A stretch of 40,849 nucleotides of DNA from a virus: the IMG/VR virus record IMGVR_UViG_3300031687_000037, positions 1 to 40,849 of that record. The stretch is one strand, 5' to 3'. Of the stretch, positions 1 through 40,849 are shown one piece after another. The notes below the pieces were generated by a model. That model did not search any database and had not been told where the DNA came from. It was given only the letters and a program-made list of their open reading frames with translations. The translations under genes and the position numbers were made by a program. Every line of letters begins with the position of its first letter. The first letter of the stretch is position 1.

Positions 1-2306
1 CCATTAGGAGGTGCTGTGCTGAAGGTAAGCGTAGTGCCTGAGACAGAGTAGTTGGCTTTGCTTTGGTACACACCATCCCAATAAACATTGGTATTATTTT
101 CTGGTGTGGCTTCAGATAAACTAAATGCTGTGGCTGAACCGTTACCAGTGAACTGACTTAGTTTAAACTCAGTGCTTGCCTCTACTGGCGCAATTGTTGC
201 CGCTGTAATCTCAATCGCAGCACCACTGTCAGGTGCAGCAGAGAATGTCAAAACATTGTCAACAATGGCATAGCCAGTCTTGTTCTGATAGACACCGTCT
301 ATGTATACAAGAGTATTGTCTTCAGCAGGACTTGAGGAAAGCGTATAAGCGACAGTTGAGCCATTACCTGTGAAGCTGTTAAGTTTGAGATCGGCAGCAC
401 CACCACCTATCTCACCCCACTCCGTTGAGTAGCCTTCAAACTTACCTTCAGTGGTATTGTAGCGGAACATACCTGCTGCTGGAGAGGCTTCGCGCTGACC
501 AGTTGTACCTGCGGCAACTTTCACAGAACCAGTGTTATTCAAAACCAAAGCCCCTGTGACTGTGCCACCGGCTTTTGGTAAAGCGTTGGCCGCTAAAGTG
601 CCTTGGGCAGCAGTAGCGTAATCTGAAGAATCAAATGCTTTTACTTCTGCGAGATTAGTAACTTCGCTGTCCATCAAAGCGCCAGCGGCTCCTACATTGG
701 TAGCATCAGTTACATCGGCACTAGTTTCAATGTTATTTAGCTTGGTGTGATCAGCGTTCGTAAAGTTATTCTGCGACAGCTCACCGTCTTGGATACTGTA
801 TGTCGTGTTTGTATTTGTGTCTGTACTGGTAATCGTGAAGTTCGGATAAGTACCAGAAATACTAGTGGCACCCGCACCTGTTAGCCCAACAGTCTGGTCA
901 GCTTGAGAAGCCGTGGCAAATGCTGACGATGCTGAGGTGGCTGCGGAGCCAAGTCCTAAATTACTCCTAGCACTTCCAGCATTCGCAAGGTCACTTAGGT
1001 TGTTAGCAGCAAGTAAGCTTCCAGTAGCAGATGCATAAGCTGCAACCCAATTAGAGCCTTCGTATACTTTCATTACATCTGAAGTCGTGTTGAAGTAGAG
1101 CATGCCAGCAGCCAGAGCATCGCCATCGTTGTCTGTTCCCGGGTCACTGGACTTTTGTCCCAAGTACCTATCGTCAAAAGAATCAAAGGCTGCAAGTGCA
1201 GCATCTTTAGCGGCAACTGCAGCAGTCTCAGCAGTTTCTGCATTAGTTGCACTAGTTGATGCTTCACTAGCTTTAGTAGTAGCCGTGGTAGCACTAGCAG
1301 CAGCGTTAGTAGCTGAAGTCCCTGCAGCAGTAGCTTGATTAGTAGCAGTAGTTGCAGAAGCAGCAGCGTTAGTCTCTGCGGTCTCTGCGTTAGTCTCAGC
1401 AGTCTCTGCGTTAGTTTTTGCAGTTGCAGCAGCAGTGGCAGACGTAGCTGCATTACTGGCTGAAGTGACAGCTTCACTAGCTTTAGTAGTAGCTGTAGAT
1501 GCACTAGTAGCAGCGTTAGTAGCTGAAGTACCTGAAGCAGTTTCTGAGTTAGAGGCATTAGTAGCTGACGTACTTGCAGCAGTCTCTGAGTTAGAGGCAT
1601 TAGTAGCTGATGTAGCAGCTTCGCTTGCTTTAGTAGTAGCTGTAGTAGCACTAGTAGCAGCATTGGTTGCACTAGTATTTGCAGCAGTAGCTTGATTAGT
1701 AGCAGTGGTTGCACTGGCTGCTGCATTAGTTTCAGCAGTCTCTGCGTTAGTTTCTGCAGTCTCTGCATTAGTCTTAGCAGTAGCTGCACTAGTTGCTGAA
1801 GTAGCTGCATTGCTAGCTGAAGTAGAAGCCTCTCCTGCTTTAGTAGTTGCAGTGGTTGCACTAGTAGCAGCATTAGTCTCACTAGTAGAAGCATTAGTAG
1901 CTGAGGTAGCAGCTTCGCTTGCTTTAGTAGTAGCTGTAGTAGCACTAGTAGCAGCATTGGTTTCGCTAGTACTTGCAGCAGTCTCTGAGTTAGAGGCATT
2001 AGTAGCTGCTGTAGAAGCAGTTGTTGCCGAGTTAGAAGCATTAGTAGCTGAGGTAGCTGTACTAGTTACAGCAGAAGAAGCAGTAGTAGCTGATGAAGAA
2101 GCATTAGTAGCTGAGGTAGCTGCATTACTTGCGGAACCTTCTGCATTAGCCTCTGCTAACTCAGCAGCAACTTGGGCTTTCTTAGCTTCTGATGCAAAAG
2201 ATAAAGCATCTGCTATTTCTGCTGGGCTTCCTACACTAAAGTTACCACCCTCTGAAGGATTGTTTACTAAGTTAGAACTCTCTAGGGGTGTATATTCAAT
2301 AGCCAT
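1..2306 (-). CDS. Tail fibre / appendage protein, 3' end missing
   Basis: An open frame of 768 codons starts at an ATG at 2306 and runs off the left edge without a stop, so the C-terminus is missing. A short N-terminal segment (residues 1-45) is followed by about 320 residues (roughly 46-369) made almost only of Ala, Thr, Ser, Asn and Glu in short repeats of the type ATSATNA and TTKASEA, as expected for a long trimeric coiled or fibrous shaft. After it come mixed sequence and two tandem beta-rich modules of 74 residues. These begin FTGNG at residues 645 and 719 and share an 'N-T-x-V-Y-x-D-G-V-Y-Q' core that resembles the N-terminal module of T7-type fibres. It is the last gene visible in the leftward late block, after the adaptor. 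A host-recognition fibre is inferred from repeats and position. The DNA here contains 57-bp exact direct repeats. Confidence 0.8.
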   Translation of the reverse strand, partial: MAIEYTPLESSNLVNNPSEGGNFSVGSPAEIADALSFASEAKKAQVAAELAEANAEGSASNAATSATNASSSATTASSAVTSTATSATNASNSATTASTAATNASNSETAASTSETNAATSATTATTKASEAATSATNASTSETNAATSATTATTKAGEASTSASNAATSATSAATAKTNAETAETNAETAETNAAASATTATNQATAANTSATNAATSATTATTKASEAATSATNASNSETAASTSATNASNSETASGTSATNAATSASTATTKASEAVTSASNAATSATAAATAKTNAETAETNAETAETNAAASATTATNQATAAGTSATNAAASATTATTKASEASTSATNAETAETAAVAAKDAALAAFDSFDDRYLGQKSSDPGTDNDGDALAAGMLYFNTTSDVMKVYEGSNWVAAYASATGSLLAANNLSDLANAGSARSNLGLGSAATSASSAFATASQADQTVGLTGAGATSISGTYPNFTITSTDTNTNTTYSIQDGELSQNNFTNADHTKLNNIETSADVTDATNVGAAGALMDSEVTNLAEVKAFDSSDYATAAQGTLAANALPKAGGTVTGALVLNNTGSVKVAAGTTGQREASPAAGMFRYNTTEGKFEGYSTEWGEIGGGAADLKLNSFTGNGSTVAYTLSSSPAEDNTLVYIDGVYQNKTGYAIVDNVLTFSAAPDSGAAIEITAATIAPVEASTEFKLSQFTGNGSATAFSLSEATPENNTNVYWDGVYQSKANYSVSGTTLTFSTAPPN
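1612..1962. repeat. 57-bp exact direct repeat inside the tail fibre gene
   Basis: Positions 1612-1668 and 1906-1962 are identical over 57 bases, lie in the same frame, and sit within a wider field of shorter imperfect repeats (about 1200-2170) that encode the Ala/Thr/Ser shaft. The distance between copies is 294 bases (98 codons), so recombination between them would delete or add 98 residues without breaking the frame. Confidence 0.85.
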
Positions 2307-2317
2307 TAGCCATCTCC

Positions 2318-3079
2318 TTAAAATTGAGCAGTGTTAGAATAGGTCTGGACATAAGAACCACCTCTAGTTTTTCTTTGTACTTCCTCAGCATTTAACTCTT
2401 GTATGTCTTTTAGTTGCTGATCTTTAAACTTAGCAGCCCTTTCGTCTTCACCTACGTAGTCGAAAGCATGAGCCACAGCTCCCCATAGTAAAGCTCTTTC
2501 ATTACTATCTCTTAACCAGTTAGGTACTTCTTTGCTTATGTAATAGCTCCCACTACCAGCAGGGAACTCTACAGATCCTGTAACACTTTGAGTAGAAGAC
2601 TCAGCTAAACCAGCATCTATGTTTGTTTGGTTAACAACATAAACAGCGTTAGCATCCTTAAGCCTTCTGTAGTAGTACAGCTCGTACACATCACCAAGCT
2701 TTGCCGCAGGGTAGAACACTAGGTTTGAACCCTTACGTGCATAAGACTCTTGCTGATGCTGATAATCTTTATCTTGCATAGCTAGTAATGATATTCTTTC
2801 ATCAAATACAAAGCTGTTACCTTCAGCATCTACTTTTCTAAACTGAATAATCTCTGACAAGTCTGAAGGTACTGTTAATTCTGTCTCACCCACAGTGCTA
2901 GCTCCCACAGCTCCATAGCTGAAGGTGTGCTCTAAGGGTGGTATTCTTAGCTTACGGTAGCATAGGTCTGCTGAGTAGTCTATGAAGTCTTCTATTAAAG
3001 CATCTGTTAAAATATTAGAATCTCTGTTTACCCATGTTCTAACTTTTGCAACTAAGGCATCGTATAGTGGAGTTGACAT
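2318..3079 (-). CDS. Head-tail adaptor (SU10-adaptor / tail tubular A-like)
   Basis: This 253-residue protein sits between the capsid and the tail fibre, where T7-like phages carry the gp11 tail tubular protein and SU10-like phages carry the adaptor. The N-terminus (residues 1-60) is helical with an 'LIEDFIDYSADLCYRKLRIPPLE' type pattern common in phage connector proteins. A beta-rich part follows (LTVPSDLSEIIQFRKVD, residues near 68-85), then Tyr-rich strands (YELYYYRR). The C-terminal helix (near 200-240) is rich in Glu, Lys and Asp. The ATG at 3079 is preceded by AGGAGA on the minus strand. I infer that it bridges the portal ring and the tail. The family assignment is from pattern and synteny only. 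Confidence 0.6.
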   Translation of the reverse strand: MSTPLYDALVAKVRTWVNRDSNILTDALIEDFIDYSADLCYRKLRIPPLEHTFSYGAVGASTVGETELTVPSDLSEIIQFRKVDAEGNSFVFDERISLLAMQDKDYQHQQESYARKGSNLVFYPAAKLGDVYELYYYRRLKDANAVYVVNQTNIDAGLAESSTQSVTGSVEFPAGSGSYYISKEVPNWLRDSNERALLWGAVAHAFDYVGEDERAAKFKDQQLKDIQELNAEEVQRKTRGGSYVQTYSNTAQF

Positions 3080-3095
3080 TTATTGTCTCCTGTTG

Positions 3096-3401
3096 TTAAC
3101 CACGACCCCTTGATACACTAGATGTTAAAAGACCGGGGTACTCTGATTTTATAATTCTTTTTAGTTTAGCAACGTCTTGCTTGTTGCTCATAAACTCTGA
3201 TTCATTTAAGTTTAAACCATGCTTAGTTAAAATCTCAATAGCAACAATATCTGGTATGATTGCAAAAGATCTATAGTGCGAAGCGTCACCTCGTCCTTGG
3301 GTTTCACGGGACTCTTTGGCAAACTTTAAGTATTCACCTACGTCTTGTACTACTTCAAACTTACTTGACTCAGTACCGACTTTCATATTATTGTTATTCA
3401 T
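3096..3401 (-). CDS. Small unrecognised protein of the head region
   Basis: A 101-residue protein lies between the post-capsid terminator and the adaptor. It starts with an Asn run (MNNNNMK). The middle has a hydrophobic stretch (YRSFAIIPDIVAIEILTKHG, near residues 43-62), and the tail is basic and Ser/Gly-rich (SVSRGRG). The ATG at 3401 has a strong GGAGG site. I recognise no domain. Because it follows the capsid terminator, its transcript would be made only by read-through or from its own promoter. A minor head or completion protein is possible from location, but this is only inference. Confidence 0.6.
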   Translation of the reverse strand: MNNNNMKVGTESSKFEVVQDVGEYLKFAKESRETQGRGDASHYRSFAIIPDIVAIEILTKHGLNLNESEFMSNKQDVAKLKRIIKSEYPGLLTSSVSRGRG

Positions 3402-3415
3402 TTTGCCTCCAATAG

Positions 3416-3447
3416 GTAAAAAGAAGGGGCCCCCTTTAAGGAGCCCC
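3416..3447 (-). terminator. Terminator after the major capsid gene
   Basis: Read leftward, a GC-rich hairpin (arms 3440-3447 and 3426-3434, loop TTAAA) is followed by a T-rich tract (TTCTTTTTA). It lies directly after the capsid stop codon. T7 also has its late terminator just after gene 10, so partial termination here could make capsid mRNA more abundant than downstream tail mRNA. That role is inference. Confidence 0.8.
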
Positions 3448-3462
3448 TAATAGTCTTAGAGA

Positions 3463-4503
3463 TTAACTTCCACCAAGACCTACAATCAAACCACAACCCT
3501 TAGGGTTCATTACTGCAAGGGTACATTCTTCCACGATCTGACCAACAGTGCTATCACCTTGCTGACCGACTTCAGTTTCCTGAAGAGGACGAAGAGTAGC
3601 AATCTTAAACATAGCGGGATCATACACTAATGCACAGTAGTTAGCAGCGTTAGTAGTAGCGTCACTACCAGTGTTATGAGCTAGGCCCATAATGTAGTTA
3701 GGCACAATACGGATCTCACCGAAATCACTATCAAACAGCTCAATGCTCTGACGCAGCTTACCAGTGTCATCAACATTACGTACAGTGTTGTTACCAGTAG
3801 CGTGAGCCTTAGAGGAGAAAGTACGCTTGTTTAACGGAGAAGTCATAAGAGTAGTAGCCTTACCACCCTGCTCGTAGATAGCTTGCATCATGTCATCAAC
3901 GTGGCTTAACTCAATATCATTGAGGTTAGAGTCTGTCGATCCACGTACAATAGTACCAGCAGTACCAGTACCCTGAGCGCCAGTAGACACAGCAGTGTAA
4001 GCTGCGGTTTCACCAGCGTTTACAACGTTAGCAGTGTAGTTGATGTATGCCTGATAGCCACCCATCTTACGAGTAGAACTAGAACCATCTTTAGAGTGGA
4101 AGCTGTGTACCAGATCCAACTCAAGGTCACGGCGTAGTTCAGTACCACGCTTCTTCAACTGGTAAGCATATTCATCAGCAACACCAGCCTGATCAATAGC
4201 TCGCTTAGAGCCAGAAACTTGAACAGTCTTAGAGTTAATCTGAGTGTAGTTACCTAGACGAGTACGAGCACCACCAGCAGCTTGAGCGCCTGCGATAGTA
4301 GCAAAGGTAGAACCTTCAGCAACAGCGCCAGAAGCGGGTGCTACTAGCTCATCAGTCTGCCACTCGTGATAAATAGCTTTAGCTGAAGTCTTGCCAATAG
4401 AAGACATGAATGGAGTCTCATCACGAGAAATCATCGAGATGAAGTTACCTAGGTCTTCCTTCTCAGAAAGAGTACCAGTAGTTACAAAATTTGTTGCAGC
4501 CAT
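3463..4503 (-). CDS. Major capsid protein (SU10-type, HK97 fold)
   Basis: This 346-residue protein follows the scaffold gene and precedes a strong terminator, the classic place for the major capsid protein. The N-terminal part reads '...LGNFISMISRDETPFMSSIGK' and then 'YHEWQTDELVAPA...AEG' (residues near 18-65), a pattern I associate with the SU10-like capsid family (once annotated DUF5309) rather than T7 gp10. Later parts are Gly-, Ala- and Thr-rich with strands, ending '...NPKGCGLIVGLGGS'. The ATG at 4503 has AAGGAAA upstream, and the 39 bp before it are very AT-rich and contain TATAAT-like strings. It should form the icosahedral or elongated shell, assembling on the upstream scaffold protein. 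Confidence 0.85.
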   Translation of the reverse strand: MAATNFVTTGTLSEKEDLGNFISMISRDETPFMSSIGKTSAKAIYHEWQTDELVAPASGAVAEGSTFATIAGAQAAGGARTRLGNYTQINSKTVQVSGSKRAIDQAGVADEYAYQLKKRGTELRRDLELDLVHSFHSKDGSSSTRKMGGYQAYINYTANVVNAGETAAYTAVSTGAQGTGTAGTIVRGSTDSNLNDIELSHVDDMMQAIYEQGGKATTLMTSPLNKRTFSSKAHATGNNTVRNVDDTGKLRQSIELFDSDFGEIRIVPNYIMGLAHNTGSDATTNAANYCALVYDPAMFKIATLRPLQETEVGQQGDSTVGQIVEECTLAVMNPKGCGLIVGLGGS

Positions 4504-4542
4504 TATTAAATTTCCTTATATATTATATTAAATCTATTTTTG

Positions 4543-5646
4543 TTAGCTGAACTTGCTTAATGACTTTAAGAATGCTAATTGAGACGCTTCGTCAGATTGA
4601 CCAGACAGCACATTATCTCTAAGTGCAGATTGATCACGGACTTTACGTTGACTTGCAGTTGACTTACGTTTAGTTGGGATACCTTTAGCTTTAGGGGCTG
4701 CCTTTCGTTTAGCAGAACCACTTGAGGTTTTCTGCTTAAGTCTGCGATAATCATCTACAAACTTAACAACGTTAGCATCCATAATGATATCAAGGAACTC
4801 TTGAGGTACACCTTCATCCAGAGCAAACTTCCGCACAGCTTCAGAGTCGAAGTCAGGTAGGACAGTTTTAATATCCTCTTCAAACTTACCCATTAACTCA
4901 TCTACTTGTGCTTGGAACATTTCTTGTTGCTGGGTTTGCACAGCCCCTACTAAACCTTCACGCTTATTACGTGCTGACCAGTAGTCTTTCTGTGCTGTCT
5001 CTCGTTTATCCTTGAGCTCATTTAGCTCATACGTATCACCGTCTTCACGGGCTTTTGCAATTTTAGCTTCTAAGTCATGGAAGTTTTTAGCTAGCAAATC
5101 TTCTTGTTGTTGAAGTTGCGTACTTAAAACAGTCCCAAGTTCGAGAGCTTGATTAGTCTTTTCGGAATATTCTTCCTTAAGTTGTTTCTCAAGATCACTA
5201 ACTTCTCTACCCTTCTTAGACAAGTGTTGGTCTGTAGCAAAACCTTTACGGAGTTCAGAAAGAGTTAAGTGTTTAACTTTTCCATCTACTTTGACAGGGA
5301 TTTTATAGCCCCAGTCAATATCATCTTCAGAAGGTAAATCGTCATCTTGGGTAGAATCATCTTCATCCTCATACTCTTCATCTTCTTCAGCGTCTGCTTC
5401 ATCGCCATCGGTATCGTCTTCATCTGTGTTGTCATCGGGGATTTCATCATCCACAGAATCTTCCGGGTCAAGTATAGATTCATCATCATTTGGTAGAGAC
5501 TCCTCCTCCTCTTCGCGCTCAAGGCCAAGTGCTGCGCCCATGGGCCCTAAAGGGACTGGAATGTCATCGATAGACTGACCATCTTGACCAGCATAAAAAC
5601 CAGCGTCATCCGAACGGGTAGAGGCTGTATTGTTTTCGTTGCTCAT
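4543..5646 (-). CDS. Scaffolding protein
   Basis: A 367-residue protein immediately upstream of capsid. Residues about 45-115 are extremely acidic (runs of E and D), followed by a long predicted coiled coil (about 145-255, with heptad-like Leu and many Glu, Lys and Gln). The C-terminal part (about 300-340) is strongly basic with KRK and KAK clusters, and the protein ends in a hydrophobic 'LAFLKSLSKFS'. An acidic N-terminus, coiled coil and basic C-terminal capsid-binding helix are typical of phage scaffolding proteins, which are lost from the mature head. The ATG at 5646 has AGGAT upstream. Assignment is from composition and gene order; no sequence motif is diagnostic. Confidence 0.75.
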   Translation of the reverse strand: MSNENNTASTRSDDAGFYAGQDGQSIDDIPVPLGPMGAALGLEREEEEESLPNDDESILDPEDSVDDEIPDDNTDEDDTDGDEADAEEDEEYEDEDDSTQDDDLPSEDDIDWGYKIPVKVDGKVKHLTLSELRKGFATDQHLSKKGREVSDLEKQLKEEYSEKTNQALELGTVLSTQLQQQEDLLAKNFHDLEAKIAKAREDGDTYELNELKDKRETAQKDYWSARNKREGLVGAVQTQQQEMFQAQVDELMGKFEEDIKTVLPDFDSEAVRKFALDEGVPQEFLDIIMDANVVKFVDDYRRLKQKTSSGSAKRKAAPKAKGIPTKRKSTASQRKVRDQSALRDNVLSGQSDEASQLAFLKSLSKFS

Positions 5647-5668
5647 AAATTGTTATCCTGTATTAGTC

Positions 5669-5866
5669 CTATTTAACCGCGTCCTTCTTCTTAGGCGCTC
5701 GGGTTTCTTTCTCAAGTTTCTTTAACTCTTCTAAAGCATTACAAGCATGTACAAAAGTTTCTGCATGGAACCGGGCTTTGCCGGGGCCTGATGCTAGTTC
5801 TTTTATCATAGCTTTGATAGTGCCTTCTGTAGCTAGGATTGCCCTAGCCAGTAATGGGTTATCCAT
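5669..5866 (-). CDS. Small helical protein between portal and scaffold
   Basis: A 65-residue protein with a helical body (residues 5-55) and a very basic C-terminus (APKKKDAVK). Its ATG shares one base with the stop of the preceding gene (TGATG) and has AAGGAGAT upstream, so the two are translationally coupled. No family recognised. Placement with portal and scaffold suggests a minor head-assembly role, by inference only. Confidence 0.6.
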   Translation of the reverse strand: MDNPLLARAILATEGTIKAMIKELASGPGKARFHAETFVHACNALEELKKLEKETRAPKKKDAVK

Positions 5867-6213
5867 CAGATATCTCCTTCTTGAGATTTATTGTAGTCTA
5901 TCGTCTCTTGGTTAAACCCGTAGGTTTCAACGTTAATAAGACGTTCTTTAACGGAACCTAATGCCATAGCTACGTGGTACAAGTACTCACGTTCTTTTAC
6001 GCAGTGGGGTTCTGTGACTAACCATTGAGTAAACAAATCTACAACGATGTCAGAGTAAGCTTCAGTAAAGAACTCATCTCTTTCTTTTCTTGCAAATATT
6101 GCTCGGGTTAATGCTTGTTGAGAATCTCCAAACGGGTTAGCTTTATACTCACCTGTCTGTTGATCCATCTTAGGTTTAAACTTACGTTTAGCACCTTGTT
6201 TATACTTATCCAC
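5866..6213 (-). CDS. Small unrecognised head-region protein
   Basis: A 115-residue protein with a basic N-terminus (KYKQGAKRKFKPK), then a helical region holding aromatic and acidic residues (DEFFTEAYSDIVVDLFTQWL, near 47-66). It lies between portal and scaffold and is coupled to the following 65-residue gene through a TGATG overlap. The SD-like sequence GAGGAGAT stands before the ATG at 6213. I recognise no domain. A virion or packaging accessory function is plausible from neighbours but unsupported by any motif. Confidence 0.6.
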   Translation of the reverse strand: MDKYKQGAKRKFKPKMDQQTGEYKANPFGDSQQALTRAIFARKERDEFFTEAYSDIVVDLFTQWLVTEPHCVKEREYLYHVAMALGSVKERLINVETYGFNQETIDYNKSQEGDI

Positions 6214-6245
6214 TATATCTCCTCGGGTTAGTGTCTTAAGTTGAA

Positions 6246-6261
6246 GGGCCCGTCTGGGCCC
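6246..6261 (-). other. GGGCCC hairpin between portal and next gene
   Basis: Two GGGCCC boxes separated by four bases form a 6-bp GC-only stem just after the portal stop in the leftward direction. No T-tract follows, so it is more likely an mRNA-stabilising or processing hairpin than an intrinsic terminator. Confidence 0.5.
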
Positions 6262-6283
6262 CTCAGTAGATGAAAATCACCTC

Positions 6284-8512
6284 CTACATCATACCTCCAC
6301 CGCCTTGACCTAAGAAAGATTGAATAGCTTCTGGTGTCAATCCTTGACCTTGCATCTCTTGTTGCACAGGAGGCTGTTCAGGTTTCTTAGGTTCTTGATT
6401 ACTCTTCGGCTGGGTCATTGTTTGCTGAATTAGAGACTGAGCTAATCCGTACATCTCTTGTACGTCAGGTTGGATAGGTTGCTCCGAACCATCTTTAGCT
6501 GCAGATAAACTTAACTTTGCCCATTCTTGATATGATTTATCCAGAGCAACAACAAGCTGCTTAAGGTTGTCTTGAATAGCATTCTGGGACTGCACATTAG
6601 TGTAGTCTACATTAGCTTGATCAAGAGCAATTTTAGTTTGCGTAGTAATATCAGCAACACTCTTTGCCTTCTCTGCTTGTTCTTGTTCCTTCTCTTTATC
6701 TTTCATTGCGGAATCTTTGTACTCATCGGAAGTGTAGTCTACTATGTAGTCTAACGGATCTTCACCTAGTGCCTCAATGGTTTTAAAGGCAATGACTGCT
6801 GGTGCTGTGGGATTTATGGCCCCTTTGTACCCAGCTCCCATAAGAGCAGGTAAAACTTTCTCACCAATCATTGACATTTTACTTAGGATAGTACTATTAC
6901 TAGCGTCACCAACGTCAGCTTCTACTTGCAACATCATATTGTCAGGTAGTTCACTAATGTTAACTGTGCCGTAAAAATCATTACGATCATAGTATCCCAT
7001 CTTTTGCCCACGCATTTCTTTAGTCATCGTCTTATACACACCTTCACAGAGAGCGGCTAAGCCTGTTTCCATGAATCTTCTGGCGATATGCTGGATGCGT
7101 GTTTGTGCTGCTGATTGAACAGCCGATACTTTCTGTTCGGAGTTACCGGACACATAGAGAGTATCATTAAGCCCTTGTGCTGCCTTAGACAAACCATTGG
7201 CTTGCTCTTTGTGCTGCTGCAGGAACTCAAGTAAAGGTACCGTACCCGAAGATAAAGCCTCTGGTGGCATGTTGTGAACAGCCATTGCAGGGTTACCGTT
7301 GGTAGGTACAATTTGTTTTGGTTTCATATTCTGTAATGCAGAAAAGTCTACCACGTTAGGATCAGCTAGCTTAGGAGAGTAGTTAGTTAAATAAGTATTC
7401 TCAACAAAGCCACGCAAGATAGCTGTAGATGCTAGAGTAGAAGGTCTAGTCATGTCAGCCATAGACAGTCCAGCCCACTCGTGTGGGATATCAAAGGCCT
7501 TAAGCTCGCATATCTGGATAGAGTCAACATCTTCTTCGAATAAGATATTATCATTAATAGTAATGAATCTCTTTAACTCGGAGATACCATCACCGTCACG
7601 ATCTACCCGCATCCAACACTCTAACACAGAAACAACTTGGTTAGCTTCACTATTACTGTTCTGCCCAAAGCTATGATTGCTTAAGCCTACTGAGGTTCTT
7701 CGTGCAGCCTTCTCGTTATTAATAGCCTGTGCAAAGGTATAGGTACTATTAGTAGTATCCCAATCTATATTCTCAGAGTGATCAGGGTACTGCTTACGTA
7801 TCTCTGAGCGAGTCATCTCTGTGCGTAGACCAACAAAGGAGGCATCATCTATAGAAGAAGCGCCTTGGCTAATAAGGAAAGACTCAGGTTCTATATTACG
7901 AATCTTAACTCCACTCTTATTAACAGTACGCTTAACACGAACATTTTCGTACACACCACCTGTATTAACGTATAGGTCACCTACCACTTCTACTTCAGGA
8001 TCAGACAATAACATGTCTAAGGATTCTGTAGTTATCTCATCAAACTCTTGGAAAGTAAACTCGTAGTCTTCTACAAACTCCCAGACAACCGCTGCGTTCT
8101 TCCATAGAAGAGCAGACTTAATCCAAGTATTAATAAGCTCCCAACCTTTGTTCTTCTTAAAGATACAATAGTTAGTTACATCAGAAGCTACTCTTGCTTG
8201 GTGTACACCCATAGCAGTTTGTGAGTATGGTATAAACTTTGCTAGCTTTTTATTATTCAATAGCAATTCAGAAAGAACTGCTGAGTACCCTTCGATAGCC
8301 TCTACGGTATCTGAGGATACAATCTTAGATACACCCTGTGGGGCTAAGTGCCCAATAGGCTGCATCGCATATTCGTAAGTAGCCTTTTCTCTTTCGTCTG
8401 ATAGATCAGAGGAGTCAAGGAAGTTACCTTGAGAGCCTGCTACTTCTGAGTTAATGATTGTAATCAACTCTTCATCTGTTACTTGTTCCATATAACCGTC
8501 AGGCTCATTCAT
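6284..8512 (-). CDS. Portal protein (large, SU10-like)
   Basis: A 742-residue protein between the terminase large subunit and the scaffold. The frame can be read back to a GTG at 8542, but the ATG at 8512 has AGAGGA at proper spacing and is preferred. The N-terminal third is helical; 'EGYSAVLSELLLNNKKLAKF' and 'ASDVTNYCIFKKNKGWELINTWIKSALLWKNAAVVWEF' type segments (residues near 70-145) are like those of long portals from SU10/P22-type phages. The middle has strand-rich segments (about 170-230) and long helices (400-500). The C-terminus is Gln- and Pro-rich and ends in a Gly run. Twelve copies would form the packaging ring. T7 gp8 is much shorter (about 536 residues), so this belongs to another portal branch. 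Confidence 0.8.
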   Translation of the reverse strand: MNEPDGYMEQVTDEELITIINSEVAGSQGNFLDSSDLSDEREKATYEYAMQPIGHLAPQGVSKIVSSDTVEAIEGYSAVLSELLLNNKKLAKFIPYSQTAMGVHQARVASDVTNYCIFKKNKGWELINTWIKSALLWKNAAVVWEFVEDYEFTFQEFDEITTESLDMLLSDPEVEVVGDLYVNTGGVYENVRVKRTVNKSGVKIRNIEPESFLISQGASSIDDASFVGLRTEMTRSEIRKQYPDHSENIDWDTTNSTYTFAQAINNEKAARRTSVGLSNHSFGQNSNSEANQVVSVLECWMRVDRDGDGISELKRFITINDNILFEEDVDSIQICELKAFDIPHEWAGLSMADMTRPSTLASTAILRGFVENTYLTNYSPKLADPNVVDFSALQNMKPKQIVPTNGNPAMAVHNMPPEALSSGTVPLLEFLQQHKEQANGLSKAAQGLNDTLYVSGNSEQKVSAVQSAAQTRIQHIARRFMETGLAALCEGVYKTMTKEMRGQKMGYYDRNDFYGTVNISELPDNMMLQVEADVGDASNSTILSKMSMIGEKVLPALMGAGYKGAINPTAPAVIAFKTIEALGEDPLDYIVDYTSDEYKDSAMKDKEKEQEQAEKAKSVADITTQTKIALDQANVDYTNVQSQNAIQDNLKQLVVALDKSYQEWAKLSLSAAKDGSEQPIQPDVQEMYGLAQSLIQQTMTQPKSNQEPKKPEQPPVQQEMQGQGLTPEAIQSFLGQGGGGMM

Positions 8513-8659
8513 GTTACAGTATCCTCTTAAGTGGATTAGCACAATCCATCAATCAATCAATTAATTAAAAACGGGTTCCTATAGCTTCTCTTTCCCGAGA
8601 CGTGTATGTCACCTTAAACCGAAACGTCAGTTGGAGGACTAATGGGGAAACTTGTACAA
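8513..8659. promoter_or_regulatory. 147-bp gap between terminase and portal genes
   Basis: No gene is seen here. The leftward strand carries TTTAAGGTGACATACACG (8618 down to 8601), which resembles the SP6 class of phage promoter around AGGTGACA, followed nearer the portal by an AT-rich run with tandem AATC units. It could hold a late promoter for portal and following genes, but the match is partial. Confidence 0.25.
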
Positions 8660-10297
8660 CTACAGCCAACTAGTATGATCCTCCTCATACTGTTGATTTT
8701 GAAAGCCTACCCTGTTGGAGACCAATCGATCTCTATGGGTTCTTAGGACTTCAAAGGCTATAGCTGTTGCAATTACAGTATCATCATGTCCACCTGTAAT
8801 AGCGTTGGTACGACCATTCGCATCAGCCACGTAACTCAAACACTCTTGAATAATCCGAGGGGACGCAAGATTGATATCATCATTCTCAATTGCGTTCTTA
8901 AGATGCGCCACGATCATGGGTTTAGTAGCTTGCGTTGTACGCCAACCAAGTCGGCTGCCTTCCTCATTAGACACGTTAGCTACTTTGGTTTGATGGTATA
9001 GGTTCACATAGTTCATCTGCTTGAGACGATTAAGTGTAGCTATGCCTAAGGAATTAGATTCAACAGCCAGTAAGGCATTGTTGTAATATCTTCCAAGATA
9101 GAATAGTAAGTCACCATATCTGGTAGGATCTACTCTATTATTTCTATATAAAGCTACAACTTCATTCTTTGTATTCATAACTGCACAGGCTGAGTAGTCT
9201 TGGCCCACGCCTAATGCACAGTCAGCACCTATTACAAAGTTATCATCAAACTTAGGATACTGGAATATTTCAATGTCCCCATCTTTAAAGTCCTCAAAGG
9301 AAGAAGATACATAATTAAATGTCTGAGTCTTCATAACTTGTGAGGGTATTAGGGATTGTAACTTTTCAATATTAAACACATTAGCACCAGAAGTTTGAAA
9401 TGCTTCTTCTGCTGTCAATGGGTATTCTTGTCGGAACTTACTAAGGCCTCCTTCAGCTACCTTTAACCTTCTCCAGTAAAGTTGTTCTAAGTCAAGACCA
9501 TGCCTCTCTTGTATCTTATCTTCTTCACTTGATAGGGTTTCTTTGAAAGCTTCGGGCTCTAAGACTGTTCGTCTGTATTCCGGCATCAAGTACCATGGCA
9601 CAAAAATAGGAAGGTAATCATTCTCACCTTCTACTGCACCTTTCCATAACCTATGGAATTCGTTACCAACACCATTAGCGGTGGACTCAAGTATTACTTC
9701 CGTTCCATTCGCTTCTGAAATACCCTGAAAGAGACCAGCTAGGATCTTCTCATCATGAGTCCAAAAGGCTACCTCTGAGAGGTGAGCAATGGTTGGAGTA
9801 GTACCTCGACCAGCTTCAGGGGATCCTGCGGTATAGAGCCTGTAGCCTGATTCATTATGATCAAACAGGATCTCTTTAGCATTGGACTTCTTAAAGACTG
9901 GTCTAAACTCATCAGGCATGTTAGCAATAGTATTACGTGACATGTTGAAGAGGGCATCAGATGTGGCTGAGTCATGTGCCATAACAACTGATTTATTGTG
10001 AGCATTGAAGTAAGACTTCCAGAACACCCTGCCAGTAGCATAGGTAGATAAGCCCATCTGTCGGCCCTTAAGGATTATAGCCCTAACACGGCCTGTTTCC
10101 TCTAGCTGCTTACGAATCTTATCGTCTACTATTCTTTGGGCCTCATTGAACTCAAAGGGTACAAACCCTAAAGAAGAATCCTTAGTCAAAATCTTTATCT
10201 GTTCTTTAGAGAATAGCTGAAAGTCCTTCTCGTATTCTGTTAGCTTTATACGTCTCTTAGATTCTTTAACTAACGCAAGCTTTCTCATGTTATTCAT
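8660..10297 (-). CDS. Terminase large subunit (packaging ATPase-nuclease)
   Basis: A 545-residue protein, the normal length for the family. The N-terminal ATPase has a Walker A-like loop GRQMGLST (near residues 78-85), a Walker B-like segment ending in Glu (TIAHLSEVAFW, near 168-178) and 'ILESTANGVGNEF' as the coupling motif. The C-terminal RNase H-like nuclease shows its three acidic sites: FVIGADCALGVGQDYS, LLAVESNSLG and GGHDDTVIA. Together these support DNA translocation into the head plus genome cutting. The ATG at 10297 is preceded by GGAGGA. It is the first gene of the leftward block, opening directly from the divergent control region. No small subunit lies beside it; the best candidate is at 19134. 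Confidence 0.95.
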   Translation of the reverse strand: MNNMRKLALVKESKRRIKLTEYEKDFQLFSKEQIKILTKDSSLGFVPFEFNEAQRIVDDKIRKQLEETGRVRAIILKGRQMGLSTYATGRVFWKSYFNAHNKSVVMAHDSATSDALFNMSRNTIANMPDEFRPVFKKSNAKEILFDHNESGYRLYTAGSPEAGRGTTPTIAHLSEVAFWTHDEKILAGLFQGISEANGTEVILESTANGVGNEFHRLWKGAVEGENDYLPIFVPWYLMPEYRRTVLEPEAFKETLSSEEDKIQERHGLDLEQLYWRRLKVAEGGLSKFRQEYPLTAEEAFQTSGANVFNIEKLQSLIPSQVMKTQTFNYVSSSFEDFKDGDIEIFQYPKFDDNFVIGADCALGVGQDYSACAVMNTKNEVVALYRNNRVDPTRYGDLLFYLGRYYNNALLAVESNSLGIATLNRLKQMNYVNLYHQTKVANVSNEEGSRLGWRTTQATKPMIVAHLKNAIENDDINLASPRIIQECLSYVADANGRTNAITGGHDDTVIATAIAFEVLRTHRDRLVSNRVGFQNQQYEEDHTSWL

Positions 10298-10957
10298 TGT
10301 AGTCCTCCCAGACCTTAAAGTTTACCAGAGAGAGAAGAACCATAGGAATATATCCTATAGCTTTACCTCTAAGGTTCCTAGCCGTGTCGAGAATGCCCTA
10401 TAGCCCCTTAAGGGGAGGGGGTATCTATTCTCTACACTAGATATCTATATTCTCTATAAGATCCCATAGGGCCCTTATAGGCTTAGGGCCCCCTCCGTAC
10501 CCTAAGCTATAGTGTATCTGTGAGTGTCTTCGGGACACTACTCCAAGCATACTGTCGGGTAAGCTCTGATCTTCCTACGTATTCTCTCTCTCTATAAGGT
10601 ACTATAATGGTTTCCCTCTATAAGGTACTATAATGGAGCTTAAGGGTTAATGGGACTTAAAGGGTCTTTAGGGAGTGTATAGAATAACCCTGTGATATAC
10701 GGTACCCTAATATAGCTTTGTACCCCCCTGATAGGTTCCTGCACTGTTCCTGTAGAGCCCTTCGGTCTCCTTGTAGTATATCATAGAGATCCCTAGAGAT
10801 CCCGAAGATATCTGCTAGTAACGGAGGACATGGGGAGTCCCTAGGGTAACATAGCCCTTAAGACCCTATAGACCCCGTAAGACCCTTTCAGTACCTGTGG
10901 ATACCCTGCAGGTACACCTGTTTAATAGAGTCCCTTAGGGGGCATGGAGTGTGTGTA
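10298..10957. promoter_or_regulatory. 660-bp non-coding divergent control region
   Basis: No convincing gene is seen on either strand. The region is dense in short CCCTATAG/CTTAAGG/GGGCCC-like words and inverted repeats: the perfect palindrome CCCCTTAAGGGG (10404-10415); GCTTAGGG...CCCTAAGC (10481-10488 with 10500-10507); a UUCG-type hairpin AGTGTC...GACACT (10523-10539); and a GAGCCCTTCGGTCTC hairpin near 10757. It separates the leftward packaging genes from the rightward early genes, so it should carry promoters in both directions and may include an origin or the genome ends. Two tandem -10-like units lie at 10590-10636. Confidence 0.6.
10590..10636 (+). promoter_or_regulatory. Tandem 21-bp repeat with TATAAT boxes
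   Basis: Two exact 21-bp copies (10590-10610 and 10616-10636, period 26) each contain CTATAAGG followed by TACTATAATGG, giving perfect TATAAT hexamers at 10603-10608 and 10629-10634. I see no good -35 hexamer at the usual distance. They are likely host-RNA-polymerase early promoters or operator-like repeats for the rightward genes. Confidence 0.45.
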
Positions 10958-11236
10958 ATGTACGAAGTTCTTTCTGACCCTTGGGGTCTTGGTTTGTTTG
11001 TGTCAGTCATTGGGCTCCTTGGTAGCGTTGCTATCTTTGGTATCCTTGAGGCTGTTAGTGTTTGGTGCCGTCTCAAGAAACGTGGGGCTACACCAATCCG
11101 AATGATTCTGGATATGGAGCATTCTCGTGCAGTGTTTAAGTATAGACGTGCCCTGATAATGTCATGGGTGTTTATGTCTATGTCTGTACTGTTTATTGTA
11201 TCATTAGCTATGTCTATAGTAAGTGGTACTCTATAA
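10958..11236 (+). CDS. Two-helix membrane protein, early
   Basis: A 92-residue protein is predicted from the ATG at 10958, which has GGAG eight bases upstream (an in-frame GTG at 10949 overlaps that site and is less likely). Two hydrophobic segments, about residues 10-34 and 66-89, flank a basic loop with RLKKRG and KYRR, consistent with an inner-membrane hairpin with a cytoplasmic loop. It is the first gene of the rightward block. No family is recognised. Its position argues for an early host-takeover or exclusion-type role, and its topology would also fit a holin. A hairpin follows its stop codon. Confidence 0.65.
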   Translation: MYEVLSDPWGLGLFVSVIGLLGSVAIFGILEAVSVWCRLKKRGATPIRMILDMEHSRAVFKYRRALIMSWVFMSMSVLFIVSLAMSIVSGTL

Positions 11237-11242
11237 ATCTAA

Positions 11243-11257
11243 GAGCCCTTCGGGCTC
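11243..11257 (+). other. GAGCCCTTCGGGCTC hairpin after membrane gene
   Basis: A perfect 6-bp stem follows the stop codon of the membrane-protein gene. The downstream bases (CTTGAAG) are not a T-tract, so it may act as a processing or stability hairpin or a weak terminator. The same 15-mer recurs at 20454-20468 and an imperfect copy lies near 10757. Confidence 0.5.
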
Positions 11258-11317
11258 CTTGAAGTGTCCTAAAGGGCATATACCTAGTGTAATTATAACC
11301 AAGTGGAGTAATATAGT

Positions 11318-11803
11318 ATGAAAGATTCGATTAAAATTCGAAGTGTAGTTGTACCTAACATCACGATTTCTGCGTGTAAGTTGCGCAGATCGTACAATGG
11401 TAAGTTTGGTCTACAGTACGGAGCCCACCTAACTGGTGACGGTCTAGCTGAGATAGGACTAAAGCAAGCTAACGATGGCGGGTACTGGTACTCTACCAAT
11501 GCCAAGTATGGCAATATGGATGTCGATGTGCCACCTGTATCTATTCAAGATGCTGCTGGTAACGACATCGAAGATGATCTGGAGAATGGAGCTAAAGCTC
11601 ACCTTCTCTTCGAGCTGCGTGACTACCCAGCAGGTGTCCGTAAAGATGGTACCAAGTTTGTTGCTGGTACCAATGCTCGTATCTCCGCTGTTCGTGCTCT
11701 GAGCTTCGATGTTAAGAAGTCTAAACAAGACGCACTAACTGCTGCTCTATTAGAGATGGACATAGAGATGGAGTCAGTAGCACCAAATGGTGCAGTCTTC
11801 TAA
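11318..11803 (+). CDS. Probable ssDNA-binding protein (first of two SSB-like)
   Basis: A 161-residue protein of strand-rich pattern with a segment PPVSIQDAAGNDIEDDL (near 72-88), then 'AHLLFELRDYPAG' (near 93-105) and a conserved-looking 'ARISAVRALSF' (near 121-131). It ends in an acidic tail finishing with Phe. The same order of elements (PV-x-x-x-D, RxY, GIS-x-x-L-x-A-I, acidic tail, terminal Phe) occurs in the protein at 18377. Acidic tails ending in Phe are typical of phage SSBs such as T7 gp2.5, where the tail binds replication partners. I infer an OB-fold ssDNA-binding protein with moderate confidence. It is followed by an intrinsic terminator. Confidence 0.5.
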   Translation: MKDSIKIRSVVVPNITISACKLRRSYNGKFGLQYGAHLTGDGLAEIGLKQANDGGYWYSTNAKYGNMDVDVPPVSIQDAAGNDIEDDLENGAKAHLLFELRDYPAGVRKDGTKFVAGTNARISAVRALSFDVKKSKQDALTAALLEMDIEMESVAPNGAVF

Positions 11804-11813
11804 CTTTCCCCCT

Positions 11814-11860
11814 GTAGGTGTATCGTTCTCTTAACTGAGTTCGGTGCACCTGCTTTTTTG
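11814..11860 (+). terminator. Intrinsic terminator after SSB-like gene
   Basis: Arms GTAGGTGT (11814-11821) and GCACCTGC (11846-11853) pair over eight positions, with G-U pairs, around a long loop. They are followed by TTTTTTG. It closes the first rightward transcription unit and abuts the first ACCGACA repeat element. Confidence 0.7.
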
Positions 11861-11863
11861 TTG

Positions 11864-11887
11864 TAACCGACAACACTACATGCAAAT
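11864..11887 (+). promoter_or_regulatory. ACCGACA...TACATGCA element, copy 1
   Basis: TAACCGACA, four bases, then TACATGCAAA. It begins right after the T-tract of the terminator at 11814-11860 and lies just before a second terminator. It is one of four copies in non-coding DNA. The CGACA-CACTACA core recalls T7-class promoters (CGACTCACTATA), but the inner spacing varies between copies. Confidence 0.45.
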
Positions 11888-11947
11888 TCCCACAGTTTCC
11901 TTGGGGACGCGGGGCTGACGCTAAGCAGCCTCGCTTCCTTTTTTCTT
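11880..11947 (+). ncRNA. Candidate short RNA between element 1 and a terminator
   Basis: If element 1 is a promoter, transcription would start near 11880 and stop at the strong terminator ending near 11947, giving an RNA of about 60-70 bases with no reading frame. The evidence is only the arrangement of element, short spacer and terminator. Confidence 0.25.
11909..11947 (+). terminator. Strong intrinsic terminator
   Basis: Nine-pair stem GCGGGGCTG (11909-11917) with CAGCCTCGC (11926-11934), one G-U pair, and an 8-base loop, followed by TTCCTTTTTTCTT. It lies only about 50 bases after the previous terminator and just ahead of element copy 2. Confidence 0.8.
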
Positions 11948-11948
11948 A

Positions 11949-11970
11949 CAACCGACACACTACATGCAAA
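11949..11970 (+). promoter_or_regulatory. ACCGACA...TACATGCA element, copy 2
   Basis: CAACCGACA, three bases, then TACATGCAAA, directly after the T-tract of the second terminator and just before the HTH-like gene and the amidoligase cluster. If a promoter, it would drive that cluster. Confidence 0.45.
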
Positions 11971-11986
11971 AGCAATGAGGTATCAC

Positions 11987-12256
11987 ATGCCAAAAGATTA
12001 TGTCAGAGGCAAACCAATATTCATAGTGAACAAGACAACCCATAGTAGATTAGTACCAGACGCTGAGTACACCGTCAATCAACTATCAATGATAACAGGG
12101 CTAACAAAACCTCAGGTGTTCAGCAGATGTAGGAAGAAAAGTACCATAGAGGACTCAGACCTATCAGCTAAGGTACGTAAGTACACACGCCCTTGGCCTG
12201 CTCTCCATAAAGACGAAGTGTTCTCTGCTTCTTACCTGTGCAAACCTATCATATAA
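11987..12256 (+). CDS. Small protein with helix-turn-helix-like segment
   Basis: An 89-residue protein from the ATG at 11987, which has TGAGGT six bases upstream; the earlier in-frame ATG at 11975 overlaps that ribosome site and is rejected. The segment YTVNQLSMITGLTKPQVFSR (near 29-48) has the spacing of a helix-turn-helix, with basic residues after it (RCRKK, KVRKYTR). It may be a DNA-binding regulator or structural DNA-binding protein. It sits between element copy 2 and the amidoligase cluster, so it could regulate that unit. No family recognised. Confidence 0.55.
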   Translation: MPKDYVRGKPIFIVNKTTHSRLVPDAEYTVNQLSMITGLTKPQVFSRCRKKSTIEDSDLSAKVRKYTRPWPALHKDEVFSASYLCKPII

Positions 12257-12273
12257 AACCAAGAGGAATTGTA

Positions 12274-13197
12274 ATGGCAGTTTCATTCGAAGTAACGTTA
12301 AGTAATATGACTGTACTTAAGTATGTGTCAAGAGCATGCTTCGCTCCAGTCAACCATGTATTATCTAATGATCAGATGAGTAGGCACAATAGAGTTAACG
12401 CTATCAAGTACCTACCTTTCTTTCAAAGGTACTACTCTAACGAAGACTGTATGAACCTTGAAGGCTACAAGATGACAAAAGAAATGTCATGGGAGTTAGC
12501 TACTAAGTGGTGGGATTATCTAATGACCCTGCCTTTTATAACCGAGAGTATAAAGGATGACATACCCAGCACAACAGAGGGGTACAAGTCTGGTCTAAAG
12601 GTTACAACCGAGATGCCAGCCGACAGGATGATGCTCACGTTGTTCCTCCTTAGAGCCCCGCAGTACCAGCCTAACATCGTAAGGGTGTGGGATAGGGTGA
12701 TGAAACAACATGACACTAACCCTGACACAGCACTAGTAACATCCTTCGCTATCAATAGCCAACAAGCTAGTGATATAATAGACACCGAAAGCTTTAACCC
12801 TGAATGCTCACCTTTAGATTCAATATCCCCTTTGTATTCTTGTGAGAACACTATCGTATACCCTCAGTACTTTAGCATAATCGGTGCTAAGATAATGCTT
12901 AATAGATTACTGTGCGATGACTACGATAAAGAACTCTTCGGTGGTACACAAGATTACTTCAGAGATAAGAGTCACTACAATCGGTACGCTACTACAGATC
13001 CCAAAGCTTTAGGTAGGTTCTTCTGTAAGAAACCCGCTTCATCATACCGGACAGGTAACCTTCAAGCCCGTGTAGCTAAGGATATACTAGGGCTAGAAGA
13101 TGTAAGCAAGCATAGTAACCTAGACTATAGAAGACGACATGATCTGGCAATGGACAAGGAACAAATAGCCCAACTCATAAAGTTAATTGAATCCTAA
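12274..13197 (+). CDS. Unrecognised protein, first gene of amidoligase cluster
   Basis: A 307-residue protein from the ATG at 12274 (GAGGA upstream; the frame stays open upstream but no good start lies there). It is rich in aromatic and polar residues, with predicted helices and no membrane segment. Visible patches are 'KWWDYLMTLPFI' (near 86-97), 'RMMLTLFLLRAPQY' (near 118-131) and a basic C-terminal part (LDYRRRHDLAMDKEQIAQLIKLIES). I recognise no catalytic motif or family. Its stop is ten bases before the next start, in the same tight unit as four amide-forming enzymes, so it may be the substrate carrier, acceptor or a scaffold of the pathway. That is inference. Confidence 0.75.
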   Translation: MAVSFEVTLSNMTVLKYVSRACFAPVNHVLSNDQMSRHNRVNAIKYLPFFQRYYSNEDCMNLEGYKMTKEMSWELATKWWDYLMTLPFITESIKDDIPSTTEGYKSGLKVTTEMPADRMMLTLFLLRAPQYQPNIVRVWDRVMKQHDTNPDTALVTSFAINSQQASDIIDTESFNPECSPLDSISPLYSCENTIVYPQYFSIIGAKIMLNRLLCDDYDKELFGGTQDYFRDKSHYNRYATTDPKALGRFFCKKPASSYRTGNLQARVAKDILGLEDVSKHSNLDYRRRHDLAMDKEQIAQLIKLIES

Positions 13198-13207
13198 GGG
13201 AGTTAAC

Positions 13208-14014
13208 ATGCTACATAAATCTAAATTGGAAAACGTAACAGTGGGTGCAGACCCTGAGGTATTCGTAGCGAATCATACCGGTACCATAACATCTGCTATA
13301 GGTAACGTAGGTGGTAGTAAAGACTTCCCTCGTCCAGTAACAGACGGTGGTGTTCAAGAAGACAATGTCCTAGCAGAATTTAACATCAACCCTGCCAGTA
13401 ATAAGATAGAGTTCCTTTACAATATGAACTCTGTTATGTCATCTCTTAAAAACATCTTAGAAAACAAAGACTTACAACCAGTCATCATTGCTAGTCACAT
13501 GTTCGACAAAGGTGAGCTCGAAAGCTATGGCCCTATGGCTATGGAATTTGGTTGTAGTGCTGAGTGGAATGCTTGGAGTGGACGTGAAATGCCAAGACCT
13601 CAAGGCTCTAAGGTTAACTTAAGAACTGCAGGTGGTCACGTACATGTAGGCTATGATGACCCCAACAAAGCAGACAGTATCGCTCTCGTTAAGATGCTAG
13701 ACTTTGTACTAGGCTTACCATCTATCGAGGTAGACCCTGACAATCAGAGACGTAAGTTGTATGGTAAAGCAGGGTCAATGAGATACAAACCTTACGGTGT
13801 CGAGTATAGATCTCTCAGTAATTTCTGGTTAAGCTCTGATGATCTCATGTCTTGGGTGTACGACACTACCCTATGGGCCACTAGTAATCTAGGTATGTTA
13901 CCTGAATTCCTAGAGTTAGTGGATAATAAAACTCTTAACAAAGTTATTAATAAGAGTGACAAACAATCTGCTCGTGCAATAATAGATGAGCTAGGTATAC
14001 AGAGGATTGCTTAA
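13208..14014 (+). CDS. COOH-NH2 ligase, phiEco32 type 2 (GS/GCS fold)
   Basis: A 268-residue protein from ATG 13208 (GGGAG upstream). It begins with the family's GADPEVFV signature (D15, E17), then EDNVLAEFN (51-59), GGHVHVGYD (142-150; H144, H146) and 'RRKLYGKAGSMRYKPYGVEYR' near 181-201. These are the metal- and ATP-binding strands of the glutamine synthetase/gamma-glutamylcysteine synthetase fold as seen in the phiEco32-like COOH-NH2 ligase type 2 family. Such enzymes activate a carboxylate as an acyl phosphate and join it to an amine. The substrate is unknown. Stop and next start share one base (TAATG). All expected acidic and His residues are present, so it should be active. Confidence 0.8.
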   Translation: MLHKSKLENVTVGADPEVFVANHTGTITSAIGNVGGSKDFPRPVTDGGVQEDNVLAEFNINPASNKIEFLYNMNSVMSSLKNILENKDLQPVIIASHMFDKGELESYGPMAMEFGCSAEWNAWSGREMPRPQGSKVNLRTAGGHVHVGYDDPNKADSIALVKMLDFVLGLPSIEVDPDNQRRKLYGKAGSMRYKPYGVEYRSLSNFWLSSDDLMSWVYDTTLWATSNLGMLPEFLELVDNKTLNKVINKSDKQSARAIIDELGIQRIA

Positions 14015-14709
14015 TGAACAATCCATTCAAAGATATTAACGCTAGAGATGTAAGCGGTACCTACTTAGACACTTACATTCAAATTAAAACAAGAGACGAT
14101 GATGACTACTACCCTGCTCAGTTGATAAACGTCAACCAAGAGATGAATGGATGTATACTAAGCTTTAAAAGATTCAATGAAGATGTCTTTGTTGTAGGTA
14201 AGGATGATCCTAAAGTTAAGTACAAGTTACAATGGCCTGAGTTAGGTATGGTTAACGTGAGAGATCATGTGTGTTTTGTCAAGAGGATAGCACAACGTCA
14301 ATGGAAGAAAGGGTTAAGACTATCTAACCTAGCTACCACTGTCTTTGACTCTACTATACTTGAAGAGTTATCCTTTACTTCTGAAAGATACAGAGCAAGT
14401 AGCTTTAGTTCAGAAGACATACAACTACTGTATAGACCTGAGTACACACCCTACATGCAAGCCATAGAATCTGTTAGCTCTGGCAGTAGTGTAGCTAGAG
14501 CAATCTCATCTAACTTTTGTATCTCTAATCGATTTGGTGTAATGACACCACTGTTATACTATAAGAAGCATGCTGTTGGTATCGTAAAAGACAACAGTAT
14601 ATCTATAGTACCAGAGGTAAGCCACATCATTCCTATACTAAAGAGGGTTGTCCCAAATGGATTCCACAATTCAATCACTGTGGCAGCACAGCGAAGCAGT
14701 ACCTTATAA
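14014..14709 (+). CDS. Unrecognised protein within amidoligase cluster
   Basis: A 231-residue soluble protein coupled to the preceding ligase by TAATG and overlapping the next ligase by 53 bases. The N-terminal 100 residues look beta-rich (TYIQIKTRDDDDYYPAQLINVNQ, then GCILSFKRF), and the C-terminal half has a Ser-rich helix (ESVSSGSSVARAISSNF, near 150-166). 'RIAQRQWKKGLRLS' near 91-104 is basic. No family or active-site motif is recognised. Close coupling to both ligases suggests it is a pathway partner, perhaps a subunit or the modified target. A 53-base overlap with the next gene also hints at tight co-regulation. Confidence 0.75.
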   Translation: MNNPFKDINARDVSGTYLDTYIQIKTRDDDDYYPAQLINVNQEMNGCILSFKRFNEDVFVVGKDDPKVKYKLQWPELGMVNVRDHVCFVKRIAQRQWKKGLRLSNLATTVFDSTILEELSFTSERYRASSFSSEDIQLLYRPEYTPYMQAIESVSSGSSVARAISSNFCISNRFGVMTPLLYYKKHAVGIVKDNSISIVPEVSHIIPILKRVVPNGFHNSITVAAQRSSTL

Positions 14710-15580
14710 AAATGATAAGACTAAGACAGGTGCACTACTATCTAACACTAGGATAGGTGTCGAAGTTGAAGTAGAACAGATGCAAAGAATGATAAGCGTA
14801 CCCGGATGGCGTTGCACTACTGACGGATCTCTCCGTGAGAATGGCGTTGAGTTTGTATTCAAAGGGCCTATTGGCGGTGCTGGTGCATGTCGTAGACTGG
14901 TAGCACTAGACAAAGTGTTGACATCTATACCTCAAAAGAACTTCTCAGCACGTACCTCTGTGCATGTTCACGTAGACGTTAGAGATATGACTTGGAACGA
15001 ACTTCTAAACCTAGTGATACTGTATGCTATGGTAGAACCTTACCTGTTCAGTGTCTGTGGTCAAGAGAGGGATGAGAGTATCTATTCCTTGTCTCTGTAT
15101 CGTGGTCAAGACCAAGTGTCTAAGCTAATAAACCTAATAGAAAACGGGCCTGAGTTCTTAACGTCACGTAACTGGACTAAGTACTCTAGTGTAAACCTGT
15201 TGTCTGTCATTAACTTTGGTTCTTTAGAGTTCCGTGGTCACCGTGGTACATGTGACAGCGGTACCCTTATCAATTGGATCAACCACCTCTTGTCTCTAAA
15301 GATGTGGGTTCAAATGTATGACAACAACCTGTCAGACTTACCTAAACTACTGAGTACTAGCGGTCACATCGCAATGCTTAGAGAAGTCTTTGGTGATAAA
15401 CTATTAGTGCCTAACATAAAAGCTGCTAATCGTGTACGTAATAAGATATATGAAGGTGTGTGGGTAGCTGAAGATATAATACACCACACTAAAATGAACA
15501 CAACCCACCGTAATCTAATAGAATCATTACAAGGTGGCAACCAATTGGATAAGATAAAGGATAAATTATGTGCGGTCTAG
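14657..15580 (+). CDS. Amidoligase (Amidoligase_2-type, GS/GCS fold)
   Basis: A 307-residue protein from ATG 14657 (AGAGG upstream, inside the previous gene). Signature blocks in order: IGVEVEVE (33-40; E36, E38, E40), TTDGSLRENGVEFVFKGP (54-71), TSVHVHVDVRD (100-110; H103, H105, D107) and FGSLEFRGHRG (187-197; E191, R193, H195, R196). This is the order of ATP/metal and substrate strands in the putative amidoligase family of the glutamine synthetase-like superfamily, distinct from the type 2 ligase at 13208. It likely forms an amide or peptide bond using ATP. It overlaps the amidotransferase gene by 13 bases. Substrates unknown. Confidence 0.8.
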   Translation: MDSTIQSLWQHSEAVPYKNDKTKTGALLSNTRIGVEVEVEQMQRMISVPGWRCTTDGSLRENGVEFVFKGPIGGAGACRRLVALDKVLTSIPQKNFSARTSVHVHVDVRDMTWNELLNLVILYAMVEPYLFSVCGQERDESIYSLSLYRGQDQVSKLINLIENGPEFLTSRNWTKYSSVNLLSVINFGSLEFRGHRGTCDSGTLINWINHLLSLKMWVQMYDNNLSDLPKLLSTSGHIAMLREVFGDKLLVPNIKAANRVRNKIYEGVWVAEDIIHHTKMNTTHRNLIESLQGGNQLDKIKDKLCAV

Positions 15581-16686
15581 TAGGGGTAGTATCAAACAGT
15601 CTTACTTTTCAAACGAACAAAGTGTTCAAGCAACTGTTATATATGGATGCCCTTAGAGGCCCTCATAGTACTGGTGTTGCTACTGACAACAAAGATAACG
15701 AAGTAAGTGTGTACAAACGTGCACTAATGTCAAGTGATTTCTTACAGTTAGATGCAGCAAACACCTTGATCAGTAGTATATCGGGTAGCTTCTTGATGGG
15801 TCACAACAGGTACGCAACCCAAGGTAGTATCAATGATGACAACGCACACCCATTCACCTATGGTAACGTGACCCTATGCCACAACGGTACCTTGACTGAT
15901 CAAACTACACTACCAGATCATAAAGACTTTGAAGTGGACAGTGAGAATATCGCATGGGCTATGGGGTTAGCAAAAGAACCTGAAGAGGTTATAAGTAAAC
16001 TTCACGGTGCCTTTGCTTTGACTTGGTACAATGACCATGAACTTAAGTTCTATATAGTACGCAACAGTGAGCGACCTATGTGGTATGCTATAGATAAAGA
16101 GAAAAGTAATTACTATTATGCTTCTGAAAGATTCATGCTTGAGGCAGCTCTAACTAGAAACAGTATCAAGTATGACATCAAAGAAGTTAAGGCTGGTGAA
16201 CTGCTTACCTTCGATATGTCTAAGACTAATATAGAACTCACTATTAGAACTGTTAAGTTAGCACCTAAGAAAGTAATAACTAGCCCTTCGTATCAATCAT
16301 GGAACATTAAAAGTTATAAAACAGCAAACCCTCTATCGTCTTACAACCTTAAGATAGGGGACGAGGTTGAGTTCTACACACACGGGTTACCTGATGTTGT
16401 ATCATCTAAAACTTTGGGTACCCTACTAGGTGTAAGTACTTGCAAAGTACCTATGACTATCAAGTGCTATGCACAGCCCAATGACTCTATTGCTGGGTAC
16501 TACACAGGCATAGTACAATCTGTTATTAATGATAAAGGAAAAGATATCCTTATCATAAGAGAACCTTGGCTAGCAGAGATCATAGAGGGTGATGTTAACA
16601 ACGTAGGTAGGCCTGAAATCGTAGATAAAATACTATCAAAAGACGCTGCGCTAGCGTCAACCATAAACCAAAGGGCATTTAAATGA
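15568..16686 (+). CDS. Class II glutamine amidotransferase (Ntn hydrolase)
   Basis: A 372-residue protein that starts MCGLVGV. Once Met is removed, Cys2 is the N-terminal nucleophile as in GlmS, PurF and asparagine synthetase. Other glutaminase-site residues are present: GHNRYATQG (78-86, R81), DNAHPF (91-96), CHNGTLTD (104-111, N106, G107) and an acidic 'VDSENIAWA' (near 122-130). The first ~210 residues form the glutaminase domain, which releases ammonia from glutamine. The remaining ~160 residues (strand-rich, LKIGDEVEFYTHGLPDV near 258-272) do not resemble an isomerase or synthetase domain. I infer ammonia supply to one of the adjacent ligases, or glutaminyl transfer. Its stop overlaps the ATP-grasp start (ATGA). 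Confidence 0.85.
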   Translation: MCGLVGVVSNSLTFQTNKVFKQLLYMDALRGPHSTGVATDNKDNEVSVYKRALMSSDFLQLDAANTLISSISGSFLMGHNRYATQGSINDDNAHPFTYGNVTLCHNGTLTDQTTLPDHKDFEVDSENIAWAMGLAKEPEEVISKLHGAFALTWYNDHELKFYIVRNSERPMWYAIDKEKSNYYYASERFMLEAALTRNSIKYDIKEVKAGELLTFDMSKTNIELTIRTVKLAPKKVITSPSYQSWNIKSYKTANPLSSYNLKIGDEVEFYTHGLPDVVSSKTLGTLLGVSTCKVPMTIKCYAQPNDSIAGYYTGIVQSVINDKGKDILIIREPWLAEIIEGDVNNVGRPEIVDKILSKDAALASTINQRAFK

Positions 16687-17915
16687 GTAAACTATTAGTA
16701 CTTCCATACAAATCATCCAGTAAATCTGCTGTTGTAATAGCTAATGAACTGGGTTGTAAAAGAATGAACCTAACTAACTCAAGGGTAGTTGATAACCCTA
16801 ACACTAGCATCATTAACTGGGGTAACTCAACAACTAACCTGTCACACTTACCCTCTGTTAAAGTGTACAACGTATCAGAGAACGTAAGATTAGCATCTCA
16901 TAAGTTAGATTTCTTTAAGGCTATCGAACAGTACAACGATGCTAATCAAGATAGCCCTGTGTCTATACCAGACTGGACATCTAAGGTCAGTGTTGCAAGA
17001 CGATGGTACACTGAAGGTAACGATGTAGTTGTACGTAACGTAATGCAAGGTCACTCTGGTGATGGCCTTGAATTAATAAGCTATGACGAAAGTATACTTG
17101 CTAAGGATGCTGTACCTAAAGCACCTCTATACACTAAGTATATGAAGAAGAGAGACGAGTACCGTGTCCATGTTGTAGGCCAAGAGGCTATCTTCTTACA
17201 ACGTAAAGCCCCAAGATATAGTGATAGTCGTATCGTTGACTACCAAATACGTAACACTGCTAATGGATTCATCTTTGTAACTGAAGGCTTAAACCCTAAT
17301 CCTCTTGTAGAATCTGAGGCTGTTAAAGCTGTTGTTGCATTGGGCTTAGACTTCGGAGCTGTAGATGTTATATGGAATGAAAGACGTGGTAAAGCTACTG
17401 TAATAGAAGTCAACACTGCGTGTGGGTTAACAAGCATTAAGGGTATCGAGCGGTACAAGAGAGCCTTAGAGTCTATGTTAACCAATAAAGCTCAAATAAA
17501 ATGGAGTCAAAGTTTACCTATCGATAACTTTGAAGAGACGCTTGAAGACCTTAACACCATGTTTAATGAGGTAGAAGCTAAGAAAACTTTCCTTCGTAGA
17601 ACTTCACAGTTACTAACAAGCTCAGCCCCTAATGAAAGGATAACCTATAACTCTATTGGAGACTCAGTAATATTATCTGATGTCATTAAAAGTTATATAG
17701 TTGATTATGTTTTAGAAGGTGGTACTGAGAATGGAGCTAACAATTACCATACAATATCAGAGCTATCAGGCCTTATGTGTGACTTTATACTGTACGATTG
17801 GAAAGTACAAGAGGACACATGTCGTGTGCTATTCTCCCCTAGGTCAGATGATACCTTACGATGCCACATAGAACTAGACCTACCTAGTAGTCAAATACAT
17901 TTAGTGGAGGGTTAA
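16683..17915 (+). CDS. ATP-grasp ligase (RimK-like) with C-terminal extension
   Basis: A 410-residue protein. The ATP-grasp fold is visible as the glycine loop GHSGDGLEL (123-131), the strand 'LYTKYMKKRDEYRVHVVG' (149-166), GLDFGAVDVIW (221-231, D228) and the Mg-binding ATVIEVNTACGL (238-249; E242, N244), an intact set. RimK-like ATP-grasp ligases join a carboxylate to an amine through an acyl phosphate. Residues 271-410 lie outside the core and are not recognised. The start codon overlaps the amidotransferase stop (ATGA) and the next gene begins one base after the stop, so the four enzymes are almost certainly co-translated. Substrate not predictable. Confidence 0.85.
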   Translation: MSKLLVLPYKSSSKSAVVIANELGCKRMNLTNSRVVDNPNTSIINWGNSTTNLSHLPSVKVYNVSENVRLASHKLDFFKAIEQYNDANQDSPVSIPDWTSKVSVARRWYTEGNDVVVRNVMQGHSGDGLELISYDESILAKDAVPKAPLYTKYMKKRDEYRVHVVGQEAIFLQRKAPRYSDSRIVDYQIRNTANGFIFVTEGLNPNPLVESEAVKAVVALGLDFGAVDVIWNERRGKATVIEVNTACGLTSIKGIERYKRALESMLTNKAQIKWSQSLPIDNFEETLEDLNTMFNEVEAKKTFLRRTSQLLTSSAPNERITYNSIGDSVILSDVIKSYIVDYVLEGGTENGANNYHTISELSGLMCDFILYDWKVQEDTCRVLFSPRSDDTLRCHIELDLPSSQIHLVEG

Positions 17916-17916
17916 T

Positions 17917-18315
17917 ATGTTAAATGATTTGTATAAGGTAGCAGTATACGGTACACTACGTAAGGGTAATGGTAACAACGTACTGTTATCTAACTCTAAA
18001 ATGGTAGGTACTGTATTCACTGCGCCTAACTATCAAATGTTTTCCTTAGGTGGGTTCCCCGGTATCCGATCAGGTAATAAAAGAGTTCTCGTAGAGGTGT
18101 ACGAGATAGACGATGCAACCCTCTCTCGCTTGGATAGATTAGAGGGGTACCGTGGTGAGGGTGAGAGTAACTTCTACGAAAGAGAACTCATTGAGACAGC
18201 CTTAGGTACCACATACATCTACACACTAGACGATGATAGGTACGATAAGTGCCCGACCATTGAGTCTGGCAACTGGAATGAACATAAAGAAGTAAGACTT
18301 AAAGATTTAATCTAA
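17917..18315 (+). CDS. Gamma-glutamylcyclotransferase-like (AIG2/GGCT fold)
   Basis: A 132-residue protein with the family hallmark YGTLRKG (11-17), FPGIRSG (47-53), 'EVYEID' (60-65) and the catalytic-site segment RLDRLEGY (71-78), where E76 fits the family's general acid/base. Members cleave gamma-glutamyl amines to 5-oxoproline plus free amine. As the last gene of the amidoligase cluster it could trim or recycle a gamma-glutamyl intermediate, or proof-read the product, which hints that glutamate is one of the joined units. It has GGAGG before its ATG at 17917. Fold call is strong; role is inference. Confidence 0.85.
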   Translation: MLNDLYKVAVYGTLRKGNGNNVLLSNSKMVGTVFTAPNYQMFSLGGFPGIRSGNKRVLVEVYEIDDATLSRLDRLEGYRGEGESNFYERELIETALGTTYIYTLDDDRYDKCPTIESGNWNEHKEVRLKDLI

Positions 18316-18376
18316 AGCAATAGCAACCTAAGTCAAGAGAATTCAAACTATTTAATTCTACATAAGGTAATAAAAT

Positions 18377-18844
18377 ATGACCGCAATTCTTGGAACTTCA
18401 ATCATCCGTGATGTAACTCTTAACTATGTCAAAGTAGATCCTGATAGCCCCACTGATCCGTTTGGAACCTTACAATGGGAGTGTCAACTAGTAGTATCCG
18501 CAGATAGAAGCGAAGAACTTAGTGGATTTGGTAACGTTAAGCCAGTCAAAGATGATCCAAGTCGAGTTGCTATCAACCTGAAACGTAAAGCTGTACGTAA
18601 AGATGGGGAAGCTAACGACCCTGTCCAGCTAGTCGATGGTAAGAAGCAAAAGATTGACGCTAAGATTAAGATTGGCAATGGATCTAAAGGTAATGTTAAA
18701 GTATATCGTAGAGAATACGATGTAGCTGGTCGTCAGGGTATATCTACTATCCTAACTGCAATCCAGATCACTGACCTAATCGAGTACACTGGTTCAGTTG
18801 ACTTTGATATTGATGATTCAGAAGCAGATGACACTCAGTTCTAA
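18377..18844 (+). CDS. ssDNA-binding protein (gp2.5-like role)
   Basis: A 155-residue protein, beta-rich, with 'NDPVQLVDGKKQKI' (near 79-92), VYRREYDVAGRQGISTILTA (near 108-127) and a strongly acidic tail (DFDIDDSEADDTQF) ending in Phe. An OB-fold body with an acidic, Phe-ended tail is the layout of phage single-stranded DNA-binding proteins, in which the tail contacts the polymerase and helicase. Length and pattern fit the short SSB family seen in many marine podoviruses. A paralogue-like protein lies at 11318. A 61-bp gap with no obvious control signal precedes it. Confidence 0.65.
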   Translation: MTAILGTSIIRDVTLNYVKVDPDSPTDPFGTLQWECQLVVSADRSEELSGFGNVKPVKDDPSRVAINLKRKAVRKDGEANDPVQLVDGKKQKIDAKIKIGNGSKGNVKVYRREYDVAGRQGISTILTAIQITDLIEYTGSVDFDIDDSEADDTQF

Positions 18845-18912
18845 GTACTAATAGTTTATGTCTCATGTCTTAAACTAAGTACCCAAACTGGGATAAGATT
18901 ATCAAGGACTAT

Positions 18913-18981
18913 ATGATAATTCTTATAACACTATTCTTTGGTGTGTTAATGCTACTAGATCTACGTGATAAACGTAGGTAG
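18913..18981 (+). CDS. Possible 22-residue membrane microprotein
   Basis: A short frame, ATG at 18913 with AAGGA five bases upstream, encodes a hydrophobic stretch (ILITLFFGVLMLL) followed by a charged end (DLRDKRR), the shape of a single-pass inner-membrane microprotein with a cytoplasmic C-terminus. It lies in the 289-bp space between the SSB gene and the next gene, ahead of a terminator. Nothing else supports it. Confidence 0.35.
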   Translation: MIILITLFFGVLMLLDLRDKRR

Positions 18982-19006
18982 AACGCCATAGATTAGAGCC
19001 TAAGAG

Positions 19007-19049
19007 CCCTTCTCAACTTAGTAATAGGTTGGGAGGGGTTTCTTTTATC
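19007..19049 (+). terminator. Intrinsic terminator
   Basis: Arms CCCTTCTCAAC (19007-19017) and GTTGGGAGGGG (19028-19038) pair over eleven positions, including G-U pairs, followed by TTTCTTTTAT. It ends the unit that includes the SSB gene. Confidence 0.75.
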
Positions 19050-19133
19050 TGTCTTACAACGTAACTGAGAGGTGTTGTGTAGGATTCTAGGCAATTAAGT
19101 ACCTTATAGAGGGCACCCTAGAAGGAGGATACA

Positions 19134-19586
19134 ATGTCTACTGAAGAGAAAGTCTTTACTCAAGAAGATGTAAACGATGGCAAGAAGAAGATACACCCTA
19201 ACTCATTAGCTAATCTTAAACCAAGACATGATAAGCAACACATGGAAATGATGTGTAAGAAAGCTGATGAAGCTAGGTTAAAGAATGATCTAATGAAAGA
19301 ACAAATGAAAGATGTTCTTAAATTAGTTAACAACCTATCTGATAGCCTAATGGATTCAATCCCTAAAGGTTTAACTGTTATGAAACTAGCTATGATCAAA
19401 GCAATTGGTGCTGATGATATGGTTGAGGCTTCAAGGTTAGCATCTATAGTAGCTGAGTATGAGCAACCTAAACTTCAACGATCAGAAACAATCAACACTA
19501 ACTTTGATTACACTGACTTAACAGATGAAGAACTGAAGGCAGAGATGGATAGGATAAGTGGTAGCAGTAACGAAGCAGGGGCCTAG
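19134..19586 (+). CDS. Possible terminase small subunit
   Basis: A 150-residue, mostly helical protein. The N-terminal 'KIHPNSLANLKPRH' (near 19-32) resembles the Asn-Leu-x-Pro lead of many small terminase and related DNA-binding phage proteins. A long helical, probably coiled segment follows (40-120), then 'FDYTDLTDEELKAEMDRI' (near 125-142), a C-terminal pattern also common in small terminases. It has an excellent AAGGAGG site before its ATG. It lies in the replication block and not next to the large subunit, which is unusual, so I hold this as a suggestion. Its stop codon lies in the loop of the following terminator. Confidence 0.4.
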   Translation: MSTEEKVFTQEDVNDGKKKIHPNSLANLKPRHDKQHMEMMCKKADEARLKNDLMKEQMKDVLKLVNNLSDSLMDSIPKGLTVMKLAMIKAIGADDMVEASRLASIVAEYEQPKLQRSETINTNFDYTDLTDEELKAEMDRISGSSNEAGA

Positions 19587-19600
19587 AGCCCCTCTTTTTA
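19578..19600 (+). terminator. Intrinsic terminator overlapping a stop codon
   Basis: GGGGC (19578-19582) and GCCCC (19588-19592) form the stem; the loop contains the TAG stop of the preceding gene. TCTTTTTATT follows. Ribosomes finishing the gene would cover the stem, so termination may depend on translation. Confidence 0.75.
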
Positions 19601-19602
19601 TT

Positions 19603-19629
19603 GCAACACCGACACCTGACTACATGCAT
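19603..19629 (+). promoter_or_regulatory. ACCGACA...TACATGCA element, copy 3
   Basis: CAACACCGACA, six bases, TACATGCATTTTT, beginning just after the T-tract of the terminator at 19578-19600. Same element as at 11864 and 11949. Confidence 0.45.
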
Positions 19630-19635
19630 TTTTCG

Positions 19636-19665
19636 GCAACCGACACCTGCTTACATGCATTTTTA
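19636..19665 (+). promoter_or_regulatory. ACCGACA...TACATGCA element, copy 4
   Basis: CAACCGACA, six bases, TACATGCATTTTT, immediately after copy 3 with a T-run in between, and ahead of the small-gene and nucleotide-metabolism unit. Confidence 0.45.
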
Positions 19666-19692
19666 GACAAACCTTTGTGAGGACACAAACGT

Positions 19693-19911
19693 ATGAGCAT
19701 TAAACTATTTAATAAATTAATTACCTGTGAGTTTAGATCAGGCACTGGTATTGACATTGAATTCTGTGACAGCAGACCTGTGTGGGTATTCAACGAGGAG
19801 AAACAAGAGGTAACCGCTATGCCTTTCGAAGGGATAGTTATAATGTTACCTTGTATGGTGATCACTTGGGGTAACGTATACACAGAAGAGTATCTCGGAG
19901 AAGAAAAGTAA
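19693..19911 (+). CDS. Small unrecognised protein
   Basis: A 72-residue protein with alternating hydrophobic strands (IDIEFCDSRPVWVFNEE near 19-35; 'EGIVIMLPCMVITWGNVY' near 46-63), probably a small beta fold and not a membrane protein. GAGGAC precedes the ATG. The stop overlaps the next start (TAATG). It is the first gene after element copies 3 and 4. No family recognised. Confidence 0.6.
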   Translation: MSIKLFNKLITCEFRSGTGIDIEFCDSRPVWVFNEEKQEVTAMPFEGIVIMLPCMVITWGNVYTEEYLGEEK

Positions 19912-20087
19912 TGGCTAACTATATTATAAGGTTAAATGATTCAGAAGATAAAGAGTCAGTCTCTGTTAGTATAGAGTCTGATGGTCTTCATCTTGCAGAG
20001 GAGGATAGTAAAGCGTTTCAACTATCTGCTTATGCGTTAGATTGTATCCAATCATTAGAGGAGAAGGCTAAGAATGCAACCCACTGA
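19911..20087 (+). CDS. Small unrecognised protein, 58 residues
   Basis: The frame starts at an ATG sharing its A with the stop of the preceding gene (TAATG) and ends 14 bases into the next gene, so it fills the space exactly. The product is acidic (SEDKESVSVSIESD near 11-24) with a C-terminal helix (AYALDCIQSLEEKAK). Coupling on both sides is the main support. No family recognised. Confidence 0.65.
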   Translation: MANYIIRLNDSEDKESVSVSIESDGLHLAEEDSKAFQLSAYALDCIQSLEEKAKNATH

Positions 20088-20346
20088 TACACAAAGCACA
20101 CTGATACAACGTGGTAACAGGTACGGATCCTTTGAAACCCAGAGTGAACTGTGTCAAAGATTAAAGCATGCAATGAGAGGGCACTCTGGTTGGTGCAATC
20201 TCAATGAAGCTCAGCAAGAATCAATTGAAATGATACAGCACAAGGTTGCCCGTATTATTAATGGTGATCCTAACTACGCTGATAGTTGGCATGACATCTC
20301 CGGTTACGCAACACTAATAGAAAACATGTTAGATAAAAAGGAGTAG
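20074..20346 (+). CDS. DUF6378-like small phage protein
   Basis: A 90-residue protein with 'RGNRYGSFETQSELCQRLKHAM' at the N-terminus, then 'LNEAQQESIEMIQHKVARIINGDPNYADSWHDISGYATLIENML'. The Arg-Gly-x-Arg-Tyr-Gly lead plus the 'KxARIxxGDPxYxDSWxDIxGYA' block is a pattern I know from a small phage domain annotated DUF6378 (recalled, not searched). That domain is often described as related to all-helical nucleotide pyrophosphohydrolases. A nucleotide-pool role would fit the nearby reductase. Overlaps the previous gene by 14 bases. Confidence 0.6.
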   Translation: MQPTDTQSTLIQRGNRYGSFETQSELCQRLKHAMRGHSGWCNLNEAQQESIEMIQHKVARIINGDPNYADSWHDISGYATLIENMLDKKE

Positions 20347-20348
20347 CC

Positions 20349-20510
20349 ATGTCCGGCAAGGGTTCAAGGCCACGGCCTATGAAAGAAAAAGAAGCGTACT
20401 CTAAATCATGGGATGCTATCTTCGGTAAGAAAGACAAACCTGAGGAAGCAGTAGAGCCCTTCGGGCTCCTAAAAGGTGAGGATAAAGATGCAGAAGATAA
20501 AGATAATTAA
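20349..20510 (+). CDS. Small basic/acidic phage protein, 53 residues
   Basis: Starts two bases after the preceding stop. The N-terminus MSGKGSRPRP and the Trp-Asp-x-Ile-Phe-Gly-Lys-Lys core (21-28) recall a short conserved protein found in many podoviruses, function unknown. The C-terminus is acidic (KGEDKDAEDKDN). A GAGCCCTTCGGGCTC hairpin lies inside the coding sequence (codons for EPFGL), and the gene overlaps the endonuclease gene by 23 bases, so the hairpin may influence translation of both. Confidence 0.6.
   Translation: MSGKGSRPRPMKEKEAYSKSWDAIFGKKDKPEEAVEPFGLLKGEDKDAEDKDN
20454..20468 (+). other. GAGCCCTTCGGGCTC hairpin inside a coding region
   Basis: The same 15-base hairpin as at 11243-11257, here within codons of the 53-residue gene and 19 bases ahead of the endonuclease VII start. 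No T-tract follows. A processing or translation-control site is possible. Confidence 0.5.
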
Positions 20511-21027
20511 ATGTAATGATGGTCACAAGTGGTACAGTTCTCTTGTTGGACAGACAGTACCCTTAGTATCTGTAGAGTCTAATGAATATATGTCTAAGGA
20601 ACCTGCAGGCTACATAAACTTTGTAGCTAAGGATGATGCTGTTCTAGTAGACGTAGAATATAAGACATGTACTAAGTGCAGAGTTAAGAAAGATGAGACT
20701 GAGTTCTCTATGGAAAGCGGTAGAGGATATCGTAAGACATCTTGTAGGCTGTGCGTAAGGTCTGTGTCTAAGGTAAGAGATGCACTTCATAAAGAAATGG
20801 GTACGCCTCCTGATGACTACGAGTGTCCTATCTGTTTAAGAAACGAAGAGGAAGCTGCAGGTTGTGGTGGTGTAAACAAATCCCCTTGGGCTTTGGATCA
20901 TGATCACTTGACCAGTAAGTTTAGAGGGTGGCTATGCCACTCATGCAATAGAACATTAGGTGGACTGAAGGATGACTTCGGTGCTCTTAATCGTATAAGA
21001 ACATATCTAAAGAAGGGAAGAGAATGA
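20488..21027 (+). CDS. Recombination endonuclease VII-like (HNH, zinc)
   Basis: A 179-residue protein from ATG 20488, with GGTGAGGA upstream; a GTG at 20476 overlaps that site. The core 'WALDHDHLTSKFRGWLCHSC' followed by NRTLGG is the endonuclease VII signature (DHDH, RG-x-LC-x-x-CN). CPIC and CHSC give the zinc site. An extra Cys-rich part (CTKCRVKK and CRLC, near 59-90) comes before it. Family members resolve Holliday junctions and branched replication DNA before packaging, the role filled in T7 by the unrelated gp3. The stop overlaps the reductase start (ATGA). Confidence 0.85.
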   Translation: MQKIKIIKCNDGHKWYSSLVGQTVPLVSVESNEYMSKEPAGYINFVAKDDAVLVDVEYKTCTKCRVKKDETEFSMESGRGYRKTSCRLCVRSVSKVRDALHKEMGTPPDDYECPICLRNEEEAAGCGGVNKSPWALDHDHLTSKFRGWLCHSCNRTLGGLKDDFGALNRIRTYLKKGRE

Positions 21028-22877
21028 ACACATCTAACAAAATCCTATCAGACATAACTGTCTTCAGCAAGTATGCAAAGTACGTACCTGAGTTGGAGCG
21101 TAGGGAAACTTGGGATGAGCTAGTAACACGTAACAAAGAAATGCATATGCGTAAGTACCCTACTATGGTAGACGAAATTGAGTCTGCATATAAGTTTGTC
21201 TATGATAAGAAAGTACTACCTTCTATGAGAGCCTTGCAATTTGGTGGCGCACCTATCGAGCTGGCACCTAACCGAATCTATAACTGTGCCTACCTACCAG
21301 TAGAAAGTACAGAAGCTTTCGCAGAGACTATGTTCCTACTACTTGGTGGTACTGGTGTGGGTTACTCAGTGCAACGTCATCACACCCGTAAACTACCTGA
21401 AGTATCAGGGCCTAAGGTACGCAAGCGTAGGTTCCTTGTGTCAGATAACATTGAAGGGTGGGCTGATGCAGTCAAGGTTCTATGTGAGTCTTACTTCAAC
21501 GGCACTATGGATGTAGAGTTTGACTACCGTGACATCCGACCTAAGGGTGCTATGCTTATCACTACTGGTGGTAAAGCACCGGGGCCTCAGCCTCTTAAGG
21601 ATTGCATACACAAGCTAAGGTCTACACTTGATGAGGCTATTGGTCGTAATCTTACTACACTAGAAGTCCATGACATGATGTGCTTCATCGCTGATGCTGT
21701 GCTTACAGGTGGTATACGTAGGGCAGCTATGATCTCCTTGTTCTCTATGGATGACGCAGACATGCTTGCTTGTAAAGCTGGTAACTGGTGGGAAGAGAAC
21801 CCTCAACGTGCTAGGTCTAACAACTCAGCAGTAATGCTTAGACATAAGATTACTAAGGAAGCTTTCGAGAAGCTATGGAAACGTGTAGAGCTATCAGGTT
21901 CAGGTGAGCCAGGGATTTACTTTACTAATGATAAAGACTGGGGCACTAACCCTTGCTGTGAGATTGGCTTACGTCCATACCAAATGTGTAACCTCACTGA
22001 ACTCAATGCTTCTAATGTTACATCACAAGAAGACTTGAACAGTAGAGCACGAGCAGCTTCTCTAATTGGTACGTTGCAAGCAGGGTACACAGACTTCCAT
22101 TACCTACGACCTGAATGGCAAGAGACTTGTCAACGAGATGCACTCATTGGTGTAGGCCAAACAGGCATTGGGTCTGGTGCTGTACTTAAGTTTAACTTAG
22201 AGGAAGCGGCACTTGAAGTTGTTAACGAAAACAAAAGAGTGGCTAAGCTGTTGGGAATTAATTCAGCTGCGAGATGTACCACGGTTAAGCCTAGTGGCAC
22301 TAGTTCTTGTGTGCTCGGTAGCAGTAGTGGTATTCATGCTTGGCATAACGATTACTATATCCGTAGGCAACGGGTTGGTAAGAACGAAGCACTCTATCAG
22401 TACTTTGCTGAGAACCACCCTGCGTTGGTGGAAGACGAATACTTTAATCCACAAGAACAAGCAGTGATTGAGATACCACAGGCAGCACCCCCTAACTCTA
22501 TCCTAAGGACAGAGAGTCCAGTTGAATTGCTTGACAGAGTACGTAAGTACAATGTAGAATGGGTAGCTCCGGGTCACATCGAAGGTCAGAACTCTCACAA
22601 TGTATCATGTACTATCTCTGTTAAGGATGATGAGTGGGAGCTGGCTGGTGAGTGGATGTGGAAGAACCGATACACCTTTAATGGTATCGCAGTACTACCA
22701 TACAACGGTGGCACCTATGTGCAAGCACCCTTCGAAGACATCTCCGAAGAGCGTTACCGTATCATGGAGTCTGCACTTACAGGTATCGATCTAACTCAAG
22801 TGAAAGAAGTAGAAGACAAGACAGACCTCAGTGGTGAAGCTGCTTGTGCAGGTGGAGCTTGTGAAGTAACTTTCTAA
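21024..22877 (+). CDS. Class II (B12-dependent) ribonucleotide reductase
   Basis: A 617-residue monomeric-type ribonucleoside-triphosphate reductase like that of Lactobacillus leichmannii. Active-site cysteines and partners are intact: C88 (YNCAY), N309-P-C311-C-E313 (radical Cys, Glu and Asn) and C322, eleven residues after C311 as in the model enzyme. The C-terminal redox pair is C608/C613 (CAGGAC), five apart as in the model. GGTGVGYSVQ (108-117) is a typical nearby block. It converts NTPs to dNTPs with adenosylcobalamin and thioredoxin. No separate B12 gene is present, so the host must supply the cofactor. It overlaps the upstream endonuclease gene by four bases and precedes DNA polymerase, giving a dNTP-supply and synthesis unit. 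Confidence 0.95.
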   Translation: MNTSNKILSDITVFSKYAKYVPELERRETWDELVTRNKEMHMRKYPTMVDEIESAYKFVYDKKVLPSMRALQFGGAPIELAPNRIYNCAYLPVESTEAFAETMFLLLGGTGVGYSVQRHHTRKLPEVSGPKVRKRRFLVSDNIEGWADAVKVLCESYFNGTMDVEFDYRDIRPKGAMLITTGGKAPGPQPLKDCIHKLRSTLDEAIGRNLTTLEVHDMMCFIADAVLTGGIRRAAMISLFSMDDADMLACKAGNWWEENPQRARSNNSAVMLRHKITKEAFEKLWKRVELSGSGEPGIYFTNDKDWGTNPCCEIGLRPYQMCNLTELNASNVTSQEDLNSRARAASLIGTLQAGYTDFHYLRPEWQETCQRDALIGVGQTGIGSGAVLKFNLEEAALEVVNENKRVAKLLGINSAARCTTVKPSGTSSCVLGSSSGIHAWHNDYYIRRQRVGKNEALYQYFAENHPALVEDEYFNPQEQAVIEIPQAAPPNSILRTESPVELLDRVRKYNVEWVAPGHIEGQNSHNVSCTISVKDDEWELAGEWMWKNRYTFNGIAVLPYNGGTYVQAPFEDISEERYRIMESALTGIDLTQVKEVEDKTDLSGEAACAGGACEVTF

Positions 22878-22884
22878 TCTAACA

Positions 22885-22905
22885 TAACGACCTGAGTATA
22901 GTCAT
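22885..22905 (+). promoter_or_regulatory. Promoter-like string before DNA polymerase
   Basis: ATAACGACCTGAGTATAGTC in the 52-bp gap before the polymerase gene combines a CGAC box and TATAG as in T7-class promoters, and CCTGA-TA as in element copy 3. Spacing differs, so this is weak. Confidence 0.2.
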
Positions 22906-22929
22906 TAAACTTCTCGCAGAGGATACAAG

Positions 22930-24762
22930 ATGAGTAAGTATATATTTGACATAGAAACCAATGGCCTATTCCCTGATAAGATCTGGATGCTAGTCATGCA
23001 AGACATAACAACAGAGGAAGTCTACTCCTACTCTGACTACAATGATAAGCTACCCTCGCTAACTGAAGGTCTTGATAGGCTTAGTAATGCTAAGATCATA
23101 TCAGGTCACAACGTTATTGGGTTTGACTTACCTGTAATGAAGAGACTACTAGGGTGGGTACCCTCTGATAGCACTAAGATCTGGGATACATTCCTTATGT
23201 CTCAACTATGCAAGTACCAACGTGGTCACCTGCATGGTCTTAAGGGATGGGGTGGTTTCTTTGAGTACCCTAAGGGTGATCATGAGGACTGGTCTTGTTA
23301 CAGTGATGAGATGCTAACGTACTGCATACGGGATGTTGAGCTTAACCTTAAGGTATACCAACGTGTATCTAAGGAAGCTTCTATCTTAATGAAGCAGAAC
23401 CCTATGTTCCTACAGGCTCTTGAACTAGAGCATGATTTTGCATTAGTGAATGCAGAGATCACTGAGAACGGATGGAAGTTTAACATGCGTAAGGCTGAGA
23501 GTTTATACGAAGAGATACTAGATCGTATGGAACACATTGAAGATGTGCTCAACCCTCAGCTTGGTACTGTAGCTGTCATGCGTGGTAACCGTGAGGTCGA
23601 TCAGATAATTAAGAAGGATGGGTCTTACTACAAACGTGTAGTTGATTGGTTCGAATTAGCTGAGGACATCAAGGCATCTGATGGTAACATTGCAGGCCCC
23701 TATACTCGTGTAGAGTTTAAGGAAGTTAAGCTTGGTCAGATGGATGAGGTTAAGAAGTTCTTACTAGATAAAGGATGGAAGCCTGATGACTGGACTGTTA
23801 AGAAGATCAACGGTACATGGATAAAGCAAAGCCCTAAGCTTACTGATAGTTCCTTGAAACCCTTGGGTGAGATAGGTACACACATCAGTGACTACTACAT
23901 GCTACGCAATAGGTTAGCTACTGTTGAAGGGTGGATAGCTTCAGTCAATGACGAAGAGAAGTTCAATGATGGTAGGTTGCATGGCAGTATGTTTACCATT
24001 GGCACTCCCTCTTTCAGATGTAGACATAGGACTATCGTAAACATACCGGGGGTCTATGCACCCTATGGTAAAGAGATGCGTAGCCTACTGACATGTGAGA
24101 AAGGAAGTAAGGTTGTTGGTGCTGACTCTGCAGGTAATCAGTTCAGAGGTCTATGTCACTACATCGGTGACGATAAGTTTACCAATGAAGTTATTAACGG
24201 TGATGTTCATCAGCGCAATGCTGACATCTTAGGTATCAGCAGACCACAGGCTAAGACATTCATCTATGCCTACCTATTCGGGGCTGGCCCTGCTAAGCTA
24301 GGGGAAGCTATCTCTGGGAAGAAGTCTGCTAAGATTGGTAAAGAAGCTGATGCTACCTTTAAGGCTACCTTGCCGGGGCTTAAGGTTCTTAAGGATACTT
24401 TGGAAGATGAGTTCAGAATGTCTATGATGAAGACAGGTCAGGGCTTTATCATGGGGGCTGATGGTCGTAGGGTTATGGTAGCTTCCGAGCACCAGACACT
24501 TAACTACTTACTGCAAACTCTAGAAGGTATTACTTGTAAGGCTGCACTTGTGTATGCGTACAAGAAGATTAAAGAACTTAACCTCGATGCTTACCCAGTC
24601 TTGTTCTATCATGACGAGGTTGCATTCGTAGCTAAAGAGAGCGATGCAGAAGCAGTTAAAGAAATCTGTGTTGAAGCTTTCAGAGAAGCACCTAAGAGTG
24701 TAGGTGTTATGTGTATGGATGGTGATGGGCAAATAGGAGACAGCTATGCTGACGTTCACTGA
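22930..24762 (+). CDS. Family A DNA polymerase with 3'-5' exonuclease
   Basis: A 610-residue replicative polymerase of the T7 gp5 type. Exonuclease motifs: FDIETNG (D7, E9), HNVIGFD (D66) and YCIRD (D135). Polymerase motifs: A, VVGADSAGNQFRG (D399, with Gln404 where T7 has the Glu480 steric gate); B, RPQAKTFIYAYLFG (R438, K442, Y446); C, YHDEV (H561, D562, E563). Y446 matches the T7 Tyr526 position. It is shorter than T7 gp5 (704), mostly in the middle. GAGGAT precedes the ATG. The 5'-3' exonuclease gene overlaps its end by 17 bases. Confidence 0.95.
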   Translation: MSKYIFDIETNGLFPDKIWMLVMQDITTEEVYSYSDYNDKLPSLTEGLDRLSNAKIISGHNVIGFDLPVMKRLLGWVPSDSTKIWDTFLMSQLCKYQRGHLHGLKGWGGFFEYPKGDHEDWSCYSDEMLTYCIRDVELNLKVYQRVSKEASILMKQNPMFLQALELEHDFALVNAEITENGWKFNMRKAESLYEEILDRMEHIEDVLNPQLGTVAVMRGNREVDQIIKKDGSYYKRVVDWFELAEDIKASDGNIAGPYTRVEFKEVKLGQMDEVKKFLLDKGWKPDDWTVKKINGTWIKQSPKLTDSSLKPLGEIGTHISDYYMLRNRLATVEGWIASVNDEEKFNDGRLHGSMFTIGTPSFRCRHRTIVNIPGVYAPYGKEMRSLLTCEKGSKVVGADSAGNQFRGLCHYIGDDKFTNEVINGDVHQRNADILGISRPQAKTFIYAYLFGAGPAKLGEAISGKKSAKIGKEADATFKATLPGLKVLKDTLEDEFRMSMMKTGQGFIMGADGRRVMVASEHQTLNYLLQTLEGITCKAALVYAYKKIKELNLDAYPVLFYHDEVAFVAKESDAEAVKEICVEAFREAPKSVGVMCMDGDGQIGDSYADVH

Positions 24763-25510
24763 TGATCACGAAGAGAAGTTTGAGTTTGACAAGTGTTTTA
24801 TAGACGGGGACTCGATGCTGTACAGAATAGCGTACACCACCGACTCAGATGCTCAAGCACAAAGCACCTTAGACCTAGCACTACTAGCTGTAATGAGAGA
24901 TACTAACTCAGCTAAGGGTTATGTAGCTGTGAAAGGTAAGGGTAACTTCCGTCATGACATGGCTGATGATTACAAAGCTAACCGTAGTAAAACTGAAATG
25001 GATCCTCGGATTAAACAAAACCTTAATAGCTTGTATCAATACTGCTGGGATACTGGATGTGTCCAAGCGCATGGGTGTGAGGCAGATGACTTGGTTTCTA
25101 TCTGGGCTACTGAAGCAGAAGAAGCAGGCGACTCCTTTGTCATAGCCCATGTTGATAAAGATATTGATATGGTTCCGGGTTGGCACTACAACTTCAACAA
25201 GAAAAGTATGTATCATGTTGACGAAGAAAAAGGCCACTACCTACTTTGTAAGCAGTTGCTAACTGGTGATTCTTCTGATAACATACAGGGTCTTAGAGGT
25301 GTAGGCCCTAAGACTGCAGAGAAACTGTTAGCTAACGTAAGCAAGGGTGATATGCTGGATGTAGTTAGGAAGTCTTGGAGGGAGAAACACCCAAGAGACT
25401 GGAAGGAGAAGCTTCAACTCTGCTTCAACCTAATCTATATGCGTAGATCCTTTGACGGTTTCGAGGCACTAACTATTGAAGAAGTGTATGGAGAGGGTAG
25501 ACTTAGATGA
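24746..25510 (+). CDS. 5'-3' exonuclease / flap nuclease (FEN-like, T7 gp6 role)
   Basis: A 254-residue nuclease of the FEN/5'-3' exonuclease family. Acidic metal sites in order: FIDGDSMLY (near 18-26), DYKANR (near 74-79), GCEADDLV (near 110-117), VDKDIDMVPG (near 136-145) and LTGDSSDN (near 171-178), with a helix-hairpin-helix-type GLRGVGPKTAEKLL just after. It would remove RNA primers and degrade host DNA for nucleotides. The gene overlaps polymerase by 17 bases and the next gene by four (ATGA). Confidence 0.92.
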   Translation: MLTFTDDHEEKFEFDKCFIDGDSMLYRIAYTTDSDAQAQSTLDLALLAVMRDTNSAKGYVAVKGKGNFRHDMADDYKANRSKTEMDPRIKQNLNSLYQYCWDTGCVQAHGCEADDLVSIWATEAEEAGDSFVIAHVDKDIDMVPGWHYNFNKKSMYHVDEEKGHYLLCKQLLTGDSSDNIQGLRGVGPKTAEKLLANVSKGDMLDVVRKSWREKHPRDWKEKLQLCFNLIYMRRSFDGFEALTIEEVYGEGRLR

Positions 25511-26046
25511 CTAAACAAAACTTAGGGCATTGGGAGTACGGAGGTTCTCCCTTTGATCCTGATAGTTACTTCGGGTTTATATACCTGATTACATGCACAC
25601 ACCCTGAAGAACCTAAGAGGTACATAGGTCGTAAGCAATTCCATATGTACCGCAAGGGTAAAGACAGGGCTGTGTCTAACTGGAAAACTTATAGCAGTTC
25701 ATCTAAACATATTAACAAGATGATACTAGACTACGGTAGCGATAACTTTAAGTTTGAGATACTACAATTGTTTGAAACTAAAGGTGGCTTGTCAGCAGGT
25801 GAAGTCAAGGTTCAATGGGAACTTGATGTGCTTACTCAGAAGTATACCGATGGTACTCCTGTCTTTTTAAACAGACAGATAGGGGCAATTAAGTTTATTC
25901 CTAAGGAAGAAGTTAATGACAGAACAAGAGAGCGACTCCAAGGTATCGCCTTCGGAATCAGAGAAGAACGGGAAAGTCAAGAAAGCCTCAAGGATTCAGA
26001 GGAAGAAGCTATCACAAACAAAGAGAAGATTAATAAAGAACCTTAA
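25507..26046 (+). CDS. GIY-YIG nuclease-domain protein (SegE-like)
   Basis: A 179-residue protein. FGFIYLITC (near 22-30) and RYIGRKQF (near 38-45) form the GIY-YIG core, followed by KTYSSSSKHI and 'LDYGSDNFKFEILQLFETK' as in SegE-like phage proteins. A Glu further on (EVKVQWELDVL) could bind metal. The C-terminal 50 residues are charged and low in complexity. Such proteins can be homing endonucleases, but this one sits in the tight replication operon (ATGA overlap with the exonuclease) and does not interrupt a gene. A resident repair or host-DNA-cutting role is as likely as homing. Confidence 0.75.
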   Translation: MTKQNLGHWEYGGSPFDPDSYFGFIYLITCTHPEEPKRYIGRKQFHMYRKGKDRAVSNWKTYSSSSKHINKMILDYGSDNFKFEILQLFETKGGLSAGEVKVQWELDVLTQKYTDGTPVFLNRQIGAIKFIPKEEVNDRTRERLQGIAFGIREERESQESLKDSEEEAITNKEKINKEP

Positions 26047-26064
26047 AGAAAAACGGTGGTCTTA

Positions 26065-27681
26065 ATGAAAACCAAAGATAGATTTGTAAAGCATATGCCA
26101 TGCAAACACTGTGGTTCTTCTGATGCAGTAGGTATGTACTCCAATGGGATTGGTACATGCTTCCACTGTAAGAAAACTACATTCGAAAATGAAAGAGAAG
26201 ATACCATGCAAGAATCATATGCACCAAAACAAGTTGAAGACTTATCAACTATTACTTCCTACGACACAAGAGGTGTACAGGAAAGAGGTATAACTAAGCA
26301 GGTTGCAGCCCACTTTGGTATGAGGGTTTCATATAATGCTGACGGGACTATCGAGTCCCACTACTACCCATACACTAAGAAGAATAAGATAGTTGCGTAC
26401 AAGATTCGTAACTTACCTAAGGACTTCAGAGTTAAGGGAGACTTCTCTGACATTGATCTGTTTGGTCAATCAACTTTCACCCAAGGTGGTAGATCACTGA
26501 CTATTACAGAGGGTGAGCTAGATGCTATGGCAGTGGCTCAATCAAATCTATCAAACGGGAGTACGATATATCCCGTAGTATCCCTACCTTCTTCAAGCAA
26601 CCTCAATCCTCTTATAAAGAATCGTGAGTGGATAAGAACATTCGATACAGTTGTATTGATGTTTGATCAAGATGATGCAGGGGAGAAGGCAGTAGAGAAT
26701 GCAGCTAAGATCATTGGCTGGGATAAGGTAAAGGTAGCTAGTCTACCTGAAAATGATCCATGCGAAACTTTAATTAAACATGGGCCTAAGGCATTAGTAA
26801 GTGCGTTCTGGTCTGCTCAGCCATACACACCGGCTGCAGTAGTACGAGGCGAAGCCATATGGGAAGAGTATGTTAAGCGCAAGACAGTTGAATCAGTACC
26901 ATACCCTAGTTGTCTTAGTGGTTTGAATGACAAGCTAGGTGGTATGAGACATGGTGAGATAACATTGTTCACCTCAGGTACTGGGTCAGGCAAGTCCACT
27001 ATGATTAAAGAAATTATTTTACAACTGAAGGAAGAGACAGAAGATAACATAGGGGTTATATCACTAGAAGAATCTATTGGTGACTCAGCCCAGAAGTTTA
27101 TTCAAATGTTTGTACCGGAAGAACCAACCGAAGAGCAGGAGCGAAAAGCATTTGATGATGTATTTGGAGATAACCGTATCATTCTCCTTGATCATAACGG
27201 CGCTGTATCTGATTCTTCTCTTATAGATCAAATAGAGAACTTGTGTCTGTTAGGGTGTAAGCACTTGGTGCTTGATCACATTACTATTGCAGTGTCAGAA
27301 GGCACTAACGGTAAGACAGGTAACGAAGCTATCGATACTATCATGTCTGACTTGTTAAAGATTGTTAAGAAACATAATGTCTGGTTGGGTATCATCTCCC
27401 ACCTACGTAAGTCTCAAGGTAAGTCCTTTGAAGAGGGACACCTTGCTTCTATCGATGACATCAAAGGTTCAGGTTCAATCAAACAAATCAGCTTTGATAT
27501 TGTAACGTTTGCTCGCAACCTAATAGCAGAGAACGAAGATGAAAGAAATACCATACACCTTAGAGTACTGAAGTCTAGATTCACAGGGCTTACAGGTGAT
27601 TGTGGTTCAGCATACTACGACCAGAAGACTAAACGTCTGAAGGGTCAGATGGATTTCTTAGACTACAAAGCAGGAGTGTAA
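26065..27681 (+). CDS. Primase-helicase (T7 gp4-like)
   Basis: A 538-residue fusion. The N-terminal zinc finger has CxxC-15-CxxC (C13, C16, C32, C35), the same spacing as T7 gp4A. The TOPRIM primase core shows ITEGELDAM and LMFDQDDAG. The C-terminal RecA-like hexameric helicase shows TSGTGSGKST (Walker A), LVLDHITIAVS, ISHLRK and an 'RVLKSRFTGLTG' arginine-finger block. It unwinds DNA and makes primers at the fork. The ATG at 26065 is preferred over GTG 26056 on SD spacing. It ends directly before the RNA polymerase gene with no gap (TAA then ATG). Confidence 0.95.
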   Translation: MKTKDRFVKHMPCKHCGSSDAVGMYSNGIGTCFHCKKTTFENEREDTMQESYAPKQVEDLSTITSYDTRGVQERGITKQVAAHFGMRVSYNADGTIESHYYPYTKKNKIVAYKIRNLPKDFRVKGDFSDIDLFGQSTFTQGGRSLTITEGELDAMAVAQSNLSNGSTIYPVVSLPSSSNLNPLIKNREWIRTFDTVVLMFDQDDAGEKAVENAAKIIGWDKVKVASLPENDPCETLIKHGPKALVSAFWSAQPYTPAAVVRGEAIWEEYVKRKTVESVPYPSCLSGLNDKLGGMRHGEITLFTSGTGSGKSTMIKEIILQLKEETEDNIGVISLEESIGDSAQKFIQMFVPEEPTEEQERKAFDDVFGDNRIILLDHNGAVSDSSLIDQIENLCLLGCKHLVLDHITIAVSEGTNGKTGNEAIDTIMSDLLKIVKKHNVWLGIISHLRKSQGKSFEEGHLASIDDIKGSGSIKQISFDIVTFARNLIAENEDERNTIHLRVLKSRFTGLTGDCGSAYYDQKTKRLKGQMDFLDYKAGV

Positions 27682-29778
27682 ATGGCTAACGCTATACATG
27701 CTGTAGCTCAGTACATAAGGAGCAATAGAGAAGGTGCCCGAGGTAGGAATCACTCGGGTATCGAACTCTTAAACAGGCATATGGATTACGGTATAGAATA
27801 CGAAGAGCTTGTTATATGTGCAGTACAGGCAGCTCAAAGCTTATTCCTTAGATCCCGTAACGCTAGTAGTAGAAGCTTCAAGTTAACAGCAACATCAACA
27901 TCAATAGGTTTATCTGTGGTCTCTAGGATAGGGATCAGGAACAGTACCTATACAGAGTTATTCTCAGTTGGTGATCTGTTTGTCGAAGCCTTACTACAAC
28001 TTAAGTACCTTGAGATAGAAAGAGAGTACGAAGGTTACCGAGCACCGTATGTAATATTCTTAACAGAAAAGTGGGAAGACTTAGGTGAGATACCTCCAGA
28101 GTTTGATAAGGCTACACTGAGTGGTACTAGCTTTAAGAAATTCCCTAAGATAATTGGGTTAAGAAACCCGATAACCAAGAGGCCGTATATCAAACGTATG
28201 ACCTCGGAGAGGGACTTTAACCAGTGCCTTGACCAACCCTTTGTGAAAGCTCTAGACAAGCTGCAATCGTCTGCTTGGCACCTTAACGTAGACCTTGTTA
28301 AAGCTCTCAGAGATAACGTCACTAAGTTCTTAGATATGAAAGATAAGACAGACAAAGGTAGGTCTAAAAGAATAGAGATGAAGTTTATCTTAAACAAAGC
28401 AAGGGCTATAGGAGACGAAACTTTCTACCAAGCGGTAGAGTGTGACTACAGGGGGCGAGTGTACTACACTGAACCGTTCTTAAACTACCAAGGTTCTGAC
28501 TTAGCCAAAGGTCTCTTTCAGTTTGGCGTAAGTAAACCTATGGATGACAAAGGATTCTTTTGGTTATGTGTACACACTGCATGTTCTTACAACCAGTCGT
28601 ATACGATAGAGGACTTAGATAAACAATCATGGTTAACAGAAGACTACAGGCATCACTTAGCAGAAGAAGGGTTGGATACTATTTCAGTAGACAAAATGAC
28701 GTTAAGGGACAGAGCACATTGGACAGTACACCACCAGAAGGAACTGATAAACGATGCAACCTTGATGAACTTCAGGATGGAAGCGGAGAAACCAGTATCA
28801 CTCCTAGCTTGCTGTCTTGATCTTAAAGGTTATGTAGAATCTGAAGGGGTATACGAGTCTTGTCTGCCTATACCTGTAGACGGAAGTAACAATGGATGGC
28901 AACACCTAGCTGCTATGTCTAAAGACAGTCAAGCAGGGGCGTTAGTCTCCATAGTACCTCAGCTAATACAAAAAGATTTCTATGTAGAAGTAGCTAAGCG
29001 ATTGATAGTTAGAATGCCTGAGTGGTTTGAGGGTAGGTCTATGCCAATGAAAGCAATACGTAAAGGGATAGCCAAGCGTGGGTCTATGACTAGAGCTTAC
29101 TCTGCAGGTCAACGTAAGATAGCAGAGAATATGTTCTATGATTGTAAGACTGAGGGATACAATAAGAAGTACAAGATAAGCAAAGATGACTGCGACAAGC
29201 TGTCTAAGAATCTAATTCTTGCTATCAATGATACTTGTGTTGGGCCCTTAAAGACCATGAAGTTCTTACAAAAGATAACTGACTACTCACTAGAGAGTGG
29301 ACAGACTTGTCTATCGTGGACTACACCATCAGGATTCCCTGTGTTGTATGAAGTATGGAAGCAAAAGAACCTGACACTAAGGGGTACTATCAGGGGCTTA
29401 GGGCAGATAGGTCATAGCATCAAGGTGCCTGTGCTTACCAGAGAAAGTAAGCCTATACCATGCCGTAGGTCTTTTGCATCTGGATGTTCACCTAACTTTG
29501 TACACTCAATGGATGCAGCACACATGGCTAAGGTAATCGAGTCATTCCCCGGAAGCTTTGGGGCAGTACATGATTCCTTCTCTACCCATGCGTGTGACGT
29601 TGAGAGGTTACTTGAGCATACTAAGTGGCAGTTTGCTATGATGTATAATGTAAGTAACTTCTTTAATCGCATAGAGTCTATGATCCTTGAGGATCGTACA
29701 GGTTACTGTGTTAAACAACCAGATATAGGTGATCTAAAAATAGAAGAAGTCATAAGCTCTGACTATTTCTTTTCTTAA
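27682..29778 (+). CDS. T7-type single-subunit RNA polymerase
   Basis: A 698-residue phage RNA polymerase. Palm and fingers catalytic residues are intact: PVDGSNNGWQH (D400, as T7 D537), IAKRGSMTRAY (K465, R466, Y473, as T7 K631/R632/Y639) and AVHDS (H630, D631, as T7 H811/D812). SPNFVHSMDAAHM follows the promoter-specificity loop region (about 564-590). The C-terminal foot ends DYFFS, like the T7 FAFA end. It is about 185 residues shorter than T7 RNAP, mostly in the N-terminal domain. It is encoded far down the rightward block, not at its start, so host polymerase must reach it first. Confidence 0.95.
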   Translation: MANAIHAVAQYIRSNREGARGRNHSGIELLNRHMDYGIEYEELVICAVQAAQSLFLRSRNASSRSFKLTATSTSIGLSVVSRIGIRNSTYTELFSVGDLFVEALLQLKYLEIEREYEGYRAPYVIFLTEKWEDLGEIPPEFDKATLSGTSFKKFPKIIGLRNPITKRPYIKRMTSERDFNQCLDQPFVKALDKLQSSAWHLNVDLVKALRDNVTKFLDMKDKTDKGRSKRIEMKFILNKARAIGDETFYQAVECDYRGRVYYTEPFLNYQGSDLAKGLFQFGVSKPMDDKGFFWLCVHTACSYNQSYTIEDLDKQSWLTEDYRHHLAEEGLDTISVDKMTLRDRAHWTVHHQKELINDATLMNFRMEAEKPVSLLACCLDLKGYVESEGVYESCLPIPVDGSNNGWQHLAAMSKDSQAGALVSIVPQLIQKDFYVEVAKRLIVRMPEWFEGRSMPMKAIRKGIAKRGSMTRAYSAGQRKIAENMFYDCKTEGYNKKYKISKDDCDKLSKNLILAINDTCVGPLKTMKFLQKITDYSLESGQTCLSWTTPSGFPVLYEVWKQKNLTLRGTIRGLGQIGHSIKVPVLTRESKPIPCRRSFASGCSPNFVHSMDAAHMAKVIESFPGSFGAVHDSFSTHACDVERLLEHTKWQFAMMYNVSNFFNRIESMILEDRTGYCVKQPDIGDLKIEEVISSDYFFS

Positions 29779-29795
29779 TTAAATAAGGATTAATA

Positions 29796-29999
29796 ATGAT
29801 AATTAAAATGCCCGGTGTCACGGACACTAGTACGCCCTTACTAACAGAAGCTCACTTCGAAACAGAAGAGAAACTTATAGAAGACCTAGGTGAGTTGTTA
29901 GAAAGTTACAACGGTAAGGTATCTAACCTAGCTATGGTTGGTGCCTTGACACTGTATGCAAATATGGTATCATTAGGTTCTTTAGAGGCAAATGATTAA
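29796..29999 (+). CDS. Small unrecognised protein
   Basis: A 67-residue protein with an acidic helix (EEKLIEDLGELLES near 24-37) and a hydrophobic C-terminal helix (NLAMVGALTLYANMVSL near 43-59). It has AAGGATT before its ATG and couples to the MazG-like gene by TAATG. No family recognised. Position suggests a small accessory of nucleotide or transcription functions, unproven. Confidence 0.6.
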   Translation: MIIKMPGVTDTSTPLLTEAHFETEEKLIEDLGELLESYNGKVSNLAMVGALTLYANMVSLGSLEAND

Positions 30000-30337
30000 T
30001 GGATAAAGTAAATGAGTTTCAAATTGTAGAAGACTTGGAGAACAAGGTAGTGGACTGGGGTTACAGCAAAGGTATACTTACCAGTGCAGCACCAGATACT
30101 TTCCGTAGGATTAAACAACTTATTAAAACGGAAGAAGAGGTCATCGAGTTAGCTGATGCTATACATGGTGACGATAGAACGGAGGCAATAGATGCCATTG
30201 GTGACATACTTGTTACTCTTATCATGCAGACACGTCTGTGGAATACTAATTTATACGAGTGCCTCGATGAAGCTTTCGAGGTTATCAGTAAACGAACTGG
30301 ACGAATGGTTGACGGCATATTCGTTAAGGATGAATAA
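29999..30337 (+). CDS. MazG-like nucleotide pyrophosphohydrolase
   Basis: A 112-residue all-helical protein with the family's metal-binding pattern: TEEEVIEL (near 42-49; ExxE-type) and then TEAIDAIGDI (near 60-69; ExxD-type). The spacing fits single-domain MazG/MazG-like enzymes that hydrolyse (d)NTPs or alarmone-type nucleotides to monophosphates. In phages they may clear non-canonical dNTPs or lower starvation signals. It sits in a three-gene tail after RNA polymerase. Fold call is good; substrate unknown. Confidence 0.75.
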   Translation: MDKVNEFQIVEDLENKVVDWGYSKGILTSAAPDTFRRIKQLIKTEEEVIELADAIHGDDRTEAIDAIGDILVTLIMQTRLWNTNLYECLDEAFEVISKRTGRMVDGIFVKDE

Positions 30338-30339
30338 CA

Positions 30340-30615
30340 ATGACTAACATGAAGAAAGAATCGTACAACATTATGCGGCACGAAGGGATAGATGATATGG
30401 AGTATGTAGAGGAGCTAGGTCTTAACCCTGCCCTTGCGTACACACCAGCTATCAACGAAGCTATCATTGAGCATGTCTCTGCTGAGAACTACGCAGGCTA
30501 TATAGCCAAGGGGGTTGACCATGATAAAGCAAATGAAATGGCTAATGCTCTAGCTAAGAAAGCAAGGGCTACAGTCAGCCATGCTAACCCTATCCTAAAG
30601 GATAAAGGTTATTAA
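30340..30615 (+). CDS. Small unrecognised protein, last rightward gene
   Basis: A 91-residue mostly helical protein (NPALAYTPAINEAIIEHVSAENY near 29-51; ANEMANALAKKARATVSHA near 64-82). The ATG lies two bases after the MazG-like stop. It is the final gene before the convergent terminators; its TAA touches the A-run of the leftward terminator. No family recognised. Confidence 0.6.
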   Translation: MTNMKKESYNIMRHEGIDDMEYVEELGLNPALAYTPAINEAIIEHVSAENYAGYIAKGVDHDKANEMANALAKKARATVSHANPILKDKGY

Positions 30616-30639
30616 AAAAGGGCCCCAATTAAGGGGCCC
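30613..30639 (-). terminator. Leftward terminator of the convergent pair
   Basis: GGGCCCC (30620-30626) and GGGGCCC (30633-30639) form a 7-bp stem; read leftward it is followed by TTTTTTAA. It would stop transcripts of the large virion genes from entering the replication genes. Confidence 0.85.
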
Positions 30640-30654
30640 AAAGTACTACTATAT

Positions 30655-30680
30655 GGGGGCCCTAACGGGCTCCCTTTTTT
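30655..30680 (+). terminator. Rightward terminator of the convergent pair
   Basis: GGGGGCCC (30655-30662) and GGGCTCCC (30667-30674) pair over eight positions (one G-U), followed by TTTTTT. It overlaps the stop codon of the leftward 1328-residue gene. Confidence 0.85.
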
Positions 30681-33600
30681 ATTGTAATGTTGTTTTAAAC
30701 TTAGGATCATCCATAGCAAACTGATAGATACCTCTTGCCTTACCTTCTCCGCTAGCTGCGGAAACGTACTGGTAGTGTGCATCTTTCATATGCTTAGCTA
30801 CTCCTCTTCTCCTTTCAGCAGAATCTCTATCAAGCCTTGCAAGATCCTTTACAACTGAACCAAACTTCCACTTCATTAAGAAAGACATAGACTCTGATAA
30901 GGTAGCATAGTTTCTGTAAGGGTTAGGTGTCTCTATCTCAAGACCTTTGTACTGATGTGGCTTTAACCTAGCAGCTAAACGTTCAGCTTCTTCCTTAAGT
31001 GGCCCGTCAACATCTAAGTAATTAAGTTGATTCCTAACAAACTCAACAGTATTGTTGTGTTCATCTTCCATTATCAACTCTTTACCTGCCTGTTCCCCTC
31101 GTCTTTTAAACTCCTTAAAGCCATGGTGGATGTTACCTGTAACTACATCCTTGATATCCTTAAGAACAGCAGAGTTATTAGTTTGATCAAACCAATCATC
31201 ATTTAACATCTGTTCTACAATATCACCTTGACTTAAGTCTGTAACAACAGCGTCATAAATAGGAGATAGCCAAGGCATATTATCACCTTGCGTAAGCTTA
31301 GTCCAGTTCTTACCAGATGCCAACATAATCATGTTCATTGCATCAAAAGACTGAGCAAGTGTAGCTAAGGAAGATCCCCTTGCTTTACCGCCTAAGATAC
31401 CACCCTGTGCAGCATAAGGGGTTAGCTGTGGGTTAGCAGAAGTAGTTTGAATCCTTTGATCAACTGACTTAAGCTGTTTCCTTAGTGCATCAGCTCTGAC
31501 TAAGTTACCTTCAGCTTCAGCTCTTGAAATACTATCTTGTATTCCTTTGTTTACCTTACGGTTACCTGCTATAGTTTTACTGTCAAGCCTCTTACCATTT
31601 TCAAATGGAGTTATCATACCCCTCTTGAAACTCTCAGTGTCGTATACTTTCTCCATACCACCTAACGTAGTCTTACCGCCACTTGGGCTTGGGAAAGTAA
31701 CCATTCTGTTAAACATAGTAGACGCATCAACAGAATCCTTAAGCAAAGCAGCAAACTCTACAAGCTCAGGCCCTAAGGTAGCTTCAACTGCAACACCTCT
31801 TATATCGTTTAGTAACATAGCAGCGTTGTTAAGTCCACCGGGGAATGACTCAGCCGCTTGCTTAAGAGTAGGATCACTAAGTAAAGTATCCCAGACAGAA
31901 CCTATTAAGTTATCCATCTCTTGACCATAAGCAAAGGTCATTAAAGGTTTCTTAAGGAAGTCTGCCTTGTTCTTTAAAGACAACTGAAAGAGTTCTCTTA
32001 CATTATCTAACATAGTTTCGTCATAGCTGTACTTATCCATGAACGCTTTGTCAGTAAGCATGTAACCGCTGAACTCACTGTCAAGTAAAGTCTCTAAGTT
32101 ATTACTGAGGGTCTTTCTTATATCACCTTCGTAAGCTTCAAAGCCTTCTATGTCAGAATAAGCTCCAAGTATCTTACTAGCATTCTCAGCACGGAACAAA
32201 CCAACCCGATACAACTTCTCTTTAAGACCTAGTATGCTGAACATAGTAGCTAATCCATTAGAGATGCCATCGATTTCCATATAGTTAACAGCAGATCTAA
32301 AAGACTTACCTGCTTTCATAGCTGCATCATAGTTAGCTATATCAATAACAGCATCTATCATTTGTATAGCATGCTTGTGTGCTTTCTTGTTATTAGCCAA
32401 ACCTTGTATGAAGTCTGCAACCTCAGGGTCAGAAGATAAAGCTGCTGGTACTCTAGTAGGTAGCTTGTCTACACCTGAAACACCATTACTGTTTACCATA
32501 ATCTGAGACAAAGCTAATCGTGCTGGCTTGTCATCGTAAGCCTGAAGGGCCTCGTTGATCTTTTTGCCAATCCTAACTAGTCTCTTATGGGCCTCAGATT
32601 GTGTACGTATGTTACCCGCAGCTTGCTCTATAGCATCAGCCCTTACAAGACCACCTCCGTCATAGAACAAAGCAGACATAGTAGCCAACCAGTTACTCTC
32701 TTCTCTGCTACGGCTGTTAGGAATGACCTCGATCATCTTACCACTGCCAATAATATTACGAACAAGATGGTTGTTAACTGGTGATAGCGAAGAGTGTGGT
32801 GTTAACCTTTGAGTAACTCTTTGTTTAAAGTATGTAAAGTAAAAAGGTTTATTGTCATACACAGATAAGCTCGTAAGAACCTCAAGGGCTTTGTTAGCAT
32901 GCATGTAATACTGTTGCTGTTGGAACTCTGGAGTTCTAAACTTAGCTTCTTGCAACTTAGATATCTCTATATCTTGCTGTAGTTTCTCTATTAAAAACAC
33001 AGTACGATAATAAGCAGGACTAGAAGGTTCAACAAGCAGAGCTTTATCTAGCTTAGCCTGAAGTACAAGACCCCTAGCATTTTCATTTTCTGCTATCTTT
33101 GCAATAGAAGCTTTCCTTTCATCACCTATGTCAAACATATCAAGCAAAGGGTTACCATTAGCACCCATAGCAGCCTGACCCATAGCAGCAGAGCCTAACA
33201 AGATTGCAATCTTAGATCGTCTAGGTTCAAAGTAATTAGGCACTTGACTGTAACTAAACATAGCATCATCGGCGCTAATAGACTTAGGGTTAGGTACAGA
33301 TCCTGTGCTAGACTTAGTATAAGCAGATCCCTCATACATAGGTTGACCTGTAGCAGGGGGAGATAGAAGTGGCTTCATCCTTGGATTAAAAGGTTTATAC
33401 TTCCTAACATCTCTTGAGAGTACCTGAAATCCTAGCTTAGTCAAAGACAAAGTAGGTGGTAAAATATTACCAGCTTCATCAATACCGCCCGGAGAATGAG
33501 TAACTATATCCGGGAAACTCATTTGATAATCAGCAAGAAAAATCTTACCAATCATTTCAAAAGCCTCAGGTGTTAAGTTCTGGTAATCAGCTACGTAAGA

Positions 33601-34665
33601 ATCTGTTTCCAAACCTTCCATCTCAGACTTAGCTCTACGAAAATCCTTAAAGATAGCCTCACCCACACCTCTAACCGATGTGTCAAACTTAGAGTCTCCG
33701 GCTTGATAACCTTGCAACTCATCTATGTCTGCTTGAGCAGCAGAACTTAGAGGTGAACCATCGTCATTGTTAGCTTGAGACATGCTTAGAAGCCAAGGCT
33801 CTATCACTGCCATTTGTATTAGGTCAAACCGTGGGTCTACTTTAGCTGTCCTTGCGTAAGATATTTCCTCAAAGTCTGCCTCTCCGTCTGCATAAGCCTG
33901 AGCTGTGTCACGTTCGAACTTAGCATCTAGCTTACCAACCCCAAGGATCTTAGGGTGCATCACTAAGTTAGACATGCTTAACTTTAAATCAGGATTGTCC
34001 TTGAAAACATTAGGGGCTACATCATCCTGAGTCTGCATCTGTTCGATAGCCTCAGCAGTAACTTCCTCATCAGGGTTAAGCTTAAGGGTATCCTTAATGC
34101 TTAGACCAATAACATCCCTGTCCTGAGAGTCCCTTGTTTTAAACCTAACTCTTTCTGTAAGCTCATGCCCTAAGACATTTGCTGCATTAGAGAAGCTAGT
34201 GGCGATACCCATTCTTTCTAATGGGCCGGGGACTCTTTCCTGTTCCCGTTGTTGAACCTCAAGGGGTGTCTCAGCTTGATCAACAAAGACATTGCTGCCT
34301 TCCTCAACCACAGAGCCAACACCCTGAGAGCCTACGTCAGCTTGCGCAGGTAGTACAGTGGCTTCTGCCAGACCTAAGTCTGAAACAGGAGTCTCTAGTT
34401 GAGACCCCTCAGCAACCATATCAGTTTCATCTATGATACCAAGTTGTATCAAGTCTTCTCGGGTATACTCACCTTCGCCTTGTACTCCTTGAGGCCCTTC
34501 CAATGGGCCGAACTGTTCCTCTATTCCTTGAAGAGCCTCGTTACCACCTTGAGCTTGTTGAGAAAGCTCTTCCTGTAACCTGAGAAGCGACTCTTGTTTA
34601 CTTGCTTCTGTTTCAGCAGCCGTAGGTTGAGCACCTATCACTGCGTTAGCTGACGTAATCGCCAT
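30679..34665 (-). CDS. Very large virion/ejection protein, 1328 residues
   Basis: A 1328-residue soluble protein, last of three leftward virion genes. The N-terminal 90 residues are Gln-, Glu- and Gly-rich and of low complexity; residues 66-82 carry a motif (EYTREDLIQLGI...) also present near the start of the 1604-residue protein. The remainder is helical, with hydrophobic stretches that are not clear membrane spans (e.g. SKIAILLGSAAMGQAAMG). The C-terminus has LMKWKFGSVVKDLARLDRDS near 1270-1290. No enzyme domain is recognised. Size, order and pairing suggest a counterpart of T7 internal core proteins gp15/gp16 that are ejected to form the trans-envelope channel. The ATG at 34665 lies three bases after the preceding stop, with AGGAGAA as ribosome site. 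Confidence 0.6.
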   Translation of the reverse strand: MAITSANAVIGAQPTAAETEASKQESLLRLQEELSQQAQGGNEALQGIEEQFGPLEGPQGVQGEGEYTREDLIQLGIIDETDMVAEGSQLETPVSDLGLAEATVLPAQADVGSQGVGSVVEEGSNVFVDQAETPLEVQQREQERVPGPLERMGIATSFSNAANVLGHELTERVRFKTRDSQDRDVIGLSIKDTLKLNPDEEVTAEAIEQMQTQDDVAPNVFKDNPDLKLSMSNLVMHPKILGVGKLDAKFERDTAQAYADGEADFEEISYARTAKVDPRFDLIQMAVIEPWLLSMSQANNDDGSPLSSAAQADIDELQGYQAGDSKFDTSVRGVGEAIFKDFRRAKSEMEGLETDSYVADYQNLTPEAFEMIGKIFLADYQMSFPDIVTHSPGGIDEAGNILPPTLSLTKLGFQVLSRDVRKYKPFNPRMKPLLSPPATGQPMYEGSAYTKSSTGSVPNPKSISADDAMFSYSQVPNYFEPRRSKIAILLGSAAMGQAAMGANGNPLLDMFDIGDERKASIAKIAENENARGLVLQAKLDKALLVEPSSPAYYRTVFLIEKLQQDIEISKLQEAKFRTPEFQQQQYYMHANKALEVLTSLSVYDNKPFYFTYFKQRVTQRLTPHSSLSPVNNHLVRNIIGSGKMIEVIPNSRSREESNWLATMSALFYDGGGLVRADAIEQAAGNIRTQSEAHKRLVRIGKKINEALQAYDDKPARLALSQIMVNSNGVSGVDKLPTRVPAALSSDPEVADFIQGLANNKKAHKHAIQMIDAVIDIANYDAAMKAGKSFRSAVNYMEIDGISNGLATMFSILGLKEKLYRVGLFRAENASKILGAYSDIEGFEAYEGDIRKTLSNNLETLLDSEFSGYMLTDKAFMDKYSYDETMLDNVRELFQLSLKNKADFLKKPLMTFAYGQEMDNLIGSVWDTLLSDPTLKQAAESFPGGLNNAAMLLNDIRGVAVEATLGPELVEFAALLKDSVDASTMFNRMVTFPSPSGGKTTLGGMEKVYDTESFKRGMITPFENGKRLDSKTIAGNRKVNKGIQDSISRAEAEGNLVRADALRKQLKSVDQRIQTTSANPQLTPYAAQGGILGGKARGSSLATLAQSFDAMNMIMLASGKNWTKLTQGDNMPWLSPIYDAVVTDLSQGDIVEQMLNDDWFDQTNNSAVLKDIKDVVTGNIHHGFKEFKRRGEQAGKELIMEDEHNNTVEFVRNQLNYLDVDGPLKEEAERLAARLKPHQYKGLEIETPNPYRNYATLSESMSFLMKWKFGSVVKDLARLDRDSAERRRGVAKHMKDAHYQYVSAASGEGKARGIYQFAMDDPKFKTTLQ

Positions 34666-34668
34666 TGT

Positions 34669-37600
34669 TTATTCTCCTGTTATCCAACCATTATCTACAG
34701 CGGTATCATACATCCGATGCTTTAAGAAAGAGAAGGGTGTTAACCCAGCACCAGATTTAAGTGCCTTTCTTGCGTCATCTTCTAAGATACCCTGTCCAAA
34801 GCCGTGTACGTTTTTAACTATATTAGATGCAGGGGCTTCTCCTGACATAAGGTTCCACATAGAACCAAGTGCACTATCACTTCTGTTTTCATAGAGAGGG
34901 AACATTAGATCACTGCTAATGATTCTTTCAGTGGTGCCCAACAGACCTGTAGAATACAGGGCTCTTAGGTATTTCTCTTCATCACTTAAGTAAGGTGATC
35001 CTTCTCCAAACTTAATAAGGTCTTTCAAATGTTGTGAAGCATAGCCTAACATAAGCATAGTCATGATCGATGCAAAGGCAGAGTACTTCATTCCGGGGGT
35101 AGCGTTCTTAACTGTATCCCACAAAGCTGGTATATGGTTAGCAGTAAACTGGGATATGAAACCCTGAAACTGAGTAAACAAAGCTAGATGTGGATTACTG
35201 TAGAACAAAGGTCTTCCCATAGCTGTAGGCATAGGCACTGAGGCGTTGACATAGCTTATAAAACCATTGTCAAACTGTCTCTCATACTCAACCTGTAGCT
35301 CAGCTTGTTGTTGTTTAAAGAAGGCTAGCTCCCTTGGCCCTAAAGATTCTATGTCAACCTGTTTATTTTCTAACAGTCTACTAGAAAGATTAAGCATCTT
35401 ATCCACAGGGATACCCATGTACTCTAACATCTTACGAGCTTCCGCTGCTTCGTTAGTAATTGTACCTTGGCTATTGTGAAGTATATCTAAGTTCTCAATT
35501 AAAAAGTCGTTGTACATAGACGCACGTATACTTCTTGTTAAGTTAGTTATACCTTGGAGACCAATGATCTTAAAGAAGGAGTCCATTATAGCCTGAGTCA
35601 TCTGATTAGTTTCAGATACACCAACTAGAACAGCAGCACCAGTCTTCTGAGATAAGAATCCACCACGACTTAAGTTACCTCTAGGATCATCTAAGCCTAC
35701 GAATCGTGGGTCAGAAGCTTGTCTATCGCTGCGAGACTTAATCTGAGTATCAAAGTTACTACGTGTAGGGGCTACTCCTGTAATCCTACCTACTTCTGCA
35801 AAGTACTCAAACATTTCTCTACCTAACAGTAGACCAAAAGACCCTACGTTCTTATGTAGGTTCTGTAGTGAACTTCCTTTTACTGTAAGTGCCAACTCTA
35901 CGGTAGAAGAGATAGCAGCTAACGGTAACATAGTTAGTACACCAGTCAGTGTTAAGAACTTCTGGGCACCACGAACAGCATCGCTTTGGATACGCTTGTA
36001 GTTACCAGAGTCAGCATTGATAAGATCACCCAGTGCAAGAGTAAGGTCTTCTACTGTTTCACGAGCGTTAAGCTCAGCAGGTGTACCAACCTCAGCGTCC
36101 CCTCGGATCTCATTGTATACATCATTAAGCATAGATGTAACTAGCATATTGTTCTTACCAAGAAACTTAGTAGTAGTCATATACCTAGCAGAGGACTTCA
36201 TAGAGTACTCAAGATTATTAAAGATATCTTGCTCTAAGAACTTGTCAAAGGCAGGGGTATCTGAAATGTCTAACGATCTTCTCTTATGGCCCTTAGGGTA
36301 CAAACCACCACGAGTTAAATCGAATGCCTCATCTAAAGTATTTATCTCTGGATTATCAATGATAGCATCAGTTATAGAAACAGCATCATCCCTGTCCATG
36401 CCCTTATGTCTTACAAGCAAGTTAACAAACTCATCCTTGTTCTTAGCTATGACTTCCTTTAGGAACCCTTTGCTTCTGAAGATGTGATCCTGAAGAGCAC
36501 CAAGTATGTTAGGGTTGCCTGCTTGCTTTTGTCTACCAACTATATCAGTGTACATAGTGTTATCCACAGTGTACAACTCACTGATTAACATCTTAAGAGA
36601 GTCAGCGTTTTCAGTGAAGTTAGGGTTAGATAAATTATCCCAATCAATAGCAGCAATAACTTGATCGCCAGTCATCCACTCTTCGTTAGTACGTTTAGAT
36701 CCGTCCTTGTTAACCCTAGTTATCGGGGCAATGTGTTCTAAGTAAAAAGAGTTAACTAAAGCTGATACTGCTGTCTTCCGTGCACCATATCTGCTAGCCT
36801 TAACCTTAAAGGATGCAAGGACTTCTTGCATAGGCCTTAGCTTATTCTCAAAGTTAATGTAGTTAATTACTTTATCATTATGAAAGTCAACACCACCATG
36901 TGTCTTGTTCTTTCTACCACCAAACATATCGTATATAACACGAGCAGTCTTGCTTTGGTTAAGTAATTCAGTGCTCATTCTAGTATCTAGTGCTGTACGT
37001 AACAGAACCATAGGGCTAGTCAGTGCATCCTTTAGGGATTCACGGATAGTCTTAGCATCTTTACGTCCTTGAGCAGACTCTGTCCTACGTTGACCAGCAT
37101 CAGGGTCATCTCTTAGTTTTTGAGCTCTAGCCTTTGCTCTAGCTTTATTAGGTGCACTTGCACCCTCGTCTACATTACCATTAGCAGAGTCCCAAGCATT
37201 CTGCATGACCTCATCTAAGTCAGGAACTTCGTCTACGTTATTCTTACTCTTGTTCTCTGCTCTAGCTTCAGCTTTGTAACCTACAGTAGCGTCATCAAAC
37301 CTACCATCGTAGTCAGACTTAGAGATACCAGCGTCATACCATTGACCTGCTTTAAAAACAGTAGTAGGTACAGAGAAAGCGCCACCTAAGGTACCACCAG
37401 CAACTAAAGCACTGGCTAATCGGCTCTCTAACTCTTCGTAATCCCAAGTTTTCTCAGAACCAATGACAGAAGCAGTGTACTGAGTAAGTTCCTGCAGCAT
37501 CTCAGTGCTTCCTTCAAAGGCTGCACCAGCGGTAAGTCTCTTTGTAAGCTCTTTTAGTATGTGACCCTTAGCATATTGCTTAGATGCAAACTCTCCAGCA

Positions 37601-39483
37601 TCTTTAGCATAACTAGCTAGCTCTCGTTTAGTTAAACGTGTCAATACTTCTTCAGCTTGATCCTTACTTAAGCCTACAGTAGCCGCATTACCTGCCTCTT
37701 TGCCTAAAGTAGCAGCAGCTCGTGCTAGTGGAGCACCAGTAGCGTTCATAAGGGCATCAATAGCTACCTTCTTAGACTCACCAGTTAAGAAATGCTGGCT
37801 GTTAAAGCCCCCTAAAGCTCCTCTAAGGCCTAAACGATCCAGAGAGGCTGCGATAGCACCACCAACTACAGCTACGCCATAGCTCTTATCCTGTATGTTA
37901 CCGGGCATCTCATCAAGTATAAGACCAGAGTACATAGCAACAGGAATAGTAAGGCTAGCCCCGAAAGTTAAAGGTGCAGTAACCATAGAAGCCATAGTGA
38001 CTCCCATAAAGGGTATAGACATCACAAGGTTAGACCCTATGAACTCGCCTACTTCACCAATAGAGCCCCAGTTTACATCCTTATAGTCTAAGCGTACCTT
38101 AGCCTGACCTTCCATCTCAGTTTTACTCTGCTCTACTTGACCAGTAAGCCACGCTCTAGTGTCTGTAGCTCCAACTACATCTGCCATTGCAGCACCAACC
38201 ATCTTAAAAGAGTTACCTACCATAGTCAGGGATGAATCCCAAGTGTCAGACAGTGGTGTTTTAGATCGGTTGTCTAGTGTTGCGTTGGTGTTTCTAATTA
38301 AAACATCAGAGAATATCTCAGGAAATGCTGAGTACTCTTGCTCGTTAAGAGCCTGTAGTTTTGCAATAGGTACACCATTAGTAGGGGACAAGCCTGCTAC
38401 TTTAATTAGTTCAGCAGCAAACTCGTAGTCTGTCTTAGGTACAGTGTCTTTCCTTAGGGCCCTTAGGCCATCACCGTACAACGACCTTGAGTAGCTATCG
38501 TCACTAAGGGTTTCCCGTGAGTTACCTATGAAGGTAGGCCTAGCGATACCACCAGAGATTAGGAAGTCTGTGAAAGACCTACCGTCCTCGTCTACTAGAT
38601 CACCAATAGCTCGACCGTATCTATCTTTTTCCTTAGATGCTTTTACAGTAGTGTATCCATACTTGTTAGCAAGAGCAGACACCATGTCTTTGCTTACTTG
38701 CCCAGCACCCTCACCGACTACGTAACCTTTCTCTTTAAGAACCTTAGAGGTTTCAGCTAAGTCAATGTCCCGTAGTCTTACACGATCTCCAGTTGCAGAG
38801 TCCTTAATGGTATCTCCATCAATGAAAGACCATCCTGAGTTTCCGATACTATAATCGAATGTTTCGGTTGTAGCCTCAGGTACTACTTCCGTCTTTGATG
38901 GGTCAGTCAAGAAACTTTGACCGGCGTAAGAGCCAACAGCGTTAGCTACTCTCTTCATTCTTTTGTGTACACCTGTTCCTTCTTTTATAGACTTTTCGTA
39001 GTCATCATTACGCAGAAACTCTTGAGAAGCTTCCTCGTAATTACCTTCGTTCATAAAGCCTACAAACTTAGGGGAAGTACCAAGGTCACCTCTGTACTCA
39101 GCTTGAATGATCTCAGCCTTAAGGTCTTCTGGTAAATTATCTAGTGTTGGTATACGATTACGTGCCCTCTCAACGTGATGTTGGAATGCAGCATCAAAAC
39201 CTTTATCTATCCACTCACCTGTTTGACCTACGCCTTGAGTTGTCACACCCTTAGTATCAAGGTAGGGGGCAGCTCGGTACCCTTCCTCTGCAACTACTCT
39301 TTGCTCAGCGTAAGTTAAAGGTCTTCCAAGGTTCTCGGAGACTTTAGTTATTGCATCTGCTCCGTGGTAGACATCCTTGTCCACCGTGTTACTTTGTGGG
39401 AGAGTAGGGTCGGTATCAGGTTCATTTAAGAGACCCAGAGCACTCAACTCTTCTTCTGTATATTCAATTTTATTGTCGCTCAT
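34669..39483 (-). CDS. Ejection protein with GH24 lysozyme and SNase domains
   Basis: A 1604-residue virion protein. Residues 55-190 match a GH24 lysozyme: E67, D76 and T82 have the exact E-(+9)-D-(+6)-T spacing of T4 lysozyme, in 'EGYRAAPYLDTKGVTTQGVG'. Residues 205-325 match a staphylococcal (thermo)nuclease: IDGDTI (D222, D224), VRLRDIDLAE (R236, D241, E244) and DRYGR (R291), the equivalents of D19, D21, R35, D40, E43 and R87. A long hydrophobic segment (about 484-523) could enter the inner membrane; the rest is helical and unrecognised. T7 gp16 carries a transglycosylase, so a wall-cutting domain on an ejected protein is expected, but a second nuclease domain is not. Residues 7-23 share a motif with the 1328-residue protein. 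Confidence 0.8.
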   Translation of the reverse strand: MSDNKIEYTEEELSALGLLNEPDTDPTLPQSNTVDKDVYHGADAITKVSENLGRPLTYAEQRVVAEEGYRAAPYLDTKGVTTQGVGQTGEWIDKGFDAAFQHHVERARNRIPTLDNLPEDLKAEIIQAEYRGDLGTSPKFVGFMNEGNYEEASQEFLRNDDYEKSIKEGTGVHKRMKRVANAVGSYAGQSFLTDPSKTEVVPEATTETFDYSIGNSGWSFIDGDTIKDSATGDRVRLRDIDLAETSKVLKEKGYVVGEGAGQVSKDMVSALANKYGYTTVKASKEKDRYGRAIGDLVDEDGRSFTDFLISGGIARPTFIGNSRETLSDDSYSRSLYGDGLRALRKDTVPKTDYEFAAELIKVAGLSPTNGVPIAKLQALNEQEYSAFPEIFSDVLIRNTNATLDNRSKTPLSDTWDSSLTMVGNSFKMVGAAMADVVGATDTRAWLTGQVEQSKTEMEGQAKVRLDYKDVNWGSIGEVGEFIGSNLVMSIPFMGVTMASMVTAPLTFGASLTIPVAMYSGLILDEMPGNIQDKSYGVAVVGGAIAASLDRLGLRGALGGFNSQHFLTGESKKVAIDALMNATGAPLARAAATLGKEAGNAATVGLSKDQAEEVLTRLTKRELASYAKDAGEFASKQYAKGHILKELTKRLTAGAAFEGSTEMLQELTQYTASVIGSEKTWDYEELESRLASALVAGGTLGGAFSVPTTVFKAGQWYDAGISKSDYDGRFDDATVGYKAEARAENKSKNNVDEVPDLDEVMQNAWDSANGNVDEGASAPNKARAKARAQKLRDDPDAGQRRTESAQGRKDAKTIRESLKDALTSPMVLLRTALDTRMSTELLNQSKTARVIYDMFGGRKNKTHGGVDFHNDKVINYINFENKLRPMQEVLASFKVKASRYGARKTAVSALVNSFYLEHIAPITRVNKDGSKRTNEEWMTGDQVIAAIDWDNLSNPNFTENADSLKMLISELYTVDNTMYTDIVGRQKQAGNPNILGALQDHIFRSKGFLKEVIAKNKDEFVNLLVRHKGMDRDDAVSITDAIIDNPEINTLDEAFDLTRGGLYPKGHKRRSLDISDTPAFDKFLEQDIFNNLEYSMKSSARYMTTTKFLGKNNMLVTSMLNDVYNEIRGDAEVGTPAELNARETVEDLTLALGDLINADSGNYKRIQSDAVRGAQKFLTLTGVLTMLPLAAISSTVELALTVKGSSLQNLHKNVGSFGLLLGREMFEYFAEVGRITGVAPTRSNFDTQIKSRSDRQASDPRFVGLDDPRGNLSRGGFLSQKTGAAVLVGVSETNQMTQAIMDSFFKIIGLQGITNLTRSIRASMYNDFLIENLDILHNSQGTITNEAAEARKMLEYMGIPVDKMLNLSSRLLENKQVDIESLGPRELAFFKQQQAELQVEYERQFDNGFISYVNASVPMPTAMGRPLFYSNPHLALFTQFQGFISQFTANHIPALWDTVKNATPGMKYSAFASIMTMLMLGYASQHLKDLIKFGEGSPYLSDEEKYLRALYSTGLLGTTERIISSDLMFPLYENRSDSALGSMWNLMSGEAPASNIVKNVHGFGQGILEDDARKALKSGAGLTPFSFLKHRMYDTAVDNGWITGE

Positions 39484-39497
39484 ATCCGACCTTTCTC

Positions 39498-40847
39498 CTA
39501 TTTTTTAGTAAGTAGTGCCTTTGCATTTTGTATGCTTTGGACTACACTATTAGCTACGTCTGAAGGGGAACCAGCTAAGTATTGTGGTTCAGATTTACTC
39601 TTAGTAAACATACTGTTTACCCAAAGAAGAGCAGGTGATAATTGCTCTGCTTTGTTATCTGATGAAGCCTCAGATCTAGATTCCCAATGCTCCTTAATAC
39701 CCTTAGGCCCTGTTAACATTGCGTTACTATAAGCCCTATGTAAATGTTTGTATACATTACCATTGGTAAAATCAGACTGAGGTAATTTACTATCTTTTAG
39801 TTTAGAGTTAAGTACAGAGTTAAAAGTCTTAGCATTAGTCCTAACCTTAGCCCAAGCGTTCTGACCAATCTCACCTTTAGGTTTACCTATGACTTCAAAG
39901 AACGAAGAAGGTATACCCTTATCAGTGATATCATACTTAAGCTTTTGGAAGTCAAAGAAAGATGCAATATCTTTATTGTTCTTAGCTCCACCTCTAGCTA
40001 CAGTATCAATCCAATCTTCCATACCCTTAGTAATCATAGACTGAACAACTGATTCATCTGTTGCGAAGTCAGTGTTAGCTGGAAAACCGTTTACAAAAGA
40101 AGAAACAGCTTGAACAAGACTACTACGTGCAGTGGAGCTATTTAACTGCTCTATTAAGAATCTTCTTTTCTCTACTTTCATATCAGGGTCAGCTTCCAAG
40201 ACACCTGTTATCCTTTTAACAGCATTCTCAGAAGTTGTTTGAGCTTCTTTAACTAGTCTTTGGATAGCACCATCTTGAGTCTCACCATTAAAAGAAAAAG
40301 CATTACTGCCAATAAGAGCAGACATTGGAACACTGCCGCCAGCTTTAAGATCAGGAAATGAGCTTAGAAACGGCTTAATATTTGAAGGGAAGAAACGACT
40401 ATTATCTTGAGACTTAACACCATCCACTTCTTGCCTTGTACTGTTGTCAAACAGGGTAACGCCATTATCAAAATTTGGAGAGAGATCAGCAGCTTGCTTA
40501 GCAGAAGCTGTAGCTTTTACTTTACCTGAAGCAATTGCTTGATCAGAGTCAGCTTTAGCTTTAGCAGCTTGTACTTTCCACTCGTTCTCAAGGACTGCAG
40601 CACCAAAGGATACACCGTCCCCACCTAGTACCTTAGAGGCTGTGTAAGCAAACAAAGCTTTACGCAAAGCAGGATCTTCAAAACCTTGCTTAGCAATATC
40701 CTTAACGCTGTCCCAAAGTTTACCAAAGAAAGTTGGATCTTCCTTTGCTTCATCTAATGAAGCCTTAGGTGTTTCGTTACCTGCACCACCTATATCAGAA
40801 TCTTTAAGGTTTTTATCTACTTTGGTAGCTACAGCAGTTGGCACTGT
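39498..40847 (-). CDS. Virion protein, 5' end at window edge
   Basis: At least 448 residues. The frame is open to the right edge, and the first possible start is a GTG at 40844 without visible context, so the true N-terminus may lie outside. It is Ala-, Lys- and Asp-rich with helical stretches; 'DPTFFGKLWDSVKDIAKQGFEDPALRKALFAYTASKVLGG' near residues 36-75 looks amphipathic, and the Ala/Lys-rich part that follows (near 87-117) resembles a coiled coil. It lies 15 bases before the 1604-residue gene and is in the same unit, like T7 gp14 before gp15/gp16. No domain recognised; an internal virion protein is inferred from order. Confidence 0.55.
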   Translation of the reverse strand, partial: TVPTAVATKVDKNLKDSDIGGAGNETPKASLDEAKEDPTFFGKLWDSVKDIAKQGFEDPALRKALFAYTASKVLGGDGVSFGAAVLENEWKVQAAKAKADSDQAIASGKVKATASAKQAADLSPNFDNGVTLFDNSTRQEVDGVKSQDNSRFFPSNIKPFLSSFPDLKAGGSVPMSALIGSNAFSFNGETQDGAIQRLVKEAQTTSENAVKRITGVLEADPDMKVEKRRFLIEQLNSSTARSSLVQAVSSFVNGFPANTDFATDESVVQSMITKGMEDWIDTVARGGAKNNKDIASFFDFQKLKYDITDKGIPSSFFEVIGKPKGEIGQNAWAKVRTNAKTFNSVLNSKLKDSKLPQSDFTNGNVYKHLHRAYSNAMLTGPKGIKEHWESRSEASSDNKAEQLSPALLWVNSMFTKSKSEPQYLAGSPSDVANSVVQSIQNAKALLTKK

Positions 40848-40849
40848 AG

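Follow-up and report, generated by a model that had tools for sequence, protein, structure and literature searches.

What might a phage make with two amide-forming ligases, an ATP-grasp enzyme, a glutaminase and a gamma-glutamyl cyclotransferase encoded side by side? This question is raised by a cassette of seven contiguous plus-strand genes, placed by the open reading frame list at positions 12274-18315 of the 40,849-nucleotide stretch of viral DNA analysed here (IMG/VR record IMGVR_UViG_3300031687_000037, below called the window). Such a cassette takes up about 6 kb among the early or middle genes of hundreds of phages, which infect Pseudomonas, E. coli, Vibrio and marine bacteria.

The locus and its relatives

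The reading frame list, Pfam and PHROG agree on the coordinates, the gene assignments and the operon structure that a preliminary description of this DNA had given, with neighbouring genes overlapping or separated by at most 10 bases. In the order P1, LIG, P3, AMI, GAT, GRASP and GGCT, the junctions are a gap of 10 bases, overlaps of 1, about 50-60, 13 and 4 bases, and a gap of 1 base. The source is a marine-type podovirus with a CRP-7-related genome and its own RNA polymerase. The earlier term "T7-polymerase phage" is justified insofar as a single-subunit RNA polymerase is encoded at 27682-29778 (phrog_414, E=2e-102). Roseobacter phage CRP-7 is the nearest isolate by backbone, and the 50 kb examined in it contain zero matches to the cassette families.

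The cassette itself is not new. The locus belongs to the peptide-bond cassettes already known from podoviruses, as it combines the five enzyme families, the order LIG-P3-AMI next to GAT and GRASP, and intact catalytic residues. A seven-gene module has been named in RIO-1, phiEco32, 7-11, PA11, LUZ24, PaP3, tf and CW02 (PMC5498523) and described in phiM6 (PMC6256558); the passages of these papers devoted to it, where Hardies 2013 and Iyer are cited, label it a 'peptidoglycan modification' or peptide-bond module. The cassette is found in about 310 isolated phages, and LUZ24 and UFV-P2 share the gene order, including the two unknown genes. The preliminary description had made its reading depend on a gene order shared with relatives, and such an order is found: 75 of 80 loci picked by LIG alone hold all five core genes, the rest being either cut by contig ends (2) or devoid of a detected P3 (3). 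Among 103 dereplicated cassettes, each admitted with at least five of six families, 341 of the 419 core junctions overlap or lie within 20 bases. LIG homologues occur in GTDB on 7 contigs only, six of which are contigs of MAGs, and the plasmids searched contain none.

Just 5' of the first reading frame of the operon, two plus-strand copies of a bipartite motif, ACCGACA-(3-4 nt)-TACATGCA, lie within 11866-11968 and flank a terminator-like hairpin at 11909-11934. The window contains four copies in all, the other two being at 19608-19659, and 100 shuffled sequences contain none. The motif is present in 20 fetched loci, which are partly duplicates of the same contigs, and in two of the loci (L020 and L030) it precedes the cassette at about the same place. 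It is a candidate regulatory element. A scan for sigma-70 promoters scored the real sequence no better than shuffles. A 93-residue plus-strand reading frame at 11975-12256, matched by neither Pfam nor PHROG, is possibly the first gene of the transcription unit and lies outside the conserved cassette.

The enzymes and their two companions

The catalytic positions are kept in at least 91% of 67-141 relatives, and all of them are present in the window in all five enzymes, in agreement with the preliminary description. LIG (13208-14014), a GCS-superfamily COOH-NH2 ligase of type 2, matches PF14395 (E=2e-10) and phrog_3815 (E=4e-88) and keeps the active-site E/H/H/E/R as E17, H144, H146, E199 and R201; its reading frame opens upstream, at TTG 13187. 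AMI (about 14648-15580), a second GCS/GS-like amidoligase, matches PF12224 (E=2e-6) and phrog_7469 (E=8e-52), with E39, E41, E43, H106, H108, E194 and R196 in place. Sequence searches of the PDB found no relative of either ligase.

GAT (15568-16686) is a class II (Ntn) glutaminase or glutamine amidotransferase with its catalytic cysteine at position 2. It begins with MCGLVG, matches PF13522 (GATase_6, E=7e-15) and has the conserved residues R81, N106 and D124. A [MVL]C[GAS] start is found in 135 of 157 complete copies, and most of the others read I-C-G behind a non-ATG start. The C-terminal extension is variable and has no match to a SIS domain. The PHROG label of L-glutamine-D-fructose-6-phosphate aminotransferase (GlmS) was rejected, as Pfam recognizes GATase domains only, and the structures of GlmS and PurF align with the GAT profile over the N-terminal glutaminase domain alone.

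GRASP (16683-17915) matches phrog_2599 (E=2e-64), bears a C-terminal extension and keeps K74, E159, R161, D228, E242 and N244. The family searches proposed in the preliminary description gave the expected matches to PF14395, PF12224, class II GATase and GGCT, but the Pfam ATP-grasp models all fell below their cut-offs (RimK E=0.12, 12.5 bits against a cut-off of 21). The alignment profile of GRASP nevertheless has RimK (5zct, E=1.6e-8) as its best match in the PDB, followed by an alpha-L-glutamate ligase (7qys, E=8e-7) and cyanophycin synthase (7lgn, E=8e-6). These best matches would suit a RimK-like step in which glutamates are attached to a protein of the host or the phage, to be trimmed later by a cyclotransferase or a C26 hydrolase. 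We regard such protein tagging as unlikely: the Pfam RimK score is below cut-off, no C-terminal acceptor tail was identified, and the cassette is expressed before the virion genes.

A gamma-glutamyl thiol, with GGCT closing a gamma-glutamyl cycle, would be another use of these ligases. The combination of a GCS-superfamily ligase, an ATP-grasp enzyme and a cyclotransferase parallels glutathione metabolism; in RIO-1 the ATP-grasp gene is followed, two genes on, by one for a glutaredoxin; sulfate reduction towards cysteine is over-expressed in HP1-infected cells, an observation for which the authors needed an explanation (PMC7082346); and a 'glutathione synthase' is annotated in phage ZRK32, in the part of PMC10945688 that deals with its genes. 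GRASP is nearest to RimK, however, and glutathione synthetase is absent among its PDB and Pfam matches, while CRP-7, where the search for cassette families found none, encodes a glutaredoxin as well. A glutathione-like route is accordingly improbable. Glutathione biosynthesis as such is rejected, as domains of the GshA or GshB type were found neither by Pfam in the cassette proteins nor in the PDB for LIG, AMI and GRASP.

The two remaining proteins are regular members of the cassette. P1 (12274-13197, 307 residues) is one cassette-specific family, newly defined here by iterative HMM searches that join 94 divergent reading frames, with C22 and R127 invariant. Its AlphaFold2 model (pLDDT 93.7) has no PDB match at E<=0.001, and a known peptidase-like fold was rejected on this ground; its matches in BFVD are other phage proteins, and the named ones come from cassette-type phages. 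P3 (14014-14709; phrog_11055, E=1.5e-16), newly recognized as a regular cassette member, is found in 100 of 103 cassettes, always in the order LIG-P3-AMI. Its model (pLDDT 94.4) weakly resembles tandem Tudor/SH3-like domains, the best Foldseek match being to Tudor domains at E=0.02. The alignments used as input for both models left out rows from annotated records. Pfam matches among P1 and P3 members are scattered single chance matches, except that SspH is weakly matched by 5 of 67 P3 members.

Release of the gamma-glutamyl group and the probable product

GGCT (17917-18315) is a gamma-glutamyl cyclotransferase of the AIG2/YtfP type (PF06094, E=5e-22; YtfP 1xhs, E=7e-20). Both E60 and E76 are present, and Glu76 of the LDxLEGY motif is kept in 100% of 67 relatives. 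In many relatives a peptidase-C26 gamma-glutamyl hydrolase is found, which matches PF07722 and keeps its Cys83/His184/Glu186 triad at 95-98%; in the isolate PA11, for instance, a C26-type gene is annotated and its cassette region has no GGCT. All 74 cassettes with full flanks have a gamma-glutamyl-releasing gene: C26 only in 32, GGCT only in 24 and both in 18. Over all 103 cassettes the two genes tend to exclude each other (Fisher OR 0.13, p=1e-5, not corrected for phylogeny). On the tree, the presence of GGCT and of C26 is clustered, with 9 and 6 changes, respectively, and well-supported branches offer too few independent pairs for a significant result. C26 is newly recognized as an alternative to GGCT, and the comparison of cassettes supports the need for a gamma-glutamyl-releasing activity. 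The general idea of ligation followed by gamma-glutamyl removal is upheld, and its gamma-glutamyl part is firmer than could be known from the window, because an unrelated hydrolase often takes the place of GGCT and none of the 74 cassettes lacks both.

By combining this information, it is possible to propose a pathway in outline. We consider it fairly probable that glutamine-fed ligases make a gamma-glutamylated product, whose gamma-glutamyl group is later taken off or recycled by an enzyme dedicated to this step. GAT would hydrolyse glutamine to glutamate and ammonia, as is usual for its family, or its role could instead be limited to supplying ammonia or transferring gamma-glutamyl groups. 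LIG, AMI and the RimK-like GRASP would then join glutamate-like or amine units at the expense of ATP. The product would be amide-linked, probably gamma-glutamyl-containing and built on an acceptor, and P1 and P3 may supply the substrate, the acceptor or a scaffold. GGCT, replaced or joined in relatives by C26, would finally remove or recycle the gamma-glutamyl group. The constant presence of GGCT or C26 together with the regular P1 and P3 makes the proposal testable: a phage that has lost GGCT or C26 should accumulate a gamma-glutamylated intermediate.

The cassette is expressed early and immediately in HP1 (PMC7082346), ATP-grasp, GAT and GGCT, all products of early genes, were detected in an SU10 preparation (PMC4281155), and the PaP3 genes are of the middle class by gene order (PMC4707531). 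This early-to-middle expression suggests that the pathway would affect host physiology or precursors of the envelope, and not completed virions. Among the possible targets, a soluble metabolite of the host or a cell-wall precursor seems likelier than protein, and DNA the least likely.

Unusual linkages on cell-wall peptide side chains, blocking superinfection or tuning lysis, are proposed in the relevant passages of PMC5498523 and PMC6256558, again citing Hardies 2013 and Iyer. Ligase and gamma-glutamyl chemistry suits stem peptides, and the immediate expression in HP1 (PMC7082346) also speaks for this reading. Such peptidoglycan modification is possible but on balance doubtful, as the annotated families include no known cell-wall precursor enzyme, the cassette has no wall-specific partner in the regions read, and no supporting experiment was found in the literature. 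Nor did the literature on the cassette yield a demonstrated product, substrate or phenotype, and the LUZ24 small-ORF toxicity study leaves the cassette genes unmentioned.

The account of ZRK32 in PMC10945688 proposes that such enzymes help to turn ammonia and glutamine into amino acids, and reports that P. stutzeri supplied with nitrate or ammonium grew better when the phage was added. In that account the growth effect is not tied by mutation to these genes, and scavenging does not account for P1 and P3 as regular members or for the C26/GGCT pattern; it seems very unlikely. The earlier suggestion of DNA as a target is disfavoured, because the DNA of the cassette phage tf was cut by HaeIII and sequenced natively (PMC3517423), and neither a hydroxymethylase nor a similar base-modifying partner is seen in the cassette regions read. 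A DNA modification pathway, which has nothing but analogy in its favour, is barely credible.

A bolder form of the gamma-glutamylation proposal may also be considered, as a speculation with a rather small chance of being correct. The cassette might be a phage-specific non-ribosomal route, working on or through the new-fold P1 with its invariant cysteine, that attaches a gamma-glutamyl group as a transient handle or protecting group, has it taken off by one or the other of two unrelated enzymes, and yields an undescribed metabolite for host takeover.

Comparison with known systems

The gamma-glutamylation proposal has precedents in bacterial metabolism. In the Puu pathway, the GS-superfamily ligase PuuA gamma-glutamylates putrescine with ATP, and the C26 hydrolase PuuD releases the glutamate. 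The cassette is comparable in the C26 hydrolase of relatives and in a GS-superfamily ligase that may attach gamma-glutamyl groups with ATP. It differs in having no oxidase or dehydrogenase genes, in adding an ATP-grasp enzyme, an amidoligase and a glutaminase, and, in the window, in having GGCT. In the protection of AHBA during butirosin synthesis, the ATP-grasp enzyme BtrJ ligates glutamate and BtrG, an AIG2-type cyclotransferase, removes the gamma-glutamyl group. The cassette likewise pairs an ATP-grasp enzyme with predicted AIG2-type gamma-glutamyl removal, but neither acyl-carrier protein genes nor antibiotic scaffold genes are seen in it. RimK, the ribosomal protein S6 glutamate ligase, is the closest solved ATP-grasp relative of GRASP by sequence; GRASP differs in its place within a multi-ligase operon, its extra C-terminal region and the absence of S6-specific evidence.

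The cassettes of the RIO1-like, phiEco32-like and LUZ24-like phages and of phiM6 have the same enzyme families as the one described here. What sets the present copy apart is its place in a CRP-7-related genome that encodes an RNA polymerase. The analysis also extends the published descriptions by defining the P1 and P3 families and by adding C26 as an alternative to GGCT.

Gene content, order and distribution

The preliminary description of an amide- or peptide-bond cassette in a phage with a T7-type polymerase proved accurate. Its run of seven plus-strand genes at 12274-18315 is borne out by the ORF list of the 40.8-kb IMG/VR virus record. Family searches match LIG to PF14395, AMI to PF12224, the glutaminase GAT to GATase_6 and the cyclotransferase GGCT to PF06094, and GRASP is recognized through phrog_2599 and RimK-like relatives in the PDB. 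P1, the first gene, has no function by family searches; P3, between LIG and AMI, matches phrog_11055, which has none either. The junctions are overlaps or gaps of at most 10 bases and the catalytic residues are intact, as claimed: in each family the active-site residues are conserved across 67 to 141 relatives, and the window retains them, including the N-terminal Cys of GAT. In several relative loci (L006, L004, L069, L054, L121 and L156) GAT apparently opens at a non-ATG codon, reading I-C-G, and for this reason the record annotations of ECBP2 (L006) and Vibrio phage 275E43-1 (L004) place the start downstream, with loss of the catalytic Cys.

A tblastn search of 50,697 phage records found LIG in 312, GAT in 341 and GRASP in 309, with nearly identical host breakdowns. 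LIG has no match on plasmids, and the GTDB scan gave seven loci, six of them on MAG contigs, which fits a module restricted to viruses. Two IMG/VR scans yielded 160 loci. Among 80 loci picked by LIG similarity alone, 75 carry LIG, P3, AMI, GAT and GRASP; two of the others are cut at contig ends, and in three P3 was not detected. This figure is less biased than those from the 103 dereplicated cassettes, because the latter set required at least five of six families. In the 103, the order LIG-P3-AMI is kept in 100, GAT lies ahead of LIG or behind AMI, and at 341 of 419 junctions neighboring core genes overlap or are at most 20 bases apart. Gene order is thus conserved among relatives. Two ATP-grasp matches, usually one ahead of GAT and the other behind AMI, occur in L045, L050, L051, L058, L125, L136, L148, L150 and L160.

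A bipartite motif, ACCGACA-(3-6 nt)-TACATGCA, has four copies in the window and none in shuffles. Two are located just 5' of the operon (11866-11884 and 11951-11968) and two near 19.6 kb (19608-19628 and 19639-19659). The motif, which is possibly regulatory, occurs in 20 fetched loci, some being copies of identical contigs. A near-identical hairpin, AGAGCCCTTCGGGCTCCT, is found at three intergenic sites (10754, 11242 and 20453).

P1 and P3

Proteins at the P1 position of different cassettes looked unrelated, but two iterative HMM searches, each started from its own seed, ended with an identical set of 94 ORFs. Cys22 and Arg127 are invariant in alignments of 51 and 48 sequences. The profile detects P1 in 52 of 103 cassettes; others have, in a comparable position, a protein that bears the motif C[FYW][GAN] and is only weakly reached by the profile. 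The AlphaFold model (mean pLDDT 93.7) has no Foldseek match in the PDB (best E=0.46) and 12 among viral models at E<0.001; those named belong to CVT22, CW02, GAP52 (two), LAh_6 and LAh_8 (two), followed at E=0.005 by Proteus 3H10_20 and RIO-1. In GAP52, LIG is directly preceded by two neighboring genes whose products, 290 and 314 aa long, have the lengths of the two structural hits. Paired P1-like genes ahead of LIG are also seen in LUZ24-like and phiEco32-like phages (L003 gp14/gp15, L006 ECBP2_0086/0087, L174 gp028/gp029), and possibly represent a duplication.

P3, where detected, always lies between LIG and AMI. Its model (confidence 94.4) weakly resembles tandem Tudor/SH3-like barrels; the best E is 0.02 and the TM-score is low.

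Predicted gamma-glutamyl release and the proposed chemistry

In 61 of the 103 loci, neighborhood clustering revealed a family of 200-aa proteins. Four of them match PF07722 (Peptidase C26) at E=2e-18 to 6e-25, and the Cys-His-Glu triad is kept at 95-98%. A sequence comparison of one member with the PDB gave matches to 3fij and to 7d4r/7d50/7d53, the latter being the PuuD-like SpuA. Scored over the whole retrieved region, which extends up to 10 kb per side, and not strictly within the operon, C26 alone is present in 45 of the 103 cassettes, GGCT alone in 28, both in 23 and neither in seven (Fisher OR 0.13, p=1e-5). With a loosened C26 threshold, the counts for the 74 cassettes whose flanks reach at least 3 kb upstream and at least 2.5 kb downstream are 32, 24, 18 and zero. 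The empty last cell is robust. On the LIG tree, C26 changed at least six times and GGCT at least nine; the well-supported branches yield only one or two independent pairs, too few for a test corrected for phylogeny to have any power. The pattern is suggestive of GGCT and C26 replacing each other. Isolate PA11 has a C26-type gene and lacks GGCT in the cassette region examined.

Comparison of the sequences establishes the families with their residues and gene order, and shows that an enzyme family predicted to release gamma-glutamyl groups is constantly present. Glutamine hydrolysis would supply the ligases, which would build a gamma-glutamyl-containing amide, later cut by GGCT with release of 5-oxoproline or by C26 with release of glutamate. 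We regard this chemistry as reasonably probable; each individual target considered for it is rather unlikely.

The phage backbone and earlier descriptions of the cassette

The window encodes a single-subunit RNA polymerase, and its structural genes and polymerases are nearest to Roseobacter phage CRP-7 (major capsid 53%, primase/helicase 46%, RNA polymerase 32%). Of the 58 kb of CRP-7, the first 50 kb match no cassette profile, C26 included, so this backbone has probably either acquired the cassette or lost it. A sigma-factor-like protein, identified by eye, lies near the cassette in 29 of 103 loci (cluster 9; e.g. L046 12623-13111); the window's phage has its single-subunit polymerase instead. 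Residues 753-914 of a 1328-aa late-strand protein (30679-34665) locally match the PHROG profile of the N4 virion RNA polymerase (E=9e-7). A 179-aa ORF at 25507-26046 matches homing-endonuclease PHROGs and, at E=4e-32, a PHROG that carries the name NAD synthetase, a label that looks doubtful. A long direct-repeat array at 1197-2168, with steps of 21 nt (7 codons), lies mostly within a 322-aa ORF on the minus strand (1073-2041), whose product is probably a virion or fiber protein of repetitive sequence.

Cassette genes are expressed immediately in HP1 (PMC7082346), and in PaP3 the block, its position mapped in the present analysis, falls by gene number into the middle class (PMC4707531). ATP-grasp, glutaminase and YtfP-type proteins are among the early gene products detected by mass spectrometry in SU10 (PMC4281155). 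The accessible literature gave no biochemical product of the cassette. The set has been described as a seven-gene peptidoglycan modification cassette, hypothesized to block superinfection (PMC5498523), and as seven ORFs of phiM6 predicted to form peptide bonds (PMC6256558); PMC10945688 treats the genes as auxiliary metabolic genes. UFV-P2 lists the genes in matching order. The window's copy belongs to this known and widespread module, for which the comparison of relatives now yields a testable prediction.

Follow-up and report, generated by a model that had tools for sequence, protein, structure and literature searches.

Ejection proteins are already known to carry wall-cutting domains. Such a domain is present in T7 gp16 and in the gp15-like ejection proteins of K1E and K1-5, and different phages place it on different proteins of the ejection set, according to the accessible part of a review (PMC8954989) in which the word "nuclease" has 0 occurrences. 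In N4, the virion RNA polymerase (vRNAP) leaves together with two conduit proteins (PMC12633501, accessible part). CRP-7, a podovirus of marine Roseobacter, was described as a new group (PMC6918029, accessible part). In the open-access PMC literature, we found no description of a nuclease on an ejection protein, be it of the staphylococcal nuclease (SNase) or of another type, a search outcome that does not prove absence.

The DNA analyzed here, which we call the window, is a virus record of 40,849 bases (IMGVR_UViG_3300031687_000037, positions 1-40,849). Terminase, portal, scaffold, and capsid genes lie at one end, and three large genes at the other: that of the protein P0001 and its two neighbors. 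The portal shares 51% identity with its counterpart in CRP-7, the nearest named phage. A purine-rich, plausible ribosome-binding site at approximately 39491-39500 is located upstream of the P0001 ATG. The stretch 38509-39321, for which a lysozyme and a thermonuclease fused at the front of an ejection protein had been proposed, corresponds to residues 55-325 of P0001, and the order in the chain is a GH24-like lysozyme, then the SNase domain, then a long body. The features are as follows.

39498-40847, minus strand: gene upstream of P0001, truncated at the end of the window; CRP-7 has at this position gp35, with a pesticin-type lysozyme
34669-39483, minus strand: open reading frame of P0001, a likely ejection-type protein of 1604 aa
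38914-39372, minus strand: GH24-like lysozyme domain, residues ~38-190, triad E67/D76/T82 (Pfam, PDB profile, fold, and conservation)
38509-38856, minus strand: SNase domain, residues ~210-325, with D222, D224, R236, D241, E244, and R291 (Pfam, PDB profile, fold, and conservation)
34672-38448, minus strand: P0001 body, residues 346-1604
34948-36204, minus strand: C-terminal part of P0001, residues 1094-1512, homologous to the LUZ24-like virion structural protein (phrog_6958)
30679-34665, minus strand: next gene, encoding an N4-vRNAP-like product of 1328 aa; motif A around D799, motif B K905-Y913, motif C D1138

Other parts of the window also show features of their own. A cluster of COOH-NH2 ligase, amidoligase, glutamine amidotransferase, and S6-glutaminyl-transferase-like genes is located at 13187-17915 (plus strand), and a SegE-type GIY-YIG endonuclease gene at 25507-26046 (plus strand) overlaps the end of a 5'-3' exonuclease gene. 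Inside the tail-fiber gene, at 1197-2168, there are many repeats at multiples of 21 bases. Near-identical repeats around CCCTCTATAAGGTACT, two tandem and one inverted, are found at 10587-10636 and 19098-19118 and may serve as promoters for the phage RNA polymerase. A GAGCCCTTCGG-GCTC-type hairpin occurs three times (10752-10790, 11240-11278, and 20451-20489) and may act as a terminator.

Several lines of evidence identified the SNase domain. Pfam SNase (PF00565) scored 24.4 bits on residues 234-324 of P0001, above the gathering cut-off of 21, and a profile of 11 sequences matched staphylococcal nuclease among PDB sequences with an E value of 7.1e-5. When the segment was modeled alone (14 sequences), the model reached a pLDDT of 74.1 and a pTM of 0.74. 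Foldseek gave 274 matches to this model at an E value of ≤0.001; staphylococcal nuclease accounted for 50/50 among the matches listed, with a best E value of 8.6e-6. Furthermore, a VIA comparison with staphylococcal nuclease yielded a Z score of 9.9 over 115 aligned residues (rmsd 3.8). Thus, the OB-like SNase fold, on which the original prediction had been staked, is seen in the predicted structure, and D222, D224, R236, D241, E244, and R291 lie where that prediction had placed them. We conclude that the SNase domain of P0001 is genuine. It shares its fold and active-site residues with staphylococcal nuclease (thermonuclease), from which it differs in being one domain within an ejection-type protein of 1604 residues.

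The P0001 residues were paired with the staphylococcal active site via the PDB profile alignment, and we take them to have the catalytic roles of their staphylococcal counterparts, an Asp/Arg/Asp/Glu/Arg set at family spacing. All six were invariant in 17/17 distinct SNase domains, in which only 18/140 positions were invariant; under random placement, which ignores the easier conservation of D, G, and R, the probability that all six are invariant by chance is 2e-6. Purifying selection was detected in the SNase segment, with pS at 0.46-0.66 and pN at 0.044-0.127 in the 8 informative of 10 pairs (the other two were too alike). Judged by these residues, the active site looks intact and the nuclease catalytically competent. 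Since some Tudor-SN repeats have an SNase fold without catalysis, we considered that the domain could be a structural or nucleic-acid-binding module. The divergent sequence would fit this: the relatives L017 (18.1 bits) and L039 (16.0 bits) stayed below the Pfam SNase cut-off of 21, and L044 and CRP-7 gp34 gave no Pfam SNase match. However, 122/140 positions vary while the six active-site positions do not, and we regard a noncatalytic domain as very unlikely. In a wider search for related SNase domains with L017 and L044 as single queries, each found itself alone.

The lysozyme was divergent from the family model. An HMM match to both families had been suggested as a check, and the SNase model delivered it; Phage_lysozyme did not, since it scored 16.4 bits (residues 66-95) against a cut-off of 22.3. 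In the relatives L034, L039, and L044, the scores were 21.1, 18.2, and 14.1 bits, respectively. Because of these values below the Pfam cut-off, we name the domain GH24-like; the gathering score is a curator's threshold and not a biological trait. A PDB profile search retrieved the phage lysozyme 2anv (E value of 0.009), which we take to be that of P22. Residues 1-350 were modeled with a pLDDT of 65.8 and a pTM of 0.44, with low confidence at 189-209, 250-263, and 318-350. The lysozyme part of this model matched P1 Lyz in Foldseek (E value of 1.2e-3) and T4 lysozyme in VIA (Z score of ~11). E67, D76, and T82, presumably the GH24 E-D-T triad at T4 lysozyme spacing, are located as originally predicted. 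Across 29 distinct lysozyme domains, E was present in 29/29, D in 28/29, and T in 28/29, and both deviants (L064 and L033) sit in other proteins. We conclude that the lysozyme is genuine but divergent, and from its conserved triad the active site looks intact.

In a viral structure library, the best structural match to residues 1-350 was A0A516LXN0_1 (359 columns, 26% identity), which, judged from the model, may be a further lysozyme-nuclease protein. A lysozyme of the same type was also found near the C-terminal end (residues 2624-2783) of a 2829-aa open reading frame (L056:126-8612).

Next to its two enzymatic domains, P0001 resembles a virion protein. Residues 1094-1512 matched the virion structural protein of Bruynoghevirus/LUZ24-like phages (Epa1 gp19 and VPp1 gp14; phrog_6958) with an hhalign probability of 99.1; unlike P0001, these two proteins contain no lysozyme or SNase detectable by Pfam. 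P0001 thus combines homology to a known virion protein with a place in the structural module. The prediction that the chain behind both domains is an ejection or virion protein is therefore likely to be right, and we infer that P0001 is present in the virion. Calling the phage T7-like was looser: the nearest named phage is CRP-7, the next gene resembles that of the N4 vRNAP, and hhalign detected no homology between the P0001 body and T7 gp16 (probability of 0.1). Because the body lacks detectable similarity, we use T7 gp16, which also carries a wall-cutting domain, as an analogy. A whole-protein profile (A2) had no match among solved structures up to an E value of 1, and defense-system models gave no match.

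The lysozyme relatives bear on whether P0001 belongs to the particle at all. Those from Alteromonas and Vibrio phages are ~44-45% identical and bear the annotations endolysin, lysozyme domain protein, or virion RNA polymerase. If P0001 were not a virion protein, the lysozyme and the nuclease would be late cytoplasmic or lysis enzymes joined by a chance fusion, and the close relationship of the lysozyme domain to lysozymes that stand alone in Vibrio and Alteromonas phages would agree with this. Yet the same lysozyme, like that of P0001, is found at the N terminus of giant proteins: the Schitoviridae vRNAP (Vibrio phage 1.097.O; ~44-45% identity) and the internal virion protein of Foturvirus (Alteromonas phage H4/4 gp39/gp40), where the annotation has a -1 frameshift that joins the two. 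Together with the homology of the P0001 C-terminal part to a virion structural protein, this makes the nonvirion origin highly improbable. The Foturvirus and Schitoviridae proteins differ from P0001 in that no SNase match was found in the open reading frames read and in that the chain after the lysozyme is another one. As a separate observation, the annotated -1 frameshift in H4/4 (L032:8998-14867) means that its lysozyme may exist in a free as well as a fused form.

To compare the two domains among relatives, we considered 30 contigs encoding the body, 4 of which are cut before the N terminus. In the 26 N-terminally complete ones, SNase was present in 26/26 and lysozyme also in 19/26. Because the queries used to collect the loci were body, lysozyme, and full-length sequences, the 19:7 split is skewed toward lysozyme carriers. 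Several contigs are near-copies, so the 26 contigs contain the 17 distinct SNase domains mentioned above. The census SNase profile was built from rows that include L017 and L025-L027; for CRP-7, support independent of this profile came from tblastn with the window SNase segment (E value of 3e-8). A 60.8-kb contig (L024), which matched residues 626-711 only and had no body match by profile, was left out of the count. In bacterial genomes, a pattern search gave 60 stretches, of which zero were relatives.

Lysozyme is absent from seven complete relatives, namely CRP-7, five further contigs from its clade, and L017. In CRP-7 and L025, a pesticin-type lysozyme was detected at the N terminus of the upstream neighbor (27.5 and 27.4 bits, respectively; cut-off of 25.8). 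In L017, neither the nuclease protein nor the upstream neighbor yielded a lysozyme, showing that the lysozyme-nuclease pair is not universal. The upstream proteins of the lysozyme carriers L001, L003, L008, L039, and L044 yielded no lysozyme. Since the lysozyme is found either on the nuclease chain or on its neighbor, most of the modules tested have one wall hydrolase, while the nuclease stays put. A tree of 18 bodies as drawn requires 2 lysozyme changes, with L017 on a long branch of unsure placement; this tree allows a single lysozyme origin as well as more than one. Given its occurrence in all complete relatives, SNase, not lysozyme, is the constant element among the known relatives. The original prediction was right that both domains are real, and its emphasis shifts to the nuclease. 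The lysozyme had also been considered as a hallmark of P0001-type proteins, a candidate rejected due to its absence in 7/26.

The organization of CRP-7 (MK613349), in which gp33 to gp35 are all annotated as hypothetical proteins, is similar to that of the window. In gp34, as in P0001, SNase directly precedes a homologous body, the gene has the same place in the gene order, and a polymerase-like gene follows. Unlike P0001, gp34 is without lysozyme, which is located instead on the neighboring gp35, and the overall identity is ~23%. The distribution of nuclease and lysozyme over the neighbors gp34 and gp35 counts in favor of explaining P0001 as an ejection protein.

The gene following P0001 was analyzed similarly. 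Its 1328-aa product matched phrog_2206 (E value of 8.7e-7) and aligned with N4 vRNAP with an hhalign probability of 73.8 (P value of 2.9e-5), colinear over motifs A and B, while the control, the P0001 family against the same vRNAP alignment, gave a probability of 0.1. E797, D799, Y913, and D1138 were invariant in 10/10 sequences; motif C (D1138) was read by eye. A PDB profile search with this protein returned 3 matches up to an E value of 1, with no polymerase among them, and tblastn against phages retrieved no relative. CRP-7 gp33 is a distant relative. With moderate confidence, we assign the 1328-aa product as a putative N4-type virion RNA polymerase. On the opposite strand, the phage encodes a further RNA polymerase of 698 aa. 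Should the reading of the 1328-aa protein hold, the proteins ejected would form a set similar to that of N4.

A polymerase-like gene was located directly after the P0001-type gene in 10/10 gene sets (the window, L003, L004, L005, L017, L025, L039, L044, L048, and CRP-7). This constant neighborhood raises the question of whether the nuclease acts on the DNA of the phage itself, nicking or trimming an end for entry or readying a template for the co-ejected polymerase, and it would suit the special template state that N4 vRNAP requires. However, SNase enzymes have little sequence specificity in cutting and would endanger the genome, which makes action on the phage's own DNA decidedly unlikely.

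Taken together, a marine short-tailed phage probably packs in its particle P0001, a protein with a wall-cutting and a DNA/RNA-cutting domain that helps the DNA into the cell. In our leading explanation, which we hold at slightly less than an even chance, a CRP-7-type podovirus carries P0001 as an internal protein and ejects it; the lysozyme of P0001 opens the wall and its nuclease cuts at entry, most likely in the periplasm. We infer ejection, enzyme activity, compartment, and substrate from domain content, gene order, and analogy. P0001 would be packed in the particle and exit together with the genome, its N-terminal lysozyme would open the peptidoglycan, and its nuclease would cut nucleic acid at the entry point. 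In T7, the transglycosylase domain at the N terminus of gp16 is located where the conduit passes through the periplasm (PMC8954989). By analogy with this placement, we favor the envelope side over the cytoplasm; the P0001 nuclease would most likely be periplasmic and outside the conduit, while the incoming genome would be shielded inside the tube and spared. Staphylococcal nuclease is Ca2+-dependent, and Ca2+ from seawater should be plentiful in the periplasm, which would allow a Ca2+-dependent SNase to work there. The likeliest periplasmic substrate would be the DNA of competing phages or free DNA. Against the ejection explanation counts that a nuclease packed with a genome must be held inactive; no mechanism of restraint is evident here.

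The same SNase domain evidence would also fit a nuclease that is delivered to the cytoplasm and immediately, ahead of phage gene expression, attacks the chromosome or the RNA of the host, and a co-ejected N4-type polymerase would suit such a takeover package arriving with the genome. However, the phage DNA is also in the cytoplasm, free Ca2+ is very low there, and the phage-encoded 5'-3' exonuclease and endonuclease VII could degrade host DNA later. We therefore consider an immediate cytoplasmic attack unlikely, if a serious contender, and retain the periplasmic ejection nuclease as the preferred explanation.

The finding raises the question of how a nuclease shares the capsid with DNA that stays uncut, and what its target is on arrival. 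This is testable, since CRP-7 is in culture and has the conserved unit of nuclease and body. Tentatively, and with appreciable doubt, we propose a lineage of marine podoviruses that brings a nuclease into the host envelope before any gene expression, directed against competitor DNA or host nucleic acid, with wall hydrolases that are swapped and a virion RNA polymerase that is co-ejected. Ejection proteins are known with wall-cutting domains and, in N4-like phages, also with a polymerase; a conserved nuclease would be a third class of enzyme delivered along with the genome, before phage gene expression.
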